NCBI RefSeq assembly: GCF_004022215.1
Contig: NZ_SAUZ01000001.1
Coordinates: 186,001-250,000, forward strand
Length of the DNA stretch: 64,000 nucleotides
Direction: 5' to 3'
Source of the DNA: Paenirhodobacter populi
Lineage (GTDB): Bacteria > Pseudomonadota > Alphaproteobacteria > Rhodobacterales > Rhodobacteraceae
How positions within the stretch are numbered: position 1 is the stretch's first letter; each line of letters starts with the position of its first letter. Positions 1 through 64,000 of this stretch are shown one piece after another. A program made the translations under genes and the position numbers. Below the pieces are notes generated by a model. That model was not told the DNA's origin. It worked only from the letters and a program-made list of their open reading frames with translations, and made no database searches.

Positions 1-4896
<4,896 letters not shown>

Positions 4897-4908
4897 GGGG
4901 GGTCGAAG

Positions 4909-6195
4909 ATGTCGTTTCAACACAATCAGCCGCTGGCGAACCAGCGCCTTTCAAGCCAGTCGATGGCCTTCGTGCTGGCGGGCGGGCGCGGCTCGCGGCT
5001 CAAGGAGCTGACCGACCGGCGCGCCAAGCCCGCGGTCTATTTCGGCGGCACCTCGCGCATCATCGATTTCGCGCTCTCGAACGCCTACAACTCCGGCATC
5101 CGCAAGATGGCGATCGCCACGCAATACAAGGCGCACAGCCTGATCCGCCATGTCCAGCGCGGCTGGAGCTTTTTCCGCGCGGAACGCAACGAATATCTCG
5201 ACATCCTGCCCGCCAGCCAGCGGGTCGATGAAACGAAATGGTATATGGGCACCGCCGACGCCGTGGCGCAGAACATCGATATCGTCGAGGATTACAACGT
5301 CCGCTACGTGGTGGTTCTGGCGGGCGACCACATCTACAAGATGGATTACGAAATCATGCTGCGCCAGCATGTCGAAACCGGCGCGGATGTGACCATCGGC
5401 TGTCTGACCGTCCCGCGCGAGGAAGCCTCGGCCTTTGGCGTCATGGCGGTGGATGAGGCGGGGCAGGTGACCGCCTTTCTGGAAAAGCCCGCCGATCCGC
5501 CGGGGATGCCGGGGGATCCGGACAACAGCCTTTGTTCGATGGGGATCTATGTCTTCGACTGGCAATTCCTGCGCGAACTGCTGATCCGCGATGCCGAGGA
5601 TCCGAATTCCAGCCATGATTTCGGCAACGACCTGATTCCCGAGATCGTGAAATACGGCAAGGCCATGGCCCACAAGTTCAGCGAAAGCTGCGTCAAGACA
5701 GGGCTGGAAACCGAACCCTACTGGCGCGACGTGGGCACGATCGACGCCTTCTGGCAGGCGAATATCGACCTGACGGAATTCACGCCCAAGCTCGACCTTT
5801 ATGACAATGCCTGGCCGATCTGGACCTATGCGGAAATCGTGCCGCCGGCGAAGTTCATCCATGACGAGGATGGGCGGAGGGGCTCGGCCGTGTCCTCGCT
5901 GGTGTCGGGGAACTGCATCGTCTCGGGGTCCGAGGTGCGCAATTCGCTGATCTTCACCGGCGGGCGGGCGCATAGCTGGTCCTCGCTCGATCATGTCGTG
6001 GCGCTGCCCTACGTGGATATCGGGCGTTCGGCGCGGCTGACCCGCTGCGTGATCGACCGGGGCGTGCATATCCCGCCCGAACTGGTCGTGGGCGAGGACC
6101 CGGACGAGGACATGAAGTGGTTCCGCCGGTCCGAGGGTGGGATCGTGCTGATCACCCAGCCGATGCTGGATCGCCGCGCCGCGATGTTGGATTGA
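4909..6195 (+). CDS. glgC: glucose-1-phosphate adenylyltransferase (ADP-glucose pyrophosphorylase)
   Basis: GlgC makes ADP-glucose from ATP and glucose-1-phosphate, the committed and allosterically controlled step of bacterial glycogen synthesis. The 428-residue length is typical. The nucleotidyltransferase signature [27 protein letters not shown] starts near residue 21, followed by [13 protein letters not shown] and the catalytic-site region [13 protein letters not shown]; a C-terminal beta-helix region contains [26 protein letters not shown] purine run lies just before the ATG. It sits between glgB and glgA in the same operon. The visible sequence does not show which effector (fructose-6-P or fructose-1,6-bisP type) it uses. 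Confidence 0.97.
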
Positions 6196-6219
6196 CCGGG
6201 CTGGATTGAAGGAGCTTCC

Positions 6220-7649
6220 ATGAAACGAGTGCTGTCCGTCGCCTCAGAGGCGGTGCCGCTGGTCAAGACCGGGGGGCTTGCCGATGTCGTCGGCGCGCTG
6301 CCCGGGGCGCTGCTGCCGCAGGGCTGGCACATGCGGGTGATGATCCCGGCCTATCCGGGCGTGCTGGACCGGATCGGGGCGGGGGACCCGGTCTGGGGGG
6401 CGGACAATTTCTTTGGCGGCACGGCGCGGGTCTGTCTGGGGCAGGTGGGGGAAACCTCGGTTCTGGCGCTGGACGCGCCGCATCTTTACGACCGGCCGGG
6501 CGGGCCTTACGGCGATTCCCGCGGCGAATACTGGGACAATGCCGAACGCTTCGCGGCGCTGTCCTGGGCGGCGGCGGTGATCTCCCGCGAGGGGGTCGAG
6601 GGCTGGAAGCCCGAGGTCGTCCACGCCCACGACTGGCAGGCGGGGCTGCTGCCCGCCTTCCTGCGCTACTGGAACAGCGGCATCCCCACGGTGATGACGA
6701 TCCACAACATCGCCTTTCAGGGGCGCTTCGGCCCGATGAAGATGGGGCCGATGCGCCTGCCGCCCGAATGGTTCCAGCGCGAGGGCTATGAATTCTGGGG
6801 CGACATCTCGACGCTGAAGGCCGGGCTGATGGCGGCGGATGCGATCACCACCGTCAGCCCGCGCTACGCCGAGGAACTGATGCGCGGCGAATTCGGGCTG
6901 GGTCTGGAAGGCGTGATGCAGCTGCGGTCGGGGGTGGTCGAGGGCATCCTGAACGGCGTCGACACGGCGGTCTGGGACCCGGCGGGGGACCGGGGCGCCT
7001 ATCCCTATTCGGTGTCGCGGCTGGCCGGCAAGGCCCGGAACCGCAAGGCGCTGCTGGCGGAATTCGGGCTCGACCCGGATCTGGCCGGGCCGCTCGCGGT
7101 CGTCGTGTCGCGGCTGACGGCGCAGAAGGGCATCGACCTCGTGCATCAGGCGATCCCCGATTTCGTCGCGGGCGGCGGCGCGCTGGCGGTTCTGGGCACC
7201 GGCGACGCCTGGGCCGAGGATCAGATGCGCGAGCTTGCCTGGCGCTATCCTGGCCGGGTCGGCGTGCGCATCGGCTATGACGAGGCGCTGAGCCATCAGA
7301 TGTTCGCGGGCGGCGATGCGGTGCTGGTGCCCTCGCGGTTCGAGCCCTGCGGCCTGACACAGATGTATGGTCTGCGCTACGGCTGCGTGCCGGTCGTCTC
7401 GGCGGTGGGGGGGCTGGCCGATACGGTGATCGGCGCCACCCCGGCGAGCGAGGCGGCCGGCGCCGCGACGGGCATCGTCTTTCATCCGGTCGATGCGCTT
7501 GGCCTGCGGCAGGCGCTGCACAAGCTGCTCGCGCTTCATGCCGACCGGGCCGGATGGCAGGCGATGGTGCGCCGCGGCATGAAGGCGGACTGGAGCTGGA
7601 ACCGCTCCGCCGCGCGCTATGCCGCGCTTTACGACCGGCTGATCGGCGC

Positions 7650-7653
<4 letters not shown>
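6220..7653 (+). CDS. glgA: glycogen synthase (ADP-glucose dependent)
   Basis: GlgA (GT5) adds glucose from ADP-glucose to the non-reducing end of glycogen. The 477-residue protein begins KRVLSVASEAVPLVKTGGLADVVGALPGAL; Lys16 in the KTGGL motif is the ADP-glucose binding lysine of the family. HAHDWQAGL, MTIHNIAFQG and the C-terminal SRFEPCGLTQMYGLRYG nucleotide-sugar site are intact. AAGGAG lies 6 bases before ATG. The stop codon overlaps the glgX start (ATGA at 7650-7653), indicating translational coupling. Confidence 0.97.
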
Positions 7654-11302
<3,649 letters not shown>

Positions 11303-11312
11303 TCCCCGCGGA

Positions 11313-11337
11313 ACCGCGCGGCCCCCGGTCGCGCGGT
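11313..11337 (+). terminator. possible hairpin terminator after pgm
   Basis: Eight-base perfect stem (ACCGCGCG at 11313-11320 with CGCGCGGT at 11330-11337) closes a nine-base loop eleven bases after the pgm stop. The stem can extend with one mismatch. There is no T tract, so it may be only a weak or Rho-assisted terminator. Confidence 0.4.
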
Positions 11338-11346
11338 CCCATCGCG

Positions 11347-11420
11347 CTTCCTGCCTTCATTCTTCCATAAATATCCCGGGGTGAATTTGCGCGTCAGCGC
11401 AAAGAGGGGCAGGGCCCCTT
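11347..11420 (+). repeat. dispersed two-hairpin intergenic repeat, copy A
   Basis: This stretch starts CTTCCTGCC, contains CCATAAATATCCCGGGG at 11365-11381 and is followed by two small hairpins: TTTGCGC/GCGCAAA around GTCA (11386-11403) and AGGGGC/GCCCCT (11405-11419). The same leader and the same two-hairpin order recur in inverted orientation at 22101-22173. It lies between the converging pgm and binding-protein genes, so it is in 3' flanking DNA. It looks like a member of a genomic family of structured intergenic elements; function is unknown. Confidence 0.65.
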
Positions 11421-11433
11421 CTTCTCTTTCCCC

Positions 11434-11464
11434 CAAAAGAAAAGGGGCGCCGACAGCGCCCCTT
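11434..11464 (-). terminator. Rho-independent terminator of the binding-protein gene
   Basis: On the minus strand, 16 bases after the stop at 11481, a nine-base perfect stem (11456-11464 with 11442-11450; AAGGGGCGC/GCGCCCCTT) encloses a five-base loop and is followed by TTTTCTTTT-like sequence. This is a classic intrinsic terminator for the gene at 11481-12530. Confidence 0.85.
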
Positions 11465-11480
11465 CCCAGAAACTGCCGGA

Positions 11481-12530
11481 TCAGAACCCGGCCTTGATCT
11501 TCTCGAACTCCGCCAGCTGGCGTTCGCGCAGTTGCGGATCGTTCGGCGTCTGCGCAAGGATCGGCGCGTTGATCGGGCCAAGGCCGGCGTCGATGACCTC
11601 TTCCTTCGGGATCAGGGCCATGCCCTTCAGGTTGGAATGGCCGTAGCCGATTTCCTCGATCAGCGGCAGGGCGGCCTCGGGGCGTAGCCAGGAATTGATG
11701 AAGTCGTAGACCTTTTCTTCGGATCCGGGGCCGTCCTTCATGTTGACCATGCCGCAAAACCAGGTGGTCGAGCCTTCCACCGGTTCGCGCTGGAAGGCGA
11801 CGGGATAGCCGTCCTGCTTCAGATAGGCGACGCCGTCGTTCCAGGACCAGGCGATCAGCACCTCGCCCGAGGCCATCAGCTGCGCCTGTTCCGACGGATC
11901 CGCCCAGTAGGACCGCACGTTCTTGTGCACCTTGCGCAGCCAGTCGGCGGCGGCCTGGAACTGTTCGTCCGAGACATTGTCCCAATCGGTCACGCCCGTC
12001 GCCAGATAGGCCAGCGCCCAGACGTCATCCGACGAATTCGGCAGCGAGATGCGCCCCGCATATTTCGGATCGAGGAAGACCTGAAGCGTGCTTACATCCT
12101 CGGCCGGAACCTCGTCGGGATTGTAGGCGACCGCGGTCACGCCCCAGTCGGTCGGCAGGAACCAGACGCCGGTTTCGTCCTTGAACACCGGGGAATCGAG
12201 GAACTGCGGGTCGAGATCGGCGAAGGCCGGGATCTTCGACACGTCCCAGGGCTCGATCAGGCCGGCATCGCGGTATTTCGACACCATCTGCGAACAGGGA
12301 TGGACCACATCCGCGCGGAAGCCGGAGGCGACCTTCTGATAGGCCTCGTCGTCGTCGCCGTAGAAGGCATAGCTGGGCGAGTTCCCGTATTTTTCCTGAT
12401 AGGTCTCGAACAGACCCGGGATCTCGAACCCGGCCCAGTCGAAGATCATGAGCTCACGATCGGCGGCGAAGGCCGGGGCGGCCAGCACGGAGGCTGCGGC
12501 ACCGGCGAGAAGGAAGCTGGATATCTTCAT
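11481..12530 (-). CDS. periplasmic substrate-binding protein of polyamine (PotD/PotF) type, orphan
   Basis: A 349-residue solute-binding protein. The start at 12530 gives a clear signal peptide, MKISSFLLAGAAASVLAAPAFA with cleavage after AFA, and mature ADRELMIFDWAGFEIPGLF. Body motifs such as YAFYGDDDEAYQKVASGFRADVVHPCS, GLIEPWDVSKIP, FLPTDWGVTAVAYNPDEV and LIAWSWNDGVAYLKQDGYPVAF follow the SBP_bac_8 spermidine/putrescine-binding pattern. No permease or ATPase gene is adjacent and it has its own terminator, so its transporter must be encoded elsewhere, or it works alone. The exact ligand cannot be read from the sequence. Confidence 0.85.
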   Translation of the reverse strand: MKISSFLLAGAAASVLAAPAFAADRELMIFDWAGFEIPGLFETYQEKYGNSPSYAFYGDDDEAYQKVASGFRADVVHPCSQMVSKYRDAGLIEPWDVSKIPAFADLDPQFLDSPVFKDETGVWFLPTDWGVTAVAYNPDEVPAEDVSTLQVFLDPKYAGRISLPNSSDDVWALAYLATGVTDWDNVSDEQFQAAADWLRKVHKNVRSYWADPSEQAQLMASGEVLIAWSWNDGVAYLKQDGYPVAFQREPVEGSTTWFCGMVNMKDGPGSEEKVYDFINSWLRPEAALPLIEEIGYGHSNLKGMALIPKEEVIDAGLGPINAPILAQTPNDPQLRERQLAEFEKIKAGF

Positions 12531-13222
<692 letters not shown>

Positions 13223-13295
13223 TCCCATCGGAATTCCATCGAGATTCGGGCCTGCCCGGTCCGGAAACCCATGCTCAACGAAAGGGTAAGTTGCA

Positions 13296-14705
13296 ATGAG
13301 CGCCATCAATAAAGCTCTCGAGCTGATGAAGTCGGAGGACGTCGAATACGTCGACATCCGCTTCACCGATCCGCGCGGCAAGCTCCAGCACGTGACGCTG
13401 GTTGCCGATCTGGTCGATGAGGACTTCTTCGAGGAAGGGTTCATGTTCGACGGTTCGTCGATCGCCGGCTGGAAGTCGATCGACCAGTCCGACATGAAGC
13501 TGATCCCGGATGCGTCTTCGGTCTATATCGATCCCTTCTATGCCGAAAAGACGATGTGCGTGCACTGCAACGTCGTCGAGCCGGACACCGGCGAAGCCTA
13601 TTCGCGCGACCCGCGCGGCACGGCGGTGAAGGCCGAAGCCTATCTGAAGTCCTCGGGCGTGGGCGATGCCTTCTACTGCGGGCCGGAAGCCGAATTCTTC
13701 ATCTTCGACGACGTGCGCTATTCGGTCACGCCCGCCAAGGTCGGATATGAAATCGACGCCGAGGCGGCTGCCTGGAACACCGATGCGGTCATCGAGGGCG
13801 GCAACCTCGCCCACCGCGCCGGCCACAAGGGCGGCTACTTCCCGGTGAACCCGGTCGACGAGGCGCAGGACCTGCGCGGCGAGATGCTGTCCACCATGAA
13901 GCGCATGGGCATCAAGGTCGACAAGCATCACCACGAAGTGGCGACCTGTCAGCACGAACTGGGCATGATCTTCGGCTCGCTGACCGAGCAGGCCGACAAC
14001 ATCCAGAAATACAAATACGTCATCCACAACGTCGCGGCCGCCTATGGCAAGACCGTGACCTTCATGCCGAAGCCCATGAAGGGCGACAACGGCTCGGGGA
14101 TGCACGTGAACATGTCGATCTGGAAGGACGGCAAGCCGCTCTTCGCCGGCGACAAATACGCCGACCTGTCGCAGGAGGCGCTGTATTTCATCGGCGGCAT
14201 CCTGAAGCACGCCAAGGCGCTGAACGCCCTGACCAACCCGGCGACCAACTCCTACAAGCGTCTGATCCCGGGCTTCGAGGCCCCGGTTCTGCGCGCCTAT
14301 TCGGCCCGCAACCGGTCCGGCTGCGTCCGTATTCCGTGGACCGAATCGCCCAAGGCGAAGCGCGTCGAAGCCCGTTTCCCCGATCCGTCGGCGAACCCCT
14401 ATCTGGCTTTCGCGGCGCTGCTGATGGCCGGTATCGACGGGATCAAGAACAAGATCGATCCGGGCCCGGCTTCGGACAAGGATCTGTATGATCTGCCGCC
14501 GGAAGAACTGGCCGCGATCCCGACCGTCTGCGGTTCGCTGCGCGAGGCTCTTGAAGAGCTGGAAAAGGACATGGACTTCCTGATCGCCGGCGACGTGTTC
14601 ACCAAGGACCAGCTCGAAGGCTACATCGCCCTGAAATGGGAAGAGGTCTACGCCTACGAGCACACGCCGCACCCGGTGGAATACGCGATGTATTATTCCT
14701 GCTGA
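13296..14705 (+). CDS. glnA: glutamine synthetase type I
   Basis: Makes glutamine from glutamate, ammonia and ATP; a cytoplasmic dodecamer. The 469-residue length is canonical for GSI-beta. Motifs: [19 protein letters not shown], the metal-site region [13 protein letters not shown], the ATP-binding [25 protein letters not shown], and the adenylylation loop DLYDLPPEE with target Tyr398. The adenylylation tyrosine together with the linked glnB indicates control through the GlnD/GlnB/GlnE cascade. AAGGG lies upstream of the ATG. Followed by a strong hairpin. Confidence 0.98.
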
Positions 14706-14721
14706 TCTGGCGGGAAACCGG

Positions 14722-14745
14722 AAAGGGCGCCTTCGGGCGCCCTTT
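14722..14745 (+). terminator. terminator hairpin after glnA
   Basis: Perfect ten-base stem AAAGGGCGCC/GGCGCCCTTT around a TTCG tetraloop, 16 bases after the glnA stop. The stem is very stable and ends in TTT, a typical intrinsic terminator although the T run is short. Confidence 0.85.
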
Positions 14746-14953
14746 CGCATGTCCGGGGACTGGCATTCTTTTTCCTTGTCAGGCCGACGGGCGCCGGATA
14801 AATCGGCTTTGCGTCCGGGGATCGGGCAGCGGCTGTCATCGCAGATCGCGCCTTCCGTCCGGAAGCGGTTGAACAGGGCCCGCCGGGCCTTGTAGAGATA
14901 AGGCGCGTCCTCTCAGTCCTCCGGGCTGATCCTGCCATGAGGGCGTCGGTCAT

Positions 14954-15037
14954 GCGGGTGTGGCGGAATGGTAGACGCGACAGACTCAAACTCTGTTTCC
15001 GCAAGGAGTGTCGGTTCGAGTCCGACCACCCGCACCA
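14954..15037 (+). tRNA. tRNA-Leu(CAA)
   Basis: Acceptor stem GCGGGTG pairs with CACCCGC; discriminator A and encoded CCA end at 15037. The anticodon arm ACAGA/TCTGT encloses loop CTCAAAC giving anticodon CAA (decodes UUG). A long variable arm (class II) and T arm GTCGG-TTCGAGT-CCGAC confirm tRNA-Leu. 84 nt in total, transcribed separately between glnA and the lhgO-containing operon. Confidence 0.97.
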
Positions 15038-15096
15038 GTTTTCCTGATTTTTCAATTCCTTCGGGTCGCGCCTCGGCGAAAGAACCGGGGATGCGC

Positions 15097-16293
15097 TTAG
15101 GCCTGTTTCTCCAGCCGGTCGACGATCATCTTCGCGATCGGCATGGCCGAGGTCGCGGCGGGCGAGGGCGCATTGCAGACGTGCAACTGCCGCGGGCTGT
15201 CGAGAAACAGGAAATCATGCACCAGCGTCCCGTCGGCGAGGATCGCCTGCGCCCGGATGCCGGCACCCGGCGCGCCCAGATCCTCAAGCACCAGCGAGGG
15301 GCAGTATTTCCGGCATTGTTCCAGATAGCCCCGGCGCGACAGCGAATTGCGGAACTCGTCGATCCCCGAACGCAGGTTCTTGCGCGCCATCTTCCAGAAG
15401 CCGCCGAAGGCCAGCATCTGCGCCACATCGCCCAGCCGGACGCTGCCCTTGGGATAGCCCTCGCGGTCGAAGCCCAGAACGGCATTCGGCCCCACGGTCA
15501 CCCGCCCGTCGATCATCCGGGTCAGGTGGATCCCCAGAAACGGCAGGTCGGGGTCGGGGATCGGATAGATCAGATGTTTCACGATCCGCGATTTCGCGGC
15601 GGGCAGCGTGTAGTATTCGCCCCGGAACGGCACGATCTGATGCGTCGCCGCCAGACCGGCGATCCGGGCGAGCCGGTCGGATTGCAGCCCCGCGCAGGCG
15701 ACGAGCCGCCCGGCCCTGATACGCTCGCCGGTGTCGGTGGTGACGGTGACGCCCTCGCCATCCTCGGCGATGGCGGTCACCCGCGCGCCGGTCAGCAGCC
15801 GGGTGCCGCCGGCCTTTAGATCACCCGCCAGCGCCTCGCAGATCTGCTGGTAGTCGATGATCCCGGTGGCCGTCACCAGAATCGCGCCAAGGCCGGCGAT
15901 GTTCGGCTCGATCTCGCGCAGCCGCGCGGCGCCGATTTCCTCGAAGGCGATGCCGTTTTCGCGGGCGCGGCCCTTCAGCGCCTCCATCCGCTCCATCTCG
16001 ACCGGGTTGGTGGCGACCAGCAGCTTGCCGCAGACCTCGAAGGGGATGTTGCGGGCGGTGGCGAAGGCCTTGGTGGCTTCGGCCCCCTCGCGGCACAGCC
16101 GCGCCTTGAGCGAGCCGGGCGCGTAATAGATGCCCGCGTGGATCACGCCGCTGTTGTGGCCGGTCTGGTGGCGGCCGAAGCCCGCCTCCTTCTCGATCAG
16201 CAGGATGCGGGCGGCCGGATCGCGCGCCGCCAGTTCCGCCGCGGTGGCAAGACCGATGATCCCGCCGCCGACGACACAATATTGGTAGTCCAT
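15097..16293 (-). CDS. lhgO: L-2-hydroxyglutarate oxidase
   Basis: FAD enzyme that oxidises L-2-hydroxyglutarate to 2-oxoglutarate, passing electrons to quinone or oxygen. 398 residues, with the FAD-binding Rossmann motif CVVGGGIIGLATAAELAAR at residues 6-24 and the family sequence FGRHQTGHNSGVIHAGIYYAPGSLKARLCREG, typical of LhgO rather than glycerol-3-phosphate dehydrogenase. GGAGAGGGG precedes the start. It is the last gene on the minus strand after the TTT transporter, 112 bases past the second tctC, so the transporter may feed a C5 dicarboxylate (2-hydroxyglutarate, glutarate or similar) to it; this link is inferred from position only. Confidence 0.92.
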   Translation of the reverse strand: MDYQYCVVGGGIIGLATAAELAARDPAARILLIEKEAGFGRHQTGHNSGVIHAGIYYAPGSLKARLCREGAEATKAFATARNIPFEVCGKLLVATNPVEMERMEALKGRARENGIAFEEIGAARLREIEPNIAGLGAILVTATGIIDYQQICEALAGDLKAGGTRLLTGARVTAIAEDGEGVTVTTDTGERIRAGRLVACAGLQSDRLARIAGLAATHQIVPFRGEYYTLPAAKSRIVKHLIYPIPDPDLPFLGIHLTRMIDGRVTVGPNAVLGFDREGYPKGSVRLGDVAQMLAFGGFWKMARKNLRSGIDEFRNSLSRRGYLEQCRKYCPSLVLEDLGAPGAGIRAQAILADGTLVHDFLFLDSPRQLHVCNAPSPAATSAMPIAKMIVDRLEKQA

Positions 16294-16405
16294 CTCGCCC
16301 CTCTCCTGCCTGTTTCATCCGCGGTGGTTCGCGGAAGCCATCCCCTTTCCGGATGTTGCGATAAAACGCGGCGTTGCGATAGACATTCGATGCGGGGGGG
16401 GCGGG

Positions 16406-17371
16406 TCAGTCCAGCGAAACATCGGCCTCCTGCACTACGGGTTCCCATTTCGTCATCTCGGCCTGCACATGCGCGCCCAGTTCCTCGGGGCTCGAGGCGA
16501 CGATGGTGGCCGAGAAGGTGCCCATCCGGTCGATCACCGCCGGATCGGCCATCGCGACCTTCGCGGCGGCGTTCAGCAGCTCGATCGTTTCGGGGGGCGT
16601 GCCGGCCGGGGCAAAGAGCGCGTTCCAGGTATAGGTCTCATAGCCCGGCAGGGTCTCGGCAATGGTCGGCACATCGGGGAACGAGGGCGCGCGTTCCGCC
16701 GTGGTCACGCCAAGCGCGCGCAGCTTGCCGCTGTTGATATGGCCCGAGGCCGAGGGCAGGTTGTCGAAGATCACCGGCACCTGATTGCCCAGCACATCGG
16801 TCAGCGCCGGACCCGAGCCCCGGTAGGGGATATGGGTCATCTCGATCCCGGCCATCGACTTGAACAGCTCGCCCGACAGATGCAAAGGCGTGCCATTGCC
16901 GGATGAGGCATAGGCGAGCGGGTCCGTCTTTGCGAGGTCGATCAGCTCCTGCACGGTATTGACCGGCAGTTCCGGGTTCACCGCCAGCACGTTGGGCACC
17001 ACCACCAGCAGCGAGACGGGGGCGAAATCCGCCACCGGATCATAGGGTTTCTGCTTCAGGATCAGCGGGTTCAGCGCGTGTGTCGCCACGGTGCCCATCA
17101 GGATCGTGTAACCGTCGGGATCGGCCTCGGCCACCTGCGCGGCGCCAAGGCTGCCGCCGCCTCCGCCGACGTTCTGCACCACGATCTGCTGGCCCAGCTC
17201 GCGGCCCATCCGCTCGGCCACCACCCGGCCGACCAGATCGGTCGAGCCGCCGGCGGCGAAGGGGATGACCATGGTGATGGTGCGTTCGGGGAAATCGGCC
17301 TCAGCCGCGGTCGCCGTCAGGACGGCGGCGGCGAGGGTCAATGCGACACGGCGGGTGAAAGGTGCAGTCAT
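16406..17371 (-). CDS. TctC/Bug family tripartite tricarboxylate transporter binding protein (second copy)
   Basis: 321-residue periplasmic binding protein with signal peptide (RRVALTLAAAVLTATAAEA, cleavage before DFPERTI). Bug-family signature FPERTITMVIPFAAGGSTDLVGRVVAERMGRELGQQIVVQNVGGGGG, including the two water-bridging beta-turn regions that bind carboxylate groups. Lies 55 bases downstream of tctA. Similar in layout to the tctC at 19447-20421 but clearly diverged from it, so the system has one membrane module and two binding proteins. Ligand unknown. Confidence 0.9.
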   Translation of the reverse strand: MTAPFTRRVALTLAAAVLTATAAEADFPERTITMVIPFAAGGSTDLVGRVVAERMGRELGQQIVVQNVGGGGGSLGAAQVAEADPDGYTILMGTVATHALNPLILKQKPYDPVADFAPVSLLVVVPNVLAVNPELPVNTVQELIDLAKTDPLAYASSGNGTPLHLSGELFKSMAGIEMTHIPYRGSGPALTDVLGNQVPVIFDNLPSASGHINSGKLRALGVTTAERAPSFPDVPTIAETLPGYETYTWNALFAPAGTPPETIELLNAAAKVAMADPAVIDRMGTFSATIVASSPEELGAHVQAEMTKWEPVVQEADVSLD

Positions 17372-17426
17372 CGGGGTTCCTCCCTTGGATCATGAGATAC
17401 GAAGGCGGGGGAACGGCCCCGCCGGA

Positions 17427-18935
17427 TCAGACTTCGCTTTCGGTGAAGACTTCGGCGCGGTTCCGGCGCACGGCGGGCACCAGCACCAGCACCAGAACGA
17501 TGCAGGCCAGCACCAGCAGGGTCAGACTGATCGGCCGGGTGACGAAGGTCATCGGATCCCCGCGCGACAGGATCATCGCGCGGCGCAGATGTTCCTCCAG
17601 CAGCGGCCCCAGCACGAAGCCCAGAAGCAGCGGCGCGGGTTCGAACCGCAGCTTGCCCATGACATAGCCAAGCAGCCCGAAGAAGGCGACGGCATAGAGG
17701 TCGTAGATGTTCGAGTTGACCGAATAGACCCCGATCGCGCACATCGCCATGATGATCGGGAACAGGATGAAATAGGGCACCGTCAGCAGCTTTACCCACA
17801 GCCCGATCAGCGGCAGGTTGAGGATCACCAGCATCAGGTTGCCGATCCACATGCTGGCGATGACGCCCCAGAACAGGCCCGGCTGCTCGATGGCGACATT
17901 CGGCCCCGGCACGATGCCCTGGATGATCATCGCCCCGATCATCAGCGCCATCACCGGATTGGCCGGAATCCCCAGCGTCAGCAGCGGAATGAACGAGGTC
18001 TGCGCCCCGGCGTTGTTGGCCGATTCCGGCCCCGCCACGCCGGCGATCGCGCCGTGGCCGAATTCCTTCGGGTTCTTCGACAGCCGCTTTTCCACCGTGT
18101 AGGAGGCGAAAGAGGCAAGGATCGCCCCGCCGCCCGGCAGGATGCCCAGAACCGCGCCCAGCCCCGTGCCGCGCAATATCGGCGCGATCATCGCCCGGAA
18201 ATCCGTGCGCGAGGGCCAGAGCCGTCCGACATGGCTGGTCACCACGGCGCGGTCATGTTCGTTTTCCAGATTGCGCAGGATCTCGGCGATGCCGAAGACG
18301 CCCACCGCCAGCGCGACGAAATTCAGCCCGTCGGCAAAGGCGGTGATGCCCATGGTGAAGCGCGGCGTGCCTTCGTAGACGTCATTGCCCACCATGCCGA
18401 GGAGCAGCCCCAGCACCACCATCGCCAGCGCCTTGAGCACCGATCCATGCGCCAGCGCCACCGACATGATCAGCCCCAGCACCAGCAACGAGAAATATTC
18501 GGCCGAACCGAATTTCAGCGCGATCGTCGTCAGCGGCGGGGCGAAGATCGCCACAAGGAATGTCGCCACCGTGCCCGCGAAGAACGACCCGATCGCCGCC
18601 ACCGCCAGCGCGGCGCCCGCCCGGCCCTGACGCGCCATCTGATAGCCGTCGATCGCCGTCACCGCCGAGGAGGACTCGCCCGGCATGTTGATCAGGATCG
18701 CCGTGGTCGAGCCGCCGTATTGCGCGCCGTAATAGATCCCCGCCAGCATGATCAGCGAAGAGACCGGCTCAAGCTGGAAGGTGATCGGCAGCAGCATGGC
18801 GATGGTCGCGGTGGCGCCGATGCCGGGCAGCACGCCGATCAGCGTGCCCAGCAGCGCCCCGATCAGGCAGAACGCCAGGTTCTCCATCGTCGAGGCGACC
18901 GAAAAGCCGAGCGCGAGGTTTGACATGAAATCCAT
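17427..18935 (-). CDS. tctA: tripartite tricarboxylate transporter large permease TctA
   Basis: 502-residue inner-membrane protein, about 11-12 hydrophobic segments. TctA signatures are visible: GVLPGIGATATIAMLLPITFQLEP near the N-terminus, IYYGAQYGGSTTAILINMPGESSSAVTAIDGYQMAR, and the repeated motif in GLGAVLGILPGGGAILASFASYTVEKRLSK. It forms the sodium or proton coupled transport channel with TctB. Gap to tctB is nine bases; GAGG is seen before the ATG. Confidence 0.95.
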   Translation of the reverse strand: MDFMSNLALGFSVASTMENLAFCLIGALLGTLIGVLPGIGATATIAMLLPITFQLEPVSSLIMLAGIYYGAQYGGSTTAILINMPGESSSAVTAIDGYQMARQGRAGAALAVAAIGSFFAGTVATFLVAIFAPPLTTIALKFGSAEYFSLLVLGLIMSVALAHGSVLKALAMVVLGLLLGMVGNDVYEGTPRFTMGITAFADGLNFVALAVGVFGIAEILRNLENEHDRAVVTSHVGRLWPSRTDFRAMIAPILRGTGLGAVLGILPGGGAILASFASYTVEKRLSKNPKEFGHGAIAGVAGPESANNAGAQTSFIPLLTLGIPANPVMALMIGAMIIQGIVPGPNVAIEQPGLFWGVIASMWIGNLMLVILNLPLIGLWVKLLTVPYFILFPIIMAMCAIGVYSVNSNIYDLYAVAFFGLLGYVMGKLRFEPAPLLLGFVLGPLLEEHLRRAMILSRGDPMTFVTRPISLTLLVLACIVLVLVLVPAVRRNRAEVFTESEV

Positions 18936-18944
18936 CGGGAAACC

Positions 18945-19457
18945 TCAGAACGGAAGCCAGGGGCCGAAGCGGCGGAACGGAAGGCCGAGCGCATAGCTGA
19001 ACACCAGCGCCGAGAAGATCGTGACGATCACCGACAGCACCAGCGCCATCAGCGGTTTCATCCGCATCGAGGCCATCGAGGCGATCAGCGTGGCAAGGAA
19101 GATCGACGGCACGAAGCCAAGGCCGCGCACCGTCAGCCCGAAGAAGACCGGCGCCGGCAGGATCAGCAGCATGCCCCGCCAGGCGATGCGGCCAATCGGT
19201 TCTTCCGTCGTGGAGCGGAAGGATTTCACAAAGATGACCAGCCCGAGCAGGAACAGCAGCCCCGACAGGATGGCCGGGAAATAGCCCGGCCCCATGCGCA
19301 AAGTGGTGCCGATGTTCAGCCCGGTGGTCTGCCAGCCGAACAGCCCCGCCGTCAGCATCAGGAGCAGGCCCGCCACGATGTCGGTTTTGTCCGAACGCGG
19401 CGGCGGCGGGGTCTGGTCCGCGGCGGGCGGGGCCGGGATTTTGGGGTCAGTCGGCAT
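18945..19457 (-). CDS. tctB: tripartite tricarboxylate transporter small permease TctB
   Basis: 170 residues with four hydrophobic segments (GLLLMLTAGLFGW, YFPAILSGLLFLLGLVIF, GMLLILPAPVFFGL, the C-terminal MALVLSVIVTIFSALVF), standard for TctB/DUF1468. The N-terminus is a proline-rich cytoplasmic stretch (IPAPPAADQTPPPPRSD). The ATG lies inside the end of the upstream tctC (11-base overlap), so translation is coupled. Confidence 0.9.
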   Translation of the reverse strand: MPTDPKIPAPPAADQTPPPPRSDKTDIVAGLLLMLTAGLFGWQTTGLNIGTTLRMGPGYFPAILSGLLFLLGLVIFVKSFRSTTEEPIGRIAWRGMLLILPAPVFFGLTVRGLGFVPSIFLATLIASMASMRMKPLMALVLSVIVTIFSALVFSYALGLPFRRFGPWLPF

Positions 19458-20421
19458 AGACGCCTGCGCTTTCGATCACCGGCTGCCAGCGGGCGATTTC
19501 GGTTTCGAGCTGGTTTTTCAGCGCGGCGGGGGTCGCGTCCTCGGCGGGCGAGGGGGCGGTGCCCAGATCCGCCATCGACCGCGCCACGCCCGGATCGGCC
19601 AGCGCCACCTGAAGGGCCGCAGACAGCCGTTCCGTCACCTCTTCGGGCGTGCCTTTCGGCGCGTAGATCCCGTGCCAGATGGAAACCTCCATCTGCGGCA
19701 GCCCTTCCTCGGCCACGGTGGGCAGGTCGGGGAACAGCTCCAGCCGCTCGGGCGTGGTGACGGCATAGGCCTTGACCGTGCCGCCGCGGATCTGCTGCGA
19801 GGTGTTGGTGGTCTGGTCGCACATGAAATCGACCTGTCCTCCCAGCAGATCGGTCATCGCCGGGCCGGTGCCGCGATAGGGCACGGTGACGAACTGCGTC
19901 TCGATCGCCGACTGGAACAGCATGCCGCACAGATGCGAGGCGGCGCCGATCCCGGCGTTCGCCATGCTGACGGTGCCGGCATTCTCCTTCACATAGGCGA
20001 TGAAGGCGGGGAAATCGGCGGGCTCGAAATCCCGGCGCGCGACCATGACCATCGGCACCTCGGTCACCAGCCCCACGTATTCGAACGCCTCCAGCGTGTC
20101 ATAGGGCAGGCTGCGATAGAGCGAGGCCGAGGTCGCCATCCCGATGTGATGCAACAGCAGCGTATAGCCATCGGGATCGGCCTGCGCGACGCGCGCGGCC
20201 CCCAGCGTGCCGCCCGCACCGCCGACATTCTCGATGATGATCTGGCGGCCGAGGTCGGTGGACATCTTTTCGCCGACCAGACGGGCGACGGTATCGGTCG
20301 GGCCACCGGCGGCGAAGGGGACGACCATGGTGATCTGTCGTTCGGGATAGCCTTGCGCGAAGGCGGCGGACGACAGGACGATCGCGGCGCAGAACGCGCC
20401 CGACAGCGAACGGATAGCCAT
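19447..20421 (-). CDS. tctC: TctC/Bug family tripartite tricarboxylate transporter binding protein (first copy)
   Basis: 324 residues from the ATG at 20421, which follows a perfect GGGAGGAAACC ribosome site. Signal peptide MAIRSLSGAFCAAIVLSSAAFA, mature QGYPERQITMVVPFAAGGPTDTVARLVGEKM. First gene of the transporter operon tctC-tctB-tctA-tctC2-lhgO. The 183-base leader upstream carries a 20-base palindrome and a sigma-54-like element (see those entries). The substrate cannot be inferred from the sequence beyond di- or tricarboxylate-like acids typical of the family. Confidence 0.92.
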   Translation of the reverse strand: MAIRSLSGAFCAAIVLSSAAFAQGYPERQITMVVPFAAGGPTDTVARLVGEKMSTDLGRQIIIENVGGAGGTLGAARVAQADPDGYTLLLHHIGMATSASLYRSLPYDTLEAFEYVGLVTEVPMVMVARRDFEPADFPAFIAYVKENAGTVSMANAGIGAASHLCGMLFQSAIETQFVTVPYRGTGPAMTDLLGGQVDFMCDQTTNTSQQIRGGTVKAYAVTTPERLELFPDLPTVAEEGLPQMEVSIWHGIYAPKGTPEEVTERLSAALQVALADPGVARSMADLGTAPSPAEDATPAALKNQLETEIARWQPVIESAGVYAD

Positions 20422-20516
20422 GGTTTCCTCCCAGAAACGGTGTCGCCGGCTCCCCTCCGGCATGATCTATGAAAGCGCGGCGCGGCGGTCCGGCAAACAT
20501 CGCGGGGCGGGCGCGG

Positions 20517-20530
20517 GCGGTTTTTTCGCC
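20517..20530 (-). promoter_or_regulatory. candidate sigma-54 promoter of the tct operon
   Basis: On the minus strand CCGGCGAAAAAACCGCCC has the invariant GG-N10-GC spacing (GG at 20530-20529, GC at 20518-20517). Transcription would start near 20505, about 84 bases before the tctC ATG. The -12 half (CCGC rather than TTGC) is weak, so the call relies on spacing and on the adjacent enhancer-like palindrome and sigma-54-type regulator. Confidence 0.45.
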
Positions 20531-20575
20531 GGGCTTCGGGAAAACGGGTGGAAACCGACGCATCCGGCCATGGAA

Positions 20576-20595
20576 ATGGGTGGATTTCCACCCAT
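20576..20595. promoter_or_regulatory. perfect 20-bp palindrome, candidate enhancer site for the adjacent regulator
   Basis: ATGGGTGGA at 20576-20584 and TCCACCCAT at 20587-20595 form perfect nine-base arms separated by TT. A further half-site GGGTGGAAA occurs at 20546-20554. The palindrome is centred about 80 bases upstream of the start predicted from the GG-N10-GC element, the normal position for an enhancer-binding protein site. It begins 10 bases after the regulator stop, so a hairpin terminator role for that gene is an alternative reading. Confidence 0.55.
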
Positions 20596-20604
20596 GTCCG
20601 GGGC

Positions 20605-21942
20605 TCAGTTCTCGGGGTCGAGGATCAGGCGGCGGTCGAGCCCATGCCTGCGCATCTTTTCGTAAAGCGTCTTGCGGCTGATGCCGAGCGTTTCATAGAC
20701 CGGCTTCAGCCGCCCGCCATGGGCGGCGATGGCGCCGGCGATCAGGCTGCGCTCGAAGTCCATCATCCGCTCGGACAGGCGCGCGCCGCCCGGCGCGGCG
20801 ATCTCGACGGGTTCCAGCCCGAGGACGAGCCGTTCCGCCTGATTGCGCAGTTCGCGCACATTGCCGGGCCAGTCGCGCGCCGCCAGCGCCAGCAGATGGG
20901 CGGGCGCTACCTCGCGGTCAGGCACGCCGTGCCGCGCCGCCGATTCCCGCAGCAGATGCCGGAACAGCAGCGGAATATCCGCCCGCCGCGCCGAGAGCGG
21001 CGGCACATGCAGCACCGCGACATTCAGCCGCCAATACAGATCCTCGCGGAAGCGGCCCTGCGCCACGGCGGCGGCGAGATCGCTTTTCGACGTGGCGAGG
21101 AAGCGCACGTCCAGCGGCACCGGCTCGTTCGCGCCCAGCCGGGTGATCATCCGTTCCTGCAGCACGCGCAGCAGTTTCGCCTGCAGGTCGAAGGGCATCT
21201 GGCCGATCTCGTCCAGCAGCACGGTGCCGCCGCGGGCGTGCTCGAACTTGCCGAAGCGGGGGCGCAGCGCGCCGGGAAAGGCACCGGCCTCATGGCCGAA
21301 CAGCTCGCTTTCGATCAGCGCCTCGGGCAGGGCGGCGCAGTTGATCGCGACGAAGGGCTTGCCCGCGCGGGGCGAGATGTCGTGGAGCGTGCGGGCCACG
21401 ACCTCCTTTCCCGCGCCGGTCGGCCCGATGATCAGCGTATCGGCATCCGAGGCGCCGATCGCCCGCAGCCGGTAGCGCAGATCGACCATCACCTGAGTGC
21501 GCCCCGGCAGGCGCGCCTCGACATCGTCGCGCTTGCCCGCGACGGCGCGCAGGCGGCGGTTCTCGATCACCAGCCCGCGATGGTCGAGCGCGCGGCGCAG
21601 CACCGCGCAAAGCTCGGGCATCACAAAAGGCTTTTCCACGAAGTCCCACGCCCCGTACCGGATCGCCGCGACCGCGAGCGGCACCTCGGCGTGGTCGGTC
21701 ATAAGGATCACCGGGATACCCGCGTCCACCTCATGCAGCGCCGACAGCAGCGCCATGCCGTCCATCCCCGCCATGCGGATTTCCGCGATCACCACGCCGT
21801 CGAAGGCGGGGCCGGCCAGCGCCAGCGCCGCGCCCGCCGTGGCCAGCGGCTCGACGTTGAAGCCAGCCCGATCCAGCGCCCGCGCGGTGGCGTCGCGCAG
21901 GCTGTCGTCATCATCGACCAGAAGGACCCGCGCCCGGGTCAT
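20605..21942 (-). CDS. DctD-like sigma-54 response regulator with atypical receiver and GAFPGA loop
   Basis: 445 residues in three parts: receiver (1-120), AAA+ sigma-54 interaction domain (about 145-375) and a C-terminal Fis-type HTH (LKPVYETLGISRKTLYEKMRRHGL). The receiver keeps the acidic pocket (Asp10-13), Thr82 and Lys104, but the phosphoacceptor position reads Glu54 (VVIAEIRMAGMDG) instead of Asp. Walker A GPTGAGKE is at 173-180, Walker B GGTVLLDEIGQMP is intact, and the sigma-54 contact loop reads GAFPGA (220-225) not GAFTGA. No sensor kinase is adjacent. The start at 21942 is set by the conserved receiver start; the frame continues upstream without homology. Probably controls the tct-lhgO operon just downstream. 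Confidence 0.88.
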   Translation of the reverse strand: MTRARVLLVDDDDSLRDATARALDRAGFNVEPLATAGAALALAGPAFDGVVIAEIRMAGMDGMALLSALHEVDAGIPVILMTDHAEVPLAVAAIRYGAWDFVEKPFVMPELCAVLRRALDHRGLVIENRRLRAVAGKRDDVEARLPGRTQVMVDLRYRLRAIGASDADTLIIGPTGAGKEVVARTLHDISPRAGKPFVAINCAALPEALIESELFGHEAGAFPGALRPRFGKFEHARGGTVLLDEIGQMPFDLQAKLLRVLQERMITRLGANEPVPLDVRFLATSKSDLAAAVAQGRFREDLYWRLNVAVLHVPPLSARRADIPLLFRHLLRESAARHGVPDREVAPAHLLALAARDWPGNVRELRNQAERLVLGLEPVEIAAPGGARLSERMMDFERSLIAGAIAAHGGRLKPVYETLGISRKTLYEKMRRHGLDRRLILDPEN

Positions 21943-22100
21943 CCCCTGTCCGCCGCGATGCGGTCGAGCCGGATCGGTCGTGCCATGTCCTCCCCCATGC
22001 TGGCATCGGGGAAAGGGTAGCGCAGGCAGGGACATGGGTCCACGCGCATGGCTGTGGGCGGGTGGGTGACGTAAGGGCCGCGGGATCGCCAGCGGAGGGG

Positions 22101-22173
22101 GTGCAGGGGGCCAGCCCCCTCGCGCATTCGCGCTCACCCCCGGGATATTTATGGAAAGATGAATGGCAGGAAG
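22101..22173 (-). repeat. dispersed two-hairpin intergenic repeat, copy B
   Basis: Read on the minus strand: CTTCCTGCCATTCATCTTTCC then ATAAATATCCCGGGGGTGA, then a GCGC/GCGC mini-hairpin and AGGGGG/CCCCCT hairpin (22105-22110 with 22115-22120). Same leader and same order as copy A at 11347-11420. The stems differ in sequence between the copies but both remain paired, which argues that the structure matters. Confidence 0.65.
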
Positions 22174-22247
22174 GGGCGGCTGCGGGGGGGCCTGTTGGGC
22201 GATTCCCGGCGGGGGCTTGCCGCATGTCCGGGCGTCGTTTGCGGGGC

Positions 22248-22395
22248 GCGGAGGGCGCGGCGATCTGCGGGGGAGGGGCGCGCTGCGATCCGATATGGTC
22301 CGGTGCCGCGCCGTGCGGGGGATGCGGAGGGCGCCGCGATCTGCCGGAGGGCCGCTGCGATCGGATATGGTCCCATGCCGCGCTGTGCGGTGGAT
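22248..22395. repeat. imperfect tandem duplication, about 75 bp twice
   Basis: Unit 1 (22248-22323, 76 bases) and unit 2 (22324-22395, 72 bases) are adjacent. Both start GCGGAGGGCGC, share GCGATCTGC near base 12, GGATATGGTCC or CGATATGGTCC in the middle, and end TGCGG(T/G)GGAT. A handful of substitutions and a four-base length difference separate them. They lie between the acx 3' end and copy B of the dispersed repeat; no protein family is evident in any frame. Confidence 0.8.
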
Positions 22396-22397
22396 GA

Positions 22398-22421
22398 GGG
22401 CGGCCCTTGCGGGGGCCGCCC
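22398..22421 (-). terminator. hairpin after acxC, possible acx operon terminator
   Basis: Perfect eight-base GC stem GGGCGGCC/GGCCGCCC with an eight-base loop, 12 bases past the acxC stop on the minus strand. No T run follows, so intrinsic activity is uncertain. Confidence 0.5.
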
Positions 22422-22433
22422 GTCGGGTCGGGG

Positions 22434-22934
22434 TCAGGCGCGTTCGGGCACGGCGAGGCCCAGCCAGTCCTTGTAGAAGGTCTCGATATCCGGCTCGAAG
22501 TCGTGGATCACCGGATACCAAGGGGTCGGCGCCTCGACATCCAGAAGATCGCCCGAGAGCGGGCAGAAATATTCCCGGATCACCTGCCAGTCGGGCGAGG
22601 GCGCCATCAGGCGGGGATAGAGTTCCTCCATCTGCGCGGCGGTGTTGCGCACGCGGATCCGGGCGTGGAGCTTCCAGTTCTGGTCCCAGTCGCAGAAGTC
22701 GTAGCCGGCTTTCGAGCGGATCACCCATTTCCTGTCGGACAGCCGCTGCACGATGAAGAGCTTCGGCCCCAGCGGCAGGATGATCGGGTCGTCCCAGTCC
22801 ACCTGTTCTTGCAGGATCTCGAGGTAGATCTGGAAGCGTTCCTTGTCCTTCGGCGTGGAGAGCATCGTGTGCAGCGTGTCGCGGTCGATCTTGCCGTCGA
22901 CGAGATCCTTGATCTTGGCTTTGGTATAGGCCAT
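22434..22934 (-). CDS. acxC: acetone carboxylase gamma subunit, cysteine-poor variant
   Basis: Small subunit of the (alpha-beta-gamma)2 acetone carboxylase. From the ATG at 22934 (GGGAGGAACCG upstream) it is 166 residues, family size, beginning AYTKAKIKDLVDGKID and containing DTLHTMLSTPKDKERF, IILPLGPKLFIV, APTPWYPVIHDFEPDIETFY and the C-terminal LGLAVPERA. Gamma subunits bind zinc through cysteines; from memory the Xanthobacter protein reads C-x-C-G-x-D-F-C and C-P-x-C in two places. Here the first reads SKAGYDFC (only Cys81) and the second CPLSG (only Cys124), so most expected ligands are missing. Third gene of the acx operon, 69 bases after acxB. Confidence 0.93.
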   Translation of the reverse strand: MAYTKAKIKDLVDGKIDRDTLHTMLSTPKDKERFQIYLEILQEQVDWDDPIILPLGPKLFIVQRLSDRKWVIRSKAGYDFCDWDQNWKLHARIRVRNTAAQMEELYPRLMAPSPDWQVIREYFCPLSGDLLDVEAPTPWYPVIHDFEPDIETFYKDWLGLAVPERA

Positions 22935-23003
22935 CGGTTCCTCCCTTTGGTTGGCCTTGGCGATTGAGGGCGGCACCCGGGGGGCGGGCGCCGCCGGGGG
23001 CGT

Positions 23004-25319
23004 TTATTCCTCGACGAACTGGACCGTCTTCACGTCCGGCAGTTCCGAGATGTCCATCGAGTATTCGCGCCCGTAGGAGGGGATCGGCAGATCCGCTTCC
23101 ATCAGCTTCCAGTCATCGGGCAGCGACCAGAAGGCGCGGAAGTCCCGCTCGAACTTCGGGCCGAGCTTGAAGGAGGCCGCGAACATCTGCTGGACCTGAA
23201 GCCCGGCATCCTTGGCGAGGATCTTTTCGCGTTCGCCCTTCATCCAGTCCTGCGTGGGCACGGAGTCGTCGAGCCGCGCCTTGCGGATGGCCTTGCGCTT
23301 CGCCTCGGTCGCCGCGGTGTCGACGCCCTTCATGCCGTCGCCCGCATTGGTCAGGATCACGCCATAGACGCTTTCGGCAAAGCGTTCGAGCAGATAGCCG
23401 CCGTTCACGTCATCGGCCACCGCCTGCGGTTCGCGGTCCAGCGGATCGCCGAAGCCCGGGCCGCCGCGCATGTAGTTGAGATAGAGGTCGTAGTCCTTGA
23501 ACATCGCCTCGGTGGTGATGGCCTGCTTGTCGCGCTTGATCCGCGCATCGGGCAACTGGCCATCCCAGACCGGGTGTTCGGGGTCGGTGTCGCCGCCATG
23601 CGGGATGGCGCCGCCCTCGGCGATGATCTCCTTCAGGCGGGTGTCGTGCGCCTCGAAGCGGTAGCCCGAGGCCGCCGGATAGCCGCCCATCAGCCCCCAG
23701 TCCGACGAGATATGGCCGTTGCCCATGAAGAACATCGTCCAGTCCTTGGCGTTCCAGACCATGCGCAGCGATTCAAACCCGCAGCCGCCGCGATACTTGC
23801 CCGCGCCGCCCGACGAAGCCTTGATCTGCCGCCCGAGGTAGACGAGCGGCTCGGCCAGTTCCCAGATCTCCATGTCGCCCATGTCGCCTTCGGGGTTCCA
23901 GACGGCGGCGGCATGGCTGATGCCGTCCATATGCGCCGTGGCGCCCACCCCGTTGGCCGCGCATTCGAACGAGTTCACGGCATGGATTTCGTCATACTGG
24001 TTGAAGCCGCCGCCTTGCAGCCAGTTCGAGGTATTGGCGTTGCCGGCGTTGACCTCTTCCAGATAGCCGCGGCCGAAGTAGCTGCGCGACAGGCCGCGCC
24101 AGAGCGCCGTCCATGACGATACGAGGAAGTGCCACGAATAGCTGAACGCCACCCGCCGGTCGTCGGGGTTCATCCATGTGCCTTTCGGCAGGCGGAACTC
24201 GGTCCCGTAGGCGGCGCCGTCGTTGATCATCTCGGTCGGGATCAGGCTTTGCGTCATCATCACCCAGATGCCCGAGGTGAAGCTGACCTGATGGGCGTTG
24301 TAGGTGTGCCAGCCCCAGCGGGAAGAGCCCTCGAAATCCAGCCGCCAGGTGGCGTCGCCGCGGATGGTGATCTCGGAGGGCGTGTGCATGATCGTGTCGA
24401 CCTTGGCGAAGTCGGACGGCACGCGGACATCCTCATGCGCGTAGGGCACGTCGACGAAGCCCACCTGCCGGTATTTGCCGGGGATGGTCATCGCCCTGAT
24501 GCGGGCCTGAAGGCCGACGCGGCCGTGTTCGACCGCCTCATAGGCGAACTTCCAGTAGGCCTCGATGCCCTCGTCTGCGATCACCTCCTCGACCAGCTTG
24601 CGGATCATGTGGCAGCCGGCGACGCGGGTGCGTTCGTCCAGCATCCAGTAGCGCGTGGTGCGCACCATCCGCTGCGATTCATGCAGCCAGTCGCGCTTCA
24701 GCTCGTCATTCTCGCCGATCTTGCGGCAGGTGATGGAATAGCCGTCGCCGAAGCGTTGCACCTGACCCGTGGACATCGACCCCGGCCCGACCGACCCCGT
24801 GTCGATCACATGCGTCACGCCGCCGACCCAGCCGATCAGCTCGCCCTCGTGGTAGATCGGCACGATCGTGTGGATGTCGCAGGGGTGGACGTTGCCGATC
24901 AGGCTGTCGTTGTTGCAGAAGATGTCCTTGTCGTTGATGCCGGGATTGGATTCCCAGTCATTCTCGATCATGTATTTGATCGCGGCGCCCATGGTGCCGA
25001 CGTGGATGATGATCCCGGTCGAGGTCAGGATGCTGTCGCCCGCCGCGTTGTAGAGGGTGAAGCACAGCTCCCCCTCCTGTTCCACGATGGGGGAGGCCGC
25101 GATCTTCTTGGCGGTTTCGCGGGCATCCACCACCCCGGCGCGCAGGCGCGAGAACAGCTTGTTGTATTTGATCGGGTCGCTGTCGCGCAGCTCCATCGTC
25201 CTGAGGCCGGCGTAGTGTTTCGTCCGCTTCGTGGCCTCCATCAGCCGGTCGCGGTGTTCCTTCAGGGTCTCGCCGCCGCGCACGATGCCGCGGGTCCTGA
25301 CCTCGGATTGCATGTTCAT
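23004..25319 (-). CDS. acxB: acetone carboxylase alpha subunit (HyuB family)
   Basis: The 771-residue hydantoinase-B-like subunit carries the carboxylation site, where enol-acetone and carboxyphosphate-derived CO2 join to give acetoacetate. Sequence follows acetone carboxylase alpha subunits throughout (KEHRDRLMEATKRTKHYAGL, IFCNNDSLIGNVHPCDIHT, GGGFNQYDEIHAVNSFECAANG). Mn(II) ligands known as His150/Asp153/His175 in the Xanthobacter structure map to His145, Asp148 and His170 here, all present. GGGAGGAGAAACAAG precedes the ATG. 22 bases downstream of acxA. Confidence 0.96.
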   Translation of the reverse strand: MNMQSEVRTRGIVRGGETLKEHRDRLMEATKRTKHYAGLRTMELRDSDPIKYNKLFSRLRAGVVDARETAKKIAASPIVEQEGELCFTLYNAAGDSILTSTGIIIHVGTMGAAIKYMIENDWESNPGINDKDIFCNNDSLIGNVHPCDIHTIVPIYHEGELIGWVGGVTHVIDTGSVGPGSMSTGQVQRFGDGYSITCRKIGENDELKRDWLHESQRMVRTTRYWMLDERTRVAGCHMIRKLVEEVIADEGIEAYWKFAYEAVEHGRVGLQARIRAMTIPGKYRQVGFVDVPYAHEDVRVPSDFAKVDTIMHTPSEITIRGDATWRLDFEGSSRWGWHTYNAHQVSFTSGIWVMMTQSLIPTEMINDGAAYGTEFRLPKGTWMNPDDRRVAFSYSWHFLVSSWTALWRGLSRSYFGRGYLEEVNAGNANTSNWLQGGGFNQYDEIHAVNSFECAANGVGATAHMDGISHAAAVWNPEGDMGDMEIWELAEPLVYLGRQIKASSGGAGKYRGGCGFESLRMVWNAKDWTMFFMGNGHISSDWGLMGGYPAASGYRFEAHDTRLKEIIAEGGAIPHGGDTDPEHPVWDGQLPDARIKRDKQAITTEAMFKDYDLYLNYMRGGPGFGDPLDREPQAVADDVNGGYLLERFAESVYGVILTNAGDGMKGVDTAATEAKRKAIRKARLDDSVPTQDWMKGEREKILAKDAGLQVQQMFAASFKLGPKFERDFRAFWSLPDDWKLMEADLPIPSYGREYSMDISELPDVKTVQFVEE

Positions 25320-25341
25320 CTTGTTTCTCCTCCCTGAGACA

Positions 25342-27492
25342 TCAGACTTCCTTGAGGTGGAACAGCCGGTGGCCGTCCAGCCATGTCTCGAACCCGCCGG
25401 GCACGACGAAGGTGGTGGCGTCGGATTCGATCACCGCCGGGCCGGTGATGCGGTTGCCGGGCTGAAGCGTCTCCATCCGGTAAAGCTGGGCATCCACCCA
25501 TGTCTTGTGGCGGTAGAACTTGCGGGTGCCGAGCTTGGCTTCCTCGGGCGGGGTTTCGCCCTGAAGCTCTTCCTTGGGGATCTTCGGCTTGGGGATCGGC
25601 ACCGTGCCGCGCATGATCGCGCCGGTGACCGAATAGCCCAGTTCGGGCGAACGGGCAGAGGCGGCATAGACCCGGCCGTAGGTGTCGTTGAAGGCCTCGA
25701 CCAGCTTGTCCCAGTCCGCGGCGGAATGCGCCTCGCCGATGGGGGATTCGATTTCGAGGTCGTTGAGCTGGCCGCGATACTGCATGCGGAAACCCGGTTG
25801 CAGCTTCACCCGGTCGGCGGAATAGCCGTTGATCTCGAACTCCTCCAGCACCCGTTCCTTCAGCTCCTCCCAAGCGGCCTGCAGGGTCTGCGCCTGCGCG
25901 GCCTTCAGCTCGTCCCCGGCATCCGAGGCGATGTTGATGTCGAGCGACTTGTCGTAGCGGTATTCGAAATCCGCCGCCGCGCAGCCGAAGGCGGAAAAGC
26001 CCGCGGCCCATGCCGGCACGATGACATCCTCGAAGCCCAACCCCTCGGTGTAGCCGTAGGTATGGACCGGCCCCGCGCCGCCGTAGGAGAAGCAGACGAA
26101 GTTCCCGGGCGTCGAGCCCTTGCCCGAGATCATCGAGCGCAGATAGTCGCGCAGGTCGCTGTCGAGGAGTTCGATCACCCCCGCCGCCGCATCCTCGACC
26201 GACAGGCCGAGCGGATCGGCGATCTGTTCCTTCATCGCGTTCCAGGCGCGCTGCCGGTCCAGCTTGACCTGACCGCCAAGGAAATTGTCGGGGTTCAGAT
26301 AGCCAAGGATGACGTGGCAATCGGAAATCGTCACCGTCTCGATCCCCGATGCCTCCCAGCAGACGCCGACGCGGTAGCCCGCGGAATCGGGGCCGAGCTT
26401 GATCGCCTTGGTATAGGGGTCGAGCCGGATGAAGCTGCCCGCCCCCGCGCCGACCGAATCCATCGCGACGAGCGGCAGCGACAGCACCAGCCGCGCCATG
26501 TCCGGGTCGTTGCGGATCGTCAGTTCGTTTTGCGTGATCAGTGCCACGTCGAACGAGGTGCCACCGATGTCCGAACAGGCGATATTGGCGTAACCCAGCA
26601 CCTCGCCCAGATATTTCGCGCCGATCACCCCGCCGATGGGGCCCGAGACGATGGTGCGGGCGAGTTCCTTGGCCTTCCACGAGATCGTGCCGCCATGCGT
26701 CGCCATCACGCGGAAGTCGAACTTCGATCCGTTGTCCTTGAAGGCCGAGGTGATCTTTTGCAGCGTCTGGCGCGAAGGTTCGGCCGCATAGGCCTCGAGG
26801 ATCGTGGTATTGGTGCGGTGGGTTTCCTTGCGCACCGGGTAATAGTCGGTCGAGGCGAAGACCGGGATGGTCTTGCCCGAGGCGGCGATTTCCTCAAGCA
26901 CGATGTCGCGCACCCGCCGTTCATGGCCCGGGTTGCGGTAGCTGTGCAGGAGCGAGATCACGATCCCCTCGACATCCTGCGCGATCAGGTCGTGCGCGGC
27001 CTGCCGGGCGGTTTCCTCGCGCAGCGGGATCACCACGGTGCCCGACATGTCCACCCGCTCCATCACCCCGCGCGTCAGGTGGCGCGGCACCAGCGGCGCG
27101 TCATAGTAATGGGTGTTCAGGTGGATCCGGTCCTCGTAGGCGAAGCCCAGATAGGCCTGGATCGCGCGGCCCATGCGGTGGAAATCCTCCATCCCCGCAT
27201 TGACGATCAGCCCGCAGCGTAGGCCCTTGCGCTGCACCACGCGGTTGAGCATCGCGGTGCCGGAATAGACCCCGGTCTGGATTTCGCCAAGCGCGTCTTC
27301 CAGCGTCAGGCCCCAGTGTTCGAGGCCCTCCTTTGAACTGGCGATCAGGCCGAGCGCCTCGTTCTGCGGTGTCGATTGCGCCTTGCCGACGACGAATTCG
27401 CCATCGCTGTCGACAAAGAACGTGTCAGTCATGGTTCCGCCGGCGTCGATGCCCAGCACCTGAACGCGGCGATTGGATTTGTCCAACGGCAC
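25342..27492 (-). CDS. acxA: acetone carboxylase beta subunit (HyuA family)
   Basis: The 716-residue hydantoinase-A-like subunit binds ATP and phosphorylates acetone and bicarbonate. Motifs: VQVLGIDAGGTMTDTFFVD at the N-terminus, MATHGGTISWKAKELARTIVSGPIGGVIGAKYLG, NIACSDIGGTSFDVALIT, SFVCFSYGGAGPVHTYGY-like FVCFSYGGAGPVH, and EYRYDKSLDINI. These match acetone carboxylase more closely than N-methylhydantoinases or acetophenone carboxylase. Start: a GTG at 27492 has GGGAGGA eight bases upstream; an in-frame GTG at 27516 would put that ribosome site inside the gene, so the shorter form is chosen. First gene of acxABC, with an inverted repeat in its upstream region. Confidence 0.96.
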   Translation of the reverse strand: MPLDKSNRRVQVLGIDAGGTMTDTFFVDSDGEFVVGKAQSTPQNEALGLIASSKEGLEHWGLTLEDALGEIQTGVYSGTAMLNRVVQRKGLRCGLIVNAGMEDFHRMGRAIQAYLGFAYEDRIHLNTHYYDAPLVPRHLTRGVMERVDMSGTVVIPLREETARQAAHDLIAQDVEGIVISLLHSYRNPGHERRVRDIVLEEIAASGKTIPVFASTDYYPVRKETHRTNTTILEAYAAEPSRQTLQKITSAFKDNGSKFDFRVMATHGGTISWKAKELARTIVSGPIGGVIGAKYLGEVLGYANIACSDIGGTSFDVALITQNELTIRNDPDMARLVLSLPLVAMDSVGAGAGSFIRLDPYTKAIKLGPDSAGYRVGVCWEASGIETVTISDCHVILGYLNPDNFLGGQVKLDRQRAWNAMKEQIADPLGLSVEDAAAGVIELLDSDLRDYLRSMISGKGSTPGNFVCFSYGGAGPVHTYGYTEGLGFEDVIVPAWAAGFSAFGCAAADFEYRYDKSLDINIASDAGDELKAAQAQTLQAAWEELKERVLEEFEINGYSADRVKLQPGFRMQYRGQLNDLEIESPIGEAHSAADWDKLVEAFNDTYGRVYAASARSPELGYSVTGAIMRGTVPIPKPKIPKEELQGETPPEEAKLGTRKFYRHKTWVDAQLYRMETLQPGNRITGPAVIESDATTFVVPGGFETWLDGHRLFHLKEV

Positions 27493-27563
27493 GGTAAGTT
27501 CCTCCCTTGACGCCACCTCCCCGTGGCATGGGAACAGGGTGCAGCGGGCAGGGGGGTCTTGGT

Positions 27564-27580
27564 TGTCCTATTTTCGGACA
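27564..27580. promoter_or_regulatory. inverted repeat upstream of acxA, candidate regulator site
   Basis: TGTCC (27564-27568) and GGACA (27576-27580) form five-base arms around an AT-rich seven-base spacer; another GGACA lies at 27588-27592. It is 72-88 bases upstream of the acxA GTG and just past the end of the regulator gene. No GG-N10-GC sigma-54 element is seen between here and acxA. Confidence 0.45.
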
Positions 27581-27618
27581 GTGCGCCGGACATGCTGCGG
27601 ACGCGATGACGCAGCGCG

Positions 27619-29433
27619 TCAGCGCCGGCGCCGCGGCACGCCGTATTGGTCGAGCTTGAGATACAGCGTCGAGCGCGAAATCCCCAGCCGCCGCGCCGCC
27701 TCGGCCATGTTGCCGCCGGTCTCGGCCACGGCGTCGAGGATGTCGGCCCGTTCGCGGTCGCGCAGCGTGTCCTCGCGCGCGTGGGGCTGGGGGCTGGCGA
27801 TCTGCGGCGGCAGGTCGGCCACGTCGATCAGGCGGCTGAGCGAGGTGGCCGACAGCGAGTCCACCAGATTGCGCAATTCGCGCAGGTTGCCGGGCCAGCC
27901 ATGCGCCTGCAACCGCATCATCGCCGCCGGGGTGAAGCGGATCGGCATCACGCGCTGCGCCCGCACGGCCAGATCGGCGAAATGCCGGACAAGGGCCGCC
28001 ATGTGTCTTTGCCGCTCGGCCAGCGCGGGCAGGCGCAGGATCGCCCCGGCCAGCCGGAAATGCAGGTCGCTGCGCAGATCGCCCCGCGCCATCCGCTCGC
28101 TGAGGCTGACCGAGGACAGCGACAGCACCTGCACCGGGGCCACCGCCTCGCGCAGCAGATGCGCCACGGCCTGCGCCAGCAGGGGCTGCGCGGCGCGCGG
28201 CGTCTCGGCCGGTTCGTCGAGGCAGAGCACCCCGCCCGTTTCCGCAAGATGCTGAAAGCCCGCCGCATGGCCGGGATTGCGGCGCATCGTGTCGGGGTCG
28301 AGCAGGCTGCAATCCACGATCTCGAACGGCAGGCCGGCCTGCGGGCCGGCGGCATGCAGCGCGCGGGCCAGCGTTTCCTTGCCCGATCCGACCGGCCCCT
28401 TGATCAGCAGCGGCACGCCGCTTTCGGTGATGCGCTGCGCCTGCTGGCAGATGCCGGCCATCTCCTCGTCGATGCGGGCGATGTCGGCAAGGCTGATCGC
28501 GGCCTCGCCGTTACGGGGCCGGCGGCGGCCGGGCTGGTGCAGCGTCACGATGATGCCAAGCGTCCCCTCCCCGGAATTCAAAAGGTCCACATCGGCATCG
28601 GGAATGGTCAGCCGCATCCGTTCGGCCATCGCCGGGGCGTTGCCGATGAGTTCCGGCCCCAGATCGCGGACAAGGCCGTTTCGCGGCCCGGCCAGACGCT
28701 CGAACCCCGGGCTCGCCCAGACGGCGCGGCCCTCGCGGTCGATGATCAGCATCTCGTCCCCGGTGGTGGCGGGGCGCTTCTTCAGCAGTTCCTCCACCAG
28801 CCGGGCCTGATCGCGCAGGCCGGCGTTGCGGATCGCCTCTTCGATCTGAAGCGCCAGCGCCACGGAAAAGGCCCCCATCTGGCCGAAATCCTGACCCGAG
28901 GGGCCGGACAGGTCCACCGCGCCCAGCAATTGCCCGCTGAACGGATCGCGGATCGGCGCCGCGGCGCAGGACCAACGCTGGATCGCCTCGCAGAAATGTT
29001 CGATGCCGGTGATGGTGACGGGCTTTGCCAGTTGCAGCGCCGTGCCGATGGCATTGGTGCCGATCACGCCTTCGTCCCAGCAGCCGCCGGGTTGCAGGTG
29101 GTTCTCCTCGCCCCGCGACAACACGCGGGCATCGCCCGAGGCGTCGAGCACGACGCCATCGCGGTCGCACAGCAGCACCATCATGCCGGTGTCGCTGAGC
29201 ATGTAGCCCGCCGAGCCGATGGCCCCCTGCGCCGCCGAGCGCAACCGCCCGTTCCGGGATCTGAGGGCCGCAAGCTCCGCCCACGCGACGCTGGGCGCGC
29301 GTTCACGGGTGATCAGATCACCCTTGTCCCGAGACCTGACCCAGGATCTGAGCACGACCTCCCGGATGCTGGGGGGTACACTCCCCAACGCACGGAACCG
29401 CTCCCAGTCCTCCTTCTGGATGCTTTCCGCCAT
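27619..29433 (-). CDS. acxR: AcoR/AcxR-type transcriptional regulator lacking the GAFTGA loop
   Basis: 604-residue regulator upstream of and codirectional with acxABC. N-terminal about 320 residues contain a GAF-like sensor typical of AcoR (PGGCWDEGVIGTNAIGTALQLAKPVTITGIEHFCEAIQRWSCAAAPI); the central AAA+ domain has Walker A GPVGSGKE (346-353) and a shortened segment leading to GGVLCLDEPAE (400-410). The sigma-54 contact motif GAFTGA, expected between them, is absent (LLDPDTMRRNPGHAAGFQHL instead). The C-terminal Fis HTH GNMAEAARRLGISRSTLYLKLDQYG is intact. It probably senses acetone or a related ketone and activates acxABC, but likely not through sigma-54. Confidence 0.88.
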   Translation of the reverse strand: MAESIQKEDWERFRALGSVPPSIREVVLRSWVRSRDKGDLITRERAPSVAWAELAALRSRNGRLRSAAQGAIGSAGYMLSDTGMMVLLCDRDGVVLDASGDARVLSRGEENHLQPGGCWDEGVIGTNAIGTALQLAKPVTITGIEHFCEAIQRWSCAAAPIRDPFSGQLLGAVDLSGPSGQDFGQMGAFSVALALQIEEAIRNAGLRDQARLVEELLKKRPATTGDEMLIIDREGRAVWASPGFERLAGPRNGLVRDLGPELIGNAPAMAERMRLTIPDADVDLLNSGEGTLGIIVTLHQPGRRRPRNGEAAISLADIARIDEEMAGICQQAQRITESGVPLLIKGPVGSGKETLARALHAAGPQAGLPFEIVDCSLLDPDTMRRNPGHAAGFQHLAETGGVLCLDEPAETPRAAQPLLAQAVAHLLREAVAPVQVLSLSSVSLSERMARGDLRSDLHFRLAGAILRLPALAERQRHMAALVRHFADLAVRAQRVMPIRFTPAAMMRLQAHGWPGNLRELRNLVDSLSATSLSRLIDVADLPPQIASPQPHAREDTLRDRERADILDAVAETGGNMAEAARRLGISRSTLYLKLDQYGVPRRRR

Positions 29434-29519
29434 ATTGCGACCCTATCACACAGGCTGCGTCCAGCAGTAAGCGGGTCAGACCGGCACGAGTCAAGAAGAA
29501 GAGGGAAGGCGGTCCTTCA

Positions 29520-29540
29520 CCGGCGGAAGATGACCGCCGG
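29520..29540 (-). terminator. hairpin between the gal module and acxR
   Basis: Perfect seven-base stem CCGGCGG/CCGCCGG with a seven-base loop about 100 bases past the galD stop. A second, weaker dyad GTTTTT/AAAAAC lies at 29598-29623. Either could end the gal transcript; neither has a good T tract. The rest of the 209-base gap shows nothing recognisable. Confidence 0.35.
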
Positions 29541-29642
29541 CCCGGACAGAAGGCCGTTTCGACGCCTGCCGGTGGTCATCGGCCGCGCGCGCCCTGTGTT
29601 TTTCGGGAACGCATGCCAAAAACCCTCCGGGCGAAGCAAAGG

Positions 29643-30710
29643 TCAATCGCGCGGGAAGACGCGGCCGTCGAACAGCTTGCGCGCGGTGCGCAGGGTGCCC
29701 GCACCGGTGACGGTGCCGGTCGCGTCCCGCTCGATCAGCACCTCGGCCGCCCCTGTCGGATGCTCGATCAGAAAGCGTCCGTCGGCGGGCACCGCGGCCA
29801 GCCGGGCGGCGGGCGTGCCCGGCAGGATGCAGGCCGTCGCCACGCTGACCGCCGCAAAGACGCCGATCGTCGCATGGACGCGGTGCGGGATCAGGCTACG
29901 GGTGTTGATCGCGCCGCCACGCGCCGGGGCCGAGACCAGCGTCATCTTGGGCACGGATTTCTCCGTCACGTCGCCAAGGTTCATCAGCGGCCCGGCCTTC
30001 AGCCGGATCGCCTCGATCCGCGCCTTGAGCGCGGCGTCGGCATCCAGAGCCTCGCGGCTTTCCTGTCCGGTGAGGCCAAGGTCCGTGGCGCGCAGGATCA
30101 CGCAGGGCATGCCGTTGTCGATCAGGGTGCAATCGACGCCGTCGATCACATCCACCGCATTGCCGGAGGGCAGGAGCGCCCCGCACATCGACCCGGCGAT
30201 GTTCTGGAACATCAGCGGCACCGGCGCCGCCGTGCCCGGCACGCCGTCGATCGCGGCGTCGCCGGAATAGCTGACCCGCCCGTCCGGCGTGCGGATCCGG
30301 GCAAGCGCGACCTCGCCGGTGTTCAGCATGTGGATGCGGACCGGGGTTTCCGCGCCCGCGACGGGAACCAGACCGCGCTCGATCGCGGCGGGGCCGACGC
30401 CGGCAAGGATGTTGCCGCAGCCCTGCGCGTCCGAGACCAGCGCCTGATCGACGAAGACCTGAAGGAACAGGTAATCGACATCCGCATCCGGGCGCGACGG
30501 CGGCGCCAGCACCGCGACCTTCGAGGTCAGCGGATCCGCCCCGCCGATCCCGTCGATCTGCCGCGGATCGGGCGAGCCCATGATCCGCAGCAGCAGCGCA
30601 TCCCGTTCCGCCGGGTCGGCGGGCAGGTCGTCGCGCAGGAAATAGGCCCCCTTCGATGTGCCGCCGCGCATCCACAGGCAGGGAATGCCGTCGGCGACCG
30701 GATCAGACAT
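29643..30710 (-). CDS. galD: 4-oxalomesaconate tautomerase (PrpF family)
   Basis: Isomerises the keto form of 4-oxalomesaconate to the enol form in gallate breakdown. 355 residues of PrpF/DUF453 family: [22 protein letters not shown] at the N-terminus, [39 protein letters not shown] and [35 protein letters not shown], a pattern specific to GalD-type enzymes. Overlaps galC/ligK by eight bases. Last gene of the four-gene module dioxygenase/hydratase/aldolase/tautomerase. Confidence 0.9.
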
Positions 30711-31374
30711 ATTTCAGCCCCTTTTCCGCCAGACGCGGCCGCATGTCGTAGATGTCGAGGCCAAGCTCCCCCGCCGCGAGGCGCCTGCGCTTGGCTTCCT
30801 CGGCATCGGTGCGCCGGCGCGCGGCGGCAAGGACGGTTTCCGCATCCGCGCTGCATACGACGCAGACGCCGTCGTCATCCGCGACGATCACGTCGCCCGG
30901 CTCGACCAGTTGCCCGGCGCAGACCACGGGGACGTTGACCGAGCCGGGGGTTTCCTTGACGGTGCCCTGCGCCGAGATCGCCTTCGACCAGACCGGGAAA
31001 CCCATCTGCGTCAGGTCGCGCACGTCGCGCACACCGGCGTCGATGATCAGCCCGCGGCAGCCCCGCGCCATCGCCGAGGTCGCCAGCAGGTCGCCGAAAT
31101 AGCCGTTGTCGCAGGGCGAGGTCGGCGCCAGCACGAGGATGTCGCCTTCCTGCAACTGCTCGATCGCGACATGCACCATCCAGTTGTCGCCCGGGGGCGC
31201 GCTGATCGTGACGGCGGAGCCCGCGATGCGGGCGCCCGGATAGATCGGTCGCATGTAGGACTGGAAGCAGCCGATCCGGCCCTGCGCCTCATGCACGGTG
31301 GCAACGCCCGCCTCGGCCAGACCGGCGATGACAGAGGCCTCCGCGCGCAGAATGTTCTGAACGACTTTCGCCAT
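30703..31374 (-). CDS. ligK: 4-carboxy-4-hydroxy-2-oxoadipate aldolase (RraA-like, class II)
   Basis: Cleaves 4-carboxy-4-hydroxy-2-oxoadipate to pyruvate and oxaloacetate, the last step of gallate and protocatechuate 4,5-cleavage routes. 223 residues, RraA fold: [49 protein letters not shown], then [41 protein letters not shown] with the metal and pyruvate-binding GxxxDLLATSA and RD motifs. Also called galC or proA. Three bases separate it from the dioxygenase stop upstream. Confidence 0.93.
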
Positions 31375-31377
31375 GGC

Positions 31378-32346
31378 TTATCCTTTCTTCACCGGCGGGG
31401 TGCCGTGGGTATGGAAGGTTTCGATGGTCTTGAGACCCCAGGCCTGACCTTTCCTGCGCTCGGTCTCGGTCCAGACGACGGGTTCCCAGTCGGGGGCGAG
31501 GATCAGCCGCGCACCGGAATTGGCCAGTTCGACCCGGTTGCCCGCCGGTTCCCAGACATAAAGGAAGAAGGTGCCCTGAATCGCGTGCTTGTGGGGGCCG
31601 GTCTCGATATGCACGCCGTTCTGCAGGAAGATGTCGGCGGCGCGCAGGATGTCTTCGCGCTGGTCGGTGGCATAGGTGACGTGGTGCAGCCGGCCGTTGC
31701 CGCCGCCGTGTTCCTCGGTGCAGGCGAGGTCGTAGGTCTTGTTGTTGACGGTGAACCAGCAGCCGCCGATGCGCCCGTTGTCGAGCTGGATCAGCTCCGT
31801 CACGCGCGACCCGAGGCAGGTTTCCATGAAGCGGCGGAATTCCGTCACGTCTCCGGACAGCAGGTTCAGGTGGTCGAGCCGGCGCGGCGCCGCCCCGGTG
31901 AAGGCCGATCCGGTGTTCTTCAGCGCGGCGCGTTCGGCATCGGTCTGCGCCTCGAACCAGCGGGTTTCCCAGTAGATCTCGAAGACATGGCCGAAGGGAT
32001 CCTCGAAGCGGAAGGCGGGGCCGTGGCTGTCGTCGCCATCGTTCCAGCCGTGGACCTTGTATCCCGAGGCCTCGATCGCCACGACCCGGCGCGCCAGTGC
32101 CTCGGGCGAGGCGGCGCGATAGGCGATATGGCCGACGCCGGTGGTGTCCGATCGCGTCAGCTTCAGCGTGGCATATTCGTAATCGTCCCATGCCCGCAGG
32201 TAAGCGGAGTTTTCATCCTGACCGGACAGTTTCAGCCCGTAGACCCGGGTGAAGAAATCGAGGCTTTCCTCGAACCTGTCGGTGAACATCTCGACATGCG
32301 CCAGATGCGCAAGGTCGAAGGACGGATTGGTGGCGGTATTGGTCAT
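31378..32346 (-). CDS. type I (VOC) extradiol ring-cleavage dioxygenase
   Basis: Two-domain vicinal-oxygen-chelate dioxygenase, 322 residues, from the ATG at 32346 (GGGAGGAG upstream). The C-terminal domain keeps the Fe(II) triad His159 (RRLDHLNLL), His222 (RLHHVTYATD) and Glu273 (GNRVELAN), spaced as in homoprotocatechuate 2,3-dioxygenase, and active-site His254 and Tyr263. It is therefore probably an active catechol-type dioxygenase. Its substrate is unknown: neighbours galB/galC/galD make gallate or a related trihydroxybenzoate the best guess, although known gallate dioxygenases are LigB-type proteins. It could also act on another dihydroxy aromatic. Confidence 0.85.
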   Translation of the reverse strand: MTNTATNPSFDLAHLAHVEMFTDRFEESLDFFTRVYGLKLSGQDENSAYLRAWDDYEYATLKLTRSDTTGVGHIAYRAASPEALARRVVAIEASGYKVHGWNDGDDSHGPAFRFEDPFGHVFEIYWETRWFEAQTDAERAALKNTGSAFTGAAPRRLDHLNLLSGDVTEFRRFMETCLGSRVTELIQLDNGRIGGCWFTVNNKTYDLACTEEHGGGNGRLHHVTYATDQREDILRAADIFLQNGVHIETGPHKHAIQGTFFLYVWEPAGNRVELANSGARLILAPDWEPVVWTETERRKGQAWGLKTIETFHTHGTPPVKKG

Positions 32347-32392
32347 GCGGTCTCCTCCCGATGACGGGCCGCGCGGGGCGGCCCTTGCAGAT

Positions 32393-33127
32393 TCAGAGTT
32401 CGTCGACGGTGCGCGGGAAGACCGACTGGAAACCTTCGGCATATTTCGCCTTGCGCCCGCCGGACTGGCCGCCCGAGTTGCGCATGAAATGGTTGGCGCG
32501 GTTTTCGGCGACGCGGGTGTAGTAGTCCCACAGATGTTCCTGTCCCGCCATGCATTCGATGGCGGTGCGCTTCCGGTCCCAGACCGGGGTGATGTCGAGG
32601 AACGTGTCCGGCTTCCAGCCCATCTGCTCGGTCTGGTGCGGTTCGAACAGGTAGAGCTGCGGCGCGCCCAGTACCTTTTCGCCCGGGTTGTGGCCCCAGG
32701 CCTGCGCGATCATCCGGGTTTCAAGCGCCACCTGCGTCGCATACATGTGGTCGGTGTTGTAGGGGTCATACTGGCTGTGGCTCAGCATGAAGGCCGGCTG
32801 CACCTTGCGGATCACATCGACGAGGCGGAACTTGTCATCCTGCGTCAGATGCAGCGGGTAGTCGCCCAGATCGAATTCGATCAGGTCATGCACGCCAAGC
32901 GCCTTCGCCGCCTTTTCGGATTCCGCCCGGCGGGCGGCCTTGACCTTGTCGAGGGTCATGCCCGGCTCTTTCCAGAGCCTAGCGCTTTCGCCCCGTTCGC
33001 CGAAGGACAGGCAGACGACGGTGACGTCATAGCCCTTTTCGGCATGCAGGGCGATCGCCCCGCCGCAGCGCCAGACGAAATCGGCGGCATGGGCGGAAAT
33101 GACCAGAGCGGTCTTGTTGGTGGACAT
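32393..33127 (-). CDS. galB: 4-oxalomesaconate hydratase (PIG-L family GalB)
   Basis: Zinc enzyme of the PIG-L/LmbE fold that hydrates enol-4-oxalomesaconate to 4-carboxy-4-hydroxy-2-oxoadipate. 244 residues from ATG 33127 with GGAGGAG upstream. The usual AHPDDE motif is AHAADFVWRCGGAIALH (His13, Asp16) and the third ligand region is LSHSQYDPYNTDH, both as in Pseudomonas putida GalB; DIGDYPM-like DLGDYPLHL, EPHQTEQMGWKPDTFLDITPVWD and AGQEHLWDYYTRVAENR also match. First gene of the module; 46 bases before the dioxygenase. Confidence 0.93.
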   Translation of the reverse strand: MSTNKTALVISAHAADFVWRCGGAIALHAEKGYDVTVVCLSFGERGESARLWKEPGMTLDKVKAARRAESEKAAKALGVHDLIEFDLGDYPLHLTQDDKFRLVDVIRKVQPAFMLSHSQYDPYNTDHMYATQVALETRMIAQAWGHNPGEKVLGAPQLYLFEPHQTEQMGWKPDTFLDITPVWDRKRTAIECMAGQEHLWDYYTRVAENRANHFMRNSGGQSGGRKAKYAEGFQSVFPRTVDEL

Positions 33128-33386
33128 CGCTTCTCCTCCGGATGTGTCGCGGGCAATGTCCTGCCGACGGCAGCGGAAGGCAAATTTGAAGCGCGGGAAA
33201 AGGGATAAGTTTTTGCTATGAAGCCTCTGCCGGGCAGGGGTGGGGCGGGCCTTCATCCGCAAGGAGACTGCCCGTGAGCGCCGCCACGACACCCGGATTC
33301 GGGCGGACCAGAATGGGTCGGCGACAGAACGGCCCCTGTCCGGGGCGTGCGTTCCGTCGGGGGTAATTCAAACTGCGACCGCCGCC

Positions 33387-33435
33387 ATAAGCAATGGCTA
33401 TGCCGCCTTGCCTCGCCGGGGATATGGGCTATCCC
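33387..33435. promoter_or_regulatory. LysR-type box and palindrome in the galB / oxidoreductase divergent region
   Basis: ATAAGCAATGGCTAT (33387-33401) is an interrupted dyad with T-N11-A spacing, the core of LysR-family sites. GGGATA-TGGGC-TATCCC (33419-33435) is a perfect six-base inverted repeat 27 bases before the ATG at 33462. Both are in the 334-base gap (33128-33461) between divergent galB and the oxidoreductase. No gene is seen in the rest of that gap. The nearby double-HTH LysR protein is the obvious candidate to bind. Confidence 0.45.
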
Positions 33436-33461
33436 GGATCCGCTGGACCGGGAGAAAGCCC

Positions 33462-34349
33462 ATGACACAGACCGATCATCTGCCCGCGCATCTTGCCTTT
33501 ATCGGTTTCGGCGAGGCCGCAGAGGCCTTCGCGACCGGATGGGGCGCGGACATCGCCCCGCGCATCAGCGCATGGGACGTGAAACTGGCGGATCCCGAGG
33601 CCGCCGCGCTGCCCCGCGCCCGCGCCGCGCGGGCGGGCGTGAGGCTGGCGCCGGGCCGGGCCGAAGCCCTTGCGGGCACGGGGGCGGTGTTCTGTCTGGT
33701 GACCGCCGACCGCGCCACCGAGGCCGCGGAACAATCGGCCGCCGATCTGCCCGGGGGCGCCTTCTGGTTCGACGGCAACAGTTGCTCGCCCGGGGCAAAG
33801 CGCCGTTCGGCGGAGCTGATCGAGGGCGCGGGCGGGCGCTATGTCGATGTGGCGATCATGTCGCCCGTCTACCCGAAGATGCACAGGACCCCGCTGCTGA
33901 TCGCCGGTCCCCATGCCGCCGCTGCGGCGCCGGTCCTCGCGGCGCTCGGGATGGAGGCGGCGATCGCGGGCGATGCGGTGGGCGCCGCCTCGGCGATCAA
34001 GATGGTCCGCTCGGTCATGGTCAAGGGGATGGAGGCGCTGACCGCGGAATGCCTGCTGGCGGCGCGGCGGGCGGGGGTGGAGGATCGGGTGCTGGCCTCG
34101 TTGCAGGCCTCGGCCCCGGGTCTTCGGTGGGAACAGCAGGTGGCCTACAATCTGGAACGGATGATGGTTCATGGCCGCCGCCGCGCCGCCGAAATGCGCG
34201 AGGTCGCGGCGACGCTGGCCGAACTCGGCCTGCCGAACGGGCTTGCGGCCGCGACGGCGGACTGGCAGCAGCGGATCGGCGACATGGACCTGCCGGCGGG
34301 CGAAGAGGGATTTGCCGCCCGCGCCGACGCGGTCCTGAAGCGGCTGTGA
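33462..34349 (+). CDS. NAD(P)-dependent oxidoreductase, DUF1932 C-terminal domain
   Basis: 295 residues. Residues 10-30 (LAFIGFGEAAEAFATGWG) form a Rossmann nucleotide-binding motif with GxGxxxxxF pattern, like 6-phosphogluconate and 3-hydroxyisobutyrate dehydrogenases; FDGNSCSPGAKRRSAELIE and VDVAIMSPVYPKMHRTPLLIAGP follow the same fold. The C-terminal all-alpha half resembles DUF1932. ATG 33462 has GGGAGAAAG upstream. Divergent from galB; its stop abuts the stop of the LysR gene. Substrate unknown. It could reduce or oxidise an intermediate or side product of the aromatic pathway; no LigC (carboxymuconate semialdehyde dehydrogenase) or LigI (lactonase) is present that would define a protocatechuate route. 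Confidence 0.75.
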   Translation: MTQTDHLPAHLAFIGFGEAAEAFATGWGADIAPRISAWDVKLADPEAAALPRARAARAGVRLAPGRAEALAGTGAVFCLVTADRATEAAEQSAADLPGGAFWFDGNSCSPGAKRRSAELIEGAGGRYVDVAIMSPVYPKMHRTPLLIAGPHAAAAAPVLAALGMEAAIAGDAVGAASAIKMVRSVMVKGMEALTAECLLAARRAGVEDRVLASLQASAPGLRWEQQVAYNLERMMVHGRRRAAEMREVAATLAELGLPNGLAAATADWQQRIGDMDLPAGEEGFAARADAVLKRL

Positions 34350-35516
34350 TCAGCCCCGCCCCGGCACGGTGGCGTGGATCGCGTCGAGGAATTCGCGCTG
34401 CACCCGCGTCGGATCCCAGTCCCGGCGCGTGGTCAGCCCGATCGGGCGCGCGGATTGCGGCAGCTCGACCGGCAGGATGGCGAGCGTCTGCGCCTCGCCC
34501 GCCGGTTCCGCCTGCACGCGCGACAGGCTGCCCAGATGGTCGCTGCCGCACAGCAATTCGCGCATCATGATGACCGATGAGGTGACCACCACGCTTTTGG
34601 GCTGATGCGGCGCGAGGAAGGCGTCGATCTGTGCGCGGATCGGTGTCGGGTGGCGCGGCAGGACCCAGGGGTAGCCGACCAGCATCCCGGGGGTGATCCG
34701 CTGCTGTTGCAGAAGCGGATGCCCATGCCGGGCGACCAGAACGACATGATCGTCGAACAGCGCCTGCTGTTCGATATCCGCGATCGGAGCGGGCAGGCGC
34801 ATCGCGCCGAGCATCATGTCGATCTCGCCCCGGCGCAGGCCGGTCAGCAGTTCGTCGTAGCGGCCGTCGATCACCTCGACCGGGAAGCTCGGCCGCCTTT
34901 CGCGGAACCGCAGGATCGCCTGCGGCAGCCAGCCCGACCGCGACAGCGGCAGCGCACCGACGACGATGCGGCCGACCTCGCGGCCGTTCAGCGCGGCAAG
35001 GTCCGATCCCGCCTGATCCAGTTCGGCCAGCGCCAGACGCGCGGCCTGCGCCAGTTGCTGCGCCGCGCGCGTCGCGATCAGCCCATGCGCCGTGCGCTGG
35101 AAGAAGGCCACCCCCGCCGAGCGTTCGAGCGTGGTGGTCGAGCGATGCACCGTCGGCTGCGCCAGCCCCAGCCGATGCGCCGCGAGGGTGAAATTCTCCA
35201 GTTCCACCACCGCGATCAGCGAGGTCAGCTGCGCCCATGTCGCCTGCACCCGGATTTCCCGCGCCATGTCGGCCATCGCCGCATCCAGCAGAGTCAGCGC
35301 CCGTGACGTCCGGTGGGCGAGGATCGTCCCCGCCTCGGTCAGGAACAGACCCTGAGGGTTCCGGTGGAACAGTGCCTGCCCGGCCTCCTGCGCGAGTTTC
35401 ACCATCGCTTGCGTGACCGCGGGTTGCGAGACGTGGCAGATCTCGGCCGCGCGGGTGACCGAGTTCGACTGGGTCAGCGCCCGCAGCATCCTGAGATGAC
35501 GAATACTGGGCTGCAC
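34350..35516 (-). CDS. LysR-family regulator with two N-terminal winged-helix domains
   Basis: 388 residues, about 90 more than a normal LysR protein. Residues 4-62 form one LysR winged helix (LRALTQSNSVTRAAEICHVSQPAVTQAMVKL ... FLTEAGTILAHR), residues 94-152 a second (LIAVVELENFTLAAHRLGLAQPTVHRS ... RTAHGLIATRAAQQLA). A LysR effector domain follows from about 182 (GRIVVGALPLSRSGWLPQAIL) to the end. Both HTHs look intact, so this is a tandem fusion rather than a frameshift artefact. GTG start at 35516 with GGAGG seven bases upstream. It lies between the gal/DUF1932 genes and the liv importer and probably controls one or both. Convergent, stop to stop, with the oxidoreductase gene. Confidence 0.9.
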   Translation of the reverse strand: MQPSIRHLRMLRALTQSNSVTRAAEICHVSQPAVTQAMVKLAQEAGQALFHRNPQGLFLTEAGTILAHRTSRALTLLDAAMADMAREIRVQATWAQLTSLIAVVELENFTLAAHRLGLAQPTVHRSTTTLERSAGVAFFQRTAHGLIATRAAQQLAQAARLALAELDQAGSDLAALNGREVGRIVVGALPLSRSGWLPQAILRFRERRPSFPVEVIDGRYDELLTGLRRGEIDMMLGAMRLPAPIADIEQQALFDDHVVLVARHGHPLLQQQRITPGMLVGYPWVLPRHPTPIRAQIDAFLAPHQPKSVVVTSSVIMMRELLCGSDHLGSLSRVQAEPAGEAQTLAILPVELPQSARPIGLTTRRDWDPTRVQREFLDAIHATVPGRG

Positions 35517-35642
35517 TCCGATCCTCCTCTGTTCAATAGTATAAACTTATGCGCGGGGCGCTGCCACGGGTTTGTTTCGGTCCCGCCGGGCCGAAGGATC
35601 GACACCACACCGTTGCCGCGGGCAGGGGGGGCGGATAATTCG

Positions 35643-35656
35643 CGCGTTGCCGGCAA
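35643..35656. promoter_or_regulatory. perfect 14-bp palindrome, candidate operator
   Basis: CGTTGCCGGCAACG reads identically on both strands, 127 bases upstream of the LysR start. A near copy of its left half is 32 bases away at 35611. Long perfect palindromes without a spacer are uncommon by chance, although GC-rich DNA raises the odds. Confidence 0.4.
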
Positions 35657-35889
35657 CGGAGTTTCTTTCCGGCGCCGTCGCAGGTTTTGGGATGTGCCCG
35701 GAATGGGAACCGCACCGGAATTCGCACAGGGGGCGGGCTTGCCCCGGATGAAGGAAGGCTGCAAGACGCCGAAGGGCGGGGGGTATGCGGGCGCCCGGAT
35801 GGCGGGCCGCGGGGGCTGCGCGACGCATCGCAAAGGGGCGGGGTGATCCGTCCCGCATCCCGATCGGAATCGGTATAGCAGCAACTTAT

Positions 35890-35922
35890 GCGCAGGCCGT
35901 CACTTCGAATGACCTTCTGCGC
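35890..35922. promoter_or_regulatory. 33-bp interrupted dyad upstream of livH
   Basis: Outer arms GCGCAG/CTGCGC and inner arms GTCA/TGAC share one centre at 35906, 105 bases before the livH ATG. Could be an operator for the LysR-type regulator or a hairpin in the leader. Confidence 0.35.
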
Positions 35923-36027
35923 GCGGCCCATGCGATACGTTGAACATCTCTCGCGCCGGTGTCCGTCTGGTCGGACCCATCGCGACAGCACGACCGGGGA
36001 GTGGTCGGGGACTTTCGAGGAGGGGGA

Positions 36028-36882
36028 ATGATAACGCTTTTGTTTGACGGGCTGGCGTATGGGATGCTTCTGTTCATCCTGTCATGCGGGCTCGCGGTGA
36101 CGCTGGGTCTGATGAATTTCATCAATCTCGCGCATGGCGCCTTTGCCATGGCGGGAGGGTACGCCACCGTCATCCTGACCAATCGGCTGGGCATGCCCTT
36201 TCTGCTGACGCTGCCGGTGGCCTTCGTCATCGCGGCGGCGGTCGGCTGGGTGCTGGAGCGCACGCTCTATATCCGGATGTATGAGAAAAGCCCGCTCGAT
36301 CAGGTGCTGTTCTCGATCGGGCTTGTCTTCATGGCGGTCTCGGGGGTCGATTATCTCATGGGCTCGCAGCAGCAGATCCTGCATCTGCCGGATTTCCTGC
36401 GCGGCCGGGTGGAGGTGTTCGGCGTCGGCATCGGCATCTATCGCACCTTCCTGATCGTGGTCTGCGGCGTGCTTGCGCTGGCCTTGCAGCTGGCCGTCAC
36501 GCGCACCCGCTTTGGCAGCCGCCTGCGCGCCGCCGTCGATGACCGGCGCGTCGCGCGCGGTGTCGGCATTCCGGTCAAGACCGTCTTCGCCGTGACTTTC
36601 GCGGTGGGCTCGGGTCTTGCCGGGCTCGGCGGCGCGCTCGGGGCCGAGATCCTCGGCCTCGATCCAAGCTTCCCGCTGAAGTTCATGGTCTATTTCCTGA
36701 TCGTCGTCTCGGTCGGCGGGACGTCCAGCATGGCCGGGCCTCTCTATGCCTCGATCCTGCTCGGCGTGGCCGACGTGCTCGGCAAATATTATGTGCCCGA
36801 GCTGGGCGGTTTCGTGATCTATGCCGTCCTCGTGGTGGTGCTGGTCGTGCGCCCGCAGGGCCTGTTCGCGAGGGCCTCGTGA
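36028..36882 (+). CDS. livH: branched-chain amino acid-type ABC transporter permease LivH
   Basis: 284 residues, about eight hydrophobic segments, beginning ITLLFDGLAYGMLLFILSCGLAVTLGLMNFINLAHGAFAMAGGY, the LivH signature. EAA-like loop FGSRLRAAVDDRRVARGVGIPVKTVFAVTFAVGSGLAGLGGALGAE is present. ATG 36028 with GGAGGGGG upstream; a longer frame from 35959 lacks homology. First gene of livHMGF-K. Many Liv-type systems import aromatic acids, and the position beside the gal module suggests this one does. Confidence 0.92.
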   Translation: MITLLFDGLAYGMLLFILSCGLAVTLGLMNFINLAHGAFAMAGGYATVILTNRLGMPFLLTLPVAFVIAAAVGWVLERTLYIRMYEKSPLDQVLFSIGLVFMAVSGVDYLMGSQQQILHLPDFLRGRVEVFGVGIGIYRTFLIVVCGVLALALQLAVTRTRFGSRLRAAVDDRRVARGVGIPVKTVFAVTFAVGSGLAGLGGALGAEILGLDPSFPLKFMVYFLIVVSVGGTSSMAGPLYASILLGVADVLGKYYVPELGGFVIYAVLVVVLVVRPQGLFARAS

Positions 36883-37895
36883 TGGCGAAGACGGATATGA
36901 CGCCTAATGGCGCGAAGGTCGTGAAGATCATGCGCCGTCCGGTGCGCTGGTCGCTGGCCGAAATCGCCTTCTGGCTGCTGGCGGTGGCCTCGGTCTTCCT
37001 GCTGCCGGGGCAGCACCTGATCCTGACCGAGATCGCGGGGCTGGCGATCCTTGCGCTGTCGCTTGACCTGATCCTTGGCTATGCGGGGGTGGTCTCGCTC
37101 GGGCAGGCGGCGATGTATGGCGTCGGCGCCTATGCGGCGGGGCTTTACGCGATCCATGTGACGGGCGAACCGCTGAGCGGCCTTCTGGTCGGCGCGGCGG
37201 CGGGCGCGGTCATCGCCTTCGCGACGAGCTTCCTTCTGCTGCGCGGCGCGGACCTGACCCGGCTGATGGTGACGCTTGGCGTTGCGGCGGTGCTGTTCGA
37301 GGTGGCGAACAAGGCCGCCTGGCTGACCGGTGGCGCGGACGGGTTGCAGGGCATCTGGATCGACCCGATCCTCGGGCTGTTCGACTTCGACCTCGAGGGC
37401 CATACCGGCTATGTCTACAGCCTGACCGTGCTGTTCGTGCTGTTCGTGATCGCGCGGCTGGTGGTCAATTCGCCCTTTGGCTATTCGCTCAAGGCGGTGC
37501 GGGACAATCCGCTGCGCGCCTCGGCGGTGGGGGTGCCGGTGAATGCGCGGCTGGTGGCGGTCTATACGCTGTCGGGCGCCTATGCGGGCATCGCGGGGGC
37601 GCTGTTCACGCAGACGCAGCAGTTCATCTCGCTCGATGTGCTGTCGTTCCAGAAATCGGCGGACGGGCTGATGGTGCTGACGATCGGCGGGCCGGGCTAT
37701 CTGTATGGCGGCATGATCGGCGCGCTGGCCTACAAGCTGATCCAGGATGCGCTGTCGGGCTTCACCCCGCAATACTGGCAGTTCTGGGTGGGCTTGCTCC
37801 TCGTGATCTTCGTGCTGGTCGGGCGCGACCGTCCGCGTCAGTTCGTCATCGACGTCATGGCGCGGCTGCGCGGCGGGAAAGGGGGTGCGCAATGA
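36882..37895 (+). CDS. livM: branched-chain amino acid-type ABC transporter permease LivM
   Basis: 337 residues. After about 25 polar residues come the LivM motifs LALSLDLILGYAGVVSLGQAAMYGVGAYAAGLYA, a central EAA loop FGYSLKAVRDNPLRASAVGVPVNARLVAVYTLSGAYAGIAGALFTQTQQFI, and further helices. The ATG overlaps the livH stop (TGATG). Overlaps livG by four bases. Confidence 0.93.
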   Translation: MAKTDMTPNGAKVVKIMRRPVRWSLAEIAFWLLAVASVFLLPGQHLILTEIAGLAILALSLDLILGYAGVVSLGQAAMYGVGAYAAGLYAIHVTGEPLSGLLVGAAAGAVIAFATSFLLLRGADLTRLMVTLGVAAVLFEVANKAAWLTGGADGLQGIWIDPILGLFDFDLEGHTGYVYSLTVLFVLFVIARLVVNSPFGYSLKAVRDNPLRASAVGVPVNARLVAVYTLSGAYAGIAGALFTQTQQFISLDVLSFQKSADGLMVLTIGGPGYLYGGMIGALAYKLIQDALSGFTPQYWQFWVGLLLVIFVLVGRDRPRQFVIDVMARLRGGKGGAQ

Positions 37896-38641
37896 CCACC
37901 GTGCTGGAAACCCGCAATCTCCGAAAGGATTTCGGCGCGCTCAAGGCGACGCAGGATGTCAGCTTCCGTCTGGAAGCCGGGGCGCGGCATGCGCTGATCG
38001 GGCCGAACGGGGCGGGCAAGACCACCTTCATCAACCTGCTGACCGGGGTGCTGAAACCGACGAGCGGCGAGATATTCCTGAACGGCGATGACATCACATC
38101 GGTCCGCCGCGACAGGCGCGTGGCGCGCGGGCTTGTCCGGACCTTTCAGATCAACCAGCTTTTCGGCAAGCTGAACGTGGCGGAAAGCATCGGGCTCGTG
38201 ATCAGCGAAAGGCGCGGCCACGGGCGCGACTGGTGGCGCTTCGCGGGCAAGCTGCCGGGCATCGCCGATGAAATCGCGCAGCTTGCGACGGATTTCGGTC
38301 TGGACAGCGTGCTCGACCAGCCCTGCGCGGGCCTGCCCTATGGCAAGCAGCGCCTGCTGGAAATCGCGCTGGCGATCGCGGCGAAGCCGAAGGTGCTGCT
38401 GATGGACGAACCCGCCGCCGGCGTGCCCGAGGCCGACCGGCACGAGGTGCTCGACCGGATCTCGGCGTTGCCGTCCGACGTGTCGATCCTGCTGATCGAG
38501 CATGACATGGATCTGGTGTTCAATTTCGCCAGCCGGATCTCGGTTCTGGTAGGGGGCGCGCTGTTCGCCGAAGGCACGACCGCGGAGATCGCCAACGATC
38601 CCCGCGTCCGGGAAGTCTATCTGGGAGGCGGCGATGAGTGA
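37892..38641 (+). CDS. livG: ABC transporter ATP-binding protein LivG
   Basis: 249 residues. Walker A GPNGAGKTTFINLLTG near residues 37-52, Q-loop region RTFQINQLFGKLNV, ABC signature variant LPYGKQRLLEIALAIAAKPKVLLMDEP containing Walker B, and H-loop LLIEHDMDLVF. The signature reads AGLPYGKQR, as in many LivG. Four-base overlaps at its 5' end and eight bases at its 3' end tie it to livM and livF. Confidence 0.95.
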   Translation: MTTVLETRNLRKDFGALKATQDVSFRLEAGARHALIGPNGAGKTTFINLLTGVLKPTSGEIFLNGDDITSVRRDRRVARGLVRTFQINQLFGKLNVAESIGLVISERRGHGRDWWRFAGKLPGIADEIAQLATDFGLDSVLDQPCAGLPYGKQRLLEIALAIAAKPKVLLMDEPAAGVPEADRHEVLDRISALPSDVSILLIEHDMDLVFNFASRISVLVGGALFAEGTTAEIANDPRVREVYLGGGDE

Positions 38642-39353
38642 GATCCTGACGATCGAAAACCTCTCGGCGGGCTATGGGCGGGCGATCGCGCTGAACGGTG
38701 TATCGCTGAAGGTCGCGCAGGGCGAGGCGATGGCGCTGCTCGGGCGCAACGGGGTCGGCAAAACCACGACGCTGAATTCCGTCATGGGGCTGACGCGGCA
38801 CATGGGCGGGCGGGTGCTGCTGGAGGGGCGCGACGTGACCCGGTTGACACCCGAGGCGCGGGCCTGGGCGGGCATCGGCTGGGTTCCGCAGGAACGCGGC
38901 ATCTTCCGGTCGCTGACGGTCGAGGAGAACATCACCTGCGTCGCGACGCCGGGCCGCTGGACGCTGGACGCGGTCTACGGAATGTTCCCGCGCCTGCGCG
39001 AGCGGCGGGGGAATTTCGGCAACCAGCTTTCGGGCGGGGAACAGCAGATGCTGTCCATCGCCCGCGCGCTGGTGCTGAACCCGAAGATCCTGCTGCTGGA
39101 CGAACCGACCGAGGGCCTTGCCCCGATCATCGTCGAGGAACTGCTCGGCGCCATCCGCCGCATCGTCCGCGACGAGGGCATGGCCGCGATCATCGTCGAG
39201 CAGCACGCCCGCAAGATTCTGAAGATCACCGACACGGCCGTCATCCTCGACCGGGGGACGGTGGTCTGGTCGGGGACGAGCCCGGCGCTGATGGCGGATG
39301 CCGAGGCGCTGGCGACCCATCTCGGGGTCGGCCACCACCGCGTGGCGGGCTGA
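38634..39353 (+). CDS. livF: ABC transporter ATP-binding protein LivF
   Basis: 239 residues. Walker A GRNGVGKTTTLNSVMG, signature LSGGEQQMLSIARALVLNPKILLLDEPTEGLAP with Walker B, H-loop VEQHARKIL. Typical LivF, pairing with LivG. Overlaps livG by eight bases; 29 bases before the binding-protein gene. Confidence 0.95.
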   Translation: MSEILTIENLSAGYGRAIALNGVSLKVAQGEAMALLGRNGVGKTTTLNSVMGLTRHMGGRVLLEGRDVTRLTPEARAWAGIGWVPQERGIFRSLTVEENITCVATPGRWTLDAVYGMFPRLRERRGNFGNQLSGGEQQMLSIARALVLNPKILLLDEPTEGLAPIIVEELLGAIRRIVRDEGMAAIIVEQHARKILKITDTAVILDRGTVVWSGTSPALMADAEALATHLGVGHHRVAG

Positions 39354-39382
39354 CCATTCACCATGCGCAGGGAGGAAAACGC

Positions 39383-40555
39383 ATGATTATTCGCAGAACG
39401 ATACTGGCGGCGGGTCTGGCCGTCGCGGCGCTGGCGGGGACGACCGCGCTGGCTTCGGCGCAGGAGGTGGTCAGGGTCGGCATCGTGCTGCCGATGACCG
39501 GCGCCTTCCAGTCCAATGGCCGGCAGATGCAGGCGGCGATCCGGACCTATGTGGCGGTCCACGGCGATATGGCGGGCGGCAGGAAGATCGAGCTGATCAT
39601 CCGCGATGATGCCAGCACGGCGGAACAGGCGCTGCGCGTCTCGCAGGAACTGGTGACGAAGGACAAGGCGGCAATCCTGGCGGGCTTCGGCAATACGCCG
39701 GCGGCGCTGTCGGCGGCCAAGATCTCGGCGCGGGGCAAGATCCCGCAGATCATCATGGTCGCGGCCACGGCCTCGATCGTCGATGCCTCGCCCTATGTGC
39801 TGCGCACCTCCTGGACCACGCCGCAGATGGCCGCCGTGATCGGCCAATGGGCGCCGGAAGAGGGGGATGCGAAGACCTTCATCAGCATCGTATCGGATTA
39901 TGGACCGGGCAACGATGCGGATGCGGCCTTCACCAAATCGCTCGAGGCGCATGGCGGACAGGTCATCGATCATCTCAAGGTGCCGCTTGCCAACCCGGAT
40001 TTCGCGCCGTTCCTGCAGCATGTGGTCGAGAAGAAGCCCGATGCGCTGTTCGTCTTCGTGCCCACGGGCGCGGGGGCCGCGTTCATGAAGCAGTTCGTGG
40101 AACGCGGTCTCGACAAATCGGGGATCAAGGTCGTCGCCATGGCGGATGTGACCGATGACGACATCCTGAACAGCATGGGCGATCCGGCGGTTGGGGTGAT
40201 TTCGGGCGGGCCCTATTCGGCAAGCCATGATTCGCCGCAGAACGCGGCCTTTGTCGCGGCGTTCGAAAAGGAAAACAACGGGATGCGGCCGAACATGGTG
40301 GCGGTGAGCGCGTGGGACGCGATCGACCTGATCTACAAGACGCTGGACAAGACCGGCGGGGATGCCTCGGGCGATGTGTTCGTGGCGGCGGCGAAGGGGG
40401 CGGAACTCGACAGTCCGCGTGGCCCGGTGTCGATCGATCCGGACACGCGCGACATCGTGCAGAACATCTACATGCGCGAGGTGAAGCGTGTGGAGGGGGA
40501 ACTCTACAATGTCGAGTTCAGGACCTATGAGGCTGTGAAGGACCCGACGCACTGA
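39383..40555 (+). CDS. Liv-type periplasmic binding protein, possibly for an aromatic acid
   Basis: 390 residues. GGGAGGAAAA before ATG; signal peptide MIIRRTILAAGLAVAALAGTTALASA, mature QEVVRVGIVLPMTGAFQSNGRQMQAAIRTYVAVHG. Peripla_BP_6 family: KIELIIRDDASTAEQALRVSQELVTKDKAAILAGFGNTPAALSAA and SIVSDYGPGNDADAAFTKSL. It is last in the liv operon, unlike the classical livK-first order. The ligand is not determinable here; linkage to the gal module and LysR regulator suggests an aromatic acid rather than leucine. Confidence 0.88.
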   Translation: MIIRRTILAAGLAVAALAGTTALASAQEVVRVGIVLPMTGAFQSNGRQMQAAIRTYVAVHGDMAGGRKIELIIRDDASTAEQALRVSQELVTKDKAAILAGFGNTPAALSAAKISARGKIPQIIMVAATASIVDASPYVLRTSWTTPQMAAVIGQWAPEEGDAKTFISIVSDYGPGNDADAAFTKSLEAHGGQVIDHLKVPLANPDFAPFLQHVVEKKPDALFVFVPTGAGAAFMKQFVERGLDKSGIKVVAMADVTDDDILNSMGDPAVGVISGGPYSASHDSPQNAAFVAAFEKENNGMRPNMVAVSAWDAIDLIYKTLDKTGGDASGDVFVAAAKGAELDSPRGPVSIDPDTRDIVQNIYMREVKRVEGELYNVEFRTYEAVKDPTH

Positions 40556-40624
40556 GGCACGGGATCGCCGGCTGTTTCCGCGTGGCTCACCCGTGGCCGA
40601 TCCGCCGTCCGGCCGTTCATGTTC

Positions 40625-40671
40625 CCGGAGCGGGGCGCTCCGGCCCCCCGGAGATCTGATATCGGGGGGCC
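40625..40671. terminator. double hairpin between convergent liv and metE genes
   Basis: Two adjacent perfect stems: CCGGAGCG/CGCTCCGG with GGG loop (40625-40643) and GGCCCCCCG/CGGGGGGCC (40642-40650 with 40663-40671). They lie between the stops of the binding protein (40555) and metE (40686). The two share bases and are mutually exclusive at the edge; they can terminate both directions, though T runs are absent. Confidence 0.6.
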
Positions 40672-40685
40672 GGGCCTGCCGCCTA

Positions 40686-43016
40686 TCAGGCGTGCGCGTG
40701 CCCGCAGAGGCAGCCGGTCTGTTCCGGTGCCTTGCGCTCGATCGGCAGGGGGGAGAGATCGCCCCGGCGCAGCGCCTTCGCCGCCGCGACGAGGTTTCTC
40801 AGCGCGGCCTCGGTTTCCGGCCAGCCGCGGGTTTTCAGCCCGCAATCCGGGTTCACCCAGAGCCGCTCGGCGGGAATGACGCTGGCCGCCTTGCGCAGAA
40901 GGCCGGTCATCTCACCCTCGGACGGCACGCGGGGGGAATGGATGTCCCAGATGCCGGGGCCGATCGCGTTCGGATATTCGAAATCGCCGAACACCCTGAG
41001 CAGCTCCATATCGGAACGCGAGGTTTCGATGGAGATCACATCCGCATCCATCGCCGCGATGGCGGGCATGATGTCGTTGAACTCGGAATAGCACATGTGG
41101 GTGTGGATCTGGGTGTCGTCGCGGACCGGGCTTGCGGACAGCCGGAAGGCCTCCACCGCCCATGTCAGATAGGCGTCCCATTCGGCCCGGCGCAGGGGCA
41201 GCCCCTCGCGGATCGCGGGCTCGTCGATCTGGATCGCCCTGATCCCGGCGGCTTCGAGATCGGCCACCTCGTCGCGGATCGCCAGCGCGATCTGCCGGCA
41301 GGTTTCCGAACGCGGCTGGTCATCGCGGACGAAGGACCATTGCAGGATGGTGACGGGGCCGGTCAGCATCCCCTTCATCGGCCTGTCGGTCAGGGACTGG
41401 GCGAAAGCGGACCATGCCACGGTCATCGGCTTCGGGCGCGAGACATCGCCAAAGATCAGCGGCGGCTTCACGCAGCGCGAGCCATAGCTCTGCACCCAGC
41501 CGAGCCGGGTGAAGGCGTAGCCGGCAAGCTGCTCGCCGAAATATTCCACCATGTCGTTGCGCTCGAATTCGCCATGCACCAGCATGTCGAGGCCAAGCGC
41601 CTCCTGCCTCCGGATGCAGGCTTCGGTCTCGCGCTTGAGGAAGGCGTCGTAGCCGGCGTCCGACAGCGTGCCCTTGCGGTGGTCGGCGCGGGCGCGGCGC
41701 ACCTCGGCGGTCTGCGGGAAGGAGCCGATGGTGGTCGTCGGAAAGGCGGGCAGGTTCAGCCGGGCGGCCTGCGCCGTGCGGCGGGTGGCATAGGGGGACT
41801 TGCGGGTGAAATCCGCCGCCGTCACGGCCGCGCTGCGGGCCTTGACCTTCGGGTCGTGGATGCGTTCCGACACCCTGCGCGAGGCCACGGCGGCGGCATT
41901 TTCCGCCAGTTCCGCCAGAACATCCGCGCCGTTCAGGGCGCGGGTCAGGGTGACCACCTCGTCGAGCTTCTGTGTGGCGAAGGACAGCCAGCTTTTCAAC
42001 TCGCCGTCCAGTTCCGTTTCCCCCGCCAGATCGACGGGCACATGCAGAAGCGAACAGGACGGCGCGATCTGGATGCGGTCGGCGCCATGACCCCCGGCGG
42101 CGGCCTGCGCGAGGTCCAGCGCCTTCGCCAGATCGGCGCGCCAGAAATTGCGCCCGTCGATCAGGCCGAGCGACAGCACCTTGTCCGTGCCCGCCGCCAG
42201 AACCTGCGCCGCCTGACCCGGCGCGCGGACCAGATCCAGATGCAGCCCGGCCGTCGGCAGCGACAGCGCGAGGTCAAGGTTGTCGTCCAGCGCGCCGAAA
42301 TAGCTGGCCAGCATGATCTTTGGCCCGATGCCCGCCAGTTCCGCACAGGCGGTGCGCAACGCATCGCGCTGGGCTCTGGACAGGTCGGTCACCAGAATCG
42401 GCTCGTCGATCTGCACCCAGTCGGCCCCCGCATCGCGCAGGCGCCGCAGCACCTCCGCATAGATCGGCAGGATCGCGGGCAACAGCGCCAGCGGATCGAC
42501 ACCCGCATCCTTTGCCTTGCCAAGGCTGAGCCATGTCACCGGGCCAAGCAGCACGGGGCGGGTCTGGATGCCAAGCGCCTTCGCCTCAAGGAATTCCTCG
42601 ACCGGCTTCAGCGCGCCAAGCCGGAACGCCTGACCGTCGGTGAATTCGGGCACGATGTAATGGTAGTTCGTGTCGAACCACTTGGTCATCTCCATCGCCG
42701 GGGCGTCCTTGGTCCCGCGCGCCATGGCGAAATACTGATCCGGCGTCACGGTCCCGCGCAGCGACCCGAAACGCTCCGGCACGGCGCCCAGCATGGCCGT
42801 GGTGTCCAGCACCTGATCGTAGAAGGAAAAGTCGTTCGACGGGATCGAGGCGATCCCCGCATCGCGCTGGATCCGCCAGTGCCGGGCGCGCAGCCGGGCG
42901 CCCTCGGCCGCCAGATCCCGTTCCGACAGGTTGCCCTTCCAATAGGCCTCGACAGCGGTTTTCAATTCGCGCCGCGCGCCGATGCGCGGGAAACCAAGAT
43001 TTGCGGCAATCGCCAT
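40686..43016 (-). CDS. metE: cobalamin-independent methionine synthase
   Basis: Transfers methyl from 5-methyltetrahydropteroyl-triglutamate to homocysteine. 776 residues, slightly longer than usual (about 755). The zinc site is intact: His640 and Cys642 in [10 protein letters not shown], Glu664 in [12 protein letters not shown], Cys725 in [14 protein letters not shown]-terminal domain [25 protein letters not shown] as expected. The C-terminal tail CLCGHAHA carries extra His/Cys residues beyond the fold. Divergent from its regulator metR with a 97-base gap. Confidence 0.97.
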
Positions 43017-43082
43017 GATGTCCTCCGGGAATTATGTGTCCCCGGAAGGTTACTGGCTGCGATCCATGATTATAAATGGTAT

Positions 43083-43094
43083 GTTCTCATGAAC
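43083..43094. promoter_or_regulatory. candidate MetR site in the metE-metR gap
   Basis: GTTC-TCAT-GAAC is a perfect inverted repeat, followed by CAATGAACAGG with another TGAA. MetR sites are of the form TGAA-N5-TTCA; here the order is reversed with related halves. The gap also contains TGATTATAAATGG, AT-rich for this genome, suitable as a promoter. Confidence 0.35.
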
Positions 43095-43113
43095 CAATGA
43101 ACAGGGATCATCC

Positions 43114-44007
43114 ATGCTTGATCGCCAGCACCTTTCCATCCTGCGCGAGATCGACCGGCTCGGCTCGCTCACCTCGGCGGCGGAGCGGCTGAACCTCACC
43201 CAGTCCGCCCTTTCGCATACGATGCGCAAGTTCGAGGAACGCCATGGCGTGAAGATCTGGCAGAAGGAGGGGCGCGGCCTGCGGTTCACTCAGGCGGGCG
43301 AATATCTGCTGGCGCTGGCGCAGCGGGTGCTGCCGCAGATCGACCATGCCGAGCGGGTGCTGGCGGAATTCGCCCAAGGGCATCGCGGTGCGCTGCGCGC
43401 CGGCATGGAATGCCACCCCTGCCAGCACTGGCTGATGCGCGTCGTCGCGCCCTATCTGGGGGCTTGGCCGGACGTGGACCTCGATCTGCGCACGGCCTTT
43501 CGTTTTGGCGGCATCGGCGCGTTGCTGGGTCATGAGATCGACCTGCTCATCACCCCCGATCCGCTGGATCTGCCGGGCATCCATTACACCCGCGTCCTTG
43601 ACTATGAACTGGTGCTGGCGGTGCCGGTGGATCATCCTCTGGGCGATGTCGTGCGGCCGCAGGACCTGACCGGCGAGACGCTGATCACCTATCCGGTCAC
43701 GCCCGAAAGGCTGGATGTCTTCACCCGCTTTCTGGTGCCCGCCCATTGCCTGCCAAAACGCCACCGCACGGTGGAAACGACCGAGATGATGCTGCAACTC
43801 GTCGCCGCCGGGCGGGGGATCAGTGCGATGCCCGACTGGATCCTGCGCGAAGAGGGCGCGGGCCTGCCGATCCGGGCCGTCCGGCTGGGCGAGGGAATCG
43901 ACAAGGGGCTTCATATCGGCGTGCGCCGGGGCGAGGAGACGATCGACTATATCGCGGGATTTCTGGCGCTGGCGCAGGCGACCGGCGCCCGGGGGGCGCA
44001 GGCGTAA
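43114..44007 (+). CDS. metR: LysR-family regulator MetR
   Basis: 297 residues. N-terminal winged helix LDRQHLSILREIDRLGSLTSAAERLNLTQSALSHTMRKFEERHGVKIWQKEGRGLRFTQAGEYLLALAQRVLPQIDHAE, as in MetR, and effector domain with GMECHPCQHWLMRVVAPYLGAWPDVDLDL, the homocysteine-responsive pattern. Divergent from metE, the classical arrangement in which MetR with homocysteine activates metE. Confidence 0.93.
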   Translation: MLDRQHLSILREIDRLGSLTSAAERLNLTQSALSHTMRKFEERHGVKIWQKEGRGLRFTQAGEYLLALAQRVLPQIDHAERVLAEFAQGHRGALRAGMECHPCQHWLMRVVAPYLGAWPDVDLDLRTAFRFGGIGALLGHEIDLLITPDPLDLPGIHYTRVLDYELVLAVPVDHPLGDVVRPQDLTGETLITYPVTPERLDVFTRFLVPAHCLPKRHRTVETTEMMLQLVAAGRGISAMPDWILREEGAGLPIRAVRLGEGIDKGLHIGVRRGEETIDYIAGFLALAQATGARGAQA

Positions 44008-44131
44008 CGGGAAGACCGCGCCATCGGATGATCCGCGGAGCGGCGGGGCATGTCCGCACCGCCGGGGACATCCGCCGTCAGCGCCGCGCCGGAGAACGGT
44101 CTGGCCCGCCAGCTTACTCGGTCGTCACCCC

Positions 44132-44587
44132 CTATTCCTCGGCGGGAAAGGTGAACAGCCCGGGGTGATTGAACAGGCTGCCGGTGATGGCGGCGTAAAG
44201 GATCGTCTTGCCGTCGATGCTCTCGGGTCCGCCGCCGATGTTGAGCCAGATCAGCTCTTCCTCCGGGCTGTTGTCCGTCGTCTCGAAATGCAGGCCATAC
44301 ATCGCATCCTTGTCGAAAAGCACCGCAAGCTGATGGTTGCCGCAGTCGTGCTTCTTGCAGGCCAGCAGCACCTCATAGGGCTGGCCATTCAGGGTGACGG
44401 CCACGGCCTCGGATTCCGTGGCGCCTTGCACCCAGTCGGGCTTTGCGCTGTTGCCGAACATGGCGTCGAACCGCTCGGTCCAGGACGAATCCCGCAGGTA
44501 GGTGCTGAGCGTCACTGGATCCGCTTTGACGGCGGCGCCCGCCGCAATCAGGATCAGCAATGCGGCCGCCGGGGCAGTGATTTTCAT
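44132..44587 (-). CDS. ivy: Ivy-family inhibitor of C-type lysozyme
   Basis: Periplasmic inhibitor of vertebrate/C-type lysozyme. The start at 44587 has AAGGAGGTCATC upstream; signal peptide MKITAPAAALLILIAAGAAVKA. The 151-residue precursor shows the key inhibitory loop CKKHDCG (Cys77 and Cys82 form the loop disulphide), with WLNIGGGPESIDGKTILYAAITGSLFNHP closely following E. coli Ivy. A single gene, convergent with metR. The substrate-facing residue His80 is present. Confidence 0.9.
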   Translation of the reverse strand: MKITAPAAALLILIAAGAAVKADPVTLSTYLRDSSWTERFDAMFGNSAKPDWVQGATESEAVAVTLNGQPYEVLLACKKHDCGNHQLAVLFDKDAMYGLHFETTDNSPEEELIWLNIGGGPESIDGKTILYAAITGSLFNHPGLFTFPAEE

Positions 44588-44773
44588 GATGACCTCCTTG
44601 TCCTTCCGTCGACAATAAGCGGGACGACGCCCGGAGGCCAGAATGACCGAGGATCTCGGGGCAGCAAAGACCCCGGCTCGCAGGGATTTCCACATATCGG
44701 GGCCGGCCGCTGCCGGGGCGTTCGGCCCGTTGTGCGCGCCGGGCGGCCGGTTGCCGCCCGGCAGCGCGCGGGA

Positions 44774-45994
44774 TCACTCGGTGACCTCTCCGATCTGCCA
44801 GACATAGACCGGCTCGGTCCCGTTCACGGTGTTGTCGCCAAGGATCCTTTCCTTGTAGATCAGCGGGTTGTGGCTTGCGGCCGTGCGGGCGTTGCGCCAG
44901 TGCCGGTCGAGCGCCAGCCCCGTATCCGAGGCCGAGGCACCAAGCGCGTTGAACAGATCGCCGGTCGCCCGCAGCGCCAGGTCCGCGGCCGAGACCTGCG
45001 CCGCGGCCGAGGCGAGTTCGGCCTCGATATTGGCCCGATCGTCGGCCTCCCTGTCGGCGCCCTGCGAGGTTTCGTAGGCGCGCTGCGCAGCCCGCGCGGC
45101 CTCAAGCGTCGCGGCCCGGGCGGCGAAGGCGAAGGCGCGGGCGCGGCCCACCACCTGCAGCACCTGCGGATCGTGCCGCACCGCCGTGCCCGACCCGTGC
45201 GAGAAGCCGCGCTTGCGCCGCGCCACCTGCGCCGAAACATCGCGCACCGCCGCCGCCGCGGCCCCCGACAGCACCGCGTCGAGCACGAGCTGATAGAACG
45301 CGGTCTGATAGCGGAAGCGGGTCTCGAAGGGGACGATGCCCTCCGGCTCGACCCTTGCCCCCGAATAGACCGTCGTGCCGGTGCCGGTCAGCCGCTGGCC
45401 GAAGCCGGTCCAGTCGTCGCGCCGCTCGATGCCCGGCTGGTCCGCCTTCACGATGGCGATCACCGGCGCGCCGGTATCGGCGCGGGTGGCATAGGTGTCG
45501 ATCCAGTCGGCGAAGATCGTGCCGGTCGAATAATATTTCTCGCCGTCGATGCGGAAGCCGTCGCCGTCCGGGGTGACCTTGGTGTTCGTGTCGCCGATCT
45601 TCACCGCGCCCACCTCGGTCCAGCCGTTGCCGGCCGTCTCGCCGGCGCCAAAGCGTTTCAGCCAGATCTCGCCCTCGGCGCGGGGCGCGACGAGCCGGTC
45701 CTCGACCAGCGCGAAATGGCCGCGCAGCGCCTGCGCGATATTGGTGTCGGCTTCGGCAAGGTCGATCAGCAGGTCGAAGACCTGCACGAGTGAGGCGCCC
45801 GAACCGCCGTATTCCACCGGCACCCGCAGCGCGGTGAAGCCCGACTCCTTCAACCAGCCGATCTCTTCAAAGGGCAGGATGCGTTCGCGTTCGCGCCGCA
45901 GCGCGCCCTCGGCGATGCGCTCGAGGATCGGGCGGAAGCGGGCCTTGAGCTCCGCCGTGTCGGGAACCTCGCTCCAGTGGTCGTGGACGGTCAT
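44774..45994 (-). CDS. acyl-CoA dehydrogenase-fold flavin monooxygenase, DszC/SfnB-like
   Basis: 406 residues. Family features: FEEIGWLKESGFTALRVPVEYGGSGASLVQVFDLLIDLAEADTNIAQALRGHF, FRIDGEKYYSTGTIFADWIDTYATRA, GTTVYSGARVEPEGIVPFE and a C-terminal helical bundle ending WRNARTAASHNPLIYKERILG. These match the FMNH2-dependent monooxygenases DszC/SfnB used in sulfur scavenging from organosulfur compounds, rather than true acyl-CoA dehydrogenases. GGAG before the ATG. Divergent from the DszA-like gene at 46497. The substrate is unknown; no dedicated flavin reductase is adjacent. Confidence 0.8.
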   Translation of the reverse strand: MTVHDHWSEVPDTAELKARFRPILERIAEGALRRERERILPFEEIGWLKESGFTALRVPVEYGGSGASLVQVFDLLIDLAEADTNIAQALRGHFALVEDRLVAPRAEGEIWLKRFGAGETAGNGWTEVGAVKIGDTNTKVTPDGDGFRIDGEKYYSTGTIFADWIDTYATRADTGAPVIAIVKADQPGIERRDDWTGFGQRLTGTGTTVYSGARVEPEGIVPFETRFRYQTAFYQLVLDAVLSGAAAAAVRDVSAQVARRKRGFSHGSGTAVRHDPQVLQVVGRARAFAFAARAATLEAARAAQRAYETSQGADREADDRANIEAELASAAAQVSAADLALRATGDLFNALGASASDTGLALDRHWRNARTAASHNPLIYKERILGDNTVNGTEPVYVWQIGEVTE

Positions 45995-46496
45995 GGCAAT
46001 ACTCCTGATGCACCCGGGGAGGCCGCCGGGCGGTGGATGGTCTGGTGTTCGGGCGATCCCGGTGCCGGGGTCGAATGGCGGCAGTCTAGCCGCGCGGGCT
46101 GCCCCGGAACGATGGGGCGGGCTGCCCTATTCGGGGTGTTCCGGGGGACAGGACGATCATTCCACCCGTCCGGAGGAGAAGGATTTTCGCACCCCCGTTC
46201 TGCCTGCCGCGACCATGGCTCGAATCACGCCGGAGGCATGGCCAGGCCGTCCGGCCGGGTTTTCTGTCGGGCGCGGCGAAAGGGAAACTTCCTTCTCCCG
46301 CCGCCGCGATCTTTGGAATGGAGCGGGACGGGGCCCGGCGCCTATACCGGTAACACGACAGGTTTCACCGTCCTTCATGGGAGCCGGCTCCAGATGACCC
46401 GCCGCCGTCCCGATACCTCCCCGATCGCGGCGGCGAGGGCTGCCGCGATGCCGGTCCGATGCCCGCGGGCACCGCGCCAACCAACAAGGAACAGTC
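45995..46496. other. 502-base divergent regulatory gap
   Basis: Separates the DszC-like and DszA-like genes. A perfect 12-base palindrome GGAGCCGGCTCC lies at 46380-46391, about 105 bases before the ATG at 46497; it may be an operator. Open frames here have no recognisable content. Confidence 0.45.
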
Positions 46497-47951
46497 ATGA
46501 CTTCGCCGAAGAAACGCATCATCCTCAATGCCTTCGACATGACCTGTGTCGGCCATCAGGCCGCGGGCACCTGGCGTCATCCGTCATCGCAGGCCTCGCG
46601 CTACAATGACCTCGAATACTGGACCAACCTTGCGATCGAGCTGGAACGCGGGGCCTTCGACGCGCTGTTCATCGCCGATGTGGTGGGGGTCTACGACGTT
46701 TACCGCGGCTCGGCCGAGGCCGCGCTGCACGACGCCGCGCAGGTGCCGGTCAACGATCCTTTCGGCGCGATCTCGGCGATGGCGGCGGTGACGAAGAACG
46801 TGGGCTTCGGCATCACCGCCGCCGTGACCTTCGAGCATCCCTATCTGCTGGCGCGCAGGCTTTCGACGCTCGACCATCTGACCAAGGGGCGGGTGGCGTG
46901 GAACGTGGTGTCCTCCTATCTCGATTCCGCCGCGCGCAATATCGGGCTCGACCGGCAGATCGCCCACGACGCGCGCTACGATCTGGCCGAGGAATACATG
47001 GAGGTGACCTACAAGCTCTGGGAAGGGTCGTGGGAAGAGGGCTCGGTCCTGCGCGACAGGGAAAAGGGGATCTTCACCGATGCCGCCAAGGTCCATCCGA
47101 TCCGCCACGAGGGCGAATATTTCAAGGTTCCCGGCTTCCATCTGTGCGAGCCTTCGCCGCAGCGGACGCCGGTGATCTTTCAGGCCGGGGCCTCGTCGCG
47201 CGGGCGCGCCTTCGCCGCGCGGCACGCCGAGGCGATGTTCATCCTCGCCACCAGCCCCGAGACGGCGAAGGTGCTGACCGATCAGATCCGTGCCGAGGTC
47301 CATGCCGCGGGGCGCGAACCCGATGCGCTGAAGATGTTCACCCTGCTCACCGTCATCACCGGCCCGACCGACGCGGCGGCGCAGCGCAAGTATGAGGAAT
47401 ACCTCTCCTACGCCTCGGCCGAGGGGGCGCTGGCGCTTTACGGCGGCTGGACCGGGCTCGATTTTTCCTCGCTCGATCCGGATACGCCGCTGACGGCGGT
47501 GGAAAACGACGCGCTGCGCACGACGCTGGAATCCCTCGCGGCGGATGGCGAGGCCTGGACGGTGCGCGACGTGATCCGCAAGCGTTCGATCGGCGGGCTG
47601 GGGCCGGTGCTGGTCGGCGGGCCGCAGACCGTGGCCGATGCGCTCGAACGCTGGGTCGATGAGGGCGGCGTGGACGGGTTCAACCTCGCCTATGCGGTCA
47701 CCCCGGCCTCGACCACCGATTTCATCGATTTCGTCGTGCCGGAATTGCGCAAGCGCGGCCGGGCGCAAAGCGGTTATGCCCCGGGCACGCTGCGCGAAAA
47801 GCTGTTGGGCGACAAGGGGGGCAAGGTGCGTGACAGCCATCCGGCGGCCGAATGGCGCCGCCACTACATCGGCCGCGAAAGCATCGCCGATGCCAGCCAC
47901 GGCACCCCCTTCGACGCGCCGGTGAACGAAAGCCTCGACGCGGCGGAGTGA
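46497..47951 (+). CDS. LLM-class flavin monooxygenase, NtaA/SnaA/DszA family
   Basis: 484 residues, FMNH2-dependent monooxygenase of the bacterial luciferase superfamily. N-terminal RIILNAFDMTCVGHQAAGTWRHPSSQASRYNDLEYWTNLAIELERGAFDALFIADVVGVYDVY and VAWNVVSSYLDSAARNIG define the NtaA/SnaA/DszA/MmoX clade. GFHLCEPSPQRTPVIFQAGASSRGRAFAARHAEAMFI is the flavin-binding region. AAGGAAC before ATG. It acts on a sulfone, sulfonate or aminopolycarboxylate-type substrate that cannot be named; with the DszC-like neighbour a sulfur-source role is likely. Confidence 0.85.
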   Translation: MTSPKKRIILNAFDMTCVGHQAAGTWRHPSSQASRYNDLEYWTNLAIELERGAFDALFIADVVGVYDVYRGSAEAALHDAAQVPVNDPFGAISAMAAVTKNVGFGITAAVTFEHPYLLARRLSTLDHLTKGRVAWNVVSSYLDSAARNIGLDRQIAHDARYDLAEEYMEVTYKLWEGSWEEGSVLRDREKGIFTDAAKVHPIRHEGEYFKVPGFHLCEPSPQRTPVIFQAGASSRGRAFAARHAEAMFILATSPETAKVLTDQIRAEVHAAGREPDALKMFTLLTVITGPTDAAAQRKYEEYLSYASAEGALALYGGWTGLDFSSLDPDTPLTAVENDALRTTLESLAADGEAWTVRDVIRKRSIGGLGPVLVGGPQTVADALERWVDEGGVDGFNLAYAVTPASTTDFIDFVVPELRKRGRAQSGYAPGTLREKLLGDKGGKVRDSHPAAEWRRHYIGRESIADASHGTPFDAPVNESLDAAE

Positions 47952-48117
47952 TCTTTGCCCAAATCCTCAGGGGTCCCTTTCCGGCGACGGCACCGATCTC
48001 GCCCGAACCTCAATGGACACGTCGCAAAGCGTGGATGCCGCCGAAGCCGAGGCTGATATGGTCGCGCGGGCAGGAGCCGGGGGCGGGGAGGGACCTGTTT
48101 GCGGACGGGGATGGCGC

Positions 48118-48187
48118 GGTATCGGCGGGCCATGACTTCGTCGCTATGGGGATTGCGTGGTATCGGCGGGCCATGACTCCGCCGCTA
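48118..48187. repeat. 29-bp direct repeat, two copies
   Basis: GGTATCGGCGGGCCATGACT plus CGNCGCTA occurs at 48118-48146 and 48159-48187 with two T/C differences and a 12-base spacer. It sits in the 258-base gap between the DszA-like gene and the end of argP. Only two copies, so it is not a CRISPR array. Confidence 0.8.
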
Positions 48188-48209
48188 CCGGGCGCCGCGT
48201 GCGGGGGGC

Positions 48210-49103
48210 TCATTCCAGATGGCGTCGGGCGGTCGCGATGATGCTTTTCGTCAGGGGCGCGAGCTCTCTGGCCGCCAGCCGGTTCACCTGCCAGTAGAGG
48301 GCGCGGTCGAGGCAGGCGCCCGGAACCAGTTCGACCAGCCTTCCGGCGCTCAGATGGTCCCGGACGAGCGGGGCGGGGTTCAGCGCCCATCCCATTCCCG
48401 CCAGACTGGCCGCGACGAAGCCCTGGGTCGAGGGCAGCCAGTGGGTGGGATGATCGACCGTTCCGCCCAGAACCTGCCGTATCCAGTCCTGCTGGAGCGT
48501 GTCCTTGTGGTTGAAGGTGATCGCCGGGGCCTGCGACATCGCTTCGCGCGTCACGCCGTGGGGGAAATGACGCGCGACGAAATCGGGGCTGGCCGTCGCA
48601 TGGTAGCGCAGCCTGCCCAAGGCCTTGGTCTGGCACCCCTGAACCGGGGTCGGCAAGGTGGTGACGGCCGCCAGAACCCGCCCGCGCCGCAGCCAGTCCG
48701 CGGTATGATCCTCATCATCGAGGGCCACGTTCAGCAGATAGCCGGTGTTCCGGGCAAATTCCGAAATCGCCGGCAGGAACCATGTGCCGAGGCTGTCGGC
48801 ATTGGTGGCGATGTTCAGGGTGACGCGCTGTGGGGATGCGGTATCCGCGAGACCCGGCAGATGCTCCATCAGCCCCTTTTCAAGCATTCCCACATGCTCG
48901 ACATGGCGGCAGAGCCAGGCGCCCTTTTCGGTGGCGGTGCAGGGCGTGCCCCTTTCGATCAGCACGGTGCCAAGGCGTTCCTCCAGCAGTTTCACCCGCT
49001 GGGAAACGGCGGAAGGCGTGATGTTCAGCGCCCGCGCGGCCTTTTCGAAGCTGCCGGTCTGCACGATCATGGCGACGGCGCGCGCGGCGGGATAATCGAT
49101 CAT
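48210..49103 (-). CDS. argP: LysR-family regulator ArgP/LysG
   Basis: 297 residues. Winged helix YPAARAVAMIVQTGSFEKAARALNITPSAVSQRVKLLEERLGTVLIERGTPCTATEKG as in ArgP/LysG. Divergent from the LysE/ArgO exporter gene with a 102-base gap, the classical lysG-lysE arrangement in which the regulator senses lysine or arginine and turns on the exporter. Confidence 0.93.
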   Translation of the reverse strand: MIDYPAARAVAMIVQTGSFEKAARALNITPSAVSQRVKLLEERLGTVLIERGTPCTATEKGAWLCRHVEHVGMLEKGLMEHLPGLADTASPQRVTLNIATNADSLGTWFLPAISEFARNTGYLLNVALDDEDHTADWLRRGRVLAAVTTLPTPVQGCQTKALGRLRYHATASPDFVARHFPHGVTREAMSQAPAITFNHKDTLQQDWIRQVLGGTVDHPTHWLPSTQGFVAASLAGMGWALNPAPLVRDHLSAGRLVELVPGACLDRALYWQVNRLAARELAPLTKSIIATARRHLE

Positions 49104-49205
49104 CCGGATCAGTTTCTCTTAGTCTGGGTTAATCTATTTAATTTTCCTAACTAAACCATCTCCTCTAAAGCAGGCAAGAGCGGCGGCAGAAGGCGTTTTC
49201 CTGCG
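49104..49205. promoter_or_regulatory. AT-rich divergent promoter of argP and argO
   Basis: 49117-49165 is AT-rich in a GC-rich genome and contains TTAGTCTGGGTTAATCTA, TTAATTTTCCTAA and ACTAAACC, several T-N11-A spaced pairs suitable for a LysR-type regulator. Exact operator not resolvable by eye. Confidence 0.5.
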
Positions 49206-49817
49206 ATGAATTTTCCGATCTTCCTGACAGGGCTGACCATGGGGCTGAGCCTGATCGTCGCCATCGGCGCCCAGAACGCCTTCGTGCTGCGTCAGGGCCT
49301 GAAGGGGGAACATGTGCTGGCCGTCTGCCTTGCCTGCGCGCTGTCCGATGCCGTGCTGATCGCAGTGGGTGTCACCGGCTTCGGCAGGATCATGGCGGTG
49401 GTGCCATGGCTCGATCCGGTCATGCGCTATGGCGGTGCGGCCTTCCTGTTCTGGTATGGGGCCAAAAGCCTGCGCTCGGCGTTAAGATCCGCCGGGGCGT
49501 TGGGCGCGGCGGAACAGGGCGGGGCGGGCGGCCTGTCCCGGGTGCTGATGACCTGCCTTGCGCTGACCTGGCTGAACCCGCATGTCTATCTGGATACCGT
49601 GGTGCTGCTGGGCACGATCTCCACCCGGTTCCCGGGGGCGGAGCCCGCCTTCGCACTGGGCGCGGTCTCGGGATCGTTCCTGTTCTTTTTCACACTGGGT
49701 TACGGGGCGGTCTGGCTGCGCCCGCTGTTCGCGAACCCCCGGGCCTGGCGGATGCTGGAGGCGGTCATCGCGTTGATCATGTGGGCGATCGCGCTGAAAT
49801 TTCTGATCGGGGGCTGA
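49206..49817 (+). CDS. argO: LysE/ArgO-type basic amino acid exporter
   Basis: 203 residues, five to six hydrophobic segments, with the family start FLTGLTMGLSLIVAIGAQNAFVLRQGLKGEHVLAVCLACALSDAVLIAVG, and LTWLNPHVYLDTVVLLGTIS in the middle. Exports arginine and/or lysine. Controlled by the divergent argP. Confidence 0.94.
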   Translation: MNFPIFLTGLTMGLSLIVAIGAQNAFVLRQGLKGEHVLAVCLACALSDAVLIAVGVTGFGRIMAVVPWLDPVMRYGGAAFLFWYGAKSLRSALRSAGALGAAEQGGAGGLSRVLMTCLALTWLNPHVYLDTVVLLGTISTRFPGAEPAFALGAVSGSFLFFFTLGYGAVWLRPLFANPRAWRMLEAVIALIMWAIALKFLIGG

Positions 49818-49850
49818 GGCGGATCGGCCGCGGCGATATGCGCGCGCGGA

Positions 49851-50537
49851 TCACGTATCGGCGGCACCTGCTGCCGGATAGGGCAGCGGCACGGTGAACA
49901 TCCTTGCGGAACAGCATATCGCCTGCCCCCGGGGGATAAGCGCGCTGAACGCCCTGTCGCTCACGGCCAGTCCGCCGGTATAGGCGCCGAAGGCCGGCAG
50001 GATCAGATGCTCCCGCCCCAGAACGAAGCAGCGCCAGCTCCGCCCGGCAAGCCGCACGACGGGATGCAGATGTCCCGAAATATCCGGACCCTCGCCGGCG
50101 ATATGCCGCAGCGCGATGCCCTCATGCAGGTCGGGCACGCTCCGCCCCGGCAAGTCGGGACCGGGGGCAAGGCGATCGTGGTTGCCCGCGATCCAGATCC
50201 AGTCCCGCCCCCGCGCCAGCTGCCAGAGCTTGCCCCGCGCTTCCCCGTCGATCGTTTCGGCGGCGAGATCGTCGTCGAATCCGTCACCCAGCGAAACCAC
50301 CCGCCCGGGATCCAGCGCCGCGATCTCGGCCCCCAGCCGGTCGAGCGTGTCGGCGACATCCCAGGGCGGCAGCAGCGGCCCGCCGCGGCGGGCATAACGC
50401 CCGGAGCGTCCCAGATGCAGGTCGGAAACGATCAGCGTCCGGCGATCCGGCCACCACAGCGCGCCCGAGGGGCGGGCGACGAAACCGGCCCCGGCGAGGC
50501 GCAGGGCCAGACCGGCAGATGGGTCAACGGTCGTCAT
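49851..50537 (-). CDS. pdeM: ligase-associated metallophosphoesterase PdeM
   Basis: 228 residues, calcineurin-like phosphoesterase fold. Motifs: VSDLHLGRSG, LGDGFDDDLA, IAGNHDRLAPG, GEGPDISGHLHPVVRL, the full dimetal set. Last gene of the four-gene ligase-associated repair operon, overlapping the helicase end by 14 bases. In the family it is proposed as a nuclease in DNA damage response. Confidence 0.93.
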   Translation of the reverse strand: MTTVDPSAGLALRLAGAGFVARPSGALWWPDRRTLIVSDLHLGRSGRYARRGGPLLPPWDVADTLDRLGAEIAALDPGRVVSLGDGFDDDLAAETIDGEARGKLWQLARGRDWIWIAGNHDRLAPGPDLPGRSVPDLHEGIALRHIAGEGPDISGHLHPVVRLAGRSWRCFVLGREHLILPAFGAYTGGLAVSDRAFSALIPRGQAICCSARMFTVPLPYPAAGAADT

Positions 50538-52926
50538 GCGTCAGATCGTCCAGTCCCGCGCTTGCCATCAGCTCCCGCGCCATGCGTTCCGCCAGCATTT
50601 CCTGTCCCGCTCCGCCAAGCCTGACGCGCCCCATCTCCAGCAGCAGCGGCGCGGCCAGCGGCGAGACGCGGTCCAGCCGGTGCAGCTCGACATGGGGATT
50701 GCGGGCCAGCATGTCATCTATCCGCTCGAAATCGATGAAGCCATGCCGGGCCTCGTCCCGCGTGGCGCGCAGAAGGATGTGGTCGGGGTCGTGGCGGCGC
50801 AAGGTGTCATGGATGATGTCGCTGGAAAACGTCGCCTGCCGCCCGCTCTGCCGGTGCCCCGGCACGTTGCGCTGGATCAGCCCGGCGATGGTCGCCACCG
50901 CGCGGAAGCTGCGCTTCATCAGCGACGTGTCCGCGAACCAGTTTTCCAGCCCCTGTTCCAGCGCCGGGCGGCGCAGCAGCGGCGCCACATCCCCGACCGG
51001 GTTCAGCGAGGTGATCAGCAGGGCATGATCCGTCGCAAGGAAGCCAAGCGGCGCCAGACCCGCCGCCTCCATCTGCCGGGTCACCAGCAGACCCAGCGTC
51101 TGATGCGCGTTGCGGCCGGCGAAGCCGTAGATCACCAGATGCCAGCGGTCGTTGCGCGGGAAGGTTTCGCAGACCAGCGTGCCGGGACGGGGCAGGGCGC
51201 TGACGCGGGCCTGCAGGTCGAGCCAGGCGCGGATGTCGCCGGGCAGCTCGCGATGGCGGGCGGGATCGGCGATGATCGCCAGCATCCGGGCCGAAAGCTC
51301 GGTCGAGGTGGCGAATTTCAGCCCGGAAAAGACCGCGATCTTCGGCTCGCGCCCGGGCTGGGGCGTGACCTCCATCACCAGATCGCGGATGCGGTCGTAG
51401 CGCAGGACCTGTCCGCCCAGCAGGAAGGTGTCGCCGGGGGCGAGGGTGGCGGCGAAGCTTTCCTCGACCTCTCCCAACGCCGCGCCGCCCCGGCCACGGC
51501 GGCGGACCTTGAGCTTTTCGGCCTCGACGATGGTGCCGATGTTCATGCGCAGGTTGCGCGCGGCCCGGGGGTCGCGCAACTGCCAGCGCCCGTCGCGCAG
51601 CATCAGCCTTTGCCAGCGGTCATAGGCGCGCAGGGCATAGCCGCCGGTCGCCGCGAAATCGAGGCAGGCGTCGAAATCCGCCCGAGAAAGGCCCGCGTAG
51701 GGGCCGGCGGTGCGGACCTCGGCATACAGCGCATCGGCCTCGAACGGGCCGGCGCAGGCGGTCAGCAGGATGTGCTGGATCAGCACGTCGAGCGGGCCGG
51801 GGCCGCGCGGTTCGCCGTCCAGCTCGCCCGCCCGGGCGGCCTCGAGCGCGGCGACGCATTCGATCACCTCGAAGCGGTTGGCCGCCACGATCCGCGCCCG
51901 CGACGGCGCGTTGTAGCGGTGATTGGCGCGGCCGATCCGCTGCACCAGCCGCTTGATGTTGCGCGGCGCGCCGACCTGAATGACCAGATCCACATCGCCC
52001 CAGTCGATCCCCAGATCGAGGCTGCCGGTCGCCACCACCGCGCGCAGCGTGCCCGCGGCCATCGCCGCCTCGACCCGCTGGCGCGCCTCGCGCGCGAGCG
52101 CGCCGTGATGCAGGCCGATGGGCAGGCCCCGGTCGTTCGCCAGCCACAGCGCCTGAAAGAACAGCTCGGCCTGCGCGCGGGTGTTGAGAAAGATGATCGT
52201 CGTCCGCGCTTCCGCCACGGCGTCGAGCACGTCCTGCACCGCGTAGCGTCCGCCGCCGCCCGACCATGGCGGCGGGGTCCGGGTCGGCAGCAGGGCGATG
52301 TCGGGCGTCGGGCCCGGATCGGCCTCGATCACCCGCGCGGCGCCCATGAACCGGGCCAGCGCCTGCGGATCCTCGACCGTGGCCGAAAGCCCCGTGGCGA
52401 CCAGCCCCGGCGCAAGGCCGCGCAACCGCGCAAGGCCGAGCATCAGCTGATCGCCGCGCTTCGATTCCGCCAGCGCGTGCAATTCGTCCAGAACCACGCG
52501 CCTGAGGCCCGCGAACAGTTTCGGCGCCTCCGGCCAGGACAGCATCAGGGCGAGCGATTCCGGCGTCGTCAGCAGAATTTCCGGCGGATCGGCGCGCTGT
52601 CTCTGGCGCACGCCGGCGGGGGTGTCGCCGGTGCGGTCGCCCACCCGCACCGCAAGCCCGATGCCCTCGATCGGCCGCGCGAGGTTGCGCGCGACATCCG
52701 CCGTCAGCGCCTTCAGCGGCGAGACGTAAAGCGTATGCAGACCTTTCCGCCCGGTCTGGTGGAGATCGACCAGCGACGGCAGGAATCCCGCCAGCGTCTT
52801 GCCGCCCCCGGTCGGTGCGATCAGCAGCGTATCCTCCCGCGCCGCCAGCAGCGCCAGCTGATGCGGATGCGGGTCCCAGCCGTTGCGGGCGAACCAGTCG
52901 GCGAAGGCGGGGGGCAGCGCGGTCAC
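50524..52926 (-). CDS. ligase-associated DEXH-box helicase (Lhr-like)
   Basis: 800 residues from the GTG at 52926, which overlaps the ligase stop (GTGA). Lhr-core SF2 helicase: WDPHPHQLALLAAREDTLLIAPTGGGKTLAGFLPSL (Q motif and Walker A), VVLDELHALAESKRGDQL (DExH, motif II), GLSATVEDP (motif III), IIFLNTRAQAELFFQAL, LRAVVATGSLDLGIDWGDVDLVIQVGAPRNIKRLVQRIGRANHR (motifs V-VI). A much longer frame upstream (to 53808) is antisense read-through of the ligase. Acts in DNA repair with the other three genes. Confidence 0.94.
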   Translation of the reverse strand: MTALPPAFADWFARNGWDPHPHQLALLAAREDTLLIAPTGGGKTLAGFLPSLVDLHQTGRKGLHTLYVSPLKALTADVARNLARPIEGIGLAVRVGDRTGDTPAGVRQRQRADPPEILLTTPESLALMLSWPEAPKLFAGLRRVVLDELHALAESKRGDQLMLGLARLRGLAPGLVATGLSATVEDPQALARFMGAARVIEADPGPTPDIALLPTRTPPPWSGGGGRYAVQDVLDAVAEARTTIIFLNTRAQAELFFQALWLANDRGLPIGLHHGALAREARQRVEAAMAAGTLRAVVATGSLDLGIDWGDVDLVIQVGAPRNIKRLVQRIGRANHRYNAPSRARIVAANRFEVIECVAALEAARAGELDGEPRGPGPLDVLIQHILLTACAGPFEADALYAEVRTAGPYAGLSRADFDACLDFAATGGYALRAYDRWQRLMLRDGRWQLRDPRAARNLRMNIGTIVEAEKLKVRRRGRGGAALGEVEESFAATLAPGDTFLLGGQVLRYDRIRDLVMEVTPQPGREPKIAVFSGLKFATSTELSARMLAIIADPARHRELPGDIRAWLDLQARVSALPRPGTLVCETFPRNDRWHLVIYGFAGRNAHQTLGLLVTRQMEAAGLAPLGFLATDHALLITSLNPVGDVAPLLRRPALEQGLENWFADTSLMKRSFRAVATIAGLIQRNVPGHRQSGRQATFSSDIIHDTLRRHDPDHILLRATRDEARHGFIDFERIDDMLARNPHVELHRLDRVSPLAAPLLLEMGRVRLGGAGQEMLAERMARELMASAGLDDLTHDDR

Positions 52927-54476
52927 AGCATCGCCTTCAGGGTTTCCAGATGGTCGGCCTCGGCCGCGGGCTTGTCCCAGCGGATGCGCGATATGCGCGG
53001 GAACCGCATCGCGATGCCCGAGCGGTGGCGGCCGGAACGGTTCAGCCCCTCGAACGCCACCTCGACCACCAGCAGCGGTGCGACCTGCCGCACGGGGCCG
53101 AAACGTTGAACGGTATTCTTGCGCACGAAACGGTCCAACTCGCGCAGTTCCTCGTCGGTGAAGCCGAAATAGGCCTTGCCGACCGGGACCAGATCCGCCC
53201 CGTCCCACAGGCCGAAGGTGAAATCGCTGTAAAAGCCCGAGCGTTTGCCATGCCCGCTCTGGGCATAGAGAAGCACCGCGTCGATCACCATCGGATCGCG
53301 CTTCCACTTGAACCAGGGGCCACGGGGGCGGCCGGCGATATAGGGCGTGTCGCGGCGCTTGAGCATCACCCCCTCGATCACCGGCGCAGGCGGCGCGGCG
53401 CGCAGGCGGGTGATGTCCTCCCATGCCGCGAAAGGCAGGATCGGCGACAGGTCGATGCGCTCGCGGGGAAAGCGCGCGGCCTCGAGCCGCGCGCGGCGTT
53501 CGGTCAGGGGCAGGGGGCGGAGATCTGCGCCCTCCCATGTCAGGATGTCGTAGAGCCGCAGGGTCGCCGGATGGCTTTGCAGCAGGACCCGGCCGATGGT
53601 CTTGCGCCCGAGTCGCCGTTGCAGATCGGCGAAAGGCGCAACCTCGGTCCCGCGCCGGATCAGCAGTTCGCCATCCACCGCGCCCTCGAAATCCATCGCC
53701 TCGATGATATCCGGGAAGGCGGCGCCGATCTCTTCCCCGGTGCGGGAATAGAGCCGCCGCAGCCCGCCCTCGGCCACCGCCTGCACGCGGATGCCGTCCC
53801 ATTTCCATTCGGCGAGGTAATCGGCGGGGTTCAGGGGGGCAAGCTCGGCGGGCGTGACCGGGGTCGACAGCATCACCGGCCGGAACGGCGCGGCCGAGGC
53901 GGGTTCAGGGCGGGCGCCGCCCGAAAGCCAGGCGAAAAGCGGCAGGTAGGGCGGCTCCAGCCCGTGCCAGATCTCTTCTATCTCCTCGACGCCGCGGGGG
54001 CCGGTCTGCGCCAGCGCGATGCGGGCCAGCCGCGCCGAAACGCCGACGCGCAGGTTTCCGGTGGCAAGCTTGAGGAAAGCCAGCCGCTCGGGCGGGGTCA
54101 GGCGGTCGAGCATCGCGGCGATCGCGGCGGGCAGCGCCAGCTTGCCGGTTTCACGCAGGATGCCGACCGCCTGCGACAGGGAAACCTCGGGACCGGGCGC
54201 GGGGACGGCGGGCCAGATCAGCGCGATGGTTTCCGCCAGATCGCCGACGAAATCGTAGGACAGCGCGAACAGCCGTTCGTCCACCCGCTCCCCCGCCAGC
54301 CGCCGCAACAGCGAGGGCGAGACCTGCCGCAGATCCAGCGTGCCGGTCAGCGCGGCCAGCGCCCAGCCCCGGTCGGGATCGGGCGTGGCCTCCAGATAAT
54401 GCGACAGGATCGTCAGCTTGGCGTTCCGGCCCGCGGTGAAGGCCAGCCGTTCCAGAAGGCGCGCGAAGGCTTTCAT
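52923..54476 (-). CDS. ATP-dependent DNA ligase (cisATP-type, LigB/LigC-like)
   Basis: 517 residues. N-terminal DNA-binding domain, then the nucleotidyl-transferase domain with adenylated lysine in YLAEWKWDGIRVQAVAEG (motif KxDG form KWDG), YSRTGEEIGAAFPDI (motif III), AVDGELLIR (motif IV), EGVMLKRRDTPYIAGRPRGPWFKWKRD (motifs V-Va) and OB fold. The operon context marks it as the alphaproteobacterial ligase-associated repair enzyme. Overlaps both neighbours by four bases. Confidence 0.96.
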   Translation of the reverse strand: MKAFARLLERLAFTAGRNAKLTILSHYLEATPDPDRGWALAALTGTLDLRQVSPSLLRRLAGERVDERLFALSYDFVGDLAETIALIWPAVPAPGPEVSLSQAVGILRETGKLALPAAIAAMLDRLTPPERLAFLKLATGNLRVGVSARLARIALAQTGPRGVEEIEEIWHGLEPPYLPLFAWLSGGARPEPASAAPFRPVMLSTPVTPAELAPLNPADYLAEWKWDGIRVQAVAEGGLRRLYSRTGEEIGAAFPDIIEAMDFEGAVDGELLIRRGTEVAPFADLQRRLGRKTIGRVLLQSHPATLRLYDILTWEGADLRPLPLTERRARLEAARFPRERIDLSPILPFAAWEDITRLRAAPPAPVIEGVMLKRRDTPYIAGRPRGPWFKWKRDPMVIDAVLLYAQSGHGKRSGFYSDFTFGLWDGADLVPVGKAYFGFTDEELRELDRFVRKNTVQRFGPVRQVAPLLVVEVAFEGLNRSGRHRSGIAMRFPRISRIRWDKPAAEADHLETLKAML

Positions 54477-55465
54477 TCCGGCTCGTCCTCATATCCGACC
54501 AGACGCAGCGGGCGGGCGGGGAGGCCTTGCAGTTCGCACCAGCGCATCAGCCCGTCCTCGGTGCCGTGGGTGATCCAGACCTCCTGCGGGGCGAGGTCTT
54601 GCAGCGTCGCGGTGAGCTGCGGCCAGTCGACGTGGTCGCTGATGACCAGCGGCAGCTCGATCCCCCTCTGGCGCGCCCGCGCCCGCACCGTCATCCAGCC
54701 CGAGGCGTAGCACAGCACCGGATCGCGGAACCGCTGCACCCAGGGCGAGGCAAAGGCCGAGGGCGGGGCGAGGATCAGCCGCGCCTCCTCGGGGTCCGTC
54801 GCGGGCACCAGCGGGCCAAGGTCGATGCCCTGTTCGACATGATAGTCGCACAGCCGTTTCAGCGCGCCGTGGATGGCGATGGGCGCGTCATGCCCGGCCG
54901 CGCGGGCCAGCGCGATCACCCGTTGCGCCTTGCCAAGCGCATAGGCCCCGACCAGATGCGGCCGGTCGGGAAATTCCGCCATGCTGGCGATCAGCCGTTC
55001 GGTTTCGGCCAGCGGATCGGGATGGCGAAAGATCGGCAGGCCGAAGGTCGCCTCGGTGATGAAGATATCGCAGGCGACCGGCTCCCACGGCAGGCAGGTG
55101 GGGTTCGGCGTGCGGCAGTAATCGCCGGAAATCAGGACGCGCGGGCCGTTGTCCGGCGCGATCAGGATCTGCGCCGATCCGAGGACATGGCCCGCGGGAT
55201 GGAAGCTGACCGTCACATCGCCGATCCGCAGGGGGCCGTCGGCGATCTGGCGGCGGGAGGTGAAATCCTCGCCGTAGCGGATCGCCATGATGTCGAGCGT
55301 CTGGCGCGTGGCCAGCACCGCGCCATGGCCGGGGCGGGCATGGTCGGCATGGCCGTGCGTGATCAGCGCGCGTGGAACCGGGCGGAGCGGGTCGATGTGA
55401 AAACCGCCGGGCGGGCAGTAAAGCCCCGCCTCGGTCGGGCAGACGATCTCTTCCGGCCGGATCAT
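54473..55465 (-). CDS. ligase-associated DNA exonuclease (metallo-beta-lactamase fold)
   Basis: 330 residues from ATG 55465. MBL fold with LITHGHADHARPGHGAVLA (HxHxDH), FHPAGHVLGSAQI, LISGDYCRTPNPTCLPWEPVACDIFITEATFGLP, LVISDHVDWPQL and ITHGTEDGL as in beta-CASP/SNM1-like nucleases. First gene of the four-gene operon, overlapping the ligase start by four bases. The longer frame upstream of 55465 is not homologous. Confidence 0.94.
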   Translation of the reverse strand: MIRPEEIVCPTEAGLYCPPGGFHIDPLRPVPRALITHGHADHARPGHGAVLATRQTLDIMAIRYGEDFTSRRQIADGPLRIGDVTVSFHPAGHVLGSAQILIAPDNGPRVLISGDYCRTPNPTCLPWEPVACDIFITEATFGLPIFRHPDPLAETERLIASMAEFPDRPHLVGAYALGKAQRVIALARAAGHDAPIAIHGALKRLCDYHVEQGIDLGPLVPATDPEEARLILAPPSAFASPWVQRFRDPVLCYASGWMTVRARARQRGIELPLVISDHVDWPQLTATLQDLAPQEVWITHGTEDGLMRWCELQGLPARPLRLVGYEDEPE

Positions 55466-55540
55466 GCGAAAGCCCGCCGGTTGCGGCGCCGTCTCTTGCC
55501 GATAGCGGATCTGTCGGGGGTGCGCGCCATCTTGCCTCTG

Positions 55541-55580
55541 TCGTTCCGGACGGAGAACGACCGGCCGGAGGAACGGTTCC
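55541..55580. promoter_or_regulatory. two small dyads in the exonuclease / glycosyltransferase divergent gap
   Basis: TCGTTC/GAACGA with an eight-base spacer (55541-55560) and GGAACGGTTCC (55570-55580), 76-115 bases upstream of the exonuclease start. Candidate operator sites; they lack the direct GTTC-N7-GTTC spacing of an alphaproteobacterial LexA box. Nothing else stands out in the 278-base gap. Confidence 0.3.
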
Positions 55581-55743
55581 AAAAGGGGCGGGTCGGTTCC
55601 CCGGACGCCACGCAAGACGCCCCCGGAACCGGACAGCCCTCATGGCGTTATGACATGAGCCCGAGGGGCACCTGCTATCACAATAAGGAAACGATGCGTG
55701 CCACCCCATGAAAATGGGGAGTGGTTCTGTGTGGGAGTGAAGG

Positions 55744-57249
55744 ATGAATCTCGCCTCTTTCAGCAAGGGACCCGAGGGCGGAAGGCTCCCCGTGACGCTC
55801 GCATTGTTGGGGGCCTTGTGCCTCGTTTCGATCGTGTGTCTTTATCCGGTCATCCTCGCGACGATTTCGTTTCTGGCGCAAGTATCGCTGTTTATCCTCA
55901 ATGGCATCGCCGCGCTGCTGGCGCATCGGGGCGATGCGGGCATTCCCGTCGCCATCGAGGCGCAGTCCGAGGGGCTGGTCTTTTCCGTGCATGTGCCGAC
56001 CCATGACGAGCCCCCGCATCTTGTGATCGCGACGCTCGCCGCGCTGCGGGCGCAGAAAAACGCGCCGCCCTACGAGGTCATCGTGATCGACAACAATACC
56101 AGGGATCCGGCGGTCTGGTTGCCGGTGGAACAATGGTGCCGGGAAAACCCGCTCTTTCGGTTCCTGCACAGGGAGGGCGTGGTGGGGGCAAAGGCCGGTG
56201 CGCTCAATATCGCGCTGGCGCAGAGCCGCCCGGACGCCACCCATATCGTCACGGTCGATGCCGATTATCAGGTCCAGCCCGACTTCCTGACGGTCGCGGC
56301 GGCGGAGATCGCGGCGCGGCGGGTCGATTTCGTGCAGTTTCCGCAGGCCTATCGCTGTTGCGACGCGGCGGGGTCGGGAATCGCGCTGGAGCTGTCCGAT
56401 TATTTCGACCGTCACGCCCGCGCCGCCAACCGGGCGGATGCGATGCTGCTGACCGGCACGCTGAGCGTCATCCGCAAGGAGGCGCTCCTGGAGGTCGGCG
56501 GCTGGTCCGCCCGCACCGCCACCGAGGATGCGGAGCTGGGATTGCGGCTTTGCGAGGCGGGCTTTCGCGGCGCTTTCGCCCGGCAGGTCGTGGGGCGCGG
56601 CCTCTTGCCCCTGACGCTGAATGCGCTGCATCGCCAGCGGTTCAGATGGGCTTCGGGCAATATGCGCACGCTGTTGCTGTGGCTGTCGGGACGGACGACC
56701 GGCGCGGCGCGGCCGCGGCTGGCGCGGCAGGTTCTGGCGGCGACGCAACTGACCGCCTGGGTGAACTTCGCGCTGCCTGCGGCCCTGGCGCTGCTGATCT
56801 CGGCGGTGCAGATGGCCGCGCATGTGCCGGCCGGGGCGCAGGGCGCCGCGATCGCCTTTGCGACCTTGCTGCTTGTGATGGCCTCGGCGGCAATTCCGCT
56901 GGTCGTCGCGGGCAACGGCAGCATGGCGCATGTCGCAACCGCGGTCTCTACCCGCATCGCCTTGCTGCCCACCGCCGCCGCCGCGACGGTCGCGGGCATG
57001 TTCCCCGGCGTTCAGGTTTTCAGGGTGACGCCGAAGGCGATCTGCGGCGCGCGCGGCAAGGCCGACCCGCCCGTGGCGATGATCGTCGCCTCTGTCTGCG
57101 GTGTCGGGCTGGTGGCGGCGGGGCTGGCGATGGGGTCGCTGCCGCTGACGGGCGGCGGGGTCTTGCTGCTCCTGCCGCTGCTGGCCGCGGGGCTCACCGC
57201 CCGGGGGCTGGCCGGTTACGCCTCGGTCCTGCGCATGAGGGAGGTCTGA
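55744..57249 (+). CDS. membrane glycosyltransferase family 2 (processive, cellulose synthase-like)
   Basis: 501 residues. Two N-terminal membrane helices (residues 15-60), a cytoplasmic GT-A domain with FSVHVPTHDEPPHLVIATLAALRAQ, the nucleotide and metal site VTVDADYQVQPDFL, the TED motif RTATEDAELGLRLCEAGF and QRFRW, then four to five C-terminal helices. D, DxD, TED, QxxRW are all present, so it should be a processive or lipid-linked glycosyltransferase at the inner membrane. First gene of a seven-gene operon; GTGAAGG before the ATG. The sugar is unknown. Confidence 0.88.
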   Translation: MNLASFSKGPEGGRLPVTLALLGALCLVSIVCLYPVILATISFLAQVSLFILNGIAALLAHRGDAGIPVAIEAQSEGLVFSVHVPTHDEPPHLVIATLAALRAQKNAPPYEVIVIDNNTRDPAVWLPVEQWCRENPLFRFLHREGVVGAKAGALNIALAQSRPDATHIVTVDADYQVQPDFLTVAAAEIAARRVDFVQFPQAYRCCDAAGSGIALELSDYFDRHARAANRADAMLLTGTLSVIRKEALLEVGGWSARTATEDAELGLRLCEAGFRGAFARQVVGRGLLPLTLNALHRQRFRWASGNMRTLLLWLSGRTTGAARPRLARQVLAATQLTAWVNFALPAALALLISAVQMAAHVPAGAQGAAIAFATLLLVMASAAIPLVVAGNGSMAHVATAVSTRIALLPTAAAATVAGMFPGVQVFRVTPKAICGARGKADPPVAMIVASVCGVGLVAAGLAMGSLPLTGGGVLLLLPLLAAGLTARGLAGYASVLRMREV

Positions 57250-57250
57250 C

Positions 57251-58192
57251 ATGGTGTTTCCCGCCGCCGTCGTCATCCCGACATGGAACCGCGCGCATCT
57301 GATCGCCAAGGCGGTCGAGGCCGCTTTGGCGCAATCACATCCGGACAGGGTGATCGTCGTCGTGGATGACGGATCGACCGACGGGACCCGTGCCGCGCTT
57401 TCCCCCTATCTCGCCCATCCGGATGTCGTGCTGGTCGAGCTGGCGCAGAACGCGGGCACCGCGCAGGCGAAGAACGTGGGCATCCTGCTGGCCGCCGGCC
57501 GCGCGGTGACGTTTCACGATTCCGACGACCTGCCGCACCGCGACAAGGTGCTGCGGCAGGCGCTGGTGATGGCGCGCGGGGATGTCGGCGCGGATCCCTG
57601 CCTGAACTGGGCGCTTGCCGGGCAGACCCCCGGCGGCACGCTGCGGATCGGCGCGGTGCTGCATCACCATGCCCTTGTCCTGCCCGATGGCCGCCGGGTG
57701 GAGATCACGCGCGAGCTTTCGCTGATCGACGACATGTTCCCGAACTTGCAGATGGGATCGGAGGTGCCGGGCGACTGGACGCATGTCAACTCGGGCCTGT
57801 TCCACCCCGATCTGTTCGCCCGCCTTGGCGGTTTCATCGACGGGATCGAGGAGGACAGGGAGTTCCGCAACCGCGTGATCCTGTCGGGGGAAATCGTGTG
57901 GATGATCCGCGACGTGCTGATGACCAAGATCGAGACCCCGGATTCCCTCTCGCAGTCGCGGGCGACGGGTTATGACAGCGACCGCCGCAGGCGGGACCGG
58001 GAGGAGGTCTGGTCGCGGATCGACCACTGGCTCAGGACCCGTCAGGTGCAGCCGGTGGAGATCGATCTGGGCGATCTCGGCATTTCGCGGATATCGAATG
58101 CGGGCCGCGTCGGGCTGTCGGATGCGCTGGCGACGGCGCGGTCGCGCGAAACCGTCCGGCGGGCGATTGCGCGGGGGATGGACAATGGCTGA
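57251..58192 (+). CDS. glycosyltransferase family 2, soluble
   Basis: 313 residues, GT-A fold: VVIPTWNRAHLIAKAVEAALAQSHPDRVIVVVDDGSTDGTRAAL, TAQAKNVGILLAAGRAVTFHDSDDLPHRDKV with the metal-binding DSDD. The C-terminal third is family-specific. One base after the preceding stop; overlaps the next gene by eight bases. Acceptor and donor unknown. Confidence 0.85.
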   Translation: MVFPAAVVIPTWNRAHLIAKAVEAALAQSHPDRVIVVVDDGSTDGTRAALSPYLAHPDVVLVELAQNAGTAQAKNVGILLAAGRAVTFHDSDDLPHRDKVLRQALVMARGDVGADPCLNWALAGQTPGGTLRIGAVLHHHALVLPDGRRVEITRELSLIDDMFPNLQMGSEVPGDWTHVNSGLFHPDLFARLGGFIDGIEEDREFRNRVILSGEIVWMIRDVLMTKIETPDSLSQSRATGYDSDRRRRDREEVWSRIDHWLRTRQVQPVEIDLGDLGISRISNAGRVGLSDALATARSRETVRRAIARGMDNG

Positions 58193-59225
58193 CCTCCGGA
58201 TCGTGGATCCCTGCGCGCCGCGACCCTACGACACGGTGCAGTCCCTGCGCGGTCTGGGCGGGACCGAGGCGACCGTCCTGCGCATCGCGAACGCCTTGTC
58301 GGGTGAGCTTGACGTGGTGATCGAGCAGGCCACGCGGTCGTCTTCGCTCCGCCTCGACGGGGTCAGGTTCCGGCCGATGGATCTGGCCGTGCCTCTGGGC
58401 CGGGTCATCGTGGTGATCAACGCATGGAAGGTCGCCCTGCGCCTGCGCCGCACCAATCCCGATGCGCGGATCTGCCTGTGGCTGCATGTCCATCCCGGCC
58501 GGCACAACCGGCAGATGGGGCAGCGCCTGCGCGAGGCGGATATCGCCGTCATCTGCGTTTCGCGCAGCCATGCCGGGACGCTGAGCCGTTTTCTGCCCGT
58601 GCGGCCCCGAACGGGCTTCATCCACAACCCGGTGTCGGACGATCTGCGCCCTGATGACACCCCGCGCGACAGGGACCGGCTGGTGTTCGCCAGCTCGCCC
58701 CACAAGGGCCTGCCTGAGGTCGTGCGGATCTTCTACGAGGCACGGCGCGTCCTTCCGGGGCTGAAGCTCGTTCTGGCGAATCCGGGGTATCTGCGCTGGC
58801 CCATGCCGCTGCTGCCGACGGGCACGCTGGTGCGCGGGTCCCTGACGCATGACGAGGTGATCGCCGAATTCCGCCGCTCGCTATGCCTGTTCTATCCGCA
58901 AAGCGGGTTCGCCGAGACCTTCGGGCTGGTGATCGCCGAGGCGAATGCCGTGGGCTGCCCGGCCCTGCTGCACGGCGACATCGGCGCCAATCGAGAGATC
59001 GCCTCGACCCCGGATCAATGCGTGGATGCCGGGGATCTGGACGCCATCCTCGCACGGCTGACCGAATGGCGCGCCGCGCCGCCGCGCATTGGCGTCAGGC
59101 CCGAATTCCGGCTGTCCGCGGTGGCATCCGTGTGGCTCGACATGGTGAGGTCCGGGGATGGCGCGCTCCCCGGTGCCGATGCCGTGGAAGGCCAGTTCAC
59201 CGCGCGCGAGGGGGCCGGGTCATGA
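58185..59225 (+). CDS. glycosyltransferase family 4-like
   Basis: 346 residues from ATG 58185. GT-B type: LRGLGGTEATVLRIANALSGELDV near the N-terminus, ICVSRSHAGTLSRFLPVRP, VFASSPHKGLPEVVRIFYEARRVLPGLKLVLANPG, LCLFYPQSGFAETFGLVIAEANAVGCPALLHGDIGANRE, the E-x7-E region of GT4. The nested start avoids a long non-homologous extension. Overlaps both neighbours. Confidence 0.82.
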   Translation: MADLRIVDPCAPRPYDTVQSLRGLGGTEATVLRIANALSGELDVVIEQATRSSSLRLDGVRFRPMDLAVPLGRVIVVINAWKVALRLRRTNPDARICLWLHVHPGRHNRQMGQRLREADIAVICVSRSHAGTLSRFLPVRPRTGFIHNPVSDDLRPDDTPRDRDRLVFASSPHKGLPEVVRIFYEARRVLPGLKLVLANPGYLRWPMPLLPTGTLVRGSLTHDEVIAEFRRSLCLFYPQSGFAETFGLVIAEANAVGCPALLHGDIGANREIASTPDQCVDAGDLDAILARLTEWRAAPPRIGVRPEFRLSAVASVWLDMVRSGDGALPGADAVEGQFTAREGAGS

Positions 59226-60316
59226 ATTTCCCCCGCAGCCGGCAGATGGAACGCTTTGGAAACCAGTCGGGCTGGCGGGTGGCCGTGGTGATCCCGGCCC
59301 GCAACGAACAGGACCGCATCCGGGGCTGCCTAGATGCCCTTGCCGCAAGCCTTGCGCGGGCGCGCTGCCCGGGCGGTATCGTTCTTGTGGTCAACAACAC
59401 CGATGACGCGACCGCCGCGATCGCGCGTGACTGGTGGGGGGCGCATCCCGACAGTCCGGGGATCCTGCTCGACTGCGAAAGCCCCGCGGATCAGGCCGGC
59501 GTGGGCTGGGCGCGCCGGCAGGGGCTGGACGCCGCCTCCGCGCAATTGCCGCAAGACGGCAACCTGATGACCTCGGACGCCGATGCGCGTGTCGATCCGG
59601 GCTGGGTCGCGGCGAATCTTGCCGAACTCACACAGGCCGATCTGATCTGCGGCACGGTCCGCCCGATGGAGGCGGAACTGTCCCGCCTTCCCGACGCCTT
59701 CGGCCGCCACGGCCCGCGCGAGGGCGCCTATATGCAGGCGATCGTGCGGCTGATCTCGACGCTCGATCCGCAGCCGCATGATCCCGCCCCCGCGCATCGC
59801 AACGCCGCCGGGGCGAGCCTTGCGTTTTCCGCGCGGCTTCATGCCGATGTGGGCGGTATGCCCTGCCTGCCGATCCGCGAGGACCGGGTGTTCGTCGGGA
59901 ATGCCGAGGCGCGCGACTGGCGCATCCGATATGCCGGCGCCCCCGTCGTTCTGGCGTCCTGCCGGCTGACCGGCCGGACCGGGGGCGGCATGGCCGCGGC
60001 GCTCCGCGCGCGCATCGAGGAGGACGATCCGCTGTGCGACGAGTTGCTGGAACCCGCCCGGACGGCCTTGCTGCGCTATGGGCTGAAGGGGCAGTTGCGG
60101 CGGTCATGGCCGGATGGGGCGCTGGTCGGGGTGCTGACGCCGCACCTTCCGCCGGGGCGTGATCGAGGCGGGCATTTCGGCGCCTTCTGGCGGCTGGTCG
60201 AGAATGCCCTGCCCGGGCTGCGGCCCGTCCGCCTGCGGCAAAGCGATCTGCCCGCGCAGCAGAAGATCCTGAACGACTGGTTCGCCGGGCAGCCCCCCGG
60301 CAGGGAGAGGACATGA
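59222..60316 (+). CDS. glycosyltransferase family 2
   Basis: 364 residues. WRVAVVIPARNEQDRIRGCLDALAASLARARC, VVNNTDDATAAIARDWW, LMTSDADARVDPGWVAANL (DxD-type), GASLAFSARLHADVGGMPCLPIREDRVFVG. Similar to GT2 proteins that sit next to PIG-L deacetylases and acyl-CoA dehydrogenases in other alphaproteobacteria. ATGA overlap with both neighbours. Confidence 0.82.
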   Translation: MNFPRSRQMERFGNQSGWRVAVVIPARNEQDRIRGCLDALAASLARARCPGGIVLVVNNTDDATAAIARDWWGAHPDSPGILLDCESPADQAGVGWARRQGLDAASAQLPQDGNLMTSDADARVDPGWVAANLAELTQADLICGTVRPMEAELSRLPDAFGRHGPREGAYMQAIVRLISTLDPQPHDPAPAHRNAAGASLAFSARLHADVGGMPCLPIREDRVFVGNAEARDWRIRYAGAPVVLASCRLTGRTGGGMAAALRARIEEDDPLCDELLEPARTALLRYGLKGQLRRSWPDGALVGVLTPHLPPGRDRGGHFGAFWRLVENALPGLRPVRLRQSDLPAQQKILNDWFAGQPPGRERT

Positions 60317-61356
60317 CAGGGATTGCCGCGGTCATGGATGCAATCGCCGCGCGGGCCGGGGATGCCGATCAGGGCAGGGCCGGTCTGGACGCGGATATCC
60401 GGCTGCTCTTTGTGTCGGGCGTGCTTGAACGGCTTGTCGCCACCGCCTCGGGTTCCCGGGTGCGCGAGGCGGTCACGCTCTTTCGTTCGCTGGGGCGCGC
60501 GAGCCTGTCCGTCGGGCGGCTGGCCGAGGGACATGTGAACGCGCTGCGCCTGATCGATCTGTATGGGAGCGAGGATCAGATCGCCCGCTTCCGCATGGCC
60601 GCGGCAGATGGGGAACTGTTCGGCGTCTGGGGGGCCGAGGGGGCGGTCGCCGTCTCGATCGAGAGGACCGATGGTCAGGTCGCCCGTCTGGCGGGCGGCA
60701 AGCGGTTCTGTTCCGGCCTCGGTCTGGTGCGCCACGCGGTGGTGACGGCGCGTGGCGAAGAGGGGGTTCAGCTTGTCATCGTGGATGCGGGGGATCCGCG
60801 GCGTCAGGATGCCTCGGGCTGGAAGACGACCGGGATGCGGGCCACGGAATCGGGATCTTACGACCTGAACGGAATCCGCGGCGAACTGCTTGGCAAGCCC
60901 GGCGATTACCTGCGCGAACCGTGGTTCGAGGGCGGTATCTGGCGCTATGCGGCGCTGCATTGCGGCGCGCTCGAAGCCCTGGCCGACGCGGTGCGCGACC
61001 GGGTGGCGATGCTCGACGATCCCGGCCCGATGCGGGCGGCGCGGCTGGTCGAGCTGACCCGCCTTGCGCAGACGGCGCGGCTTTGGGTCGAACATGCCGC
61101 CGGGGCGGTCGAGGCGGCCGACTCGCCGGATATCGTCGCGGCCCTTCTGGCGCGGGAGGCGGTGGAAGAGGCCTGCCTGCGCGGGATCGCCATCGCGGAC
61201 AGGGCACTGGGCACGCGGGCCTTCATGGAGGGGACCGCGGTCGAACGGATCCGGCGCGATCTGGCCTTCTTCCTGCGTCAGGCCAATCTGGACGGAAAGA
61301 CGCAACTGGCGGCGCGCCTGATCCTGAACCGCGCCCGCGATGGGGGATCCACATGA
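60313..61356 (+). CDS. acyl-CoA dehydrogenase family protein, short form
   Basis: 347 residues, shorter than typical acyl-CoA dehydrogenases (about 380) and weakly conserved. The middle beta domain (GELFGVWGAEGAVAVSIERTDGQVARLAGGKRFCSGLGLVRHAVVTA) and C-terminal helical bundle are recognisable; a catalytic glutamate cannot be assigned. In this cluster it may desaturate or oxidise a carrier-bound or nucleotide-sugar-linked acyl or amine; this is inference. Four-base overlaps on both sides. Confidence 0.72.
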   Translation: MTGIAAVMDAIAARAGDADQGRAGLDADIRLLFVSGVLERLVATASGSRVREAVTLFRSLGRASLSVGRLAEGHVNALRLIDLYGSEDQIARFRMAAADGELFGVWGAEGAVAVSIERTDGQVARLAGGKRFCSGLGLVRHAVVTARGEEGVQLVIVDAGDPRRQDASGWKTTGMRATESGSYDLNGIRGELLGKPGDYLREPWFEGGIWRYAALHCGALEALADAVRDRVAMLDDPGPMRAARLVELTRLAQTARLWVEHAAGAVEAADSPDIVAALLAREAVEEACLRGIAIADRALGTRAFMEGTAVERIRRDLAFFLRQANLDGKTQLAARLILNRARDGGST

Positions 61357-62069
61357 TCAGCGCCTTCCTTCGCCACGCGGGCCGCGCCCCGCTTGTCGCC
61401 GCCGACGAGATCGCCGGAGGCGGCAATGTCCTGCTGCTGGCGCCGCATCCAGATGACGAGACGCTTGGCTGCGGCCAGCTGATCGCGGCGCTGACCCGAC
61501 AGGGGGTCACGGTGCAGGTGGCCGTCGTGACGGATGGCGGGGCCTCGCATCCCCGCTCGCGCCTCTGGCCGCGCGAGAGGCTGGCGGCGCTGCGGGCCGC
61601 CGAGGTGCGCGAGGCCATTGCCCTGATCGGGGGCGGGCAGGCGCCGCCGCCCGTCCTGCTCGGTTATCCCGATCTGGCGGCCCCGGATGATCCGGCCGCG
61701 CGCGCCGAGGCGGTTGCGAGAATATGGGCATCAAGGCCCGGAAACTGCCGCGCCGTCCTGTCGACGTGGGAGGGCGATCCCCACCCGGATCATCAGCGCG
61801 TCGCGAAAATCGCGCGGCTGCTGTGCGCGCAGTCGCCGGGGTTGTCGCATTGGGCCTATCCCGTCTGGGGACGTTTTGAACAGGCGGTGCCGCAGGGGCG
61901 GATGGTCCGCTTCGACGATCCCCTGCTGCACGCTCTGAAGGCCCGCGCGCTGGCCGCGCACAAAAGCCAGATGACGGACCTTGTGCCGGACGATCCCACC
62001 GGCTTCGTGATGCCCGCGGACCAGCAGAGGCATTTCCTGACCCATCCGGAGATCTTCCTCCATGTCTGA
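61353..62069 (+). CDS. PIG-L family N-deacetylase
   Basis: 238 residues. Zinc motif LLLAPHPDDETLGCGQLIAAL (His32, Asp34-Asp35-Glu36) and WEGDPHPDHQRVAKIARLL supplying the third ligand. PIG-L/LmbE enzymes deacetylate N-acetylglucosamine on lipid, inositol or glycan carriers. Overlaps the methyltransferase by eight bases. The active site looks intact. Confidence 0.88.
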   Translation: MISAFLRHAGRAPLVAADEIAGGGNVLLLAPHPDDETLGCGQLIAALTRQGVTVQVAVVTDGGASHPRSRLWPRERLAALRAAEVREAIALIGGGQAPPPVLLGYPDLAAPDDPAARAEAVARIWASRPGNCRAVLSTWEGDPHPDHQRVAKIARLLCAQSPGLSHWAYPVWGRFEQAVPQGRMVRFDDPLLHALKARALAAHKSQMTDLVPDDPTGFVMPADQQRHFLTHPEIFLHV

Positions 62070-62652
62070 GGATTTCCTCTCTCGCCGGCAGGCGCATTTC
62101 GACGCGCTCTATCGGGCGAACCCGGACCCGTGGGGCTATCGAACCAGCCGCTATGAGCAGGAGAAATACGAGGCCACGCTGGCCGCGCTGCCGGCAAAAC
62201 GCTATCGCGCGGCGATCGAGGTTGGCTGTTCCATCGGCGTGCTGACGGAAATGATCGCCGGCCGGGCCGACGCCGTGACCGGGATCGACCTGTCGGAACA
62301 TGCGATCGCGCTGGCGCGCAGGCGGCTGGCGCATCGCCCGGACATACATCTGATCCGCGGTTCCGTGCCCGCCGACTGGCCGGGGGGAGTCTGGGATCTG
62401 ATCCTCCTTTCGGAGGTTCTTTACTATCTGTCGGCAGCGGAGATCGGGGATCTGGCCCGCAAGACCGCCGCATCCGCCCTGCCGGGGGCGCATTGCATCC
62501 TCGTGAACTGGAGGGGCAAGACCGACACGTCATGGCGCGGACCGGAGGCCGCGGAGGAATTTCTGAACTGCCTCGCCGCGCGGGCACGCCTTGCGGATCG
62601 CATGAGCCTGCGGAAGGAGATGTTCACGATCGACCGGGTGACGCTTGCCTGA
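62062..62652 (+). CDS. SAM-dependent methyltransferase, NodS-like
   Basis: 196 residues. Begins SRRQAHFDALYRANPDPWGYRTSRYEQEKYEATLAAL, the NodS-family lead sequence, then SAM motif I AIEVGCSIGVLTEMIAGRADAVTGIDLSEHAIALARRRL and DLILLSEVLYYLS. NodS methylates the deacetylated amino sugar of Nod factors; here it directly follows a PIG-L deacetylase, suggesting N-methylation of a de-N-acetylated sugar. Last gene of the operon. Confidence 0.85.
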   Translation: MSEDFLSRRQAHFDALYRANPDPWGYRTSRYEQEKYEATLAALPAKRYRAAIEVGCSIGVLTEMIAGRADAVTGIDLSEHAIALARRRLAHRPDIHLIRGSVPADWPGGVWDLILLSEVLYYLSAAEIGDLARKTAASALPGAHCILVNWRGKTDTSWRGPEAAEEFLNCLAARARLADRMSLRKEMFTIDRVTLA

Positions 62653-63350
62653 CCATGGGCGGCGCTCCACGGTGGTTTTCGGCGAGACGGTCTGTCGGCG
62701 GTGCCGGGTGGCGGCGAGGCCTACTACCTCGTCGATGTCGTTGAATCGGATCGGTCGCTGCGGACGTCCTGCCCGGTGGGCGTGCGGGAACGTCCGGAAG
62801 GATCCGCCATCGGGCTGGTGTTTCCGGCCTTCATGCCCGGGCTGGCAAAGAACGTTCCGAGGCGGATGGGCCGAGCCCCGACATCGGGCAGGAGATCTTC
62901 CGCGTCGGGACCACGGGCTTCGCGCTCGATCCGGAGAATTGCGAATCCGGCCTGACCTGCGCCGGGGTGCGGCAACGCCTTGGCCGCCGTCGCGGCAACG
63001 CGGGGCGTTCTGGCGATCACGCAATGCGGCCTGCACGCGGTCGCCCGGCCCCGCAGGGCAACCGATCGATCGCAGGGCAGGCAGGGCACCATTGCCGGAG
63101 ATGACGTTCGGGCTATCTGTCGGGTGTGAGGCATAGGAGGACGACCCCGGAGAGGGTGCGCGGCATGCGGTGATATGTCGCGCCTGCGCGGCGCGTCAAA
63201 CGGCGGGATGCCCGCGTCGATCCGGTCTTCATCCTCCGCCCGGCAAGGACGGGAATCGGCCCCGCCGGGCGGCGCGGATCGGTGGTTCGTCCGCGCCGGG
63301 AAGGGGGATTCGGCGCTGCGGCGCTGCGGATGCGGAAAACCGTCATCTGC

Positions 63351-63366
63351 GATAAATATTTTATAT
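63351..63366. promoter_or_regulatory. AT-rich palindrome island upstream of nuoA
   Basis: GATAAATATTTTATATC contains ATAAA-TAT-TTTAT arms (63352-63364), striking within a GC-rich gap, about 180 bases before nuoA. May be a promoter element or a nucleoid-protein site. Confidence 0.3.
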
Positions 63367-63467
63367 CGTTTGCTTTTCCAGCCCGGATTCGCCGCCCATC
63401 CACGGCCCGGGATGGGGTTTCGTCCGGATTCTGGTATGCTTTTCATCGGCAAAATGCGGCGTTCCGG

Positions 63468-63494
63468 TTGACCTGACAGGGGGCCGCAGATAAT
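63468..63494 (+). promoter_or_regulatory. candidate housekeeping promoter of the nuo operon
   Basis: TTGACC at 63468-63473 and GATAAT at 63489-63494 resemble -35 and -10 boxes, although 15 bases apart is short (an offset TAATGC gives 17). Located 54-80 bases before nuoA. Confidence 0.35.
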
Positions 63495-63547
63495 GCTCTC
63501 CTTAGCCGGAACCTGCGCGATGATTTGTCGCGACCTGAGGGAGCCAA

Positions 63548-63916
63548 ATGATGCACGACATGCTGCGTGAATATCTTCCCATCCTCGTCTTTCTGGCATT
63601 GGCAGTTGTTCTTGGGCTCGTGCTGGTCCTCGCGGCTGTAGTGCTGGCCGTCCGCAATCCCGACCCGGAGAAGGTCTCCGCCTACGAATGCGGGTTCAAC
63701 GCCTTTGACGATGCGCGGATGAAATTCGACGTGCGGTTCTACCTCGTCTCGATCCTGTTCATCATCTTCGACCTCGAAGTGGCGTTCCTGTTCCCCTGGG
63801 CGGTGGCCTTCGGGGATCTGAGCATGACCGCCTTCTGGTCGATGATGGCTTTCCTGGCGATCCTGACCGTCGGCTTTGCCTATGAATGGAAGAAGGGGGC
63901 GCTGGAATGGGCGTGA
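63548..63916 (+). CDS. nuoA: NADH-quinone oxidoreductase subunit A
   Basis: Membrane subunit of complex I, 122 residues, three helices: [45 protein letters not shown] and [19 protein letters not shown]. The family signature [40 protein letters not shown] with the conserved cysteine loop is intact. GAGGGAG precedes the start. The first gene of the nuo operon. Confidence 0.96.
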
Positions 63917-64000
63917 TGACTTCGGCCAATACCGCGGGCGCCGACCGCGAGGTGGCGACCCAGTCGCTGAACAAGGAATTGCAGGACAAGGGGTTTCTGC
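63916..64000 (+). CDS. nuoB: NADH-quinone oxidoreductase subunit B, 5' fragment
   Basis: The frame reads [28 protein letters not shown] before the window ends, matching the N-terminus of Paracoccus Nqo6/NuoB. The ATG at 63916 overlaps the nuoA stop; an in-frame ATG at 63907 is an alternative. The Fe-S cluster N2 ligands lie beyond the window. Confidence 0.92.

Follow-up and report, generated by a model that had tools for sequence, protein, structure and literature searches.

Gene content of the locus

Seven closely packed genes lie at 55744..62652 of the window, the 64,000-nucleotide stretch of a Paenirhodobacter populi contig analysed here (Table 1). Checking of the open reading frames and reading of the sequence confirm both their places and the intergenic gaps of +1, -8, -4, -4, -4 and -8 given in a first-pass annotation, and Pfam together with hydropathy agrees with its assignment of a membrane GT2, two soluble GT2s, a GT4, a deacetylase and a NodS-like protein. 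A GT2 domain is found in genes 1, 2 and 4, and gene 3 matches the GT1 group PF00534 at 27.3 bits, barely above the cut-off of 26.4. Hydropathy gives gene 1 (GT2m) six hydrophobic stretches and points to soluble products for the remaining six genes, with one marginal stretch in the GT4-type protein. In GT2b, residues D119, D121, E220 and D221 are invariant among 37 aligned members.

Table 1. Features of the operon and its upstream region (window coordinates).
Feature	Position	Strand	Basis and remarks
GT2m, membrane-associated GT2 glycosyltransferase, 501 aa	55744..57249	+	Pfam, hydropathy; lineage-specific addition
GT2a, soluble GT2 glycosyltransferase, 313 aa	57251..58192	+	Pfam; addition
GT4-type glycosyltransferase, 346 aa	58185..59225	+	Pfam; addition
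GT2b, core soluble GT2, 364 aa	59222..60316	+	Pfam, alignment
Gene 5, core acyl-CoA-dehydrogenase-fold protein, predicted flavin monooxygenase, 347 aa	60313..61356	+	Profile, alignment, model
Core PIG-L (LmbE) zinc de-N-acetylase, 238 aa	61353..62069	+	Pfam, alignment
Core NodS-like SAM methyltransferase, 196 aa	62062..62652	+	Pfam, profile
EcfG-type promoter, GGAAC-N16-CGTT	55625..55649	+	Motif; 94 bp upstream of GT2m
Second EcfG-type promoter, divergent	55556..55580	-	Motif; ~90 bp upstream of chosen exonuclease start (55465)
Ligase-associated DNA damage response exonuclease (TIGR04122)	54473..55465	-	First gene of divergent repair module; context, outside cassette

A recurrent four-gene core

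Four of the seven genes, namely GT2b, gene 5 (the "acyl-CoA dehydrogenase"), the PIG-L deacetylase and the NodS-like methyltransferase, recur together in Pseudomonadota, Cyanobacteria, Bacteroidota, Deinococcus and one verrucomicrobial MAG, so that the arrangement is not a chance one. All four are present at 24 of the 34 loci of a first set, at 59 of the 80 loci of a second set and in 16 of 19 annotated records. Since the second set holds the best 80 of 328 gene 5 relatives, found in one scan of 84,980 genomes with search patterns from alphaproteobacterial members, its mix of phyla (assigned by hand) does not measure prevalence. Plasmid records with a match numbered 73, of which 22 were opened, as was one of two 'phage' records. 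Lack of conservation elsewhere had been named in the first-pass annotation as grounds for giving up its reading; the neighbourhood comparison finds the core kept together across phyla, and it is the seven genes as a unit that fall away. Judged from gene content, the unit is the four-gene core, and the three additional glycosyltransferases are lineage additions. The complete set was found just once more, on the Paracoccus plasmid P. sediminicola p1, with GT2a and GT4 homologues of 56.8% and 47.5% identity and the only GT2m homologue (E<=1e-10) among the 133 other loci compared.

These additions bear on a possible role of the cassette in modifying a glycan or glycolipid of the cell surface, assembled by the membrane GT2 and extra glycosyltransferases. 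Such envelope or exopolysaccharide modification, which we consider rather unlikely, draws on the membrane GT2 and two more glycosyltransferases in the window operon and on P. sediminicola p1, on the GT4 and GT-A genes found ahead of the core in Novosphingobium and Sphingobium, on GT2-like and GT4 families that recur at 31 and 33 loci out of the 134 (nearly all alphaproteobacterial), and on a UDP-galactopyranose mutase gene situated after it in two of the three Deinococcus records. However, the membrane GT2 is confined to one of the 133 other loci, the window's core proteins appear soluble, and no glycan flippase or polymerase occurs among the ten recurrent neighbour clusters whose representatives were scanned (a histidine kinase, an SDR, two glycosyltransferases, an RND pump, an FtsW/RodA-type protein, an ABC ATPase and three without a match).

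The core itself is at times incomplete: the oxygenase and methyltransferase are kept without PIG-L at 5 of 34 and 5 of 80 loci, and at 6 of 80 (Methylobacterium/Methylorubrum) the oxygenase stands alone within the stretch read, so it is possible that the core steps are not tied into a single, obligatory sequence. Of the 134 loci, only the window's own has the adjacent repair module (exonuclease, ligase, helicase, PdeM) beside the cassette; for the helicase the comparison is uninformative, its query having four stops from an imprecise frame. In the congener comparison nuoA is present in 18/18 genomes; neither the left-flank gene (48219-49151) nor the exonuclease is found in any of the 17 congeners at the cut-offs used, and gene 5 finds weak matches only (~1e-8) in two of them, hence the accessory stretch extends past the region compared.

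Gene 5 as a predicted flavin monooxygenase

The first-pass annotation called gene 5 acyl-CoA-dehydrogenase-like. This holds for the fold, which the structure prediction that it had proposed shows at a pLDDT of 88.9; the identity as a dehydrogenase does not follow, as gene 5 has no Pfam match at E <= 0.001 and its only NCBIfam matches, SfnB (30 bits) and the monooxygenase DszC (23 bits), lie far under cut-off. Foldseek with the model matches dehydrogenases and monooxygenases alike and does not separate the two classes. The family profile does rank them when run against PDB sequences. DszC (4.5e-22), TdsC (2.6e-19) and MsuC (2.5e-18) come on top and make up the five best of 57 sequences, followed by a pair of entries under the name acyl-CoA dehydrogenase type 2 (5e-16), one of which carries the Foldseek title flavin-containing monooxygenase, and by two named FAD-dependent oxidoreductase, 3m9v and 4kcf (1e-13), which we take to be KijD3; the first canonical dehydrogenase is tenth, at 3.4e-12.

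With one true dehydrogenase (from locus L086) added to the alignment of 61 members, the column of its catalytic Glu (the YEGT position) holds P, A or G in 61/61. At the position that we take to be the Glu site of isovaleryl-type enzymes, placed by eye, Glu occurs in 2/34 and 1/61 members. In the profile alignment, the family's His (EGH; invariant in 61/61) and Ser (K..CSG; S in 51/61, T in 10/61) fall on a His and a Ser of DszC that presumably are active-site residues of this type of monooxygenase. Because of the profile ranking and the loss of the dehydrogenase Glu, gene 5 is, on these comparisons, most likely a reduced-flavin-dependent monooxygenase. The alternative of a real acyl-CoA dehydrogenase shaping the acyl group of a glycolipid has on its side the same overall fold and the Pfam dehydrogenase domains matched by some relatives, yet the ranking and both Glu positions tell against it, and we regard it as very improbable; the acyl-CoA role once suggested for gene 5 is thereby not borne out.

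While gene 5 shares fold, aligned His and Ser, and absence of the dehydrogenase Glu with DszC, TdsC and MsuC, the window protein of 347 aa is shorter than their solved chains (~400-450), has invariant residues of its own (within EGHxxA, W106 and RDLxxYLRQ) and is embedded with a GT2, a PIG-L enzyme and a methyltransferase. The sugar N-oxygenases (the presumed KijD3, nitrososynthase and DnmZ) are more distant likenesses. Nitrososynthase (3mxl, 1.4e-9) and DnmZ (1.7e-9), both of which oxygenate sugar nitrogens, rank under more than a dozen dehydrogenases, so the ranking does not favour N-oxygenation as such. Seven flavin reductases are encoded elsewhere in the genome, none of them linked to the window operon. 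Opened records annotate the relatives as acyl-CoA dehydrogenase or uncharacterised. The three Deinococcus records opened encode gene 5 as a fusion protein, with an extra N-terminal region that looks glycoside-hydrolase-like by eye; two of the three regions have sub-threshold Pfam glycoside hydrolase matches, and the one searched against the PDB has no match. NE and ETG motifs can be picked out by eye in two translated fusion regions.

The deacetylase and the methyltransferase

The intact AHPDDE motif that the first-pass annotation had pointed out in gene 6 stands, next to an HPDH motif and a PIG-L domain at 81 bits (Pfam): H32, D34, D35, H144 and H147, which we take to be metal-binding and catalytic residues, are invariant in an alignment of 29 proteins. 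The protein is the sole match at E<=1e-5 within its genome. It comes closest to deacetylases of small glycosides (TT1542, diacetylchitobiose deacetylase, then a BshB-type enzyme), and some records have catalase genes next to the cassette; both findings would suit a small redox or cofactor-like glycoside akin to mycothiol or bacillithiol, in which an amino glycoside made by a glycosyltransferase and PIG-L is further modified into an intracellular stress metabolite. MshB and BshB of those pathways share with the cassette enzyme the PIG-L family, the intact motif and a glycosyltransferase partner, but the cassette protein reaches only 36.7, 35.4 and 19.6 bits with the BshB/MshB models (cut-offs 182.5, 195.25 and 224.35), the cassette adds an oxygenase and a methyltransferase, and no thiol-adding enzyme is annotated in the opened cassettes, which leaves such a cofactor quite improbable.

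Gene 7 matches Pfam NodS at 59.8 bits (cut-off 24). NodS is the N-methyltransferase of Nod factor synthesis, and its structure (3ofj, 5e-30) is only the second-best solved relative of gene 7 in the profile search, after 4isc (1e-68), titled just 'Methyltransferase'; with the NodS model NF041650 (NCBIfam) gene 7 scores 66.8 bits, far beneath the cut-off of 300. A NodS-like methyltransferase, a deacetylase and GT2s might together call to mind a lipochitooligosaccharide signal. However, besides the low NodS score, GT2m reaches 46.4 bits against a NodC cut-off of 550, and the core is present in cyanobacteria, Hymenobacter and Deinococcus, so a signal by analogy with Nod factors appears extremely unlikely. 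A processive polymer of Nod-factor type likewise finds no support, given the rarity of GT2m and its low NodC score. A search for NodA gave no match in the window genome, and none in the control genomes either.

Promoter and stress-gene context

The gap of 278 bases between the operon and the exonuclease gene holds two exact, divergent EcfG-type motifs, of which the genome has 76 in 4.78 Mb; the criterion for an EcfG promoter was GGAAC-N16-20-GTT near a gene start. A relaxed form of the motif lies upstream of the cassette in the window and in all nine Rhodobacterales plasmid records (5/5, then 4/4 new), compared with 4 of 74 other genes. The first five loci were picked after inspection, and only the four plasmid records added later escape this selection; three of the records come from Sulfitobacter and five from Paracoccus, and these do not count as separate lineages. 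The genes used for comparison were compiled manually, with truncated genes, members of the cassette, a few tightly packed genes and the three Sulfitobacter catalases, which likewise carry the motif, excluded. The relaxed motif is missing from all nine annotated alphaproteobacterial records outside Rhodobacterales, and from L051, a genome of the window's own family. The strict motif was rejected as a general feature of alphaproteobacterial cassettes, occurring at 3/67 on the same strand and 7/67 on the opposite strand.

NepR is found in the window genome (52.8 bits, cut-off 25.7), adjoined by PhyR-like and sigma-like open reading frames recognised by eye. The earlier statement that no regulator is linked therefore needs correction, as an EcfG-type promoter precedes the cassette, at least in Rhodobacterales. 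There, to go by the promoter motif, the cassette would belong to the general stress regulon, with expression predicted to depend on EcfG.

Of 34 cassettes, 15 have a catalase, Ku/LigD, TreZ-like or ferritin-like gene nearby, compared with 1 of 40 control stretches (p=2e-5, Fisher test); counted by genus the figures are 11/23 versus 1/19 (p=0.005), and after a coverage filter 15/34 versus 0/40. The markers were picked from plasmid neighbourhoods and tested on other genomes, 26 of the 34 case genomes supplied the control stretches, and genus labels were copied by hand. Some matches are weak, namely three of four manganese-catalase matches at 79-111 bits and one DUF892 match at 47 bits, and the TreZ matches (~355 bits), seen in four genomes of a single genus, could stem from different enzymes of the superfamily. 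In the second set, read without matched controls, markers lie near only 16 of 80 loci (12/39 alphaproteobacterial, 4/26 cyanobacterial, 0/14 Bacteroidota, 0/1 verrucomicrobial). A published A. baumannii RNA-seq study gives a 31-62 fold drop for ACICU_02432-02435, alongside trehalose synthesis and a catalase (PMC5660220). On the other side, in other A. baumannii strains the DUF2171 gene adjoining the cassette is up in colistin resistance (PMC6330354). The cassette looks tied to the general stress response in several bacteria.

Proposed pathway and implications

In the pathway that we propose, transcription would start from the predicted EcfG (PhyR/NepR) promoter, and the soluble GT2 would join an N-acetylamino sugar to an acceptor. 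The PIG-L enzyme, its active site being intact, would take off the acetyl group to leave a free amine; the flavin monooxygenase would oxygenate the sugar, perhaps at the freed nitrogen; and the NodS-like enzyme would attach a methyl group to the sugar, most likely at that nitrogen or at a position beside it, since NodS is the closest relative of known role. In P. populi, two further soluble glycosyltransferases and one membrane glycosyltransferase may extend or place the product. We infer the amino-sugar substrate, a known substrate having been found for no enzyme of the family. Given that the four core proteins of the window appear soluble, and that the recurrent neighbour families identified include no glycan polymerase, lipid-carrier enzyme or glycan flippase, the probable product is a small glycoside or glycolipid head group, made as a protectant. 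Stress-induced synthesis of a small de-N-acetylated, oxygenated and methylated amino-sugar glycoside by the four-gene cassette is thus a reading that we put forward tentatively, at close to an even chance. Its narrower version, in which the amine is N-oxygenated (to a hydroxylamine, oxime, nitroso or nitro group) and methylated, giving a stress metabolite of at least five bacterial phyla, is doubtful. Of the de-N-acetylated, methylated, possibly acylated or oxidised glycan foreseen in the first-pass annotation, deacetylation and methylation are both probable and an oxidation step fits, while the acyl role finds no support with gene 5 as a likely monooxygenase. Its statement that no pathway of such composition has been characterised also holds as far as our literature searches go, which found none, preprints being outside their scope.

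The same four kinds of genes stand side by side in the surroundings of Acinetobacter blsA as listed by the authors, whose sections on this neighbourhood propose no function for them (PMC6240043, PMC9020721); the Acinetobacter locus (L082) differs in its short GT2 variant. Around 40% of the EcfG-dependent genes of S. melonis are without specific function, according to the EcfG study (PMC6599016), and the cassette offers a precise handle on this blank part of the general stress response. Usually annotated as genes for fat breakdown and nodulation, it probably builds a small modified amino sugar. If so, the genomes with relatives of the oxygenase (328 relatives in 84,980 genomes, 80 of them examined) carry a mis-annotated pathway for a sugar product, part of them next to catalase, DNA-end-joining or trehalose genes, and the cassette becomes a new place to seek sugar oxygenases. 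Should the N-oxygenation be true as well, N-oxygenated sugars would be a general stress product beyond the decorations of antibiotics, made by an oxygenase annotated as an acyl-CoA dehydrogenase.

The operon and its conserved core

Re-reading of the window returned the same seven open reading frames and the same intergenic gaps as the first-pass annotation. The conserved unit within this operon is four genes: the core GT2 (GT2b), gene 5, which encodes a protein of acyl-CoA dehydrogenase fold, PIG-L and the NodS-like methyltransferase. A whole-genome search at E <= 1e-12 found relatives of gene 5 in 6 of the 385 genomes from its class and, at the level of its phylum, in 33 of 398; the own genome is included in both counts. 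The 34 loci outside the own genome, 14 from its class and 20 from other classes of the phylum, have a PIG-L gene nearby in 29 cases, a NodS-like gene in 32 and a core GT2 in 27, with all four present in 24. A second scan, of 84,980 genomes, yielded 328 relatives, of which the best 80 were kept. Judging by record titles, Alphaproteobacteria account for 39 of the 80 (one bears just the title ‘bacterium’), Cyanobacteria for 26 and Bacteroidota for 14, among which 12 are Hymenobacter; the last is a Puniceicoccaceae MAG. Here the complete core was seen at 59 of the 80 loci, and the predicted oxygenase of gene 5 with PIG-L and methyltransferase, with or without GT2, at 69. Annotated records carried all four genes in 16/19 cases, adding Deinococcus and Acinetobacter. 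Neighbourhood co-occurrence of gene 5, PIG-L and NodS-like genes had been put forward as a check on the operon, and at most loci of these three sets they lie together with GT2. When neighbouring ORFs were clustered, only the core families recurred in every group formed.

The biosynthetic chain may be flexible, because the oxygenase and methyltransferase occur without PIG-L at 5/34 and 5/80 loci, and the oxygenase alone, within the stretch read, at 6/80. These six are the Methylobacterium and Methylorubrum loci (L104-L106, L128, L134 and L159), where the oxygenase gene has neither PIG-L nor methyltransferase nearby. In L054, L057, L059 and L065, four genomes of a single genus, the cassette comes with two PIG-L genes, and a TreZ-like gene lies some 9 kb from it. 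Among the 14 Bacteroidota loci, 11 have a family of FtsW/RodA type close to the cassette.

Homologues of GT2m, GT2a and GT4 (E <= 1e-10) were found at just one other locus of 133. This locus, on Paracoccus sediminicola p1, runs GT2m-GT2a-GT4-oxygenase-PIG-L-methyltransferase-GT2b and then has a DUF892 gene. Less closely related GT4 and GT2-like genes turn up repeatedly alongside the alphaproteobacterial cores. As for the flanks, the exonuclease of the adjacent repair module has no match at E <= 1e-60 among 17 congeners, and the 311-aa ORF has neither a Pfam match at E <= 0.001 nor, among the same 17, a relative at E <= 1e-30. On the other side, nuoA is present in 18/18 genomes of the genus.

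Features of the operon and its flanks (window positions)
Feature	Position	Remark
311-aa ORF	48219-49151	
Ligase-associated DNA damage response module (PdeM, helicase region, cisplatin-type ligase, exonuclease)	49851-55465	divergent from operon
Seven-gene operon	55744-62652	+ strand
Interval between operon and nuoA (~900 bases)	62653-63547	no gene recognised by eye

Gene 5 as a predicted oxygenase

Gene 5 has no Pfam match at E <= 0.001, and against NCBIfam it matches only SfnB and DszC, both weakly. A profile of its family, built from 34 relatives and run against PDB sequences, ranked DszC, TdsC and MsuC at the top, followed by 5z8t and 5gj7, which are named acyl-CoA dehydrogenase type 2 (the title of 5z8t reads flavin-containing monooxygenase), and by 3m9v/4kcf, named FAD-dependent oxidoreductase and presumably KijD3. 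All of these outrank the first canonical dehydrogenase; the nitrososynthase 3mxl and DnmZ come lower, after many dehydrogenases. A histidine (EGH) and a serine (K..CSG) of the family align with the His and Ser of DszC that we take to be catalytic there; the histidine is invariant (61/61), and at the serine position 51 of the 61 members have Ser and the other 10 Thr. Aligned to a true dehydrogenase from L086, all 61 members have P, A or G in the column of the dehydrogenase’s catalytic Glu, next to an invariant RDL and LRQ stretch. The predicted fold (a good AlphaFold model, pLDDT 88.9) matched dehydrogenases and monooxygenases equally well. On sequence grounds, a flavin monooxygenase is the most likely identity of the gene 5 product.

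Eight Deinococcus records matched gene 5, and in the three that were opened (plasmids L077, L084 and L092) the protein is longer by an additional N-terminal region of some 400 residues. By eye, in the two that were translated, this region resembles a clan-A glycoside hydrolase with NE and ETG motifs; its Pfam matches are sub-threshold in two of three, and one region searched against the PDB gave zero matches. This likeness is a hint that the substrate of the oxygenase would be a sugar.

Genes 6 and 7 satisfy the PIG-L and NodS models at Pfam level, and no operon protein reaches the equivalog cut-offs of NodS, NodC, BshB or MshB. PIG-L motif residues are retained in 29/29, the closest solved relatives being TT1542, diacetylchitobiose deacetylases and a malate-glycoside deacetylase of BshB type. 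The methyltransferase family lies nearest to 4isc, with NodS second. Likewise, the core GT2 retains its DxD and ED residues in 37/37, and its sole match among solved structures (E <= 1e-6) is one GT2 (6yv7 and related entries). The core four in the window are free of membrane-like segments, which were seen among relatives in 2/63 GT2 and 5/69 PIG-L proteins.

Stress context and predicted regulation

On annotated plasmids, many cassettes lie beside genes for catalase, manganese catalase, universal stress protein, Dps, Ku, LigD, treZ, DUF892 or general stress protein; other annotated records have no such genes beside the cassette. At least one of these markers was found at 15/34 other loci versus 1/40 control stretches drawn from 26 of the case genomes (p = 2e-5), or in 11/23 versus 1/19 when counted by genus (p = 0.005). 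Part of the matches are weak, and after a coverage filter the counts are 15/34 versus 0/40. Among the best 80 of the 328 relatives, filtered markers were seen at 16 loci (12/39 alphaproteobacterial, 4/26 cyanobacterial, 0/14 Bacteroidota and 0/1 verrucomicrobial), figures that come without matched controls. In Deinococcus, one of three records has catalase and Dps and the other two have none of the markers. From the counts by group, the genomic stress link is clear for Pseudomonadota only.

The 278-base gap between gene 1 and the divergent exonuclease gene holds two exact GGAAC-N16-CGTT sites, one per direction. Genome-wide this motif has 76 sites versus 64 for the reversed control pattern, and is thus barely enriched overall; one of the 76 lies upstream of a PhyR-like gene that adjoins NepR. 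PMC6599016 gives the EcfG motif as GGAAC-N17-20-GTT. Of 14 annotated alphaproteobacterial records, five carry a relaxed form permitting N16-20 at most 115 bases from the first gene of the cassette, these being all five Rhodobacterales; 4/4 further Rhodobacterales records have it too. The relaxed form lies at 141 bases in locus L052, where the gene start is uncertain, and is absent upstream of the cassette in L051, a genome of the window’s family. Among 74 hand-listed comparison genes from the nine records it precedes four, one being treZ. With the relaxed motif in all nine annotated Rhodobacterales records and the strict motif unenriched over 67 alphaproteobacterial loci, predicted EcfG control of the cassette is supported for Rhodobacterales only.

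In PMC5660220, A. baumannii ACICU_02432-02435 (GT, methyltransferase, LmbE and dehydrogenase-related, marked as one operon) drop 31-62 fold in two colistin-dependent mutants, alongside trehalose-6-phosphate synthase and phosphatase and a catalase; we equated these genes with the cassette by names and order, without alignment. The portions available of PMC6240043 and PMC9020721 place four cassette-type genes near blsA and give no function for them, and the Acinetobacter locus L082 has the same gene order. An adjacent DUF2171 gene is reported, in PMC6330354, as raised in colistin-resistant strains, and with the ACICU genes falling, the direction of change is not fixed. The L082 contig, deposited as ‘Acinetobacter phage MD-2021a’, looks like host DNA, since ordinary bacterial genes, the cassette among them, are found on it, and the gene sitting where the papers place the BLUF gene blsA is annotated ycgF.

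Implications for the pathway

Comparative evidence supports a conserved core with intact PIG-L, GT2 and methyltransferase motifs, a predicted oxygenase in gene 5 and, for some members of the family, a stress context; the substrate, step order and product of the cassette are what we infer. All component enzyme families are already known, and an open literature search found no characterised pathway of the core-four composition. The cassette looks akin to the GT plus PIG-L amino-glycoside pathways, and its product may, on a bolder reading, be an N-oxygenated sugar.
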